Of a stretch of 37,356 bases of DNA, positions 1 to 37,356 are shown piece after piece. Position numbers and translations under genes: made by a program. The DNA is taken from the NCBI GenBank assembly GCA_002084705.1, contig NBLX01000010.1:1-37356 (forward strand), given 5' to 3'. Below the pieces are notes generated by a model. That model ran no database searches and was not told the origin of the DNA. It saw only the letters and a program-made list of their open reading frames with translations. Every line of letters starts with the position of its first letter. The stretch's first letter is position 1. The DNA is from Desulfobacteraceae bacterium 4572_35.1 (GTDB lineage: Bacteria > Desulfobacterota > Desulfuromonadia > Desulfuromonadales > Desulfuromonadaceae).

Positions 1-278
1 CTGCTCCACACTTCGTACTTCTTGAACGGCAAATAACCCAGCGATTGAGCCATTCGAACTTGCGAGCGCAACAGGTCTAGCTCAGCGTCCAAATCTTGGA
101 GTGTCGTCTTTTTGTAATAACGGCGGTTACACACAACAATCAATCGCAATAGCCGCCATAAACTCTGGCGAATCTCTTGCGATAAAACGTGGCGTTCCGA
201 CTTTGGAAACTGGCGCAACGCCACGTAGCCATAAGCAATCATATCTTCAGCCTTCTGCTTAACAGCTAAATCGCTCAC
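1..278 (-). CDS. avd: Avd-like DGR accessory protein (3' truncated by window edge)
   Basis: Reading from a GTG at 278 gives 92 codons to the window edge, starting VSDLAVKQKAEDMIAYGYVA and containing LRQFPKSERHVLSQEIR, CNRRYYKKTTLQDLDAELD and LGYLPFKKYEVWS. This is the four-helix-bundle pattern of DGR accessory variability proteins: a short helix, the FPKSERHVLSQEIR segment, then a basic helix with RRYYKKTTLQDLD. Avd binds the DGR reverse transcriptase and template RNA and is needed for mutagenic cDNA synthesis. An in-frame TAG lies upstream and a TTG two codons upstream is an alternative start. It follows the variable gene by about 45 nt on the same strand, the usual DGR order. The C-terminus, template repeat and reverse transcriptase are outside the window. 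Confidence 0.85.
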   Translation of the reverse strand, partial: MSDLAVKQKAEDMIAYGYVALRQFPKSERHVLSQEIRQSLWRLLRLIVVCNRRYYKKTTLQDLDAELDLLRSQVRMAQSLGYLPFKKYEVWS

Positions 279-289
279 AGACAAAACCC

Positions 290-303
290 CGCGCTATCGC
301 GCG
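290..303 (-). repeat. GC-rich hairpin with GATA tetraloop downstream of the DGR variable repeat
   Basis: On the minus strand, CGCGC-GATA-GCGCG forms a 5-bp stem with a GRNA-type tetraloop, 18 nt after the stop codon of the variable gene. In the well-studied Bordetella phage DGR a GC-rich hairpin or cruciform with a GRNA tetraloop sits just after the variable repeat and stimulates target recognition. Position, loop and orientation match. The short stem is the weak point. Confidence 0.6.
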
Positions 304-321
304 ATAAACAGATTTCAGCCA

Positions 322-1404
322 TCAGAGCACAAAAGCGGGGCGAAAGCCGAGACTGCTGTACGAGCTCGAGCGCCCGTAACCCAGGTCGAGCACGAACACT
401 CCAGCACTCGTGCCAGTGTTCCACCGACCGCCACGGATCGGCAACCGCTCGCCGATATTGCGCGCATAGATATAATCGCCGCCAAGGCCTGTGCCAGCGG
501 GGGCTAGGCCGAGTTGCAACAACCGCTCCGGCACAGTGATGCCGGTGTCGGCAGACACGGTCTCAAAAACACTAGCAGCGTATGTAGTGCCGTCGGATTG
601 GTTATCAACGACAGTGTCAATTTGTACGCTGCCCGCTCCTGTCGACCCAGTGGCATCATATTTCAGTGATCCAGCGGTACCCGGATCGACAAGCGAGCCA
701 TCGGCAGCGGCAATTGCACGCCATAGCGCGCTAGCAGCAGACTGATCTTTAGTGCTATCGGCAGCGTTATTGTTTTCCAGTACCTGTATTTCGCCGTCAT
801 TAATGCGCAGTCCACCGTTCCACTCGTAAACGTTGCCGTTAAGATCAGAGATACCGTCAGGGGTATGATCGTGGCTCCATGTTGCCGGACCACTGCCAGT
901 GGCGGTACGCGCGGTGCCGCTAGTACCAAGGACAACACCATCCTGCGTTAATCTACCGACTTCATGCTTTTGGCCAACATCGCGGCCGTAGTTGTTATTG
1001 CCACGCGGCATGGTACCGTTTTTCCAACACCAAAGCGCAATGGCCGCCCACTCAGCGTTTGTCATCAGGTGCCAACCTGCGCCCTTATCTTTGCATCGAG
1101 CAAGAGCGGTGTCAAAATCAACGTAGGTTGCCGGATCGTGCCCCGGTAACGATAACGCGCGATCGTCGTGCACGGTCGCCTGATACTTACCGATGAAGAT
1201 CGATTTTTTTTCGACCCCATTAACAATAAACGCTGGATGCACTCCAGAACCCAATGCTGGGTCGATATCCTCCAGGTTAAATTTAGGGATCTCGACCATT
1301 ATGCTCGGGTAGCCTTTATCGTCATACATAACGGTATTTTTGCCACCGCTGGCGGCTTCAACGCTTTGGCGCAACATATCGGGGGTTGAGATGATTAAAC
1401 TCAT
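322..1404 (-). CDS. DGR target protein with C-type-lectin (formylglycine-enzyme-like) fold, tail-tip receptor binder
   Basis: 360 aa from the ATG at 1404, which has a strong AAGGAG 7 nt upstream; the longer reading from 1443 lacks this support. Residues about 75-200 carry formylglycine-generating-enzyme/CLec landmarks (FIGKYQATV, GAGWHLMTNAEWAAIALW, ISDLNGNVYEWNGGLRI) and the C-terminus is a DGR variable repeat. Such proteins display diversified residues on a lectin scaffold. As the last gene of a tail operon it is most likely the receptor-binding tip, with diversification changing host range. It sits 2 nt after the preceding small tail gene and just upstream of avd. The assignment as DGR target is firm; the attachment role is inferred from position. 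Confidence 0.88.
   Translation of the reverse strand: MSLIISTPDMLRQSVEAASGGKNTVMYDDKGYPSIMVEIPKFNLEDIDPALGSGVHPAFIVNGVEKKSIFIGKYQATVHDDRALSLPGHDPATYVDFDTALARCKDKGAGWHLMTNAEWAAIALWCWKNGTMPRGNNNYGRDVGQKHEVGRLTQDGVVLGTSGTARTATGSGPATWSHDHTPDGISDLNGNVYEWNGGLRINDGEIQVLENNNAADSTKDQSAASALWRAIAAADGSLVDPGTAGSLKYDATGSTGAGSVQIDTVVDNQSDGTTYAASVFETVSADTGITVPERLLQLGLAPAGTGLGGDYIYARNIGERLPIRGGRWNTGTSAGVFVLDLGYGRSSSYSSLGFRPAFVL
325..435 (-). repeat. DGR variable repeat (VR) at the 3' end of the target gene
   Basis: The last residues of the target protein contain RGGRWNTGTSAGVFVLDLG followed by YGRSSSYSSLGFRPAF, the C-type-lectin VR signature (RGG-W-N-G--AGVF-L-L---R------GFRPA). Invariant scaffold residues alternate with codons such as ACT, AGT, GAC, GGT, TAC and AGC, which can be derived from AAC or AAT by adenine-specific mutagenesis. 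The 3' part (LGFRPAF) would hold the initiation-of-homing segment. Exact limits need the template repeat, which lies outside the window. Confidence 0.85.
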
Positions 1405-1406
1405 AA

Positions 1407-1748
1407 TTACTCTCCTTGAGTTGGGTTGTTTTTTACTGGCCACAAAAATAGCTGCACAGCAGCGACATTGAGCGGCAAAGCTTGGCGCAACATGGCCGGC
1501 TGGTCGTCAAGTCCAAGCTTTCCGCTGTCGACAAAATGATATTGACGCGGTGGGATCACCACGCTGGCTACATAACTACCAGATAGCCCTTCGGCAACTA
1601 CTCCATCGCGATCTGCAGTCAAATCTACTGTGGCGATAACGTCAGTTTGGCACTCAGCGAGGTCAACAATATGCCCAGCAACCGTCAATACTAAACCTTC
1701 TAGGCTGTAACTGGCCACTGGGCCTGATGCAACGTGTTTAATGATCAT
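1407..1748 (-). CDS. Small tail-fibre-associated protein, unknown
   Basis: 113 aa with a GGAG 7 nt before the ATG. Mostly beta-prone sequence without signal peptide or membrane segment (SYSLEGLVLTVAGHIVDL, VVIPPRQYHFVDSGK). It lies between the collar-type tail fibre and the DGR lectin protein, 10 nt and 2 nt from its neighbours, so all three are translated together. I do not recognise the family. The position suits an adaptor between fibre and lectin tip or a fibre chaperone; this is inference. Confidence 0.75.
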   Translation of the reverse strand: MIIKHVASGPVASYSLEGLVLTVAGHIVDLAECQTDVIATVDLTADRDGVVAEGLSGSYVASVVIPPRQYHFVDSGKLGLDDQPAMLRQALPLNVAAVQLFLWPVKNNPTQGE

Positions 1749-1758
1749 GTTTGGTCTC

Positions 1759-2907
1759 CTAATCTCTATTTATTGCTGCTACGGTGTAGCGGACAAGCAC
1801 GTTGTCTGCTGTTCCGCTAAAGCCAACCTTAAAGCCATTATCCTGTTTATCGTATGGGTACAGATCACCCACGGCCGCACGATTAGTCGCTGACTCAACC
1901 GTCAGCAGAACATCGTAGTTTTGTCCGGTAGGCAAAGGATATGTCAGCGGCACGTAGGCATTCGGTAATGCGGCAACAAGCCACGACTGCGGGTCGTTAA
2001 TTAGTCGATTATCTATGAGGCCTACAGCACTGATGTCGTTGCCAGTATTGCCAGCGGGGATGGTTACGGTATAAAGCAATATGGCAGCAAGCGGCACAGT
2101 GTCACCGAGTAACACGCCATATTCACCAACGCCAAGATCAACCAAGTAGGCATAGCGGGTCAGATCTTCATCGCCAAAATTCTCTGGCACCGCTATTTCC
2201 AGATCGTCATCGACCAACTTTGCATAGCCGCCGTCGATACGAGCAATGCTCTCACCGGTGCCAACAGTGCCAGTTTCAGATAGATGCAGATAACGCACAT
2301 CGGCTCTTGTGAGCACGAAACCCTTAATCACGTGCTTGTTTTTGATATGGATCGTGCCCTGCGCGAATATGCGCTGGCGAACCTCATCAATTGATTTTTG
2401 ATTCTGTGATGCCCGCGCTAACGCTTCTTGCATGCCAATAGCTAGCGGGTTGGTCTGCTCACCGACGTATTCGCGGGTCGCCAACACCAACGATGGATCA
2501 ACTGACAGTGTTACTGCTGCGGCACTGCCAATCTCAAGGTAGAGGCGCAGAAACAGATCTTTGGCGCTGCCAGACTCAAGCACTGGCTTGTAAGTTTCGG
2601 GAAACCTGGCAACGGCGAACAGGTCACCATCGGCATCGAATAGGCCCACCTCGCGGATATACCACCCACCAACCTCCGGCGGCACAACGCCCTCAGCGAT
2701 CACGCGGCCAGGGTTGGCGGCATCGGCCTGTACGGTACTTAAGCTGGCGCGCCACTTTTCGCCAACCAGCGATGTTTGGCCCACACTGGGCGTGTAGTCG
2801 CCATCGCCCACGGCAATGCTGGCCAGATTAATAGAATCCTCGCTGGCCGTTGCTGCGGCCAGCTTGGCTTGGCCGATGGTGGTTATCAGTGTGTAATATT
2901 TATTCAT
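1759..2907 (-). CDS. Tail fibre protein with N-terminal phage tail-collar domain
   Basis: 382 aa. The N-terminus (MNKYYTLITTIGQAKLAAA, then INLASIAVGDGDYTPSVGQT and GGWYIREVGLFDADGDLFAV) is the DUF3751-type tail-collar domain that attaches fibres to the baseplate in P2- and Mu-like phages. Residues from about 150 onward are fibre shaft or tip of unrecognised family. A GGGAGG precedes the ATG. It follows the gp48-like baseplate gene, the normal location of Mu gene S-like fibres. The DGR lectin gene two positions downstream probably supplies receptor specificity. Confidence 0.85.
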   Translation of the reverse strand: MNKYYTLITTIGQAKLAAATASEDSINLASIAVGDGDYTPSVGQTSLVGEKWRASLSTVQADAANPGRVIAEGVVPPEVGGWYIREVGLFDADGDLFAVARFPETYKPVLESGSAKDLFLRLYLEIGSAAAVTLSVDPSLVLATREYVGEQTNPLAIGMQEALARASQNQKSIDEVRQRIFAQGTIHIKNKHVIKGFVLTRADVRYLHLSETGTVGTGESIARIDGGYAKLVDDDLEIAVPENFGDEDLTRYAYLVDLGVGEYGVLLGDTVPLAAILLYTVTIPAGNTGNDISAVGLIDNRLINDPQSWLVAALPNAYVPLTYPLPTGQNYDVLLTVESATNRAAVGDLYPYDKQDNGFKVGFSGTADNVLVRYTVAAINRD

Positions 2908-2919
2908 TTTTTTGCCTCC

Positions 2920-3675
2920 CTACTGTTGTGGATAAACATCAACGGTTTCGCGCTGCAACAGCACCGCTGCAATAAACAGAGCGGCAACACCGTTAAGCTC
3001 AGTGATGGCATCAGGTGACCATGATGCTGGATAGATAGATACAATATCGGTGTGCTGGATTGCCCCGCCGAAATATAACGTGCCGGTGGTTGATAGTTCA
3101 GTGATGGCCCACGGCTGCACGCTAACGTGTTCGGATGACTGGATTGTGGCGGCAAGATAAACAGGTGATGCTTGCTCACACTTAATCTTTATACCTGCCA
3201 ACCTTGAACGAGCAGGCTTATTTTCGTTAATCGCCCACTCGGCTTGCTTAAAGCCCATGGTTAGATCGCCACCCAGCACATCCAGCTCAACTCGAAACTC
3301 CGCCCAACGGTCTGGATCTTCATCGCGTAGCGATACTACCGTGGCCGATTCGAAACCAAAATAGCGGGTCAGTGCCAGCTCTATCGAGCTGCTACGCCCG
3401 CCTCTAGCCCACCACAAATACGCTGATCGCAAGCGGCCAAGGTAATGTTCTTCGATCTCCATTGAGGCACGGGTGATCCCACGGCTACGCGCAAAATGCT
3501 CTAAGGACTCGTCATCGCACAATGCGGGCAAAAACTGATCCCTCAGCCACAGAACATGCTCGCGGGCGCTATCTAGAGCCAAAGCGATACCTTCAGTCAA
3601 CACAGCCAGCGGTCCAAGGCTGGCTGAAGGCAACCAGCGCAGCGTTTTCTTAAAGTATTCGCCAAATAGACCCAT
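2920..3675 (-). CDS. Mu gp48-like baseplate/tail protein I-type
   Basis: 251 aa, starting one base after the stop of the baseplate J gene. The N-terminus (MGLFGEYFKKTLRWLPSAS) and the region LWLRDQFLPALCDDESLEHFARSRGI resemble gp48-type proteins (DUF2313/tail protein I group) that link baseplate wedge to fibres. The C-terminal half contains two similar beta segments (VYLAATIQSSEHVSVQPW and TLYFGGAIQHTDIVSIYP), each followed by a similar tail, indicating an internal duplication. Family assignment rests on synteny as much as on sequence. Confidence 0.75.
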   Translation of the reverse strand: MGLFGEYFKKTLRWLPSASLGPLAVLTEGIALALDSAREHVLWLRDQFLPALCDDESLEHFARSRGITRASMEIEEHYLGRLRSAYLWWARGGRSSSIELALTRYFGFESATVVSLRDEDPDRWAEFRVELDVLGGDLTMGFKQAEWAINENKPARSRLAGIKIKCEQASPVYLAATIQSSEHVSVQPWAITELSTTGTLYFGGAIQHTDIVSIYPASWSPDAITELNGVAALFIAAVLLQRETVDVYPQQ

Positions 3676-4854
3676 CTACGCCTCACTTGCCCATGTGCTG
3701 GTTAGGGTTACAGCCTGCAATACCGCCAGACCATCACCTGCAACTTCAACATCGACGGCTGGGCTGGTGATATTGACCTTTTTCACGCCGTCCACTGCCA
3801 ACACTGCCCAGCGCAACAGATCGAGCGGCAAATCCTGACCAATCTTCAGCGGCGGCACATCACTGACATTTTCCACCTGCTCAAACATTGCCCGAACCCG
3901 CGCTTCAGCTTGTGCTTCAATGTCGACCGGAGCACCATGGGTCAGTACTAGCTCGGCAACGATAGTGACATTGATTGGAGTGGGAGACTTAACAAGCACA
4001 TCATCATTGATCGGCTGTTTCTCATCACCGTTTCCAGTGCCTTTAATTACGGTGTCGACCTCGTCAATCAACGCCTGAGTTGGCATCCCAGCTGCACCCT
4101 TGAGCACAACATCCACCGTGCCTTGTCCTCGTGGGTGCTGATCAAGTATCGTTGCGGCCACCACACCAGTCACACTGCGTGCCCAAGCTTCGTACGCATG
4201 CTTGGTTGCGCCATTCAGCCCCGTCCACGCTAGCGTGTAACGCTCGAACAACGGGGGATCTAACTCGGCATTGGTTCCTTCACTACTTAACCAATCCGCA
4301 CGGTTTTCAACCGTATCAATGCCGTCAATGGTGGTAACAATCTCGCAAATTTGGCCCGTGGTAACATTGCCGCCTTGGCCATACTCTTCAGCAATCACCT
4401 CAACTGCAATCTCCGTTTCACCATCAATCAGCACGACATCGGCAACGGTAACAAAGCGGTAAACTTGCCCCATGCCATCAGGTAGGGTTCTAACAATACG
4501 GCCAGCTTGAAGCGGCACATTGCCAACAGGATCAACACGCATCAAGTAGATTAGACCCTTCGCCTTCGTAGCCACCTTGCGGTACACATCCACCTGTTTG
4601 CAGTGCAAATCTAACCACGGCCCTGTGGCCGAATCAGCAAACGCTTGCTTAAGTACCACCGCCAAAAATTGATACAGTTGATAGAGACCCCACGCCCATA
4701 TCTCGATCAGGCCACGCACGATCCCTTTATTTAAGTTGAGGCGGTTCGGTAGCCACCCTTTAGCGGCGTACTCCTCTTGTTTGTCATTGATCCGATCAAA
4801 TAGACTTTGACGAATTTCATCGAGACTACGGTTAACCAATTCGCGGATTAACAT
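3676..4854 (-). CDS. Baseplate J-like protein (Mu gp47)
   Basis: 392 aa. Contains the wedge-protein pattern of the Baseplate_J family: LDLHCKQVDVYRKVATKAKG, then VPLQAGRIVRTLPDGMGQVY and YGQGGNVTTGQICEIVTTIDG, and the C-terminal segment with VDVVLKGAAGMPTQALIDEV. It forms the baseplate periphery with gp46 and gp48. The start overlaps the end of gp46 by 23 nt and its own stop abuts the gp48 gene, so the three are translationally linked. Confidence 0.9.
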   Translation of the reverse strand: MLIRELVNRSLDEIRQSLFDRINDKQEEYAAKGWLPNRLNLNKGIVRGLIEIWAWGLYQLYQFLAVVLKQAFADSATGPWLDLHCKQVDVYRKVATKAKGLIYLMRVDPVGNVPLQAGRIVRTLPDGMGQVYRFVTVADVVLIDGETEIAVEVIAEEYGQGGNVTTGQICEIVTTIDGIDTVENRADWLSSEGTNAELDPPLFERYTLAWTGLNGATKHAYEAWARSVTGVVAATILDQHPRGQGTVDVVLKGAAGMPTQALIDEVDTVIKGTGNGDEKQPINDDVLVKSPTPINVTIVAELVLTHGAPVDIEAQAEARVRAMFEQVENVSDVPPLKIGQDLPLDLLRWAVLAVDGVKKVNITSPAVDVEVAGDGLAVLQAVTLTSTWASEA

Positions 4855-5266
4855 CTTTGATCACCATCTCCTGTTTGACGCTGTCCATTTCGATCACCAA
4901 GTTAAACGGATGATCTTCATCAATAAACTGCCACTCGCAGCGAGCAGTTATTCCAACTTCGTTCCAACTGATAATTTTGCAAGCTGAAGTTCCTGGTACA
5001 ACGCGTGGATCAAGCTGCACACGTCGCTCCACTTCAGTCTCAAAACCCATGCGGTTGGCAGACGTGTTCTCCTCTTTAATCCACTGATAAATCAGCGCGC
5101 CAAACTCAATGTCATAAAACAGTTCACCCAATGGTTGGCGTAGACGTAACTGAATATCTTGCACACCTGTCTCAACGCCTTCGGTCAGTATAAGTTCACC
5201 GTTGGCGGCCACCATCGCTTGACCCGCCGTATCGAGCTTTATGTCCTGTCCGTAAATGTCAGTCAT
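4832..5266 (-). CDS. GPW/gp25-like baseplate wedge protein (Mu gp46)
   Basis: 144 aa from the ATG at 5266 (MTDIYGQDIKLDTAG), preferred over a GTG two codons upstream because AAGGGTGG is correctly spaced. GVETGVQDIQLRLRQPLGE and FYDIEFGALIYQWI are the gp25/gpW-family core. The protein forms part of the inner baseplate wedge. It lies between the gp45 spike gene (8 nt away) and baseplate J (overlapping). Confidence 0.87.
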   Translation of the reverse strand: MTDIYGQDIKLDTAGQAMVAANGELILTEGVETGVQDIQLRLRQPLGELFYDIEFGALIYQWIKEENTSANRMGFETEVERRVQLDPRVVPGTSACKIISWNEVGITARCEWQFIDEDHPFNLVIEMDSVKQEMVIKDVNPRIG

Positions 5267-5274
5267 ATCCACCC

Positions 5275-6021
5275 TTAATGATTGTGGTTGCTGGTATTGC
5301 CGCCCTCATCAATGATTGATCCTGAGGCGCGAATATTGCCCTCCACATCAAAGTCACCAATCAACTTAAAACTACCCGTTTGTTCGGTATTCGCTGTCTT
5401 GGTTTCGGTTGCCGTACCACCACCAGCGGCCGAGGTGGAAACATTGCCTAACAGGTTAATTTGCGGTGCCTGAATCGTGGCACTTGTTGCAGCTTTAATA
5501 GCGGCTGAACCACCAACATTAATATTCCAATCTGCACCGACTGTTTCTGTTTTATTGCCGCCGATCTCATTGATGCGATCGCTTGGTGTTTTATGGACAA
5601 TGTTTCCTTCAGCAGTGATCTTGATATAAACACCGGGCTTCTGCTGAATGATAAAACCACCCAATTCACACACAGGTGCTTTGTTGCTTTGCCAGCGGAA
5701 ATTCGAAAGACGCGGATAATCTGGATCACCATCGTAGTAGGTGATATCGCACAGCGTACCAACCTCGGGCGGACACACCACTCCGCGCTCTGGCCCTCCC
5801 CATAAAATGGGGATCTCTACTTTAGGGATGACCGGTTCATTGTTGTCGACACTGTCATCGTTACGCAGGGGCTGCACATCGGCGTAGTAACGACCATCAC
5901 TTGCATAGCTCTTCACCACCAGCCCCTTGCGCGGCATCCGATAGTAAGCACGCAAGTTCGGCATCACCAATTCAACGACCCGCTTGAGCAAATTCTTTAA
6001 ATCTGAATTAGACCCAGCCAT
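5275..6021 (-). CDS. Baseplate assembly protein V / spike (Mu gp45)
   Basis: 248 aa from the ATG at 6021, which has GGAG 7 nt upstream; it overlaps the hub gene stop by 14 nt. The central OB-like part (YYADVQPLRNDDSV, VVCPPEVGTLCDITYYDGDP) matches gpV-type spikes. The C-terminus (AAIKAATSATIQAPQINLLG and ending SNHNH) is the repetitive beta-helix and metal-binding histidine tip typical of membrane-piercing spikes. The terminal histidines are consistent with tip metal coordination. Confidence 0.88.
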   Translation of the reverse strand: MAGSNSDLKNLLKRVVELVMPNLRAYYRMPRKGLVVKSYASDGRYYADVQPLRNDDSVDNNEPVIPKVEIPILWGGPERGVVCPPEVGTLCDITYYDGDPDYPRLSNFRWQSNKAPVCELGGFIIQQKPGVYIKITAEGNIVHKTPSDRINEIGGNKTETVGADWNINVGGSAAIKAATSATIQAPQINLLGNVSTSAAGGGTATETKTANTEQTGSFKLIGDFDVEGNIRASGSIIDEGGNTSNHNH

Positions 6022-6811
6022 TTTCAACTCCGTAATCGATGAGTGTTCGCACTTTGGTTGGTTCAATTGCTTGCTCAACCCGCAACGCTCGATGTTTAGC
6101 CTCTATACCTCGCTTAACATCCTTGATGCCAAACTGCTGGCTATGCCGCAAACTAGGCTGCAACAAAGAGATAATTCGACTTCGGCCAAAGGGATCAAAA
6201 TTAGGCTCGTGGGTTAATAATCCAGCTCCTGTAGCAATAACAGGTACTGGTCCTGGTTCATCAAAATCACCCCAATTCACCCCCGCACTACCAAGCCACA
6301 GCGCCCAATGGCTCATGTCGAGATCAAATGCTTTTTGACAACTAGCGGCAATCTGGCGTACCAACTGCCACACCGTTATATTGCTGGCCACGACCTTTGG
6401 TAGCACCCTGCCTGTTTGACTAATGCGACCAAGCGGCAAGCCTGTTTGACGTATGGCGTATGCCACAATGGCCTCTGGTGTTTCGTTCTCCCACACCTGA
6501 GTGAGGAGGGTGGTGGTCAGAGGTAAAGCCTTGTCGACAGCGCGAATCTCAATTTGATCGCGGGTTGTTCCTTGGCAAATCCGTTGCACCGTACCGTTCC
6601 AAATTGCTGGCTGTTGGTTGCGATAGCCGAGCTGGATCTGCACGACGTCGTCACGCTTGAAGTTGCGGAATAACTCAGCAGTGGCATCGGGCAAGGTCAA
6701 CGTTGCCACCTGGAGCGGCCGATGCCGTTCCGATACAATCACACAGCGCGGACAGCGTAGAATATGTGATCTACCAATCGTTATATGGGTGCGTATTCCT
6801 GAAATTTGCAT
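6008..6811 (-). CDS. Baseplate hub protein (Mu gp44 / gpP, gpD-like)
   Basis: 267 aa. The pattern LFRNFKRDDVVQIQLGYRNQ (a gpD/hub-type segment), WNGTVQRICQGTTRDQIEI and ETPEAIVAYAIRQTGLPLG matches Mu P/late-control-D hub proteins, which form the ring between tail tube and spike. Its ATG overlaps the stop of the upstream gene (TAATG) and its 3' end overlaps the spike gene. Confidence 0.82.
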   Translation of the reverse strand: MQISGIRTHITIGRSHILRCPRCVIVSERHRPLQVATLTLPDATAELFRNFKRDDVVQIQLGYRNQQPAIWNGTVQRICQGTTRDQIEIRAVDKALPLTTTLLTQVWENETPEAIVAYAIRQTGLPLGRISQTGRVLPKVVASNITVWQLVRQIAASCQKAFDLDMSHWALWLGSAGVNWGDFDEPGPVPVIATGAGLLTHEPNFDPFGRSRIISLLQPSLRHSQQFGIKDVKRGIEAKHRALRVEQAIEPTKVRTLIDYGVENGWV

Positions 6812-7371
6812 TACGACAGCCCCTCGTTTAAGCCTTTAGTAAATGGGTTACTATCATCAGCCAATGTTGCTTCAGGTTCAGGATCGACCGCTGTTACTTG
6901 AGGTGCTGTGCCAACTGCTTGATCACTGGCAACAACCTGTCCCTCCTGCCTGACGATCACGGGCACATGCTCGTCAAAAGCCAACGTGACTTGGACCACA
7001 TCGTTTTGATCATCTTCAGAGCTGTCCAAACCTGAAAACACTACTTGGTCAATTCCACGCGCCCGTAAATGTCGGCCGGTCACGGTATAAACTTTGGGGT
7101 TGGCTCCGTTATCAGCCCCTTTAAACACCTGATTAATACTAGTCAGCTTGTCATAACAGTCCGACTGCTCATCACAGAGCAGATCGAGAGTCAGCACAAT
7201 ATCGGCATCCGTCCAGCCCATGGGGGTCTTCACGGTGCCACTCATGCCATCGGCTTCAGCTTCATCAAAGCGCACCGCACCACGAATGGTTTGCGATACT
7301 AAATTGCCCGGCAATAAAGAATCACCCAACCGCACCTCGCCATCTGCAAACGTCAAATAGCCATCAACCAT
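6811..7371 (-). CDS. Baseplate/tail protein in the Mu gp43 position
   Basis: 186 aa from the ATG at 7371, which has GGAG 8 nt upstream and overlaps the tape-measure stop by 8 nt. Residues 1-140 form a compact domain (MVDGYLTFADGEVRLGD, VLTLDLLCDEQSDCYDKL, YTVTGRHLRARGIDQVVFSG) followed by an acidic Pro/Ala-rich tail. It is much shorter than Mu gp43 and lacks an obvious DNA-circularisation domain, so it is better read as a tail-hub adaptor of the DUF6046-like sort. Function is inferred from its place between tape measure and hub. Confidence 0.7.
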   Translation of the reverse strand: MVDGYLTFADGEVRLGDSLLPGNLVSQTIRGAVRFDEAEADGMSGTVKTPMGWTDADIVLTLDLLCDEQSDCYDKLTSINQVFKGADNGANPKVYTVTGRHLRARGIDQVVFSGLDSSEDDQNDVVQVTLAFDEHVPVIVRQEGQVVASDQAVGTAPQVTAVDPEPEATLADDSNPFTKGLNEGLS

Positions 7372-10021
7372 CGTAAGACTCCACAAAAGCTTGCAACTGC
7401 TTAACTAAATCGTCAGCATTGGCAACAGCAGGCAGGGTGATATTGCCGATGTGGATGTGTACATTCTTCCCCGCGCTGCGAGCAGTCAGGCCCTTGGTTT
7501 GCGTCTGTTCCGCAGATTTTAATTGTTCAGGCTGTTTCGGTGGTGCTGGTTGTTGTAATGTCGGTGTATCGAGAGGGGCAGCTTGCCATTGTGCCTGAGC
7601 CAATAGGTTGGGTAACTCCGGTGCAACAAGAGGCTGTGCTTGCCATGCCGCACTAGCTGAGATATCAGGCAATACAGGTGAGGTTGGTGTAGCAGCCATC
7701 CATTCAGCTTGTGCCTGCAGATCAGCAACTTGCGGAGTAACCAGCGGCTGTGCCTGCCATGCCGCACTAGCTGCAATATCTGGCAATACAGGTGAGGTTG
7801 GCGTAGCAGCCATCCATTCGGCCTGTGCTTGCACATCAGCAACGGGTGGTGTTTCAATAGCTAACGCAGGTGACGCAGTGGCCAGCGTTATCCCAGCCAA
7901 AGAGGCGGCAACTGTTTTATGTAGGTTAGGCGCAGCGGATTGAATACCGACACCCATGGTCTCCATGATCCGTGCGCCAGAAAGGGTTAAGCTCGAAAGC
8001 GGGCCCTCTTTGGCATCGCTAAACGGTAGTAGATTGCGTACCAGATCAAAGCCACTACGGATCAGATCGGCAGGAGCACTTAACATCGACTTGATACCGT
8101 TAACCAGAGAGCCCAGAATCTTGCGACCAGCGTCAAACAGATTGATGCTAGAGAGAAAATTTTGAACCGCTGAAAACCCTTGAATCAGCCAACCGACAGG
8201 AGTTAGGTTCATAAAAGCCCAAGTGATGGCACCCACTACGGCATCCGCTTTCGAAGCGATCCAATCGACCACGAAACCGAAAACCTCACCAGCACCCCAC
8301 CAAATGGCCTGAATAAATAACCACGGATCGGCAATGGCGGTGATAAAACCTTTCCCCGCCTTAATCATAAAGCCAAGACCCCAGCCGATGGCATACATCA
8401 CCGCATCTACGGCAACGGTAACAAACTCAATATTACGGTAGAGCCAGACAAATCCTGCGACTAAGGCGGCAATGCCAGCAACCACGGCAATAATGGGCCA
8501 CGTCGCTGCTATTGTTGCTGCGGCAAACCCCCACGTAGCCGTAGCGGCAGAAATGATTGAAGGGATCAACGCCGAAGCCGTAGTGCGCACCCAACCCCAC
8601 ATGGCTGGGATAGCACCACGATTAATCTGTCCTGCCCACGCCCTGAATCCGCCTGCAGCAGCAATTGAAGCAGTTAAGGCTTGATATTGGCCGGCAATGA
8701 AACCCCAAGTAGCTGTGCCTGTGCTGATCAAAGCGGTTTTGAGCGGTAATAGGGATGCCGTGACAAACGGCATAGCAGCACTGACAGCCCAAACGGTCGC
8801 CGTCCAAGCGGTAAAGCCAATCACCGTTACAGCAATTATTCCCGACAGAACAATCAACGCTTTACCCAGTGGGTTATTAGCCAAAGCAACAAACCAACCG
8901 AAAACGACCGAAACGCCTTGAATTAACGGGGTTAAGATGGGTAGAAAATTCTTACCAATACTGATTTTTAAAGCTTCCCAGCCGCTACCCATGATGGTTA
9001 AGGCACCGTTGTAGTTGTCGAGCTGGCGAGCGGCAACCTCGGCCGCTGCACCGGTGGATGCATCAAGAACTGAAGAATATTGCCGCACCACATCAACTCC
9101 TGTCGCCATCAGCGCGGTAACACTGCCAACAGCTTCAGCCCCGAAAATAGATTGCAAGGCAGCGGCTTTATCTGCACTGCCCAGTTCTGCGGTAGCACCT
9201 TCAATCTGCTGCAAAATATCAAAGATTGGCAGCATGTTTCCGGCTGCATCCTTGGTGACAATACCCATATTGCCCAACATTTTTGATGCCGCACCGACTG
9301 GAGCTTGTAAGCGCTGGAACATGATCTTGATGCTTGTTCCGGCAACCGCCGCATTAATACCCTGATCACCAAGCTTGCCAGCCATGGCAGCGACATCGGC
9401 CAGCGATGCCCCTGCGGCTGCAGCAACTGGCGCGGCATTAGCCATGGTTGCCGATAATCCCGCAAGGGTCGTGTTGGATGAGGTAAAGGCGGCCGTCAAA
9501 ATGTCAGCAACCTGTCCAGTTTGATCCGCTTCTAAACGAAAAGCACTGAGGATATTGGAGGCGACATCGGCAGTCATACCAAGATCTTCCTGAGCGGCAG
9601 ATGCTAGACTGAGGATGCCCGGCAAGGCGGCAATATTCTCCTGAACATCGTAACCCGCCATGGCCAATGACTTTTCGGCACTGGCCACCTCCGAAGCACT
9701 CCAAGCGGTGCTGGCCCCCAGATCGAGAGCCGACCTCTCCAGTAAGGCCATATCAGCGACACTGGCCCGTGACACCGCCCCAACACCAGAAATAGAGGCC
9801 TGAAAATCAGCCGCTGTGCTGATTGCCGGGCTTAGCCCTGCCACCAGCAACCCAGCCCCAATCGCCAGAGGAGCCATCATCTTAGTCAGCTTACCCATGC
9901 GACTGCCTAGGGACTCAACCTTAGTGTCGGTAGAATCAAGACCACGGCCGATATTGCGTAGCGGGCCAGTAATATTGTCCACTAAACCCATCACTGCTTG
10001 TACTGAAAAAAGTCCGTCCAT
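7364..10021 (-). CDS. Tape measure protein (TP901 family)
   Basis: 885 aa; the ATG at 10021 has GGAGGATAAAGGGG upstream. Residues about 60-400 form the TP901 core (ISTAADFQASISGVGAVSRA, SEVASAEKSLAMAGYDV, TAAFTSSNTTLAGLSATMAN). The middle (about 360-560) has several hydrophobic segments, as expected for proteins that enter the host membrane. It sets tail length and occupies the tail lumen. The C-terminal 150 residues hold two nearly exact 38-residue repeats plus a third degenerate one. The last residues VHIHIGNITLPAVANADDL resemble the usual tape-measure C-terminus. Confidence 0.92.
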   Translation of the reverse strand: MDGLFSVQAVMGLVDNITGPLRNIGRGLDSTDTKVESLGSRMGKLTKMMAPLAIGAGLLVAGLSPAISTAADFQASISGVGAVSRASVADMALLERSALDLGASTAWSASEVASAEKSLAMAGYDVQENIAALPGILSLASAAQEDLGMTADVASNILSAFRLEADQTGQVADILTAAFTSSNTTLAGLSATMANAAPVAAAAGASLADVAAMAGKLGDQGINAAVAGTSIKIMFQRLQAPVGAASKMLGNMGIVTKDAAGNMLPIFDILQQIEGATAELGSADKAAALQSIFGAEAVGSVTALMATGVDVVRQYSSVLDASTGAAAEVAARQLDNYNGALTIMGSGWEALKISIGKNFLPILTPLIQGVSVVFGWFVALANNPLGKALIVLSGIIAVTVIGFTAWTATVWAVSAAMPFVTASLLPLKTALISTGTATWGFIAGQYQALTASIAAAGGFRAWAGQINRGAIPAMWGWVRTTASALIPSIISAATATWGFAAATIAATWPIIAVVAGIAALVAGFVWLYRNIEFVTVAVDAVMYAIGWGLGFMIKAGKGFITAIADPWLFIQAIWWGAGEVFGFVVDWIASKADAVVGAITWAFMNLTPVGWLIQGFSAVQNFLSSINLFDAGRKILGSLVNGIKSMLSAPADLIRSGFDLVRNLLPFSDAKEGPLSSLTLSGARIMETMGVGIQSAAPNLHKTVAASLAGITLATASPALAIETPPVADVQAQAEWMAATPTSPVLPDIAASAAWQAQPLVTPQVADLQAQAEWMAATPTSPVLPDISASAAWQAQPLVAPELPNLLAQAQWQAAPLDTPTLQQPAPPKQPEQLKSAEQTQTKGLTARSAGKNVHIHIGNITLPAVANADDLVKQLQAFVESYDG
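7616..7843 (-). repeat. Two tandem 114-bp repeats in the tape measure gene
   Basis: Copy 1 at 7730-7843 and copy 2 at 7616-7729, in frame, each encoding VADxQAQAEWMAATPTSPVL followed by PDIxASAAWQAQPLV. A third degenerate copy (LLAQAQWQAAPLDTPTL) follows to about 7550. Substitutions between copies are few, so the duplication is fairly recent or homogenised. Confidence 0.9.
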
Positions 10022-10042
10022 TACCCCTTTATCCTCCCTCCA

Positions 10043-10530
10043 TCAATTCTTTGAAACCTCAGCCAAGTCCTTCATCACTCGTGTCTCAATCCAATCCGCT
10101 GAGGCAACCTGACTAGCAAACTCTTCAAGATCCTCTGCAGGTGTTTCATGGCACCAGAAACGGATCAGGGCAGCGTATTGCTTAATGCCGTTGCTAGCCT
10201 GATCCGCCTTGGCTTGCTTAATTAGTTTCCCAGTTCACCAAATCCCATACGGGTGAGAATGCCGTTACCAAAGGTGTTCGGCAGTCCTGGGTATTTTTTC
10301 AGGTTGTCTTCCAGCTGTTGTTTCTCAGCAGGATCCACCAGTTCGGTCAACAGGTTTTTAAATGCCCGCCCTGGCGACTTGCGCAAATCGGCCACAGTGC
10401 GATCAATGCGGGATGAGGTTGGCTTTTTAAAGTGATGAATCACTTGAACCTCTTCATCGCCATCAAACGGCACAAAACTGTGAGAAAATTCCTTATAAGC
10501 TGTTACTGGTTTTTCTTGGTTTTCAGCCAT
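10043..10530 (-). CDS. Frameshift-extended tail assembly chaperone (-1 PRF product)
   Basis: A -1 slip at GGGAAAC (10225-10231) joins the 102-residue product to a 60-codon open frame beginning LIKQAKADQASNGIKQYAAL, containing IRFWCHETPAEDLEEFASQV and ending MKDLAEVSKN at 10043. The extension has no start of its own, fills the gap up to the tape measure Shine-Dalgarno, and reads like protein. In lambda (G/GT), P2 (E/E') and Mu (gp41) the same arrangement yields a short and a long chaperone, with the extension recruiting tape or tube protein. Confidence 0.85.
10222..10530 (-). CDS. Tail assembly chaperone (Mu gp41-like), zero-frame product
   Basis: 102 aa, AAAGGAG before the ATG. It lies between the tube gene and the tape measure, where contractile and siphophage tails encode an assembly chaperone. 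Typical features are AENQEKPVTAYKEFSHSFV at the start, then LRKSPGRAFKNLLTELVDP. It ends GELGN with a GGGAAAC heptamer directly before the TAA, so it is also the first part of a frameshift product (see the longer entry). Confidence 0.85.
   Translation of the reverse strand: MAENQEKPVTAYKEFSHSFVPFDGDEEVQVIHHFKKPTSSRIDRTVADLRKSPGRAFKNLLTELVDPAEKQQLEDNLKKYPGLPNTFGNGILTRMGFGELGN
10225..10231 (-). promoter_or_regulatory. -1 ribosomal frameshift slippery heptamer GGGAAAC
   Basis: In the zero frame the codons are CTG GGA AAC TAA, so G-GGA-AAC has the canonical X-XXY-YYZ form, immediately before the stop. Lambda uses the related GGGAAAG at the equivalent place. Confidence 0.85.
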
Positions 10531-10566
10531 TTTTAAGGCTCCTTTAAAGGGGTGTTAAATATCTAC

Positions 10567-10591
10567 CGTAGGGGCACAGCGTGCTGTGCCC
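10567..10591. repeat. Palindromic repeat, copy 1 (between tail tube and chaperone genes)
   Basis: A perfect inverted repeat GGGCACAGC-GT-GCTGTGCCC preceded by CGTAG. The 25-nt word is identical to that at 15835-15859. It lies between a stop codon (10604) and the next Shine-Dalgarno, without a T tract. It looks like a REP-type element or an mRNA-stabilising/processing hairpin. Confidence 0.85.
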
Positions 10592-10603
10592 TCATGGCCT
10601 GTG

Positions 10604-11032
10604 TTAATAAGCATCTTCGCCGTTCCACTTGATCGGCGAAAGGATCGTAAAATCGACCTTAATCACACCAGTGTTGTCATCTTCCTGCTTGGCACTGGTA
10701 TCGACCTTGGTAATCTTGCAGTCAGGCAGGGTATCAGTGATGGTTTCCTGATCTTCGTTGGCATAAGCGCAAACGATCGGGAATGGCTTTGCCTTGAGCA
10801 CTGAACCACCAACGGCCTTGCGTAAACGCTCAAACTCATCGCGATCCATCGTTGCACTGCCGCTGGCCTTGTAGTTCTTGCGACCATAACCGCGTGCCTT
10901 TGCTCCTTTGCCGTAGCGAGCCTCGATCCCACGTTCATCGTTGTAGCTGATATCGGTCAGACCGACAGTGACACCGCTCGGTGTCTGAATATCGACTGAT
11001 TCCCAGTCGTAAAAGTTCCCGTTGATTGCCAT
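10604..11032 (-). CDS. Tail tube protein (Mu gpM position)
   Basis: 142 aa, AGAGGATAAG before the ATG. Residues such as YDWESVDIQTPSGVTVGLTD, RGYGRKNYKASGSATMDRDE and GVIKVDFTILSPIKWNG fit the tube beta-barrel family of contractile tails. It follows the sheath by 16 nt, the invariant sheath-tube gene order. It polymerises as hexameric rings inside the sheath. Confidence 0.85.
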   Translation of the reverse strand: MAINGNFYDWESVDIQTPSGVTVGLTDISYNDERGIEARYGKGAKARGYGRKNYKASGSATMDRDEFERLRKAVGGSVLKAKPFPIVCAYANEDQETITDTLPDCKITKVDTSAKQEDDNTGVIKVDFTILSPIKWNGEDAY

Positions 11033-11048
11033 TTACTTATCCTCTCTG

Positions 11049-12731
11049 TTAGCCTTGCAGTCGTGGATCAAAACCACTGCCAGCATAGATGTAACGAGCG
11101 AACAGCTTGATCTTGCGGATAATCGGAATGCCGATCAGATCCAGCTCTACAGCCACGCCGTTATTAACGATATCTTGCCCATTTGGGATATTAGCCAACC
11201 CTGCGGCCAGCTCGCAAGGCACGGCAGCCACCATGGTATTCAGTGCAGTCTCAATGTTGGCTTTAAGGTAGTTCAGCCCAGCGGCTCCACCTTCAGCAAC
11301 AGGATCACCAGCCTCGTCATACATCGACTTCAACGCCGCAATACGAGCCTTACGCACCGCCTTAAACACCGTGCGTAACACCGTCAAATACTGATAATCA
11401 CTGGTCACATCGGCCAAGGTCTTTTCATCACCCCAATAGGCAGAACTCAACCCTGCATAATGCTTTGCCGTCACGTAGCCATTGCTCTCTAGCTGTGATT
11501 GGTGACCTTCGGTGTACAGATCGGGCAAGCTACCCTGTGAAATTCCACCATCACGCACCCGACCAGGAGCGCGCATTACCGGAATTGACAACAGTCGCCC
11601 AGAAAACAATCCTGCCCAGTTGCGTACTAGGCGCTTTCCGGTGCTGTCTGACACTTCGCCATGGGCGGTAACGCACGACACAAAGCGATGTGCAAAGCCC
11701 TGCTTATCAGCAATCAGTGCCGCCGCCCAATCGTCTAAAGTTTCGTTGGCGTAGGGCAGGCGACTTTCACAAATGAAGAATGTTGGCCGATGCAGGTTCC
11801 ACAACACATCTGCCTTTGCACCCATCGCCGCCCAATCGGCAGAATCGCTGGCACCCACCACATAAACAAACTCAACGTCGTAGAGTGACAATGGCTGTTC
11901 TATAGTAGTAAGCACCGCGCTGATCGACGGCACGGGAGCCAACACATTAAAGGTGTAGCTATCGCCCAACACCATCTCTTGATCAGGCACAGTGATCGTA
12001 ACCCCCGTACTGCCAACAGCAATCAAGCCATCGACTGGAATTGTGCGGATCGGGCCAAAGTTGTCACCGTCAACACTTATTTGATATGTGCCAACATTGT
12101 GGCCACCACCAGCGGTGATACGTAGCGCAACTTCTGCCGCCGCCAGTGGTGTGCCCGCTGTGCTGATGTCAGGGCCAGTACCAATTTTGACCACTGGGCC
12201 GATCTCATTACGGATTAACAACGCATATTCATCAGCGGCTACCAGAGAGCCTTCAGCAAGCGTTAGGGTGATACCTGTGCTACCAAGAGTAATTTGTCCG
12301 TTCACTGGCACGACTATGGCTTCAGCAAAATTAGCACCGCCATTTTCGCTCAGCTCATACTTGGCCGTCCCTGCAGCACCATCAGAGGCAATGCGTACAA
12401 TCACATCGGCCGATTCGGCCACCACACCACTTGAGGTTGCTAGTGGCCCTGTGCCAGTTTGGGTTACAGCACTGACATACGCGCCAGCCAACCCTGCTAC
12501 GGGTACGGCAATAGCAATAGGAGCCTGACCGCCAGCGGCAAACAGATCGCGCAAGCGGTCAACAAGTGGGCCAACGCCAAGCAGCGCTTCTAAGTCACTC
12601 GACTTGCCGAGCAGGTAGCCTTTACCTACTGTGCCGACACTACAGACACCCGTGACGATACATGCACCCTCAACTCCGCCTGGAGCGAGGCCGCTGGTAC
12701 CGTCGATCAAAAATTCAAACACATCATTCAT
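11049..12731 (-). CDS. Contractile tail sheath protein (Mu gpL) with duplicated inserted domain
   Basis: 560 aa, GAGGAG before the ATG. The N-terminal arm and the C-terminal part (YWGDEKTLADVTSDYQYLTV, LRTVFKAVRKARIAALKSMY) are sheath-like. Between them residues about 92-175 and 182-266 are two copies of one beta-rich domain: TGTGPLATSSG / IGTGPDISTAG; VPVNGQITLGSTGITLTLAE / IPVDGLIAVGSTGVTITVPD. Phage sheaths often carry exposed insertions, and here one seems to have duplicated. Confidence 0.9.
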   Translation of the reverse strand: MNDVFEFLIDGTSGLAPGGVEGACIVTGVCSVGTVGKGYLLGKSSDLEALLGVGPLVDRLRDLFAAGGQAPIAIAVPVAGLAGAYVSAVTQTGTGPLATSSGVVAESADVIVRIASDGAAGTAKYELSENGGANFAEAIVVPVNGQITLGSTGITLTLAEGSLVAADEYALLIRNEIGPVVKIGTGPDISTAGTPLAAAEVALRITAGGGHNVGTYQISVDGDNFGPIRTIPVDGLIAVGSTGVTITVPDQEMVLGDSYTFNVLAPVPSISAVLTTIEQPLSLYDVEFVYVVGASDSADWAAMGAKADVLWNLHRPTFFICESRLPYANETLDDWAAALIADKQGFAHRFVSCVTAHGEVSDSTGKRLVRNWAGLFSGRLLSIPVMRAPGRVRDGGISQGSLPDLYTEGHQSQLESNGYVTAKHYAGLSSAYWGDEKTLADVTSDYQYLTVLRTVFKAVRKARIAALKSMYDEAGDPVAEGGAAGLNYLKANIETALNTMVAAVPCELAAGLANIPNGQDIVNNGVAVELDLIGIPIIRKIKLFARYIYAGSGFDPRLQG

Positions 12732-12774
12732 GGTCTATTCTCCTCGAGTCGATCAACATCGCTTCTCATGTGGT

Positions 12775-12978
12775 TTAGATTTTTCCACCACCAACACGGC
12801 GACTGCGGAAACGCTGTAGTGCGTCCGCGAATTCATCTGCTGTAACTTGTTTACCTTCAGCCCAGCCTGCCGCTCGCATCATTCCTGCCAATTCCCATGG
12901 TGGGATACTTAAATCTACAGCTAAGCTTTCAACGGGCTGCAGATCTTTGGCAGACGCTTTTTTTCGTGGTTTAGCCAT
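12775..12978 (-). CDS. Small tail-region protein (Mu gp38 position)
   Basis: 67 aa; AAGGAG before the ATG, which overlaps the previous stop (TAATG). Basic N-terminus (MAKPRKKASAKDLQ), then an HTH-sized helical segment (WELAGMMRAAGWAEGKQVTADEFADAL, split by turns) and basic end. Mu has a similar small gene (gp38) just upstream of the sheath. Function unknown; likely a head-tail joining or assembly factor by position. Confidence 0.75.
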   Translation of the reverse strand: MAKPRKKASAKDLQPVESLAVDLSIPPWELAGMMRAAGWAEGKQVTADEFADALQRFRSRRVGGGKI

Positions 12979-13505
12979 TAAGATTGCTCCTTATAGTCGA
13001 CGCCATCCTTCAGGTTGACGTCTGTTATGAGCGGGATGTCTTGATCACTGCAAAGCATCCCAATAAAGTTGATATGAAGTGCGTTGGAGCGTTTTTTAAA
13101 CACCTCCACCGCCTTACTTTCAAAGCCTCCGCGTACTGCACGGCTGGCGGAAATAGTGACCAAGTTGTTGTCGCCATCTGCTACTTTGTTCGGTAATGCC
13201 AACAAAAATGCTTTGACGAAACTCTCTAACCAAATTTTATTGTCAGCCCAAACCGTGACACGAAGTGTGAGCTTCTCGCGGTATCGTTGTTTACGCACCC
13301 GACGGTACTTTTGCGGGTCATCAGGGCTGTTGAATTTGGCAATGCGCTTACTTTTAAAGGTCAGATCTTCAGCCAGATATTCCAATTCAATGCGCGGCAG
13401 AGGATCGGTGATTGAGCTTCTAAGCGGTTTATCAATCACCTTGACTTCGTCTAGCCCAGCCATTACAGCAGTAGCTTTTATTTGAGTGACTGCAAAACTT
13501 CTCAT
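12978..13505 (-). CDS. Tail terminator-like protein (Mu gp37 / DUF1834 position)
   Basis: 175 aa, starting with an ATG that overlaps the preceding gene by 4 nt. A mixed alpha/beta protein with YREKLTLRVTVWADNKIWLE, SFVKAFLLALPNKVADGD and NNLVTISASRAVRGGFESKA. The layout (small tail-completion gene before the sheath) and the length fit gp37/tail terminator proteins that cap the tail and meet the neck. Family is assigned by context. Confidence 0.7.
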   Translation of the reverse strand: MRSFAVTQIKATAVMAGLDEVKVIDKPLRSSITDPLPRIELEYLAEDLTFKSKRIAKFNSPDDPQKYRRVRKQRYREKLTLRVTVWADNKIWLESFVKAFLLALPNKVADGDNNLVTISASRAVRGGFESKAVEVFKKRSNALHINFIGMLCSDQDIPLITDVNLKDGVDYKEQS

Positions 13506-13990
13506 TTAAGTCCAAATCTCCGGTGCATATCATTCTGGATGATATCTTTAGCCTCTTCTTTATCCTCTTCACTAATACCGATAAATTGCCGCTTTGGCAT
13601 GGTGACCTTGTCGGTAAAAACTGTTCTACCTCCAATGTTAAAGGCCAATTTACCGCCGCTTTTCGGCTTGATCACGCCACCATAGTTATGAATAGCGGCC
13701 CTAATATCATTAGTGCCAACAATCGCCATACTGTCACTGGCTTCGTAACCTATTGAGTTTTTCAATATCCCATCGTCGCTCAGAGTTTGGCCTCCCTCTT
13801 CCTGAGCACGGCGTGATTTTTTCCAATCCTCACCGTCTGGTCCTTGCTCATCTTTAAAACGTTGCCTAGAAGAACTGGCCAACATCTCGCCCAACTCTTC
13901 GCACAAAGCTTGGTTTAGTTGAACTGGACTTCCACCGCCAACCATTTTGTGCAGTTGACTCAAATCCATTTTGAAACCAGCGCCAGCCAT
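13502..13990 (-). CDS. Phage virion morphogenesis protein (Mu gpG-like)
   Basis: 162 aa from the ATG at 13990 (TAATG overlap with the gp36 stop, GGAG upstream). ELGEMLASSSRQRFKDEQGP, DGEDWKKSRRAQEEGGQTLS and GGRTVFTDKVTMPKRQFIGI are hallmarks of the gpG/tail-completion (phage virion morphogenesis) family, including the PxRxF-type motif near the C-terminus. In Mu gene G sits beside gpF; here it lies after gp36, as in many Mu-like relatives. Role: head-tail joining. Confidence 0.88.
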   Translation of the reverse strand: MAGAGFKMDLSQLHKMVGGGSPVQLNQALCEELGEMLASSSRQRFKDEQGPDGEDWKKSRRAQEEGGQTLSDDGILKNSIGYEASDSMAIVGTNDIRAAIHNYGGVIKPKSGGKLAFNIGGRTVFTDKVTMPKRQFIGISEEDKEEAKDIIQNDMHRRFGLK

Positions 13991-14427
13991 TAAAACTTGC
14001 TCCATGTATCATCATCAAAGATTCGAACGGGACTGCTGATCAGGGTGCTGTCAGCTTCAACATTCACTTCACCCAGCTCCTCAAGGCCAAGATCAATCTT
14101 GCCATCGCGAATATCGGCCAAATCTTTTAACGACTGCTTATGCATGGTTTGCAGCGGTAACCATTCGTTACTGCTACCACCCTCACTTTGCATTAACGAG
14201 GTAAGGGAACCAACTGCCCGAAATGCCGCCATCACCGTGCAGATCCGCGAAAGGGTTTCAGGGATAGACTGCAACGGCAACTGGTAGCGACTGCGCAATA
14301 CATCATCAATTTCAGCGGAAACACCATCGACATGCTTTTGTAAAATGCCCGGATTCAACTCTTCGAGTTTGTCCAGATAGGCTTGCAGCACGTAGTCAGA
14401 TAATCCGTTAACAATGCAGTAGGTCAT
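13990..14427 (-). CDS. Head-tail connector gp36 (DUF1320)
   Basis: 145 aa. LQAYLDKLEELNPGILQKHV, then VLRSRYQLPLQSIPETLSRI and GKIDLGLEELGEV give the DUF1320 layout of Mu gp36-type neck proteins. It follows the capsid and a small head gene and overlaps the gpG-like gene by one base, consistent with a role at the portal-neck interface. Confidence 0.87.
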   Translation of the reverse strand: MTYCIVNGLSDYVLQAYLDKLEELNPGILQKHVDGVSAEIDDVLRSRYQLPLQSIPETLSRICTVMAAFRAVGSLTSLMQSEGGSSNEWLPLQTMHKQSLKDLADIRDGKIDLGLEELGEVNVEADSTLISSPVRIFDDDTWSKF

Positions 14428-14451
14428 GGCACCCTCAGTGGTTAGTGGTTA

Positions 14452-14757
14452 TCAGTCTTCAGCCAGTTCAGCACGGCGTTTATCAATTGCAGCTTGAACA
14501 GTAGAACGGTCTTCACCTTCAGCTAGCTGATCAAGCTCATTGGTGGAATCAGCCGCTTCAGCCAGCTTGATTGAATCCTTCGCATTGGGCCGACTTGATT
14601 TGTCGCTGGTCGAGTCAGCAGCCGTACCAACGATGGTGACGATGCCACGTTTTTCAAGACTTCTGGCTTCATCCTCATCGAGAGTGATGATTTCATCGGG
14701 TAGATAAACTTTGTCGGCCTGAACGCTTCGCCCAGGGTTAACTTTGCATTCTGTCAT
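14452..14757 (-). CDS. Small head-region protein, unknown
   Basis: 101 aa, AAGGGAA before the ATG. The N-terminal part (GRSVQADKVYLPDEIITLDE, DEARSLEKRGIVTIV) looks like the small phage proteins found next to capsid genes of Mu- and lambda-like phages (a compact beta-alpha domain). The C-terminus is an acidic, Ser/Asp-rich helical tail. Possibly a capsid-vertex or connector accessory protein; function not known. Confidence 0.75.
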   Translation of the reverse strand: MTECKVNPGRSVQADKVYLPDEIITLDEDEARSLEKRGIVTIVGTAADSTSDKSSRPNAKDSIKLAEAADSTNELDQLAEGEDRSTVQAAIDKRRAELAED

Positions 14758-14812
14758 CGAGAAATTCCCTTAATTCAGGTGGGAGGGTTCAGCCCTCCCA
14801 CGTTGATTATGA

Positions 14813-15808
14813 TTACGCGTCGCAGACCTCAACCCAGATGACGCACTCGGCTTGAAATAGCACTGGCAGTGGCCGAGCCTCAACCTTGATCCAGCGGCCA
14901 GAAGGATCTTGCACTTCCCACGATTTAGCGAAAAACAGATCTGCCGCTTTGCCTTTACCCACGCCAGTTTTCGCCTGAAGATCGACCACTGGAGCATAAA
15001 GCTCTGCGGCAACATCAGGGCCGATACCAACAAGAGCAAAAACATTATCGGGAATCAGTTGCTGGCGAGCACCGTTCTCATCTTTGTAGCTGCCAAAATA
15101 CTCATCGATGGCGACACCAGCCAAGGATGCAATTCGACCCTCTTCAGCGATCTGTTTTCCCGCTGAATATTTGAGTTTTTCCAATGCGGCTTCATTATTG
15201 AGCAGTGCATCCATGGCCTTACTGCCACTAATGGCCACAAACTTATCGACGCCGACTCGGTCACCAATGTATTTCTTCCATGCCCGAATGTTTTTAATCG
15301 GGTCACTTGCTGGATCCGTCCATTTCGCGGTACCAGCCAACACAGGCTTTTGCTCAGCAGGGAAGTTGTAATCGACAATCACCGCACCAGATTCATCGAC
15401 CACAGTGCCAGAGAGTGTCTTGATCGCCATGAACTCACGGGTGCGGTCAACGTCGGTGCGCATGTCAAATTGCTCATCGGCAATTCGCTCCTTCATCAAC
15501 TCGGGGGCAGCGGCATCACCAAACTTGCGCATCTCTTCCAAATCGGCGGCTGAGATATGGCGCTTTTCAGCAAAACGTGGAGCCTGACAGGTTATTGTCT
15601 TACGACCTGTTTTCTCCGTGACCTGAGCGGCATCAGAAACACTAATGTTCTTCAGGATCCGCTCTGAACTGGATTTGATATCAAAAGCAAAAAGACTCGA
15701 CAGTTGCCGCTTTTTGCGAGGGAAAATAAGATCAAGAGCACGGGTCTTAACGGGGCGCATTTTATTGACTGCAGCAGTCAAAGCGCGGGATTGAAAAATG
15801 GGATCCAT
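14813..15808 (-). CDS. Major capsid protein, phage capsid E family
   Basis: 331 aa, AAAGGAA before the ATG. MDPIFQSRALTAAVNKMRPV, LDLIFPRKKRQLSSLFAFDI and SGRWIKVEARPLPVLFQAEC are typical of the lambda-gpE-like capsid family (HK97 fold), rather than the Mu gpT family. Together with the decoration gene immediately before it (lambda D-like), this suggests that the capsid pair has been exchanged with a lambda-type module. Confidence 0.9.
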   Translation of the reverse strand: MDPIFQSRALTAAVNKMRPVKTRALDLIFPRKKRQLSSLFAFDIKSSSERILKNISVSDAAQVTEKTGRKTITCQAPRFAEKRHISAADLEEMRKFGDAAAPELMKERIADEQFDMRTDVDRTREFMAIKTLSGTVVDESGAVIVDYNFPAEQKPVLAGTAKWTDPASDPIKNIRAWKKYIGDRVGVDKFVAISGSKAMDALLNNEAALEKLKYSAGKQIAEEGRIASLAGVAIDEYFGSYKDENGARQQLIPDNVFALVGIGPDVAAELYAPVVDLQAKTGVGKGKAADLFFAKSWEVQDPSGRWIKVEARPLPVLFQAECVIWVEVCDA

Positions 15809-15834
15809 TAAATTGTTCCTTTCGTTATGGTTAT

Positions 15835-15859
15835 CGTAGGGGCACAGCGTGCTGTGCCC
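15835..15859. repeat. Palindromic repeat, copy 2 (between decoration and capsid genes)
   Basis: Same 25-nt palindromic word as at 10567-10591, 7 nt after the stop of the decoration gene and 26 nt before the capsid start. Both copies sit at gene borders inside the late operon where very different protein amounts are needed. Confidence 0.85.
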
Positions 15860-15865
15860 AACAAG

Positions 15866-16198
15866 TTAAATAAAGATGATGCCACGTGCCTCAAGGGCAT
15901 CTTCACCGGCCTGATCCAGACCGATCATGTTGCCCTTGACGTAGGCACCGGGGAAGCCGACAACAGCGTCAACATCGCTAGCCGCTGCCGAAGCATCTTC
16001 CATCAGGACACCGACAGGGTTTTGCGAACCATCGTTACTTGCAGCAGCGTAGGCCAGCAGCTTACGACTGGCAGTAACGCGGCCAAGGATGGTGCCAGCG
16101 ATCAAATCAATACCAGTACCGATGGTTTGCTTTTTCAGCACGGGGTCGTAGGTGTCGCTGGCGATCAGAGTTTTCTGATTGAGTGTGGTTTCTTCCAT
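15866..16198 (-). CDS. Capsid decoration protein (HDPD family)
   Basis: 110 aa, AAGGAG before the ATG. IDLIAGTILGRVTASRKLLA and NPVGVLMEDASAAASD, followed by FPGAYVKGNMIGLDQAGEDA, match the bacteriophage head decoration family (lambda gpD-like trimers that stabilise the expanded capsid). It is directly upstream of a lambda-type major capsid gene. Confidence 0.88.
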   Translation of the reverse strand: MEETTLNQKTLIASDTYDPVLKKQTIGTGIDLIAGTILGRVTASRKLLAYAAASNDGSQNPVGVLMEDASAAASDVDAVVGFPGAYVKGNMIGLDQAGEDALEARGIIFI

Positions 16199-16238
16199 GA
16201 TGATTGTTCTCCTTTACTTGAGTTCGGTCAGGGGCTGA

Positions 16239-16691
16239 CTATTCGCTGTCGGTAGCAACATAGGCGGCAATTTCATCGGCGAGTTTTTCAGCCTCTTCAT
16301 ATTCGGTATCAGCAGCAGTCTTTTCATCTGCAGGTTTGGCCATCTCCTTGAACAAAGGGTGAGCACTGAAACCTTCAAGAAAATCACGGAAGAAAGCGGC
16401 CGGTGTCTGCTCTTTTCCTTCACTAAATTCGTACTGGCCCTCGTTTTCTTCGAGAGCGGTCATAAATTCAGCAAGGCCTTGATCCTTCCACGCGGGGAGG
16501 ATCTTGCCGTCTCTGATACCGGCCTCGATAAAGTCGGCTACGTCTTTTTTCTTAGCAGCCTGTTGTGACTCTTCAAAGCTAGCGGTAGCCGTGGTGGCTT
16601 TTTTTTCAAACTTGTCAGCTTTGTCGTTGGCCTCCTTGAGGGCCGTTTGTGCCTTTTCTAATTGCGCTTTTAGCTTGGCGAGTTCATCCAT
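16239..16691 (-). CDS. Scaffold protein from internal in-frame start (Mu gpZ-like)
   Basis: Inside the protease gene an ATG at 16691 (MDELAKLKAQLEKAQ) is preceded by AAAGGAG at ideal distance, giving a 150-aa protein that is just the coiled-coil and acidic C-terminal part. In Mu (I/Z), lambda (C/Nu3) and relatives the scaffold is made by such internal initiation at higher level than the protease. Evidence is the ribosome site and domain boundary; no direct proof. Confidence 0.65.
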   Translation of the reverse strand: MDELAKLKAQLEKAQTALKEANDKADKFEKKATTATASFEESQQAAKKKDVADFIEAGIRDGKILPAWKDQGLAEFMTALEENEGQYEFSEGKEQTPAAFFRDFLEGFSAHPLFKEMAKPADEKTAADTEYEEAEKLADEIAAYVATDSE

Positions 16692-17114
16692 GTCTTTCTC
16701 CTTTGTGATGGGTTCTTCGTATTCGTGGCATTCTTCACCTTCGTTAAATTCAATATCTTTCAGACCTTTGATCGCTGGCGGTTGAGCACCGAGAAAGCCG
16801 ATATGGCGCAAACTGCCATCGGGGTAGAACGATGCTGAGCGCTTTTTGTACAGACCAGCTTCGATCATTTCGGAAAAATCAGGCTGTACTTGCTTGAGTT
16901 TGGCCATCAGTGATTCACCAACACACTTGAGAGCCTCAACCCACCCGAATGCTGGGCCATTGCTTTTAGGGTGACCAATCACCGCTGGGGCTTCGTGCTT
17001 GGCTGGGTTATAAGAGCTGACCGTCTTGGCTAGATCTTCCTTTGTCCAGACTCGCTTACGGCCCTTACTGTCGGTGTGTTCACCTGCTTTAAAGATTTCG
17101 ATCCATTTGTTCAT
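16239..17114 (-). CDS. Head maturation protease / scaffold fusion (Mu gpI)
   Basis: 291 aa from the ATG at 17114 with GAGG 5 nt upstream; a longer TTG reading lacks such a signal. The N-terminal domain (MNKWIEIFKAGEHTDSKGR, YNPAKHEAPAVIGHPKSNGP, GLYKKRSASFYPDGSLRHIG) is the phage I-like protease of Mu. After about residue 140 a long charged coiled coil begins (MDELAKLKAQLEKAQTALKE), the scaffold part. The protease cleaves scaffold and itself during prohead maturation. Confidence 0.9.
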   Translation of the reverse strand: MNKWIEIFKAGEHTDSKGRKRVWTKEDLAKTVSSYNPAKHEAPAVIGHPKSNGPAFGWVEALKCVGESLMAKLKQVQPDFSEMIEAGLYKKRSASFYPDGSLRHIGFLGAQPPAIKGLKDIEFNEGEECHEYEEPITKEKDMDELAKLKAQLEKAQTALKEANDKADKFEKKATTATASFEESQQAAKKKDVADFIEAGIRDGKILPAWKDQGLAEFMTALEENEGQYEFSEGKEQTPAAFFRDFLEGFSAHPLFKEMAKPADEKTAADTEYEEAEKLADEIAAYVATDSE

Positions 17115-17245
17115 GTCAGCCTCGACCCTCAATAGTGTTTAAACTCTGTTTAAAATTCCCCATATTTGCCGATATTCTTATTTATGTATGTTGGTCTGCT
17201 CTTGGCCTCGCTGATGGCTTACAGGCTAAATTCTTCAACCTTGAC

Positions 17246-17383
17246 CACCTACGTCTTCAGGTGTACATTTTAAGTACGGGACGGAGGCTGGGACTAAGCG
17301 GTGCTTTTATGGCTGACAGGATGTCGATACCTGTCAGGCGACGGAGGCACACAGCACGAACCAGAAAAATCGACTACCGTCCC
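17246..17383. ncRNA. Structured non-coding segment between gpF and gpI genes (candidate RNA element)
   Basis: In an otherwise compact operon the 269 nt between the gpF stop (17384) and the gpI start are non-coding. They contain nested pairing: 17278-17284 with 17377-17383 (GGGACGG/CCGTCCC, abutting the gpF stop), 17301-17305 with 17353-17357 (GTGCT/AGCAC) and 17313-17320 with 17330-17337 (CTGACAGG/CCTGTCAG). Side hairpins are 17246-17250/17259-17263 (CACCT/AGGTG) and 17263-17266/17274-17277 (GTAC). GACGGAGGC occurs twice, 60 bp apart. Orientation and function are unknown. The rest of the gap to 17132 shows nothing recognisable. Confidence 0.5.
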
Positions 17384-18676
17384 TCACTTTTTCTTTCGCT
17401 TATGCAGCAGCACTCCTCTGCGATACCCGTTAGGCCCATCCAGCAAACTTTCACCATCGTGGCTTTTTTGACCATCCTGCACGTCATAGATGCTGATGCC
17501 GTTCCAGACACCACGCTCGATATCGAGTACACCGAATCCTGCAAGGTTCTCATCTTCGCCACGCCAAAACTTTAGGTGGCGACGGCGTAGAACCACTTTG
17601 CCGCTATCGTCTTTCATTGGTACCAGCCAGATCTCGTCTGGCTCAGAGATGGCCTGTTTAAACAACGGAATGTATTGGCCGCGATCACCTTTGGTGATTT
17701 TGACCCGACCATTTTTGCCAGTGATCATCCGTTCGGAGACAATCACCGCCTCTCCAGCGACGTTAAAAACCTTCTCGCCACCTTCAGGCAAATCAAATGC
17801 CTGACTAAATTGGTCGCGGTAGTAGTTGCTGGCTTGGCGATTACTCAACCCGTCTGTCTTGAGTTGGGCCAGTGACTTAAGCAATGTCGGTGCCTCTGGT
17901 AAGCGTTTAAGCCGTGCCACGCTCGGCAGTCGATAATCGGCAGCTCCCTTAAGCTTTGGACGCTGCGCCAAGTTTTTGCCCACCTGAAGCTGACCATCGA
18001 CAATCCCTCCCAGCACCGCCTTGCCTGGGTGGTAACGAAAACTCGGATCGGGAATAAGCACTCGTGCTGGGTACTTGACACCCGTGAGCGGATCGACTGG
18101 TTCAAAAAGCTTTTCAGTTGGATCAATGGTCTCAACCTTGAGACCTCTCGCTTTAACTTGCCGATCTGACAAACTTATGACCGAACACCGACAGCGAAAG
18201 CCGTTAGGCGGATACCAGCTGTCCCAAAAAGAGTGATCGGCAGGGAACACCTTGCCGTCAAGGTGGCGATGGTGAAGCCGAGTTCTACGATCATTGACAG
18301 CGTCATACATCCAGTAGGGACGGCGGTTGACCACTTTGGTCATTTGTTGATAACGGCCGACGTTATAGGCAGTTTGCATATTGGTGCGAAAGATGTTGTC
18401 AACTCGCCAAGCTCGATGGCCTGTCCAACCGCGCTTTTCGAAGATTGCTGCCGTTTGCTTCTTAAACTCGTCGAAGGTGACCCCTTCATCAAAAGCCTTT
18501 TGAAGGGAGTTAAATACGGTGTTCAATTCGTCGCCCTTGGCGATGCCTGAAATTGAAAAGGCAGTCAGTCGAGCTTCGTCAGAAAGTTTGGCAAACTCAC
18601 CAGGAGAAAGCTTCACCTTACTGGCCCAAAACTGCTGAGCCTCTTTCATCGGCAGTTCTTCAAGGGTTATCGCCAT
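17384..18676 (-). CDS. Minor head protein (Mu gpF, gp30)
   Basis: 430 aa, GGAGG before the ATG. The MuF core is clear: GWTGHRAWRVDNIFRTNMQT, AYNVGRYQQMTKVVNRRPYW, DAVNDRRTRLHHRHLDGKVF and SWYPPNGFRCRCSVISLSDR, with the conserved H-x-LDG and CRC motifs. The C-terminal third (VFNVAGEAVIVSERMI, DEIWLVPMKDDSGKVVLRRR) resembles the phage barnase-EndoU-ColicinE5/RelE-like nuclease-fold domains often fused to MuF. It acts near the portal in assembly or DNA ejection. Confidence 0.9.
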   Translation of the reverse strand: MAITLEELPMKEAQQFWASKVKLSPGEFAKLSDEARLTAFSISGIAKGDELNTVFNSLQKAFDEGVTFDEFKKQTAAIFEKRGWTGHRAWRVDNIFRTNMQTAYNVGRYQQMTKVVNRRPYWMYDAVNDRRTRLHHRHLDGKVFPADHSFWDSWYPPNGFRCRCSVISLSDRQVKARGLKVETIDPTEKLFEPVDPLTGVKYPARVLIPDPSFRYHPGKAVLGGIVDGQLQVGKNLAQRPKLKGAADYRLPSVARLKRLPEAPTLLKSLAQLKTDGLSNRQASNYYRDQFSQAFDLPEGGEKVFNVAGEAVIVSERMITGKNGRVKITKGDRGQYIPLFKQAISEPDEIWLVPMKDDSGKVVLRRRHLKFWRGEDENLAGFGVLDIERGVWNGISIYDVQDGQKSHDGESLLDGPNGYRRGVLLHKRKKK

Positions 18677-18679
18677 GGC

Positions 18680-20212
18680 TTAAGCCTCCTGATCCGCAGT
18701 AGCCTGACCGAACAATCCAACATTCAGCAAGGTGCGTTCCATAACCTCTTGCAAATCATCCACGTCTAAATTTGGATATAGATCAAGTAGACGAACCGTG
18801 GCCTCTTCGTAGCTGCCAGCGTCAGTGATGGCCTGTAGTATTTTCAACTCATTGCCCTCTAACGCTTCGCCGCCTTGACTAACGACTTGATCGGCAAAAT
18901 CTTCCAAGCTTTGCTGCTCTGGAGTAAAGCTATCGCCTTCGCCAAAACAGGGACTGTCCCCAGCCTCACCGGGGGCTGTCCCTGCTTTGGCGGTGTCTGT
19001 CAATTCAAAATCACCGTCCTGAAGGTTGTAGGTACGCTGGTAATAGCTCTTAGTAAATTTGACACCACCTTCACTCAGGGTTTTGTCACGATCTGCAAAG
19101 TCCTTTTTTGGGTCATCCTCTTCGTGCCACACAAAGGTTGGCGTTGGCACTCCAGGTGCGTTGATTTGACCGTAAAGCCAAGCAATTTCCTCCATGGTGG
19201 TTTTGACCAGTTTCTGGTCACCGTGACGAAAATCTTCAAGGGTGTTCTCATGCACCTTCCCAGCGGCATAACTGCCACTGCTACCAACCTCAGCAGTCAG
19301 GGTTTGCCCCATGATCACCTTACTCATTTCAGCGTTCATGGCTGAAACTAAACCTGAGTGGATCTCGGCCTTACCACCACCTTTTGATTCCAGAATTTCA
19401 ACTGATCCGCCCTGAGGAATAACGGCCACGGCATCACGTACCATCTTACTTAGGTTGCCGAGCATCTCTTGCTGCTCAGCGGGAGTGGTCCCTTTGGCAT
19501 ACTGACCAACCAGAAATGGCATGCCGTACTTTTCTGCCAGAGTGACCCAGAATTTCATCCCACCTTTTTTAAAGATGACTGGCCAGAAACAGCGACTAAG
19601 CAAACGCAGACCGTAGGGGTTGTCATAGGTCGGAAAGTGGCGAGCAAAAACAAACTTGCCAAATGGGATCTCTTCACCATCCCATGGGTTGTTGCTACTG
19701 ATAAATCGCGGTTTATTTTCGTCGTTGAATCCAAACCAACGCGCAGGTTTAACCTCGATATCGTCGATCTGTACTCTACCGCTACCCGCCTTCCACTTCA
19801 GCTCAATAGGGGTCATACCGTAGAGCGGCGCATCGAGAATGCCAGAGATCAGATCATAGAGATTGACCCGCTCCAGATCCTCGACAAGGTCATCACGTAG
19901 TTTTACGGCTGCAGGGGAAGGTTTTTCTCCCTTGAGGCTGTAAGGTTCGAATTTGAACTCTTTTTTCAAGGTGCCAAGTTTACGGGTTTGGATAACACTG
20001 CACAGATGGCCATCGGCGGTGAGTCGTTCTAGTACTTCGACCCCATCACCCAACGCTTGCAGCACTGGATCTGGATCGGGCAGTAGTCCAACCATGCCGG
20101 TCCAGTCCCATGCCGCCTCACGGCTAGCGATGCTTTCGACCAGAGCAGCACGATCAACAGTCTCCGAAAAATTCATAAATTGATTGGGGCCGACCCAAAT
20201 ACCGTCACGCAT
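18680..20212 (-). CDS. Portal protein (Mu gp29, DUF935)
   Basis: 510 aa from the ATG at 20212, adjacent to the terminase stop (TGATATG); a longer reading runs into the terminase gene. ILDAPLYGMTPIELKWKAGS, FIFARH-type segment FGKFVFARHFPTYDNPYGLR and GMPFLVGQYAKGTTPAEQQE are DUF935 signatures. The dodecameric portal is the DNA channel and terminase dock. Within the C-terminal domain a 49-nt palindrome is read through in frame (KAGTAPGEAGDSPCFGEGD). Confidence 0.93.
   Translation of the reverse strand: MRDGIWVGPNQFMNFSETVDRAALVESIASREAAWDWTGMVGLLPDPDPVLQALGDGVEVLERLTADGHLCSVIQTRKLGTLKKEFKFEPYSLKGEKPSPAAVKLRDDLVEDLERVNLYDLISGILDAPLYGMTPIELKWKAGSGRVQIDDIEVKPARWFGFNDENKPRFISSNNPWDGEEIPFGKFVFARHFPTYDNPYGLRLLSRCFWPVIFKKGGMKFWVTLAEKYGMPFLVGQYAKGTTPAEQQEMLGNLSKMVRDAVAVIPQGGSVEILESKGGGKAEIHSGLVSAMNAEMSKVIMGQTLTAEVGSSGSYAAGKVHENTLEDFRHGDQKLVKTTMEEIAWLYGQINAPGVPTPTFVWHEEDDPKKDFADRDKTLSEGGVKFTKSYYQRTYNLQDGDFELTDTAKAGTAPGEAGDSPCFGEGDSFTPEQQSLEDFADQVVSQGGEALEGNELKILQAITDAGSYEEATVRLLDLYPNLDVDDLQEVMERTLLNVGLFGQATADQEA
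18942..18990. repeat. Palindrome embedded in frame in the portal gene
   Basis: CAGGGACTGTCCCC (18948-18961) and GGGGGCTGTCCCTG (18971-18984) form an imperfect stem around AGCCTCACC, extended by CCAAA/TTTGG outside. It is translated as part of the portal C-terminal region, so it is either a tolerated palindromic insertion or an RNA structure within the coding sequence. Confidence 0.75.
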
Positions 20213-20213
20213 A

Positions 20214-21596
20214 TCAATAATATCCCTGGAACATGGTTGATGTTTCTCGGTGGCCACCTGAGAGAACGGTGGTGTCAATGACCTCTTGCTGGCTGGCAAA
20301 CCACAACATGGCTAACGCGATCGCACTATCACCGTGTCGTTGCTCTTGCCCTTTTTCATTGGTCTTAGCCTTGCCGAGCTTAGGGACACCGTTAATCATT
20401 TTGATTGCGCGTAGATCACGAGCCACTTCATCGTGCTTTGGGATCTCGATCATGGCGTCTTCAAATGCTGCCTTGAACAGTGGCAAGTTCTCGCTGTACC
20501 ACTTGTCACTGAGCATCACTTGTTGCACTAAATCGTGACCAAACTCGTCGGCAGCTTCCTCTGCTAGTTGCTGGCCGTTTCCTCTGGCATCCATGGCCGC
20601 ACTGCGTAAGCGGGGCAAACGATGCAGAATGTAGAAGATGATCTGACGCTGCTGGGCAAAGGGGATGTTCTTCAGCTCCAGCAGGAAGCTGCACCTACGC
20701 ACCATGTCTTGGCCTATTTCTCCGGGGGCCAAAATACTGAGATCACCAGTTCGGGCAAAGTCTTCACCAAGGGCATGTTCACGCTGTGGATCCAGCTTGT
20801 CGAGTAGCGGTAGCAGGGTTTCTTCGCACCAGTCGTTGATCTCGGCGTGGCGCAAACGAACGGGCATCTTGCCCCACGCATCGCCCCGCTCAAGACGTAC
20901 AACTTGTGGGCCATCCACCATGCGGCTTTCAACCAGCACACCGGGAAGGTAGGCACCCGCTGAATTGCTCGGTACAACGTCGAGTTCTTCATCTGCATCG
21001 GCTCGTTGACCTTTTCGAATCTCTTGCACCAACTCGTTAAACGGGTTGGTGTTGCCATTGTGGGTGCTAATAATCCGCACCTTGCCACCCCAGATCAGGA
21101 GCGCAACCGCTGCCTTGAGAAGTTCATCGAGCTTGTCGTGGAATGCTGCCTCATCGATAACCACTACCCCTTGCTTGCCACGCAGGTTGGCGGGTCGACT
21201 GGATAGGGCCACAATGCGATGGCCACTGTCAGGAAAACGAATGGTGTACGTTTTGATATGTTTGTCGTCCTGGTCTTCTTCCCAGAGGCCTTCTTCAACC
21301 TCACTGGCGGCGTGGTTGAATACCTTGGCCCACATAGCGCAAGCTTCCACGTATTCAATGGCCATATCTTGGTTGTAGCCGATGTAATAGACGTTCATGC
21401 CACCAGCTGATTTTTCGCTGGCCGCGATCAGTACATCGTCTGCAGCTTCGGCCCAAGTCAAACCAATACGACGCGATTTTTCACCAACCTTGAGTTGGGC
21501 ATCGTCGGCGATCCATACTTGCTGGTAGGGCAGCAGTACGGCAGGCGCTTCGACTTGCGCGGTATTTTGGATGATGGGGCTGACGGTCTTAGTCAT
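20214..21596 (-). CDS. Terminase large subunit (Mu gp28)
   Basis: 460 aa, overlapping the gp27 stop by 4 nt. The ATPase motor has a variant Walker A (EKSRRIGLTWAEA, residues 39-51) and Walker B VVVIDEAA (144-151) followed by a coupling segment ending in RIISTHNGN. The nuclease domain starts near GEDFARTGDLSIL with the metal-binding Asp, and continues with AAMDARGNGQQLAEEAADEF. It packages DNA by the Mu headful mechanism, taking host flanks at both ends. Confidence 0.93.
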   Translation of the reverse strand: MTKTVSPIIQNTAQVEAPAVLLPYQQVWIADDAQLKVGEKSRRIGLTWAEAADDVLIAASEKSAGGMNVYYIGYNQDMAIEYVEACAMWAKVFNHAASEVEEGLWEEDQDDKHIKTYTIRFPDSGHRIVALSSRPANLRGKQGVVVIDEAAFHDKLDELLKAAVALLIWGGKVRIISTHNGNTNPFNELVQEIRKGQRADADEELDVVPSNSAGAYLPGVLVESRMVDGPQVVRLERGDAWGKMPVRLRHAEINDWCEETLLPLLDKLDPQREHALGEDFARTGDLSILAPGEIGQDMVRRCSFLLELKNIPFAQQRQIIFYILHRLPRLRSAAMDARGNGQQLAEEAADEFGHDLVQQVMLSDKWYSENLPLFKAAFEDAMIEIPKHDEVARDLRAIKMINGVPKLGKAKTNEKGQEQRHGDSAIALAMLWFASQQEVIDTTVLSGGHRETSTMFQGYY

Positions 21597-22174
21597 TGGG
21601 CAATTCCTAAGATTTCACTGCGTAGTTGTTGAACTGTTGTTTTAGTTAATCCACCCTTTTTGGCGATCTTGGCGGCGGTGTCAGCGGCATCGTTAAGTGC
21701 TCGCTTACGGATCTCTTCTTCTCGTTCAACATTCAGATTTGCGGCCTTCTCAAGTCGCATGGTGGTTAGTGCCAAATCTTTGATCATGTCGACAACAGCA
21801 GGTGCGGTCTCTTCGTTGATTTCGCCTTCCTGAAGGATGAGCGAGATATCAAAACTCAGGGTGCGTAGCATTTCGTTAATAAGATTGCCGACTTGCCCTT
21901 GCGGTGCGCTGCCGAACTGGCCGATCCACATCTCGGCCATCTGGCGAGATTCCCGCATTTTGCGACCAACCTTTTCCATGCGTAGGCTGTAGCGGTTGAC
22001 GGCGCTTTTTGTGACCCGTTCGGAGTGACCATCAGCCTCTAAAATCTTGTTGATTTTAGCGGTTGCCGCTAACTGGGTGACGCGTGGATCACGCAGCAAG
22101 GCTTGGAGCTGTTCGCGCATATCATCGGGCAAACGGTCGATGCTAGATTGTTGACGTTTCTTGCGCTCACTCAT
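21593..22174 (-). CDS. Terminase small subunit (Mu gp27, DUF3486)
   Basis: 193 aa. SSIDRLPDDMREQLQALLRD, then LAATAKINKILEADGHSER and AVNRYSLRMEKVGRKMRESR define DUF3486: an N-terminal HTH of the type that recognises packaging DNA and a helical oligomerisation part. Shine-Dalgarno AAAGG precedes the ATG. It sits directly before gp28. Confidence 0.9.
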   Translation of the reverse strand: MSERKKRQQSSIDRLPDDMREQLQALLRDPRVTQLAATAKINKILEADGHSERVTKSAVNRYSLRMEKVGRKMRESRQMAEMWIGQFGSAPQGQVGNLINEMLRTLSFDISLILQEGEINEETAPAVVDMIKDLALTTMRLEKAANLNVEREEEIRKRALNDAADTAAKIAKKGGLTKTTVQQLRSEILGIAQ

Positions 22175-22177
22175 CCG

Positions 22178-22483
22178 TTAGCCTTTTGGTGCTGGGCGTT
22201 TTACGCCCGGAACGGTTGCTGATCCATTGGCTACATCTGCGCCACGACCGTTAAGCTTGGCGACCATCAGCTCGCCAACTTTCTCGACGCTGACAAGATC
22301 CTGTTCTTCAAGCCAGCTGATCAATGCCCGAACTTGATCGCGGCTGATCTGGTGGCCATACATTTTGAGGATCGACTGTAAAATGCTTTCGTTATGGCTG
22401 TAGCCTTGGTCTTCAGCTAGAGCGCGTAAGACAACGAGGCGACGATCTTCAGTGATTAATTGTTGGTAAGTTCTTCTCATCAT
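22178..22483 (-). CDS. Mu gp26-like small protein (VpaChn25_0724-type)
   Basis: 101 aa; two adjacent ATGs overlap the previous stop. YQQLITEDRRLVVLRALAED, YSHNESILQSILKMYGHQIS and LISWLEEQDLVSVEKVGEL form a winged-helix-like domain seen in small proteins preceding gp27 in Mu-like phages. The exact role is unknown; its position suggests a packaging accessory or regulator. Confidence 0.82.
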   Translation of the reverse strand: MMRRTYQQLITEDRRLVVLRALAEDQGYSHNESILQSILKMYGHQISRDQVRALISWLEEQDLVSVEKVGELMVAKLNGRGADVANGSATVPGVKRPAPKG

Positions 22484-22788
22484 TTCCCCTTTGTCATCAG
22501 GTATTCTTGAATGATATTCAAAGAATGCCCAACACCCTCCATGCGCCCGTTGATTGCGCTGACGGACTCTTGAACTAGACGGATGCGCTTATCAAAATCG
22601 CTATGCTGGGCGCACCCAGAGCGCGATTCAACTTTAGCCATGCGAGTTTCTAGGTCACGGAATTTGCCATTGGTTACTTTTGCGCGATTGACCCACCATG
22701 TGTAGATACCTAACAAAACGAGTCCTGCACTCTGGATTAAATCCATCCAAAATCGTGCAGCTGTGTAATCAAGTTCAGGGGTCAACAT
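22480..22788 (-). CDS. DUF2730-type membrane-anchored protein (Mu gp25 position)
   Basis: 102 aa. One membrane helix (MDLIQSAGLVLLGIYTWWVN, residues 15-34), then a coiled coil (FRDLETRMAKVESRSGC, IRLVQESVSAINGRMEGVGH). DUF2730 proteins are found between the lysis and terminase genes of Mu-like phages. The topology also fits a spanin-like or Rz-type role, which is not proven. Confidence 0.82.
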   Translation of the reverse strand: MLTPELDYTAARFWMDLIQSAGLVLLGIYTWWVNRAKVTNGKFRDLETRMAKVESRSGCAQHSDFDKRIRLVQESVSAINGRMEGVGHSLNIIQEYLMTKGK

Positions 22789-22997
22789 GGCCTCCAGTTT
22801 TCATGTAATGTTTGGCAGTCAATGCAACGTTTGCAGCCGGGGCTGGCAATGCGCCGAGCTTGTGGAATCGGTTCTTCGCAGTCGATGCACTCAAGGCGGC
22901 TATCACCCGCTGTCAGTTGCTTACGGCGATGCGTCGCCAGCGCATCGGCTTGCAACTGCTCGTTAATGCGCTGTGCGCGGTCACCATCATCGGCCAC
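22782..22997 (-). CDS. TraR/DksA C4-type zinc-finger protein
   Basis: 71 aa from a GTG at 22997 with AAGGATAAG upstream. The zinc finger CIDCEEPIPQARRIASPGCK-RCIDC carries four cysteines in the C-x2-C-x17-C-x2-C pattern of DksA/TraR short homologues. TraR mimics bind RNA polymerase in the secondary channel and tune promoters without ppGpp. Its location in the late lysis operon is common in P2- and Mu-like phages. Confidence 0.88.
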   Translation of the reverse strand: MADDGDRAQRINEQLQADALATHRRKQLTAGDSRLECIDCEEPIPQARRIASPGCKRCIDCQTLHENWRPC

Positions 22998-22998
22998 G

Positions 22999-23283
22999 TT
23001 ACTTATCCTTTAAGTTCTGGACAGCCACTTCGATTGCCGCATTGACCATGCTGGTTGAAACATCGGTGCCCATGGCCACGCCTTGCTGTTTCAAATCATC
23101 AATAATCAAGTCATATGCCTTATCGCGCTTTTCGTGACTTGCAGAGCCATGCATGGTTGCCGTAACGGTTACAGCCTCCATTGCAGCTTTGGCCAACACT
23201 GGCCCAGCTTTTGTCAGAAACTGTCGAGCAAACGGCTTTACGAAGCCCCACATGCTGGAAAGCATAAGTTTTAAAGCGTTCAT
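22999..23283 (-). CDS. Holin-like small protein
   Basis: 94 aa, TAGGAG before the ATG. An N-terminal amphipathic-hydrophobic segment (MLSSMWGFVKPFARQFLTKA, GPVLAKAAMEAVTVTAT) and a C-terminal helical soluble part (KRDKAYDLIIDDLKQQGVAM). The layout resembles LLH-type phage holins, with the charged tail cytoplasmic. It lies in the lysis cassette with the endolysin. Another membrane protein there (23383-23643) competes for the holin role. Confidence 0.65.
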   Translation of the reverse strand: MNALKLMLSSMWGFVKPFARQFLTKAGPVLAKAAMEAVTVTATMHGSASHEKRDKAYDLIIDDLKQQGVAMGTDVSTSMVNAAIEVAVQNLKDK

Positions 23284-23393
23284 TTTGATCTCCTAAATAG
23301 GCGTTTAAAAAAGCGAAGTAGAGCGATATCCCAGTCGATTCGATATCGCTTTTTGACGAACCAGTCGCGCTGCTTGAGCGGGTTACTGCTCAC
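23280..23393 (-). CDS. Small 37-aa basic protein in lysis cassette
   Basis: A GTG at 23393 with AAGGG 8 nt upstream opens MSSNPLKQRDWFVKKRYRID followed by WDIALLRFFKRLFRRSK, and its TGA overlaps the ATG of the next gene (ATGA). It fills the only gap in the lysis cassette. Many aromatic and basic residues suggest membrane association. The overlap at both ends supports translation, but no family is recognised. A hairpin (AGCGATATC/GATATCGCT, 23322-23350) lies within it. Confidence 0.6.
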   Translation of the reverse strand: MSSNPLKQRDWFVKKRYRIDWDIALLRFFKRLFRRSK

Positions 23394-23643
23394 TATGATT
23401 GCCCTTAATAGCAGTGGTGAGTTTGTCTCCTTTGTGGCCCAGACCAATAGCGACTAGGCCTGCACTGATGGATGCAATTGCCTGCTCCAACTCCATCGGA
23501 GGTAGGTTGCTATCCGGCCACATCAAGCCGATAAGCCCAGCAATGCCGGAGAGGATGAGGCCAACACCGCCAAATATGGTCTTGTAGCCATCGAGCTTTT
23601 TTGCGACGTATTTGAGCAAGCGAACAAAGAGCCAGTTTTTCAT
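23383..23643 (-). CDS. Small membrane protein, putative holin
   Basis: 86 aa, overlapping the endolysin stop (ATGA). One long hydrophobic region (TIFGGVGLILSGIAGLIGLM, residues 22-41) and a second weaker one (AIASISAGLVAIGLGHKG), with basic N-terminus (KNWLFVRLLKYVAKKLDGYK). Two-TM topology next to an endolysin lacking a signal peptide is the expected holin arrangement. Confidence 0.75.
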   Translation of the reverse strand: MKNWLFVRLLKYVAKKLDGYKTIFGGVGLILSGIAGLIGLMWPDSNLPPMELEQAIASISAGLVAIGLGHKGDKLTTAIKGNHSEQ

Positions 23644-24200
23644 GCGTCACCCGCCAATCTGGTTAGCCAGCCAGCGATATAGAGCGGTTTTTTTTGTTTA
23701 ATGTAGTGTTGGTATGCTTCGCCTTTGAGGGCTATGAGCAGAGCTTCATGGTAGGGGCATAGGGCTACGGCTTCGATGGTGATGGGGCCAATGAGGCCAT
23801 CTACTGCGAGGGTAGTGCCTTTAAATAGCCGAGCCATTTTTTGTCGCCAACTGCTACGGCGCTGGGCGGGTATTTCACCGCCACATACTTGGTTGACAGC
23901 TCGTTGCAACATTTTGGCAGCACGGCGTGGGCTGGTATTGACTCCGAGGTCGAAAACCTTGGTTGCGATAGTTGGTACAGTGATTTTGTTAAACTTGGGA
24001 CGCACCCAGAAGTCGACACGGTAGAGGTACACAGCTTCAGCTAAACGGAGATTTTTAATATCAATTTTAGGGTAGCTGCGCTTGCTGATGCCGAAGCGTG
24101 TTTCTCCACCCGGATCTTTAGGGTCGAAAACATGGCCACCTTCATGGCGAAGTGTATAGGCGATTGCTTTGTCGAATGTTTTATCCATTGTTTTACCCAT
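23640..24200 (-). CDS. Endolysin, glycoside hydrolase 108 family
   Basis: 186 aa (or 182 from the ATG at 24188; the GGAG lies too close to the first ATG). The N-terminal GH108 motif is TLRHEGGHVFDPKDPGGETR-FGIS with the catalytic Glu of HEGG (residue 20). The C-terminal part (VDGLIGPITIEAVALCPYHE, ALLIALKGEAYQHYIKQ) is the PG_binding_3 domain. It hydrolyses N-acetylmuramic linkages of peptidoglycan. No signal peptide, so it relies on the neighbouring holin. Confidence 0.92.
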   Translation of the reverse strand: MGKTMDKTFDKAIAYTLRHEGGHVFDPKDPGGETRFGISKRSYPKIDIKNLRLAEAVYLYRVDFWVRPKFNKITVPTIATKVFDLGVNTSPRRAAKMLQRAVNQVCGGEIPAQRRSSWRQKMARLFKGTTLAVDGLIGPITIEAVALCPYHEALLIALKGEAYQHYIKQKKPLYIAGWLTRLAGDA

Positions 24201-24249
24201 GCTCCGAAATGCACAAAAGGCCGACGAATGGTCAGCGGTGCGTTAAGTT

Positions 24250-24273
24250 GAGAGGGAGCAAAAGCTCCCTCTC
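24250..24273. repeat. 10-bp perfect inverted repeat upstream of the lysis operon
   Basis: GAGAGGGAGC-AAAA-GCTCCCTCTC lies 50 nt before the endolysin start. It has no T tract in either direction. It stands in the 247-nt gap where the late promoter should be, so an operator for a late activator or a leader hairpin are both possible. The rest of the gap (24274-24405) holds no recognisable gene. Confidence 0.7.
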
Positions 24274-24405
24274 GATCAGGAGGCAATATAACGTTGGCGG
24301 CGTTGTATTGCGTATGTGGGTAATTTATTGGATTTGCGAGGTTTTTGCGTGTGGAGTTGTCAGGTTTTGGCAATCGAAGTGGGTAATTGTAAGGTTTAGT
24401 TAAGC

Positions 24406-24436
24406 AAAAACGTCTGCTATTGACTAGCAGACGTTT
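24406..24436 (-). terminator. Rho-independent terminator after the cargo operon
   Basis: A 12-bp perfect stem AAACGTCTGCTA/TAGCAGACGTTT with a 5-nt loop, followed on the minus strand by TTTTT, begins 12 nt after the stop of the membrane protein gene. It separates the early/cargo transcript from the late genes. Confidence 0.9.
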
Positions 24437-24447
24437 AAATTGCAAGT

Positions 24448-24990
24448 TTATTGTTTTGGCGCACTATTGTTTTTTTCACACCAGTGATCGAACCAACCTG
24501 CCACTCTTAGTACAGCTAATACGGCAGCAACAGCTGTGAGTAAAGAGTATACAAAACAGGTGAACCCAATAAAGGCAATGCAGCCAGTGTTTAGACTCCA
24601 TGCGCTTCCAAATAGGGCGATTGATAGTGCTACAACCTGAACGATTACAAAGTGAACGAAAGCACCATTTAAAGCCATAAAAGGTGAAATTTTCCCCTTA
24701 GTACTTCCAGAGATTAGATTCCTAAATTTTTCATCTCCGAATGCTATTAACATCGCATATCCCCCCAATGTGAACCCTAGTAGGTTGGGTAATGTCAACA
24801 AGGAAAGGGCATGCCAAGTATTTACTCTTTCTGAGGCCCAATATGGTGCACAGGCCATAGAAATTAATAAAGCGATAAATAGATATGGAGACGCTATTAG
24901 ACTTTTAAATCCCCCGTATGTAGCCCAATAAATACATAGGCTCTTTTTGAAATGTAGGAATTGTTCTTTTACGTCATCCATGTAACTCAT
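24448..24990 (-). CDS. Four-TM membrane protein of the AT-rich cargo pair
   Basis: 180 aa; the ATG at 24990 touches the TGA of the upstream gene (TGATG), with GGAG upstream. Hydrophobic segments are about residues 29-48 (LIASPYLFIALLISMACAPY), 60-85 (LSLLTLPNLLGFTLGGYAML), 108-130 (ALNGAFVHFVIVQVVALSIA) and 138-165 (IAFIGFTCFVYSLLTAVAAV). I do not recognise a family. Tight coupling to a DUF4747-like protein, low GC and location at the early/late boundary mark both as accessory cargo, plausibly superinfection exclusion or abortive defence with a membrane effector. Confidence 0.8.
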   Translation of the reverse strand: MSYMDDVKEQFLHFKKSLCIYWATYGGFKSLIASPYLFIALLISMACAPYWASERVNTWHALSLLTLPNLLGFTLGGYAMLIAFGDEKFRNLISGSTKGKISPFMALNGAFVHFVIVQVVALSIALFGSAWSLNTGCIAFIGFTCFVYSLLTAVAAVLAVLRVAGWFDHWCEKNNSAPKQ

Positions 24991-25865
24991 CACTGTCTCC
25001 GGCTTGTTAACTTACTTAAAATAGAGGCTGAATGGCTGATAAGGGCATTTAATGCGGTTGTTTTATCTGGGTTGTAACTAAATTGCTCTGTCCTTGGATG
25101 TGGATCTGTTGATTCAATGACTTGTTCATCACCTGAATAACCACGTGCATCGACTCTCCCATTCGAAATAGCAACATTCATCAATGCAATTGTTTCAGCA
25201 TCAGGCACAACACCATCTTCCCTTGGAGATGCAAGTGTTTGATTAAACTTTCTGATATGTTGCTCCTCCATTCGTTCTAAGACGTCTGCCTCAAGATCAC
25301 CGATATCATCTGAATTTGGTCTTGTGAAACTTATCTGTAAGTTGGTTAATGCGGGTATTTTCAGTATGCGGTCTATGACTTCTGTTGAAGACTCAATTTC
25401 AACATCAACTTTGCCATATTTTTTCACAATTTCTTCACATGAAAACAAACGATCAAAAAACTTTTTCCCGACAGCTGGTGAAAAAAGTCTTAAATCAAAG
25501 AATAAACGGTGACCATTTGGGTAGAAAACAAATTCGTACTCTTTTAAATTTGGCTTTTTCTCACCAGCAACCTGAGGGATTGGGTTGCCTTTTTTATCAA
25601 CGATTGGCTTTCTGTTGGCTGCATCAAACCAAGGCTGTCCTTTGTGTATCTCCATGAAACGATATATTCTTCCGTAAAATCCATTGGTTGGATCTTTCTC
25701 GTCAATTTGGTTTAAAGAATATATTGTTCCAGAATCTGAGCCATGAATTTTTACTATACGATTACTATCGTTTATTTCCTGCATCAAATCTGCATATTTT
25801 TTGTGTGTGTGTGGTTGAATTTTAAAATTCAAAATTCCTACTTTAAGTTTTCTGTCTCTTGCCAT
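24990..25865 (-). CDS. DUF4747-like protein, AT-rich cargo
   Basis: 291 aa, AGGAGG before the ATG. The N-terminus (LKVGILNFKIQPHTHKKYAD) and the segment NGFYGRIYRFMEIHKGQPWF fit the DUF4747 family as I remember it, with KEYEFVFYPNGHRLFFDLRL in the middle. No transmembrane segment. No enzymatic motif is evident. One stretch of its coding DNA (25381-25440) is only 30% G+C by count, far below neighbouring genes, so transfer is likely. It is probably the sensor or soluble partner of the membrane protein downstream. Confidence 0.75.
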   Translation of the reverse strand: MARDRKLKVGILNFKIQPHTHKKYADLMQEINDSNRIVKIHGSDSGTIYSLNQIDEKDPTNGFYGRIYRFMEIHKGQPWFDAANRKPIVDKKGNPIPQVAGEKKPNLKEYEFVFYPNGHRLFFDLRLFSPAVGKKFFDRLFSCEEIVKKYGKVDVEIESSTEVIDRILKIPALTNLQISFTRPNSDDIGDLEADVLERMEEQHIRKFNQTLASPREDGVVPDAETIALMNVAISNGRVDARGYSGDEQVIESTDPHPRTEQFSYNPDKTTALNALISHSASILSKLTSRRQ

Positions 25866-25879
25866 CTTTACCTCCTGAA

Positions 25880-25903
25880 GTTTACAAAAGCTTAATTGTA
25901 AAC
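25880..25903. promoter_or_regulatory. Inverted repeat in the leader of the cargo operon
   Basis: GTTTACAA-8 nt-TTGTAAAC lies 15 nt before the DUF4747 start, between the stop of the early HTH gene and the cargo Shine-Dalgarno. The form fits a dimeric-regulator operator or a small leader hairpin. Its own regulator is not identified. Confidence 0.55.
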
Positions 25904-25930
25904 CATCAAGGAGGGTTTTGTTAGCATTTT

Positions 25931-26245
25931 TTACCCAAACAAATCTATCTGACGCGGATCAACGGCATTCACCCGCTCCCACGTCTGGTTTCGATCTAGG
26001 TACGAAACCAGCTCGTCATACCGAACACGGCGCGACCGACTCAGCATATAGCTATCGAGGCAAGCTGGCACAATGAGTGTTTCAGTAAGTGGATCCATTT
26101 CGTATGCGGCAACTAACCGCCAAAACGTGCGATCAGAAATACCCATGATGCGCTGGACTTCACCGGGGCCGTAACTGGCCTTTGATGGGATGTTTGAAAC
26201 TTTAAGCATCCCTTTTAATTTTTGTTCTGCCAGTTTTGCGTTCAT
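25931..26245 (-). CDS. Small HTH DNA-binding protein, last gene of the early region
   Basis: 104 aa; AAGGAGG 6 nt before the ATG. GPGEVQRIMGISDRTFWRLV is a MerR/excisionase-type helix-turn-helix, and the C-terminal half carries LSRSRRVRYDELVSYLDRNQ. Its place at the end of the early region is where Mu encodes Mor, but it is not Mor-like in sequence. It could replace Mor as middle/late activator. Its mRNA leader holds a hammerhead ribozyme whose 3' end touches the Shine-Dalgarno. Confidence 0.8.
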   Translation of the reverse strand: MNAKLAEQKLKGMLKVSNIPSKASYGPGEVQRIMGISDRTFWRLVAAYEMDPLTETLIVPACLDSYMLSRSRRVRYDELVSYLDRNQTWERVNAVDPRQIDLFG

Positions 26246-26257
26246 TGTGCCTCCTTT

Positions 26258-26321
26258 GGCTGCTCATCAGTACTGGGCCACCACGCCCAGTAGACCGGCC
26301 CCCGTAGGGGCGCGGTTTCGC
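26258..26321 (-). ncRNA. Hammerhead ribozyme HHR-C, upstream of the small HTH gene
   Basis: On the minus strand, 5' to 3': stem II half GC, then GAAA (26319-26316); stem III ACCG...CGGU with inner GCCCC/GGGGC; GUC (26295-26293), cleavage expected after the C at 26293; stem I UACUGGG/CCCAGUA with 8-nt loop CGUGGUGG; CUGAUGA (26270-26264); stem II half GC. All core nucleotides of the hammerhead are present. The loop-I UGGU can pair with GCCA of the 3' tail. The tail runs into AAGGAGG of the HTH gene, so folding and translation are physically linked. Confidence 0.88.
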
Positions 26322-26329
26322 TTTAGGTT

Positions 26330-26356
26330 CTCGAGATCACAATTTGTGATCTCGAG
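26330..26356. repeat. Perfect palindrome with ACAATTTG-type centre (P1)
   Basis: CTCGAGATCACAA-T-TTGTGATCTCGAG, 13-bp arms around one base. It shares the core ACAATTTG with the palindromes at 26453 and 26488 while its arms differ and stay complementary. It lies just 5' of HHR-C on the minus strand. Confidence 0.9.
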
Positions 26357-26371
26357 ATTTAACTAAGTAGC

Positions 26372-26387
26372 GGGAAGATTACTTCCC
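26372..26387. repeat. Short hairpin GGGAAG-ATTA-CTTCCC
   Basis: 6-bp stem with 4-nt loop, followed by AATTTG. Part of the palindrome cluster in the 281-nt gap between the small HTH gene and the ORF6N gene. Confidence 0.75.
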
Positions 26388-26392
26388 AATTT

Positions 26393-26415
26393 GCGCCGAC
26401 GAAATTCGTCGGTGC
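26393..26415. repeat. Palindrome GCGCCGACGAA / TTCGTCGGTGC
   Basis: 11-bp arms with one mismatch (G.T in RNA) around one base. Member of the same cluster of five inverted repeats. Confidence 0.8.
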
Positions 26416-26452
26416 AACCTTTTCAGCTTCGGCTTTCAATCGGCGGGTTTTC

Positions 26453-26479
26453 GAACCGGTAACAATTTGGTACCGGTTC
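26453..26479. repeat. Palindrome with ACAATTTG centre (P4)
   Basis: GAACCGGTA-ACAATTTGG-TACCGGTTC, 9-bp arms. Same central word as the palindromes at 26330 and 26488, unrelated arms. Confidence 0.85.
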
Positions 26480-26487
26480 CTTATCTT

Positions 26488-26508
26488 GAGGTGACAATTT
26501 GTCACCTC
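26488..26508. repeat. Perfect palindrome with ACAATTTG-type centre (P5)
   Basis: GAGGTGACAA-T-TTGTCACCTC, 10-bp arms around one base, 19 nt after the end of the ORF6N gene on the minus strand. Confidence 0.9.
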
Positions 26509-26526
26509 GGTCTTATCTAGTTGATT

Positions 26527-27144
26527 TTAACTAAGTTTTTCAGCTTCGGCTTTAAACCAGTTTACAATTGTGCTGGATAAGCGTCCGAGGGTTTTGCCGA
26601 TGTCTGTATCGGTGGCCCCTTGTGCTCTGGCGTTTCTCATAAAGGCCTTTTCTTCCTCGGTGAACCTCTTGCGGGTTTTCCCCTTAAGAACATCAAGTTC
26701 AAGCTCTTGGAACTCAATAAGGCGGTCTTTTTTTATAACGCAGCTATCATTCGGCAGCTCCACCATATTGACTGGTGGGGTCAGAGTTAGGGCAACACCC
26801 TGCTTGACGGCAAAATAACAACGCACCAGGCCGCGCTGAATCTTCCAGGCGTGATCATCGGTGAAGGTTTTGGTCAGTACGAGGTAGCCGGTTTCGGTCA
26901 AAAGGGTTATATCGCCAGGCGCATGCTTTGATACCGCCTCCGGGAACTGCGTACGCAATACGTCCGCAGTTGCTGTAACGCAATCTTCTCCTTCAATAAA
27001 ACGTTCACGATGCTTATTGAAAGTTCTTCGTGCAGTCCCTTCCGGCCGCTCGTGCAGTTCATCGACCATTTTGAGGGTCAGCACCGGTTGATCTTCGTAG
27101 ATCATCGGTACGATTTCTTTTCCCATAATATTGATCAGTTCCAT
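26527..27144 (-). CDS. ORF6N-domain antirepressor-like protein with C-terminal HTH
   Basis: 205 aa, AGGAGG before the ATG. The N-terminal domain (IYEDQPVLTLKMVDELHERP, RRTFNKHRERFIEGEDC, TLLTETGYLVLTKTFTDDHA, WKIQRGLVRCYFAVKQG) is the ORF6N/KilA-N-associated DNA-binding module of phage antirepressors. The C-terminal 60 residues (FTEEEKAFMRNARAQGATDT, DIGKTLGRLSSTIVNWFKAE) are a resolvase-type HTH. It follows an Ash/Icd-like gene, the order of P1-type immI loci, suggesting control by a C4-like antisense RNA. The last codons (KAEAEKLS) are echoed in the non-coding gap downstream at 26417-26436. Confidence 0.87.
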   Translation of the reverse strand: MELINIMGKEIVPMIYEDQPVLTLKMVDELHERPEGTARRTFNKHRERFIEGEDCVTATADVLRTQFPEAVSKHAPGDITLLTETGYLVLTKTFTDDHAWKIQRGLVRCYFAVKQGVALTLTPPVNMVELPNDSCVIKKDRLIEFQELELDVLKGKTRKRFTEEEKAFMRNARAQGATDTDIGKTLGRLSSTIVNWFKAEAEKLS

Positions 27145-27161
27145 GGTTATGCCTCCTGTGG

Positions 27162-27677
27162 TTAGGCTGTACTGAGTTTTTCACATATAACTTCGGTTGT
27201 TGCGTTAAGCAACTGGCGAGTTTCCCACATAATGAGAGCGAGGCCGATTTGGCCATGCTCGCTAAGGCGAAACTCTTCATTGACGGCGATAGGCTGCGTG
27301 AGGGCATCGTGCAAAAATGCCAATTTGTGCGATACATCATCGAGAGAATCTTGAGGGCGGCTGTCATTGATCTGCGGGTGGGGACTACACATGATATGTG
27401 CTCCCATGCTGGGAATTAACCCTTTTTGCGCTACTAAACGCAAAAAGGGCGAGATAATCAGGTTAGTAGACCGCGCATAGGAAGCGGCGAGCCCGAAGGC
27501 TCCCTGACTACCTCGCCCAAACGGAGCGAAATAGACGGACAAAAAAACCACCAAAGCAAACACAGTGGTGGTTATTATCCACCTACGCAACGAGCTACTA
27601 AACCCGTATTGCTGGATTTTGCCAGCAACGGGGCAAGCATAGCCTTGTGCGATTTTATTTGTCAAGCTGGTTTTCAT
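27162..27677 (-). CDS. Ash/Icd-like protein, with possible second in-frame start
   Basis: 171 aa, overlapping the upstream stop (ATGA). The segment SVYFAPFGRGSQGAFGLAAS-YARSTNLI is the Ash-family signature of P4-like and other temperate phages, preceded by a hydrophobic stretch (WIITTTVFALVVFLSVYF). In P1, icd is translated ahead of ant and controlled by C4 RNA. From residue 96 a different-looking soluble segment starts (MCSPHPQINDSRPQDSLDDV); an ATG at 27392 with GGGAG upstream could make it as a 76-aa protein. The first half may be translated mainly as a coupling leader. Confidence 0.72.
   Translation of the reverse strand: MKTSLTNKIAQGYACPVAGKIQQYGFSSSLRRWIITTTVFALVVFLSVYFAPFGRGSQGAFGLAASYARSTNLIISPFLRLVAQKGLIPSMGAHIMCSPHPQINDSRPQDSLDDVSHKLAFLHDALTQPIAVNEEFRLSEHGQIGLALIMWETRQLLNATTEVICEKLSTA
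27420..27573 (-). ncRNA. Structured leader inside the ash-like gene (C4-like RNA candidate)
   Basis: Minus-strand order: an intrinsic terminator AACCACCA/TGGTGGTT with 12-nt loop followed by five Ts (27573-27541); a UUCG hairpin GAGCC-TTCG-GGCTC (27502-27489) that competes with GGCGAG/CTCGCC (27517-27512 with 27491-27486); and an 11-bp hairpin CCCTTTTTGCG/CGCAAAAAGGG (27449-27420). All lie within the ash-like reading frame. Such a mix of terminator and alternative stems is what C4-type antisense control of a downstream antirepressor needs. I could not align it to a C4 consensus, so the family is inference. Confidence 0.5.
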
Positions 27678-28441
27678 TTTTGTAATCCCTTAAAAAACGC
27701 TTTACCTTTAGCTCGATCATCATCAGACAACCCAGCCTCCACTTTTTTACGCTCTGGCCGTCTTGGCAATCGAGCAAACAAATCCTTTGGTTCAGGCCAC
27801 TTTTCAAAGTTGTTTAAAAGCTCTTTAAACCCCGCTTGAATACGACTTTGATCGACCTCTAAAATGGTGACCTTTTTCCCTATTAGGAAGTCTTCCCACA
27901 AGCCAGCGGTGACGATAACGGTATCCACTGCGGGTGCGCCTTGGCGACCTACGCCGATGAATGTGGCTAACCCTCGGCCAATCTCTTGCCGGAGCCAGTT
28001 ATCGCCAGCCCACTGGCCAAGCAAGTGGATGGCTTGGGCGCGTTTGCCTTTAGGAGCTTGCGGCTGATCCGTGGCAATGGCTACGGCCACAGTCGGCGTA
28101 ATTACCACTGTTTCGAGCACCCGCTTTAAGTAATTATGGTTCTTTAGTGGCCGATGATCGCCTTGTTGCTGTTTGGCTCGCATGGCCTCAACAGTTTCAT
28201 TGAGTGCGGTGGCCAAATGCTGCGGATCGGCGGGGATCGTCAGCACTTCGTTTACAAGCTTCAATGCTCGAGCGTTGGCTAAATCACGGCTTGAGGCTCG
28301 AAACAAGCCCAAGTAATGCACCAGCGGCTTAAACATTTGAGTGTTGCCAGCTAAGGCGACGAGCAGCTCGCGGCCAGCTTCATCTGCGGCGTAAGCCTCT
28401 AAGCTGTTTGAGCTGTGGCAAACGGGGCAACGGAGCTTCAT
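27674..28441 (-). CDS. Conserved Mu-like early protein with N-terminal CxxC motif
   Basis: 255 aa, its ATG overlapping the previous TGA. Begins MKLRCPVCHSSNSLEAY, half of a zinc ribbon, then a helical region (HYLGLFRASSRDLANARALK, LVNEVLTIPADPQHLATALN) and a basic C-terminal segment (ARLPRRPERKKVEAGLSDDD, RAKGKAFFKGL). Similar proteins accompany gemA in Mu-like phages. The function is not known; a nucleic-acid-binding early protein is likely. Confidence 0.8.
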   Translation of the reverse strand: MKLRCPVCHSSNSLEAYAADEAGRELLVALAGNTQMFKPLVHYLGLFRASSRDLANARALKLVNEVLTIPADPQHLATALNETVEAMRAKQQQGDHRPLKNHNYLKRVLETVVITPTVAVAIATDQPQAPKGKRAQAIHLLGQWAGDNWLRQEIGRGLATFIGVGRQGAPAVDTVIVTAGLWEDFLIGKKVTILEVDQSRIQAGFKELLNNFEKWPEPKDLFARLPRRPERKKVEAGLSDDDRAKGKAFFKGLQK

Positions 28442-28602
28442 TTAGAATCTCGCTTCATTGCACGATTGATCTCTTCGAGCTTAGATTCCAACCTGCTACC
28501 AGAAAGACGATCAATTAGCCCTTGCTCCCACATGAGCCTTATCAAGACATCTTTATCGTATTGTTTGCACAGTTCGTACTGAGGGAAATTCAGCAGTTTC
28601 AT
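28438..28602 (-). CDS. Small 54-aa early protein
   Basis: From an ATG at 28602 that overlaps the previous TGA (ATGA) to a TGA that overlaps the next ATG. Sequence MKLLNFPQYELCKQYDKDVL-IRLMWEQGLIDRLSGSRLES and so on, a helical protein. Double coupling at both ends makes translation very likely although it is short. No family recognised. Confidence 0.75.
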   Translation of the reverse strand: MKLLNFPQYELCKQYDKDVLIRLMWEQGLIDRLSGSRLESKLEEINRAMKRDSK

Positions 28603-28799
28603 TCAGTGCCTCGTTTGACTGTCAATTCAACTTCTAGTGGTGTCTCTTTTTGAAACATGTAGGCGAGAAAGAGTGCCATGGCAACTTCAAAGCAGTAGTG
28701 CCCTTCGAGGTTGAAATCTGCTCCTTTGAACATCACTGAATAAATTGAAAGAAACAGATAAAAGCAAAATGCAGCTATATAGTTTTTTGGTGTTTTCAT
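28599..28799 (-). CDS. Small two-TM early membrane protein
   Basis: 66 aa from the ATG at 28799, which overlaps the gemA stop at 28796. Two hydrophobic stretches (YIAAFCFYLFLSIYSVMF, residues 6-23, and CFEVAMALFLAYMF, residues 36-49). Expressed early, it could act on host membrane processes or exclusion. Function unknown. Confidence 0.72.
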   Translation of the reverse strand: MKTPKNYIAAFCFYLFLSIYSVMFKGADFNLEGHYCFEVAMALFLAYMFQKETPLEVELTVKRGTE

Positions 28800-29218
28800 C
28801 TCTCTATATCCCATCCCTCTTTTTTGCCCTGTTTGATAAGCGCAGTGATAATACCGCGTAGCTTCGTTGTATCTTTCAAAAAGGTGACGCTATCAACCTT
28901 GTACATCCGCTTGGCCAACGCATCGCCGTAGCTCCAAGGCTTATTGCCAACGGTGAGCAATGCTTCAATTTTTTTGATGTGTCGGGCGCGACTACCAGCT
29001 TGATCTGCATTCTTAGGCCGACGCTTTTGAGGCTTTGCCTTCCAGCCAAGGCTTTCAAAATGCTTGATGAGTTCAAGGCGCTCATGCCTGTTCAATTTTG
29101 CGCTTGAGTCGGTCTTCCCGTTACTGATCATGTCAATTGCAGCGCGGTAGGTGGAATCATCAAGTTGTAAATCTTTTTTAGCGATGTGGATTTTTGCCAA
29201 CAGTGGATCCATAGCCAT
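28796..29218 (-). CDS. gemA: GemA-like regulatory protein (Mu gp16, DUF1018)
   Basis: 140 aa, GAGG before the ATG. IHIAKKDLQLDDSTYRAAID, LIKHFESLGWKAKP and the C-terminal RGIITALIKQGKKEGWDI (with WSYGDALAKRMYKVDSVTFL before it) match gp16/GemA. In Mu, GemA affects host gene expression and DNA supercoiling. It is a reliable marker of the semi-essential early region. Confidence 0.92.
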   Translation of the reverse strand: MAMDPLLAKIHIAKKDLQLDDSTYRAAIDMISNGKTDSSAKLNRHERLELIKHFESLGWKAKPQKRRPKNADQAGSRARHIKKIEALLTVGNKPWSYGDALAKRMYKVDSVTFLKDTTKLRGIITALIKQGKKEGWDIER

Positions 29219-29222
29219 GGCG

Positions 29223-29423
29223 TTACCTCTTTGCTTTTATTGCGCTGACGGTTACGTCAACGATAGGGTGATGTTCAATTTCTTGGAATTGATGCAAGGG
29301 GATGATCACCTCGACACCAATGCGTAATATGGCAACTTGTTGTGCGACATCGATGTGCTTTAGCGACACCAACCCTTCGCAGTGTTGTGGCCATTCTGGT
29401 TGTTTATTCTTTTTCTTTGCCAT
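29223..29423 (-). CDS. Small early protein
   Basis: 66 aa from the ATG at 29423 (MAKKKNKQPEWPQHCEGLVS) with GGAAAAC upstream, overlapping the previous gene by 20 nt. A beta-rich small domain (SLKHIDVAQQVAILRIGVEV, IIPLHQFQEIEHHP). It lies 4 nt before gemA. No family recognised. Confidence 0.7.
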   Translation of the reverse strand: MAKKKNKQPEWPQHCEGLVSLKHIDVAQQVAILRIGVEVIIPLHQFQEIEHHPIVDVTVSAIKAKR

Positions 29424-29565
29424 GCTGTTTTCCTTTTTCACATTGGCAGTGCTGGCCATACCAAATTTGGCCAATAGCGCACAGCGCGGTATGCCCTGCG
29501 GTGATCAATGCTTCTGTTTCAATCCGCTCGGTTGCAAACAGATCGCCGCTGTATGGTTTGTTCAT
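29404..29565 (-). CDS. Small early protein with Cys-x-Cys
   Basis: 53 aa from the ATG at 29565, AGGTG upstream. Sequence MNKPYSGDLFATERIETEAL-ITAGHTALCAIGQIWYGQHC ending in a Lys-rich tail. Begins 14 nt after an intrinsic terminator, so its expression would depend on read-through or on a promoter created there. No family recognised. Confidence 0.62.
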   Translation of the reverse strand: MNKPYSGDLFATERIETEALITAGHTALCAIGQIWYGQHCQCEKGKQHGKEKE

Positions 29566-29578
29566 GGAGCACCTGTTT

Positions 29579-29623
29579 AAAAAAAAGCCCAGAGACGTGA
29601 AAGGAGGAGAAACGCCTCTGGGC
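29579..29623 (-). terminator. Rho-independent terminator just downstream of HHR-B
   Basis: On the minus strand GCCCAGAG(G), a 21-nt loop, CTCTGGGC and eight Ts. It lies within the early operon between a ribozyme (29650-29730) and the next small gene. The loop contains TCTCCTCCTTT, complementary to a strong Shine-Dalgarno. The long loop lowers efficiency, so partial attenuation is likely. Confidence 0.8.
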
Positions 29624-29649
29624 ATAACAACAATCTTGGTTTCAATCTT

Positions 29650-29730
29650 GGCTGCTCATCAGATCAGGATCGCCGCACCCTGATGACCGCGATCACCTTG
29701 CCAATGGCGGCAAAATGATCGCGGTTTCGC
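29650..29730 (-). ncRNA. Hammerhead ribozyme HHR-B, directly after a stop codon
   Basis: Minus strand 5' to 3': GC, GAAA (29728-29725), stem III ACCGCGAUCA/UGAUCGCGGU (10 bp, 29725-29716 with 29695-29686) capped by a smaller TTGCC/GGCAA hairpin, GUC (29687-29685), stem I AUCAGGG/UCCUGAU around loop UGCGGCGA, CUGAUGA (29662-29656), GC. It starts 3 nt after the TAA at 29733. Cleavage is expected between 29685 and 29684. Loop-I GGC can pair with the GCC in the tail. This copy has the longest stem III of the three. Confidence 0.9.
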
Positions 29731-29732
29731 AT

Positions 29733-29954
29733 TTATGAAATCATCACGGCTTCACTAAAGGAGAGCAGTAGTGACTCGCCCATTGGATCAATACATAGTG
29801 TGCTGTCGGGTAGGTGAGAAAGTGCATCGCGTAGCTTGCCTACAGTGTCAACATCGTCTATTTCAACAGCGGGTGGTTCACGATGGTGCTGTGCGGCAAA
29901 ATATGCCTCTTTTGATGGATAGCTTTTATCCCAAACTGTTACGCCCATTGCCAT
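29733..29954 (-). CDS. Small early protein
   Basis: 73 aa, AGGAGG before the ATG. MAMGVTVWDKSYPSKEAYFA followed by an acidic segment (VEIDDVDTVGKLRDALSHLP). The final residues (DPMGESLLLSFSEAVMIS) are hydrophobic. Unknown family. Its mRNA end would be formed by HHR-B. Confidence 0.72.
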   Translation of the reverse strand: MAMGVTVWDKSYPSKEAYFAAQHHREPPAVEIDDVDTVGKLRDALSHLPDSTLCIDPMGESLLLSFSEAVMIS

Positions 29955-29970
29955 TATTGCCTCCTGATTT

Positions 29971-30579
29971 TTAACCTAATGCAATCATTTGATAGCTGCC
30001 GTCTTCTTGCTGCTCATAAACCCGCACATAGGTCTTTGACCCTGTCACTTGCAAGCTTTCGCCTATGGCGGTCATGGCTCTTTTCCAGCGATCGTCAGCA
30101 ATTTCTAAGCGGCGCAAACTGAGAATACGCTTGGTGTCGACGCGGCCTTCCTTATCGACCTGAAAGGCATCGTTCACCAGCGCCATAATTTCAACAGCTG
30201 CTCCCTTGCTCCAACCGTGAATACATTCATCAATCAATGACTTGGCTACCTGTAGGCGTTCATCAAAAACAAGTTGGTCGTTAATGGCACGACATACCTT
30301 AAATTTTCCATCAAATGATGTGAGAGTGATGTTTCCTTTTGTACCGCCTAACTTGGCTCCAAATCGTTCAAAACTAAGTTCTGCAAAGGCTTCGATATCA
30401 CCCATCAATCCAAGTTTGAAATCATTGAGCAGGTTTGACATGCGCTTACTGTTAACAACGATCTCTCGCACAAGGCTGTCGCGGGTTCGATCAATCTCGC
30501 TAATGGTTTCGAGGGGGATAAGTCGTCCCACTCGGTCTTCCATGTAGCCTTCTGGTATTTGTTTTACTGTCGCTTCCAT
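29971..30579 (-). CDS. DUF3164 family protein (Mu-like early gene)
   Basis: 202 aa, AAGGAG before the ATG. YMEDRVGRLIPLETISEIDR near the start, SLVREIVVNSKRMSNLLNDF and NITLTSFDGKFKVCRAINDQ are the DUF3164 signature. The family is widespread in Mu-like phages downstream of MuB. Helical, with a possible coiled coil at 30-60. Its role is unknown; it may act with transposition or host takeover. Confidence 0.9.
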   Translation of the reverse strand: MEATVKQIPEGYMEDRVGRLIPLETISEIDRTRDSLVREIVVNSKRMSNLLNDFKLGLMGDIEAFAELSFERFGAKLGGTKGNITLTSFDGKFKVCRAINDQLVFDERLQVAKSLIDECIHGWSKGAAVEIMALVNDAFQVDKEGRVDTKRILSLRRLEIADDRWKRAMTAIGESLQVTGSKTYVRVYEQQEDGSYQMIALG

Positions 30580-30607
30580 TGGGTTTTAATCTCCTTTTAA
30601 AAGTTGT

Positions 30608-30802
30608 TTAAACAGGTACTAAACGGCCAATGCCGTTAGTGATATTGATTGCGTGAGTGCGTTGCACCACTTTTACAATTCGGCTTTCGTAGTACTTTGG
30701 CAAGGCAACGTATTGATCAAAGGTGATGCCAAAAATTCGCGCCATGTTTGAGTTCACAAAGCGTTTCCCTAATAGTTCAAGGGTGTCATCGTTGATTCTC
30801 AT
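30608..30802 (-). CDS. Small early protein
   Basis: 64 aa from the ATG at 30802, GGAGG upstream, overlapping the previous gene by 17 nt. MRINDDTLELLGKRFVNSNM followed by ARIFGITFDQYVALPKYYES: a phage-type short helical protein that ends in a beta segment. No family recognised. Confidence 0.7.
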   Translation of the reverse strand: MRINDDTLELLGKRFVNSNMARIFGITFDQYVALPKYYESRIVKVVQRTHAINITNGIGRLVPV

Positions 30803-31118
30803 GCACGCCTCCGTTCTGTGAGCAAGATTTACACGCCTTATACTGCTGGACCCTCTGAGAGTTGGTGGCAGCAAAGGGGCGACGTTTTGTGTCAACACAC
30901 TTACCTAGTGGTATGGTTCCCATTATTGGACACTCAACGCTGGTACGGCCAAATACCTCTTCAACTCGCTGTAACACTGCCGATGGATCGCCAGCGTAGC
31001 TATTGCTTACGATTTGGCTGATAGTGCTGGCACTGTAGCCGAGTGCTCGTGACACAACGGCTTGACTGCTCTCGGCAATGGCCTTGCGTAATAGTTTTAG
31101 GCGGTCATCGTTACTCAT
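30786..31118 (-). CDS. XRE-like HTH protein with C-terminal cysteine motif
   Basis: 110 aa from the ATG at 31118, with GGGGG upstream. SNDDRLKLLRKAIAESSQAV and VSRALGYSASTISQIVSNSY are a Cro-type helix-turn-helix. The second half has CPIMGTIPLGKC and YKACKSC, a four-cysteine set that may bind zinc. Similar regulators lie between MuB and DUF3164 in related phages. Probable early transcription regulator. Confidence 0.82.
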   Translation of the reverse strand: MSNDDRLKLLRKAIAESSQAVVSRALGYSASTISQIVSNSYAGDPSAVLQRVEEVFGRTSVECPIMGTIPLGKCVDTKRRPFAATNSQRVQQYKACKSCSQNGGVHENQR

Positions 31119-31704
31119 GGGTGCCCCCTTTTGCGCTCCAGACGACCTCATTAGTGTTGGGATCGAAAATCTGTTGAACACGCTGAATTTGTGGTGGTTT
31201 TGGGCCTGTGTGTCTCATGAGGCGATAAGCTCCAGCTGCGCCACCTTTGCCGCCTGACATTTTTAAATACTTAGCTTTTGTGAGTGCTTGGCAGTATTTC
31301 TTGGCAGTGTTTTCCTTGATTTGACAATCTTCAGTGCTTGCTTTGATGGCGAGCTCTGTGGCGGTGAAGGCTTTGAGAATGCGCATGGTGCGCCACAGAT
31401 TAATATTGCCTTGCCCTTGGGTTACGTGAGTGCCGTCGGTGCGTACTCTTGGAGCATCAATGCCTACATCCTTAATCAAGGTGTAAAGTGTCAACGGCCG
31501 ACCAGGAGCTTCACGCTTGCCCACCATCTTTAAATATCCAGCATTAGTTAACCCTGTCATGTAATCCCGAACCGACTCAGGCTTTAAGCTGGTGTGGACC
31601 CTAACGTCAGTAACGGTGAATTCAGTACGCAGTGCTCGTATCACTTTCCAAACGGCATTGCGGCTATCAATACCGTTGAGCTTATCTAGTGGTTTACGTG
31701 CCAT
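31111..31704 (-). CDS. Protein with two winged-helix-like repeats, coupled to MuB
   Basis: 197 aa; the ATG at 31704 overlaps the MuB stop (TAATG) with GGAGG upstream. Two similar halves: NAVWKVIRALRTEFTVTDVR ... MTGLTNAGYLKMVG and INLWRTMRILKAFTATELAI ... CQALTKAKYLKMSG. Each reads as a winged helix (helix, helix, recognition helix, GYLKM wing). It likely binds DNA as an internal dimer. The tandem design next to MuB suggests a regulator of transposition or early transcription. Family not named. Confidence 0.8.
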   Translation of the reverse strand: MARKPLDKLNGIDSRNAVWKVIRALRTEFTVTDVRVHTSLKPESVRDYMTGLTNAGYLKMVGKREAPGRPLTLYTLIKDVGIDAPRVRTDGTHVTQGQGNINLWRTMRILKAFTATELAIKASTEDCQIKENTAKKYCQALTKAKYLKMSGGKGGAAGAYRLMRHTGPKPPQIQRVQQIFDPNTNEVVWSAKGGTHE

Positions 31705-32438
31705 TACAGCCTCCGTGCTGGCGCGCTGCCAGTGTAGAGTGGACGTGTACCCCAATCTTCAAGGGTGATTTCGTCGTAGCCCATGTTGACGGCCTCGGTG
31801 CGAATTTGCTCGATGTTGACGCAAATACGGCGAACAGATCCATCAGATGCTTTGTAGACTTTTTCGAGCAAGTTGCTCTCGATTTCAATCTCTGGGCAGT
31901 AGAGTTTTGCTAGGGATAAGCAGTCTTTAAAGTCGGCTGGCTGTGCTGGAACCCAGTCGAGTATGCGACTATGGAAACGCTCCCAGCGTTCTAGTTTTTT
32001 TGGTAGCCGTTCTTCGCCGATGAGCAGTATGGCTGCGCCTGATCCTTCGTGTAGATCGCGGATAATCTCGACCACTTTCTTTTCAGCGAGATAGTCCATT
32101 TCATCGACAATGAGTGGACGCTCAGAGCAGGCAAGTTGCTCGCAGATTTGATCGGTCATCCCGTAGATTGTGCCTGTATCTGGCAAACCCATCTCTTTGA
32201 GTATGGCCTGCAGAACAGCTTTGCGGCTCCACGTGCTTTTGCACTCTATGTAGTAGGCTCCTGTTTTATTGGCGGTGTAGGCTGCAGCGGTACTCTTGCC
32301 GAACCCTGCGGGGCCGTACATGCAAACCATGCCGGGTAAGTGGGCTGGGCGTTTCATTGCGGCCTCGAGTGCGCTGTGGCACAGTGCCACGTTTGCAAGG
32401 GCTGCGACGGTGTTGCTTGATTGGGCATTAACTGTCAT
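31704..32438 (-). CDS. B: MuB-like transposition ATPase
   Basis: 244 aa from the ATG at 32438, AGGAGG upstream. AAA+ motifs: Walker A YGPAGFGKST (41-50), Walker B PLIVDEMDYL (108-117), sensor-like segment GAAILLIGEERLP. MuB forms ATP-dependent filaments on target DNA, delivers it to the MuA transpososome and gives target immunity. It is shorter than Mu B (312 aa) and lacks the N-terminal HTH extension, as in D3112- and Tn552-like relatives. Confidence 0.92.
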   Translation of the reverse strand: MTVNAQSSNTVAALANVALCHSALEAAMKRPAHLPGMVCMYGPAGFGKSTAAAYTANKTGAYYIECKSTWSRKAVLQAILKEMGLPDTGTIYGMTDQICEQLACSERPLIVDEMDYLAEKKVVEIIRDLHEGSGAAILLIGEERLPKKLERWERFHSRILDWVPAQPADFKDCLSLAKLYCPEIEIESNLLEKVYKASDGSVRRICVNIEQIRTEAVNMGYDEITLEDWGTRPLYTGSAPARRL

Positions 32439-32461
32439 ACTGTTTCCTCCTGTCATACAAA

Positions 32462-32508
32462 GGCTCATTCATTGAGCCGGTTTAAGCCACGTTACAGCGT
32501 GGCTTTTT
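32462..32508. terminator. Two adjacent hairpins between MuA and MuB genes; plus-strand terminator form
   Basis: GGCTCA-TTCAT-TGAGCC (32462-32478) and AAGCCACG-TTACAG-CGTGGCTT (32484-32505) followed on the plus strand by TTTTT. On the sense (minus) strand the T tract is only two bases. So the second hairpin is a good terminator for antisense transcription, or a stabilising hairpin at the end of the MuA message. Confidence 0.6.
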
Positions 32509-32510
32509 CT

Positions 32511-34598
32511 TTATTGGTTGATTGCCAAATCTGCTTCCATCTCTTTAAACGATTGCCAGATCGGTGTTCGCGGGAACGCTTTGTAAAACTTTTGCAGGTG
32601 AGTATCTATCTCGTGCCCTGCATGGTGTTGTGCATCGAGATCGCACCAGAGGCGGTACTTATCGCGGTTGTTGTGTGGGATCTCAATTTGTTCGGTTGTT
32701 TCCATCTCGGCTATGAGTTTCTCACGGGCTTCAACCACATCGGGCTGTGCGGTGATCGTAATAACTCCGTTGCGTTCTTCGTGTATCTCATCAAGCTTGT
32801 TCATCGCCCGTTTCTTGCGCCCCAAAAAGCGCAGTTCTCGGGCATATTCAACGGCAGACTCCTCAAACTTATCGGATTTGTTTTTTTCAAACGTTGCTCG
32901 GCAGATCAGCCTATCTTCCATGTCGCGCACCAAAACAAAACTTCCATCTTGAGGTTCGTATTCGATAAAAACCTGCTCACCGTGGTAAGGCTCAAGCTTA
33001 GAGCTGGAATAGGTGTTGCAAAAAAGGCGCACTTCGCATCGGTTGCATTTGACCTGCTGGCGTGGTCGAAAGAGGTCTGTCAGTTCTTTTGGCTCTACGG
33101 TTTCAGGCACCCAGCCTTGTGCTAGGTGCATGTTCCAGCATTCTTGCGGGGTCATGTGGCGTCTGTTTCCCCCAGCGTCGGTGATTTTTTCCAAACCGCT
33201 ATGTGGGGTGTTGTTGTAGCGCTCAACCGCCACCGCACAGAGGTCTAGAAACTGCGGCCAACTTGGGAGTAAATTACTGCTGCCGGGGTTCTTAATCTCC
33301 TTGAGGAGCAAGCGATCTGTCTTGTGGGCAATGCTGCCATCCATGTCCTTACCCATATAGGTTGGCAGTTGCTTGGCGGCGCGAATCCATAACGATTTTT
33401 GCATTCTTTCGACCATACCTCGGGCTTGGCTATTGCCGACAATGCCAGTTTTGTAAGTGATGCCAAGTCGGGCGTAGCGACCAAAGGCAGGGTGAGCATT
33501 CACTGCGGCCTTGTTACCGCTGCCTGGGTCGGTGTAAAAGATGGCTGGAATACCGCCGCAGGGCTTATCTTCGCTGGTACTGATAGCATGACGCAGAGCA
33601 TCTGCAACGGTTTCGGCAGATTCGGCTAAGCCGACAGACCAGCCAGTGACCATACGGGTTGCGCTGTCGATTACGGCACAGCATTCTGGTTTAAATGGGC
33701 GACCATGTACTGGGTGAGCCACTTTGGCTTTAAAGCTGTGGCCATCACATTCGACAACGTCAAGCGGCAGCAAATTTGAGGTATCGCGACGACGAAAGCC
33801 TTTGAGTGCTTTGATCTCTTTAGTGCTCATGCGGCCTTTGTGCTGATCGACATTGCTCATTTTTGCCAACAGCCTGTAGCACTGTGATTGGCTAGGCATT
33901 TTGATCTCTTTGGGGATGATCAGCTTCAGCTCATCTAATGCGTCTTGTACACTGGGTTTTTGTGGCTTTTGATAGCACTTTAAAAACCATGGAGCATAAG
34001 CGGGAACTTCACGCTTTCTGGTTTGTTTTGGGGCGAGCGCTGTGTTACCTAATGCGGCAAGTTCACGCCAGCGGTAGATAGTGCGGCGCGACAGCACGTT
34101 TTTACCTTTGCCGCCCGCGCTGCGAGCATTAGCGATAGGAACCAATGCTTGTATGTGTGGCGGTAATACGTCGTTCTCAGCTTGAGTGATAACTTGATCT
34201 ATTGCTTTATTTAGGCTGTGTGCTTGCGCTACAGAATCAATTAATTTCAAAATGACATAACGGGCGTTCATGGTGCTGCGCTGCCAGCCAGCTAAACGTG
34301 CTGAGTCTGGCAGATCGGCAATCTCTGCTGGTAAATTCGTATTAGTTGCTGCCGGTAGATTGCAGCTTGGTTCAGGTACTTCAGCGATAGCGGTATTGAG
34401 TAGGGAGTCTTGTGCTTGCGTTGGTAGGCTGCTGATATGGTATTCAAACGCTTTTGTGCCAACCTTTTTTCGGCTTTGCCACTCATCGCGTTTGGCCCGA
34501 CGCTTAACGCCACTTTCAGACGCTGGGGTTTTTGGCAGCTTCAGCTCTGCTAGATCCCCAGCTGTAAACCATTCTTTAATGTCTGTTTTAACACTCAT
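32511..34598 (-). CDS. A: MuA-like DDE transposase
   Basis: 695 aa, AGGATG before the ATG. N-terminal Mu HTH domain (EWFTAGDLAELKLPKTPASE ... YHISSLPTQAQ), then end-binding domains, and a DDE core with D285 (VVECDGH), D357 (FYTDPGSG) and E397 (GMVERMQ). The C-terminal beta-barrel and MuB-contacting tail follow. A CNRCEVRLFC triple cysteine near residue 525 is not a usual MuA feature. It catalyses replicative transposition and binds the three end sites at 37183-37342. Its start lies 16 nt from the 3' end of HHR-A. Confidence 0.95.
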   Translation of the reverse strand: MSVKTDIKEWFTAGDLAELKLPKTPASESGVKRRAKRDEWQSRKKVGTKAFEYHISSLPTQAQDSLLNTAIAEVPEPSCNLPAATNTNLPAEIADLPDSARLAGWQRSTMNARYVILKLIDSVAQAHSLNKAIDQVITQAENDVLPPHIQALVPIANARSAGGKGKNVLSRRTIYRWRELAALGNTALAPKQTRKREVPAYAPWFLKCYQKPQKPSVQDALDELKLIIPKEIKMPSQSQCYRLLAKMSNVDQHKGRMSTKEIKALKGFRRRDTSNLLPLDVVECDGHSFKAKVAHPVHGRPFKPECCAVIDSATRMVTGWSVGLAESAETVADALRHAISTSEDKPCGGIPAIFYTDPGSGNKAAVNAHPAFGRYARLGITYKTGIVGNSQARGMVERMQKSLWIRAAKQLPTYMGKDMDGSIAHKTDRLLLKEIKNPGSSNLLPSWPQFLDLCAVAVERYNNTPHSGLEKITDAGGNRRHMTPQECWNMHLAQGWVPETVEPKELTDLFRPRQQVKCNRCEVRLFCNTYSSSKLEPYHGEQVFIEYEPQDGSFVLVRDMEDRLICRATFEKNKSDKFEESAVEYARELRFLGRKKRAMNKLDEIHEERNGVITITAQPDVVEAREKLIAEMETTEQIEIPHNNRDKYRLWCDLDAQHHAGHEIDTHLQKFYKAFPRTPIWQSFKEMEADLAINQ

Positions 34599-34613
34599 AT
34601 CAACATCCTATTT

Positions 34614-34682
34614 GGCTACTCATCAGGCCAAAGCCGCCATGCTTTGACGACCGCCACCAGTGTGTACTGCTGTCGGTTTCGT
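34614..34682 (-). ncRNA. Hammerhead ribozyme HHR-A in the transposase leader
   Basis: Minus strand 5' to 3': AC, GAAA (34680-34677), stem III ACCG...CGGU with inner CAGU/ACUG hairpin, GUC (34651-34649), stem I GUCAAAG/CUUUGGC with loop CAUGGCGG, CUGAUGA (34626-34620), GU. Stem II is GU/AC here but GC/GC in the other two copies, a compensatory change. Loop-I UGGC can pair with GCCA in the tail. Cleavage between 34649 and 34648 would leave the transposase mRNA with a 50-nt 5'-OH leader starting at a hairpin. Confidence 0.88.
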
Positions 34683-34751
34683 TTTTAAAAACTTCCTCAC
34701 TTTGTGCTACTCTGTGAAGGCTCAGAACACATTTCACACAAAGGAGAAAAA

Positions 34752-34985
34752 CTATGAATGACGAACAAGAACTGCTCGAAAACATCTTGACCGCTGAGGA
34801 ACGATCTTCGCTCCTCCTTCTTCTACGGTAAGCCCTGGGTTGTTCGCATCAACGCGGTGGGTGTAAGCTAAAAGCGCTTCTGCCTCAGTGAGAACCCACC
34901 GCGCCTCACTGATCCTTACCCCATCAAGCAGCTTCACAATTTCATGCGCTGTCGAGTATGCTTCTTTTGCAGTCATTTCTTTCAT
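34752..34985 (-). CDS. Small early protein upstream of the transposase
   Basis: 77 aa, GAGGGGGGAG before the ATG, overlapping the previous TGA (ATGA). MKEMTAKEAYSTAHEIVKLL and ISEARWVLTEAEALLAYTHR are helical and well formed. The end (QRSRCFRAVLVRHS) is basic and may be the product of drift. A convergent short ORF with a good Shine-Dalgarno overlaps its 3' end on the other strand. No family recognised. Confidence 0.72.
   Translation of the reverse strand: MKEMTAKEAYSTAHEIVKLLDGVRISEARWVLTEAEALLAYTHRVDANNPGLTVEEGGAKIVPQRSRCFRAVLVRHS
34754..34831 (+). other. Antisense mini-ORF with strong ribosome site (25 aa)
   Basis: AAAGGAGAAAAACT precedes an ATG giving MNDEQELLENILTAEERSSL followed by LLLLR. 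Upstream on the plus strand TGCTACTCT fits an extended -10 and TGTGAA/TTCACA form an inverted repeat before the Shine-Dalgarno. It opposes the early operon and could be a tiny antisense gene or chance. Confidence 0.35.
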
Positions 34986-35458
34986 AACTCTCCCCCCTCA
35001 ATTACTGCCAATAGCGCCTTGCGCTTACGCTTTTGTGCTCGTGCCGCGCTCTCGGCTTCATCGTATTGTTGTATCTCCGCTCGCAGTGCATCAGGTGCTT
35101 GCAGGGCATAAATTCCAGCAGCATCGGCAAGTACACGTATAGGTGCTGTAGATCCGGTGGCATGACAAAGTGCCGGCAAAAATTCGGCAGGTAAGCGATG
35201 AGGGTGACTGTCAGCAACCCAGCTATTGATCATATGAATGCTGATCTCGGCTCCTGTGAGTAAGCTCAGTTCATCCGCGATGGTTTCACGACTCTTAGGA
35301 GCTTGCTTGATCGCCTGCTTTACCGCCGCTAACAACTTCACCGACACACACATTGTTCCTGGTGCATGTTCAATGCGCTCGCAGCGCTGCTGAGTCAGTA
35401 AATCGAACAAGCTCATTTGCTTGTCATTGATAACAGTTTTTTGTTTTCTATTTGTCAT
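34982..35458 (-). CDS. Early regulatory protein, CII/CP76-like
   Basis: 158 aa, GGGTGAGG before the ATG. After a SLFDLLTQQR start, ELSLLTGAEISIHMINSWVA and HRLPAEFLPALCHATGSTAP, then IRVLADAAGIYAL match the pattern of phage CII-like (CP76) regulators: an HTH followed by a helix containing the conserved ATGS. The C-terminus is a basic/acidic helix (DEAESAARAQKRKRKALLAV). It follows ner and is probably a transcription regulator of the early operon. Confidence 0.75.
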   Translation of the reverse strand: MTNRKQKTVINDKQMSLFDLLTQQRCERIEHAPGTMCVSVKLLAAVKQAIKQAPKSRETIADELSLLTGAEISIHMINSWVADSHPHRLPAEFLPALCHATGSTAPIRVLADAAGIYALQAPDALRAEIQQYDEAESAARAQKRKRKALLAVIEGGEL

Positions 35459-35470
35459 TGCCTCACCCTA

Positions 35471-35484
35471 ACTACCTTGGTAGT
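35471..35484. promoter_or_regulatory. Inverted repeat between ner and the next early gene
   Basis: ACTACC-TT-GGTAGT, 12 nt before the start of the CII-like gene and 11 nt after the ner stop. Could be an operator of a small dimeric regulator or a short leader hairpin covering the ribosome site. Confidence 0.5.
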
Positions 35485-35494
35485 ATTGCCAACA

Positions 35495-35692
35495 TCAGGC
35501 CGCGTACTGTTTAAATAATTTTTCTACTGGCACACCGAGCTTGCTTGCAATCGCGTTAGCAATTCGACGGCTTGACCAACGTCCGTGGATCACGCCATTT
35601 ACAGTGACAGGGCTAACCCTTAAAGCTATTGCGATTTCGATTTGAGACACGTCTTTTTCAACCATTAAGGCGCGTATTTTTCGTGGGGTCAT
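35495..35692 (-). CDS. ner: Ner-like HTH regulator, first early gene
   Basis: 65 aa from the ATG at 35692 (MTPRKIRALMVEKDVSQIEI), chosen over an ATG four codons upstream because GGAGA is 6 nt away. IEIAIALRVSPVTVNGVIHG-RWSSRRIANAIASKLGVP is a helix-turn-helix of the Ner/Nlp type. In Mu, Ner is a Cro-like protein that turns down both early and repressor promoters. It starts the minus-strand early operon, divergent from the plus-strand immunity genes. Confidence 0.82.
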   Translation of the reverse strand: MTPRKIRALMVEKDVSQIEIAIALRVSPVTVNGVIHGRWSSRRIANAIASKLGVPVEKLFKQYAA

Positions 35693-35706
35693 TGGAGTCT
35701 CCATCT

Positions 35707-36063
35707 ATGATTGATGTTGTGCATTCTATCTCTGATATCATTAATTCAATCTTGGCAATTCTCGCGAGTATTATTGCTATTGCTCCTGTGGTAAAAAGGC
35801 GCTGGGATAAAGCCAAATCAAAAAAGATAGAAACAACCCCAAACGTCACTGCAAGCTGTCCAATTGGCAACAGTAAAGAATCAAGGTACGGCAGTTTTTT
35901 CATGTCTGACATGGGAGCTATTCTCCTTTTGTTTTCATTGGCTAACTTATTATTTATGCCTTTTTTCACAGCCAATAATGCAGACTTAACTCTAGGCAAT
36001 TTATGCAGCGTTGCCGTTGCATCTTGCGGAGTAATTGTTGGCTATATGGCGGTTAACAAATAA
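35707..36063 (+). CDS. Small membrane protein, divergent from ner
   Basis: 118 aa from the ATG at 35707, with GGAG 9 nt upstream. TM segments about 7-27 (SISDIINSILAILASIIAIA), 70-88 (AILLLFSLANLLFMPFF) and 98-115 (LCSVAVASCGVIVGYMAV). A basic-polar loop (VKRRWDKAKSKKIETTPNVT) lies between. Lying in the immunity region on the repressor strand, it may be lysogeny-expressed, for example for exclusion. No family recognised. It starts only 14 bp from the ner start in the opposite direction. Confidence 0.62.
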   Translation: MIDVVHSISDIINSILAILASIIAIAPVVKRRWDKAKSKKIETTPNVTASCPIGNSKESRYGSFFMSDMGAILLLFSLANLLFMPFFTANNADLTLGNLCSVAVASCGVIVGYMAVNK

Positions 36064-36142
36064 GCCCACAACAGGGGTGTTTATACTGGCTCATAGGGCC
36101 TCCTTTTTTTACTTTTAAAGCCTAACTTCTTTTGTTTTGTGG

Positions 36143-36300
36143 GGTCAGAATTGCACATAATTATACGCATGTCAATATAAAGTTACGCGGTCAGTTTCTC
36201 TTTTTGCGCACGTTGTGCGAATAATCATAAACTGCCTATATTATCAACAGCTTACGTACAATCTGACCTTTTTGTGCTTGGTCAGATTCGAGGTCAGATT
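36143..36300. promoter_or_regulatory. Operator-like array of GGTCAG words
   Basis: Five copies: GGTCAGAATT (36143-36152), GGTCAGTTT (36189-36197), AATCTGACC on the other strand (36260-36268), GGTCAGATT (36280-36288) and GGTCAGATT (36292-36300). Three cluster immediately before the repressor start. The array sits about 1.1 kb from the phage end, like the Mu operator/transposition enhancer. Likely bound by the repressor and by the MuA N-terminal domain. The rest of the gap (36064-36142) shows nothing recognisable. Confidence 0.65.
36213..36242 (+). promoter_or_regulatory. Candidate promoter of the repressor gene
   Basis: TTGTGC (36213-36218), 18-bp spacer, TATATT (36237-36242). Initiation would fall near 36249, upstream of three GGTCAG-type words, so the repressor would control its own synthesis. 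Confidence 0.5.
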
Positions 36301-36301
36301 C

Positions 36302-36766
36302 ATGGACAGACAAACTGACGCATTTCCTTACAGAGTGAAGTCACTATTAAACGGACAGAGTGTTCGCAATTTTGCGCAGCAATGTGGGGTCTCTGAAGGC
36401 GCGTTAAGGAGATACCTGTCTGGTAGTAGCGAACCTGGCTTGTCGGCCATGAAAGGCATGGCAAGGGCAGCTAGCGTCAATATTGAATGGTTGGCCACTG
36501 GGGAAGGGCCAAAGCGTAAGAACGAGGGCAATAGCTACAACGTGAGTAATAGCAGTGGCGTTATTCAGTTTGATACGATTAATGGCGGTGTGAGCACAGG
36601 CAACGTTTCGGCTGGATCAGCCCAGGCAACCCCAAAGGATGACGGCATTGCAGTTGATGATGATTTTCTGGAGTTTATCGAACTGTTTCGCCAGTACGGA
36701 AACCCAGCAGTACTAAAGTCATTTAAGGATAAGCTATTAAAATTAAAAGAGATAAGCGAGGGGTAG
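36302..36766 (+). CDS. c: Phage repressor (c-type, XRE HTH)
   Basis: 154 aa from the ATG at 36302; a longer reading would include the operator words. HTH at residues 20-50 (SVRNFAQQCGVSEGALRRYL), then SAMKGMARAASVNIEWLATG, the usual phage-repressor end of the DNA-binding domain. There is no LexA-type protease domain. Instead a beta-like Ser/Gly repeat (SSGVIQFDTINGGVSTGNV) and an acidic helix for oligomerisation follow (FLEFIELFRQYGNPAVLKSF). Lysogeny repressor; lack of a protease domain argues against RecA-mediated self-cleavage. Confidence 0.88.
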   Translation: MDRQTDAFPYRVKSLLNGQSVRNFAQQCGVSEGALRRYLSGSSEPGLSAMKGMARAASVNIEWLATGEGPKRKNEGNSYNVSNSSGVIQFDTINGGVSTGNVSAGSAQATPKDDGIAVDDDFLEFIELFRQYGNPAVLKSFKDKLLKLKEISEG

Positions 36767-36767
36767 T

Positions 36768-37160
36768 GTGAAGAAAAACATTTCTAGCAGTGTGGGAGTT
36801 ATTCAGGCGGACACAATACACAATAGTGTCATTTTGCAAATTATTGACGGCGTTAATGACCCGGCAGATGTTGAGCCATCGATCTGCAAGGTGGCTGAGC
36901 ACCTGGATAAACTTACAAAAAAAAGAGGGTTGCTGGATGGGCGAATATTGTTAGCGGTGCTAGCCACCGCTGGCATTGCTGCGGCGCAGTATGTGCCGTT
37001 TTGGCCTGCGCTCTCACTATATATGGTCTCGGCTCTTTTCATAGCCATTGGCTACCACCTGACAACTGTTATCAGATGCTTGGACATTGAAACCGATGCA
37101 ACAAAAACTTTCCTGACTGAACTATATAAAATTCGCCTGCGGCAAAAACTGAATCAATAA
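36768..37160 (+). CDS. Two-TM membrane protein coupled to the repressor
   Basis: 130 aa from a GTG at 36768, one base after the repressor stop, with GAGGGG upstream. The N-terminus ISSSVGVIQADTIHNSVILQ repeats the repressor motif SSGVIQFDTINGGV. TM segments about 62-77 (LLAVLATAGIAAAQYV) and 80-100 (WPALSLYMVSALFIAIGYHL); charged C-terminal helix. Co-expressed in the lysogen, so superinfection exclusion or membrane tethering of the repressor are possible roles. No family recognised. Confidence 0.78.
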   Translation: MKKNISSSVGVIQADTIHNSVILQIIDGVNDPADVEPSICKVAEHLDKLTKKRGLLDGRILLAVLATAGIAAAQYVPFWPALSLYMVSALFIAIGYHLTTVIRCLDIETDATKTFLTELYKIRLRQKLNQ

Positions 37161-37182
37161 CAAAAATAACCCGTCACCGACT

Positions 37183-37342
37183 GGTGCCAAACCAACCGCA
37201 AAAACAGCAAAAATAGCCCCAAAATCATTTACGCTTGGTTTGGCACCGTTTTAAATTCGTTTTAAACGTAACCCACCGAACTCACGAAACTTTCCCAGCC
37301 AAAATCATCTAATCCCATCTGTTCCCGGTGGTGCCATACCAA
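37183..37342. other. Three transposase end-binding sites of the phage left end
   Basis: The 13-nt word TTGGTWTGGCACC occurs at 37330-37342 (minus, A variant), 37235-37247 (plus) and 37183-37195 (minus). One lies 13 nt from the probable tip and two lie about 100 and 150 bp inside, close to the L1, L2, L3 layout of Mu. The stretch from 37161 to the window end holds no gene. Confidence 0.82.
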
Positions 37343-37356
37343 TCAGTGCTTCACAC
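37343..37356 (-). other. Probable left tip of the prophage
   Basis: Read outward from the genome side, the minus strand starts G-TGTGAAGCACTGA. Mu-like ends begin 5'-TG, so the tip is most likely at 37355 (TGTGAAGC) or 37353 (TGAAGC). Host flank is essentially absent, so a target duplication cannot be seen. Confidence 0.55.

Follow-up and report, generated by a model that had tools for sequence, protein, structure and literature searches.

Clusters of hammerhead ribozymes in prophages were already described in 2011 (Perreault et al., PMC3088659); excerpts of that paper report cleavage of a triple hammerhead array both in vitro and in E. coli, and propose that long phage transcripts are cut down to mRNAs of gene length. 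Hammerhead and twister ribozymes have also been stated to lie near Mu-like phage genes, in a 2023 paper that, in the portion available, calls the biological reason for this link unknown (PMC10085705). Prophage clusters, the idea of polycistron cutting and the Mu-like link were thus all published earlier, and why phages carry hammerheads has been an open question since at least 2011. New here are the abutment of a stop codon on the ribozyme and an intercistronic spacer made of ribozyme plus ribosome-binding site (RBS), both seen in most copies.

The three hammerheads and the genes around them

The window, that is, the whole stretch of 37,356 nt analysed here, was searched by cmscan with the type II hammerhead model RF02276 (gathering score 37 bits). 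Three matches were obtained, all on the minus strand, as are all the other features located below: HHR1 at 34610..34684 (46.4 bits, E-value 1.4e-6), HHR2 at 29646..29732 (55.0 bits, 7.9e-9), and HHR3 at 26254..26323 (70.4 bits, 7e-13). No further RF02276 match was found in the 2.33 Mb assembly, and none in 14 control genomes. Parsing of the three copies gave the element order stem II, GAAA, stem III, GUC, stem I, CUGAUGA and stem II, with the GAAA and CUGAUGA core and the GUC cleavage triplet intact in each, in agreement with the family consensus of GAAA, CUGANGA, and an NUH triplet; stem II is open, and stems I and III are closed by loops. Judged from sequence and predicted structure, the three elements are genuine type II hammerhead ribozymes and new members of a known family. 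The initial annotation had described three hammerheads with a full core, of type II, on the sense strand and at gene borders of the early operon, and the covariance search, the element order and the gene positions agree with it on every point. Its element coordinates were right to about 4 nt, and the positions that it named for the cuts (34648, 29684, and 26292) are exactly the first bases after GUC in our parse, with predicted cleavage at 34649/34648, 29685/29684, and 26293/26292, respectively. HHR1 has a second GUC three bases further on, the first being preferred by the parse.

The stem lengths first given, 7 bp for stem I and 4 to 10 bp for stem III, held only in part: stem I has 8 pairs when wobbles are counted, and stem III has 4, 18, and 4 contiguous pairs in HHR1, HHR2, and HHR3. 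The annotated pairing between loop I and the 3′ tail was recovered in all three copies with revised sequences, namely UGGC/GCCA in both HHR1 and HHR3, and GGC/GCC in HHR2, where it was assigned by eye and the script picked a different pairing. When each element was folded alone and without pseudoknots, the minimum-energy folds of HHR2 and HHR3 contained stems III and I, and stem I was missing from that of HHR1. Compared with shuffled sequences, HHR2 folded with a z-score of −4.36, and HHR1 alone folded no better than its shuffles (z −1.42).

It had also been noticed that the stems differ between copies yet remain paired, and covariation within stem I and within the pseudoknot in 12 hand-chosen hammerheads bears this out; stem III was left out, as MAFFT does not align it. 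In this set, 98.8% of the cells were paired, versus 16.3 to 46.8% in slid controls. Changes on both sides were observed in 9 of the 14 pairs, a number equalled by 4 of 500 shuffles, and 34 cells were changed on both sides, versus a shuffled mean of 10.1, with none of the 500 shuffles reaching 34. For the pseudoknot itself, 97.9% of the cells were paired in the 12 sequences and there was one double change, an Acinetobacter phage having one pair swapped on both sides (UCGU/GCGA).

The early region carries a MuA-type transposase, then a MuB-type ATPase and gemA (phrog_310, phrog_296, PF09299, and PF06252), as in a Mu-like transposable phage. The transposase A gene (32511..34598; phrog_310, 4.3e-150; Mu-transpos_C) lies downstream of HHR1, its start codon 11 nt from the ribozyme, and p77 (34752..34985), an ORF between the HTH158 gene and transposase A, lies beside HHR1. 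The gene for the MuB-like transposition protein B is found at 31704..32438 and the gemA homologue at 28796..29218. Between these two are a gene for a DUF3164 protein (29971..30579; PF11363) and the small gene p73 (29733..29954), whose TAA directly adjoins HHR2. HHR2 is followed by a terminator-like hairpin and then by p52, an ORF of 53 codons (29404..29565). Homologues of p73 and p52 were found in G008 and G007, the p52 query being used without its start codon. The last bases of HHR3 run into AAGGAGG, and the start codon of the small gene p104 (25931..26245; weakly HTH-like, below the Pfam cut-off) lies 8 nt from the ribozyme. Among ORFs of at least 50 codons, the closest upstream stop was 67 nt from HHR1 and 203 nt from HHR3, neither of them abutting. 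Several ribozymes on the transcribed strand and at gene borders are what the hypothesis of Perreault et al. supposes.

Distribution in relatives and the slot ahead of gemA

At least one hammerhead was found in 9 of 17 records with a related MuA and in 9 of 16 phage records, including DMS3, JBD30, and D3112, picked for diversity from 158 with a match. Because RF02276 was not found in 8 of the 17 MuA-related records and in 7 of the 16 chosen phages, including Escherichia virus Mu_3F6, the hammerhead is dispensable. Most positive records have a single copy (9/9 MuA-related records and 8/9 chosen phages); DMS3, JBD30, and D3112 carry one each, situated just upstream of gemA in DMS3 and D3112, with the DMS3 copy at positions 8950-9021 of that phage. 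In all 12 hammerhead loci where DUF3164 and gemA could both be placed by tblastn, a count that includes the look-alike pairs L010/L042 and L007/L008, one hammerhead lies between the two, and the annotation of KS10 agrees. The slot ahead of gemA is thus occupied by a hammerhead not only in the window (HHR2) but also in DMS3, D3112, KS10, and others; it was without one in four loci with both genes placed (L009, L011, L021, and L045). No other ribozyme class was found to fill the slot at Rfam cut-offs: nine hammerhead-less loci, scanned without L015 (a look-alike of L014), gave only sRNA-Xcc1 (L006), and 19.9-kb stretches from seven hammerhead-less phages gave no match. A megablast of positions 25800-34800 against 50,697 phage records returned no match, so that no close sister was available for a fine comparison.

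Three hammerheads per phage had been regarded as special. This did not hold, since published prophage clusters are likewise multiple, as are G051, another Mu-like locus with three hammerheads within 2.9 kb, and the genome G672, with hammerhead triplets within 1 kb. HHR1, HHR2, and HHR3 are moreover not equivalent, only HHR2 occupying the shared slot. HHR1 and HHR3 seem to have been added, each where an insert ends on its downstream side: both are missing from G008, the nearest relative found (MuA 69% identical), where the genes bordering each insert overlap, HTH158 and transposase A being the pair for HHR1.

C4 antisense RNA/antirepressor modules are known from the P1/P7 immunity region. In the window, the cassette ending at HHR3 comprises a C4 antisense RNA (27447..27518; RF01695, 53.1 bits) and an antirepressor gene with an ORF6N domain (26527..27144; phrog_4608, PF10543). 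A match resembling the a1/b1 target at 27587-27642(-) scored 37.7 bits, under its 46.7 cut-off. The cassette also includes its own promoter-like site (27665-27636(-), 10/12 matches), seen in a promoter/terminator scan that gave no excess over shuffles (8 vs. a mean of 12.2; 14 vs. 14.2), and the RNA containing HHR3 thus need not originate at the early promoter.

The overlap in G008 of the genes flanking the HHR1 and HHR3 inserts made it attractive to view a hammerhead as the closing border of inserted accessory cassettes. This idea was rejected: upstream neighbours were no less conserved than downstream ones (homologues for 26/51 and 35/66, respectively), and inserts at the same borders in L077, L080, L087, and L082 had no RF02276 match at their ends. 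When gene ends were extrapolated, HTH158 was found to adjoin or overlap MuA in 7 of the 8 relatives measured, two of which (L014 and L015) are look-alikes, and the gap from p255 to p104 is at most 25 nt in 2 of 5.

Stop/start geometry and proposed function

The position of stop and start codons was analyzed for 70 hammerheads, left from 78 after removal of identical sequences. The set reaches past established Mu-like loci, with 35 added entries and L085 lacking a Mu-like assignment; matches below the cut-off were left out, as were, though above it, the second matches in G226 and G336 and seven in G672. The parsing script did not resolve 8 of the 70 into stems. An upstream stop lay within 4 nt of the first base of the ribozyme in 51/70 cases, versus 431 of 13,903 random offsets (3%) and 3/70 on the opposite strand; the offset of HHR2 is 0. 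A start codon was present at most 40 nt downstream in 55/70, and 41/70 combined an abutting stop with such a start, so that the intercistronic spacer consists of the ribozyme and an RBS. These counts are not independent, because many loci are related. The geometry was held despite a different upstream gene, p73 in the window and a 53-codon ORF in G008. The abutment could be mere genome compaction.

We favor, with a probability of roughly 60%, the reading that the hammerheads cut the polycistronic early RNA of this Mu-like phage in the gaps between cistrons. Every cut would then have a hairpin on either side. On its upstream side the mRNA would end with the stem III hairpin and a 2′,3′-cyclic phosphate, just past the stop codon where this abuts, and the downstream mRNA would begin with a 5′-OH and the stem I hairpin, a short distance ahead of the RBS. 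Only the type II permutation would leave a hairpin on both new ends, and the pieces may thus be shielded from exonucleases and from 5′-monophosphate-dependent decay. Where the stop is immediately next to the catalytic strand with GAAA, that strand should be masked by a ribosome terminating there, and cutting would therefore wait for the departure of the last ribosome. The sequence, structure, covariation, position, conservation, and stop/start geometry of the hammerheads are documented here; cleavage, end protection, ribosome gating, and a benefit to the phage are what we infer.

The hammerheads might instead self-cleave with no role in mRNA processing, as mobile or selfish motifs or remnants tolerated in gaps and copied with their neighbours. 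Their patchy presence (9/17 and 9/16 records), the position of HHR1 and HHR3 at the ends of inserts missing from G008, and the lack of a constant neighbour (26/51 upstream, 35/66 downstream) are consistent with this view. However, the core and pseudoknot are maintained and the stems covary, one slot is common to distant phages, and the tight stop/start geometry is kept though the upstream gene differs. We thus regard it as improbable, if still the best of the alternatives.

The terminator-like hairpin that starts 22 nt past HHR2 (29579..29623; −21.8 kcal/mol, z −6.49) has a stem of 12 pairs, a loop with CUCCUCCUUU and eight U; it was not listed by the terminator scan because its loop exceeds the limit of the scan. 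A like element follows the hammerhead in nine other loci, and across the ten loci this CCUCC hairpin is found downstream of the ribozyme at a distance of 2 to 33 nt. HHR2 and the hairpin might then form one composite element. Cleavage together with termination would release a small RNA of about 106 nt (29684-29579) that has a hairpin at either end and bears an anti-Shine-Dalgarno-like loop; alternatively, the pair would work as an attenuator, restricting how much transcription continues to gemA and the genes past it. In favor of such an element, only 13 of 105 terminator-like hairpins in 46 loci bear CCUCC, 10 of the 13 directly after a hammerhead; CCUCC is kept while the hairpin stems vary; and a GGAGGGGG-loop hairpin precedes gemA in four phages with the CCUCC hairpin, with an imperfect one in a fifth (G024). 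However, all ten loci come from one bacterial order, so that the motif may be inherited from a common ancestor; no such hairpin accompanies other hammerheads, among them HHR1 and HHR3; GGAGG-loop hairpins overall are no commoner than those with control motifs (13 vs. 8 to 27); and transcription of gemA and the later early genes is still required. This proposal seems to us somewhat less likely than tolerated selfish motifs. A shade more doubtful is its fuller form, in which the composite of this lineage comprises the stop codon, the ribozyme, the CCUCC-loop terminator, and the RBS, the cut would be gated by the last upstream ribosome, and the ~106-nt anti-Shine-Dalgarno RNA or termination would set the share of the early programme that reaches gemA and the genes further downstream, in some phages via the complementary GGAGGGGG-loop hairpin.

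5′-OH and cyclic phosphate ends can be ligated. That two hammerheads bracket a gene block whose excised RNA is circularised or serves as an RNA intermediate, like eukaryotic retrozymes, is very improbable even with three ribozymes in one operon and on one strand, given the single copies in 9/9 positive MuA-related records and 8/9 positive phages, and given that Perreault et al., according to excerpts of PMC3088659, detected neither circular nor spliced products when looking for them.

For intercistronic cutting, the stop abutment, the ribozyme-plus-RBS spacer, and the cut between two hairpins make the purpose of hammerheads in phages testable, and since the Pseudomonas phages DMS3, JBD30, and D3112 carry one copy, the question can be addressed in established laboratory systems.

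Comparison with known systems

The window's elements share with the RF02276 family (Perreault et al. 2011) the core, the triplet, the open stem II of two pairs, the pseudoknot between loop I and the 3′ tail, and an occurrence in prophages, often several together; there is no essential difference in the ribozymes themselves, though stem III of HHR2 is long, at 18 pairs. The ardA array of Agrobacterium tumefaciens, as presented in excerpts of PMC3088659, likewise has three hammerheads flanking single genes. Its cleavage was demonstrated, whereas that of our three is predicted, and the genes concerned differ, being transposase A, the gemA slot, and the antirepressor cassette in the window. The ribozymes of PMC10085705 are also associated with Mu-like phages, but the slot, the stop-codon abutment, and the terminator are absent from its account in the portion available. 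Finally, as in the C4 antisense RNA/IsrK-type antirepressor modules (RF01695), a C4 RNA lies ahead of the antirepressor gene; in contrast to these, the module of the window lies in a Mu-like early operon and is closed by a hammerhead.

Three hammerheads in the early region of a Mu-like phage

The window, which is an entire contig of its assembly and has a record of the same length in IMG/VR, was searched in full against Rfam 15 with cmscan. The type II model RF02276 (Hammerhead_II) was matched at three places, all on the minus strand and above its cut-off of 37 bits: HHR3 (26323-26254, 70.4 bits), HHR2 (29732-29646, 55.0 bits), and HHR1 (34684-34610, 46.4 bits). CGAAA, GUC, and CUGAUGA were parsed in each, in agreement with the core (GAAA, GUC, CUGAUGA) claimed in the initial annotation, and the cut sites predicted from the parse coincided with those it had proposed for all three copies. 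These were the only RF02276 matches in the 2.33 Mb assembly, and none was found in 14 control genomes. In pseudoknot-free folds of the isolated elements, both stem III and stem I appeared in HHR2 (z −4.36) and HHR3 (z −2.63). Stem I was missing from the minimum-energy fold of HHR1 (z −1.42), which makes this copy the weakest.

The stems and the loop-I to 3′-tail pairing had been described as varying in sequence while remaining paired. This was borne out in a hand-chosen set of 12 aligned hammerheads, in which stem I, stem II, and the pseudoknot were scored and stem III was left out: 98.8% of cells were paired, with changes on both sides in 9 of the 14 pairs, and pairing was only 16-47% when the partner was slid by 1 to 3 columns. 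One pseudoknot pair was swapped on both sides in an Acinetobacter phage. The three hammerheads are genuine and well supported. They are likely to cleave, by homology with a triple array for which cleavage has been published both in vitro and in E. coli (PMC3088659).

The minus strand of this early region encodes, in order, HTH proteins, the ORF p77, HHR1, transposases A and B, regulators, and DUF3164, followed by p73, HHR2, small ORFs, gemA, p255, a C4/antirepressor cassette, HHR3, and p104. By eye, a 25-codon ORF with a ribosome-binding-site-like sequence (34754-34831, plus strand) was seen just upstream of HHR1, overlapping p77. The cassette, inside the Mu-like early operon, carries a C4 antisense RNA (27518-27447, minus strand), a weak a1/b1 target-like match, and a promoter-like site (27665-27636, minus strand), of a kind showing overall no excess over shuffles; together (27447-27665, minus strand) they precede an antirepressor with an ORF6N domain. 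C4 recurs in L089, close to a homologue of the antirepressor, and in L074, where hammerheads flank it on both sides (L-numbers denote compared loci or records, G-numbers genomes). Inspection by eye also revealed four near-perfect palindromes between the antirepressor gene and HHR3 (26329-26357, 26391-26417, 26453-26479, and 26488-26508), three of them centred on CAATTTG; the antirepressor gene seems to have a partial duplicate of its 3′ end among them.

Distribution and the slot between DUF3164 and gemA

A set of 17 viral records carrying MuA relatives, which excludes the window's own record and contains some look-alikes, yielded 9 with a single RF02276 match each. Eleven of 20 further records were positive, comprising 9 of 16 chosen phages (DMS3, JBD30, D3112, RcWaterboi, KS10, YPCBV-1, vB_PeaS-P1, martha 12B12, and MT836460) and 2 of 4 genomes; in these two, the MuA locus (L042 or L044) corresponds to a viral one (L010 or L016, respectively). 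Among whole genomes, in overlapping sets, matches were found in 19/195 relatives, 30/277 of the class, and 17/395 of the phylum. The count of three hammerheads per phage proposed initially holds, but not its special status, as G051 has three within 2.9 kb, MT836460 two, and G672 triplets within 1 kb.

One copy was located between DUF3164 and gemA in all 12 hammerhead loci where tblastn placed both genes (the window, L007, L008, L010, L042, L074, L079, L082, L084, L090, L097 (martha 12B12), and L098 (MT836460), with L010/L042 and L007/L008 being look-alike pairs), and the KS10 annotation agrees. At loci with gemA alone placed, the hammerhead lay upstream of it (11/11, including DMS3 and D3112), and at loci with DUF3164 alone placed, downstream (9/9). 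Four loci with both genes placed have no hammerhead (L009, L011, L021, and L045). HHR2 occupies this slot in the window; HHR1, HHR3, and the other two copies of G051 lie outside it.

In DMS3 (L091), an unannotated 98-codon ORF begins directly after the hammerhead, from 9022 onward; the equivalent place in D3112 reads as 50 codons only. In KS10, RcWaterboi, and vB_PeaS-P1 (L094-L096), the hammerhead is immediately preceded by a gene with an HU-like annotation, homologues of which lie near several other hammerheads. The long stem III of HHR2 (29687-29729, minus strand) has a ATTTTGCC-like arm and, by eye, resembles that of distant phages (L077, L086, L088, and L089, from G068, G187, G166, and G071), a likeness of sequence that should exceed the needs of catalysis.

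Inserts and a companion CCUCC hairpin

In G008, the nearest relative found (MuA 69% identical), the slot hammerhead was the only copy found, and the gene pairs HTH158/transposase A and p255/p104 overlap; in the window, each of these two borders carries an insert terminating in a hammerhead. A general rule that inserts end in a hammerhead was rejected, both by the lack of difference in neighbour conservation and by other inserts at these borders without one at their end.

At ten loci (window HHR2, G051c, G007, G008, G024, G026, G028, G071, G108b, and G123), a terminator-like hairpin with CCUCC, then a U run, follows the ribozyme by 2 to 33 nt. Across 46 scanned loci, CCUCC occurred in 13 of 105 terminator-like hairpins, and 10 of the 13 were those behind a hammerhead. 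The window's hairpin (−21.8 kcal/mol, z −6.49) matched no Rfam family at E up to 1. CCUCC is kept while the stems vary, with the caveat of common descent, because all ten loci are in the host's order. Four phages with this hairpin have a GGAGGGGG-loop hairpin before gemA (L081 ~6940-6980, L089 ~7800-7840, L090 ~8440-8480, and L076 ~1640), and G024 an imperfect one (L084 ~7390). The GGAGGGGG loop is complementary to the CCUCC loop and might pair with it; GGAGG hairpins overall were no commoner than control-motif hairpins (13 versus 8 to 27).

Gene-border geometry and a putative role

Of 70 distinct hammerheads, 51 have their first base no more than 4 nt away from the end of a stop codon that closes an upstream ORF of 50 codons or longer; the corresponding figures are 431 of 13,903 for random offsets and, for the opposite strand, 3 of 70. 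A plausible start codon lies within 40 nt downstream in 55 of 70 (within 20 nt in 53 of those), and both features coexist in 41 of 70, so that ribozyme plus ribosome-binding site often make up nearly all of the spacer. HHR2 matches this geometry on the upstream side, and HHR1 and HHR3 on the downstream side only. Phage genome compaction may be part of the cause.

A type II hammerhead would cut between its stem III and stem I hairpins, the upstream product ending in the former and the downstream product starting with the latter; types I and III, judging from their topology, would leave one end single-stranded. With a stop codon against the GAAA strand, the terminating ribosome should cover the core. 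Since each product would bear a hairpin and the core would be covered in this way, we favour a role in intercistronic punctuation, in which both mRNAs would receive protected ends and the last ribosome might act as a gate, with a putative benefit to the phage.

Type II hammerheads, their pseudoknot, prophage clusters, and the processing idea were already described by Perreault et al. in 2011 (PMC3088659), and a 2017 review (PMC6155905) treats the roles of prokaryotic hammerheads as an open question. A 2023 paper (PMC10085705) reports hammerhead and twister ribozymes close to genes of Mu-like phages and gives the biological reason as unknown. In the portions of the open-licence papers searched, no mention was found of an abutting stop codon, the DUF3164-gemA slot, or a CCUCC hairpin. 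The features found here make this old question testable.
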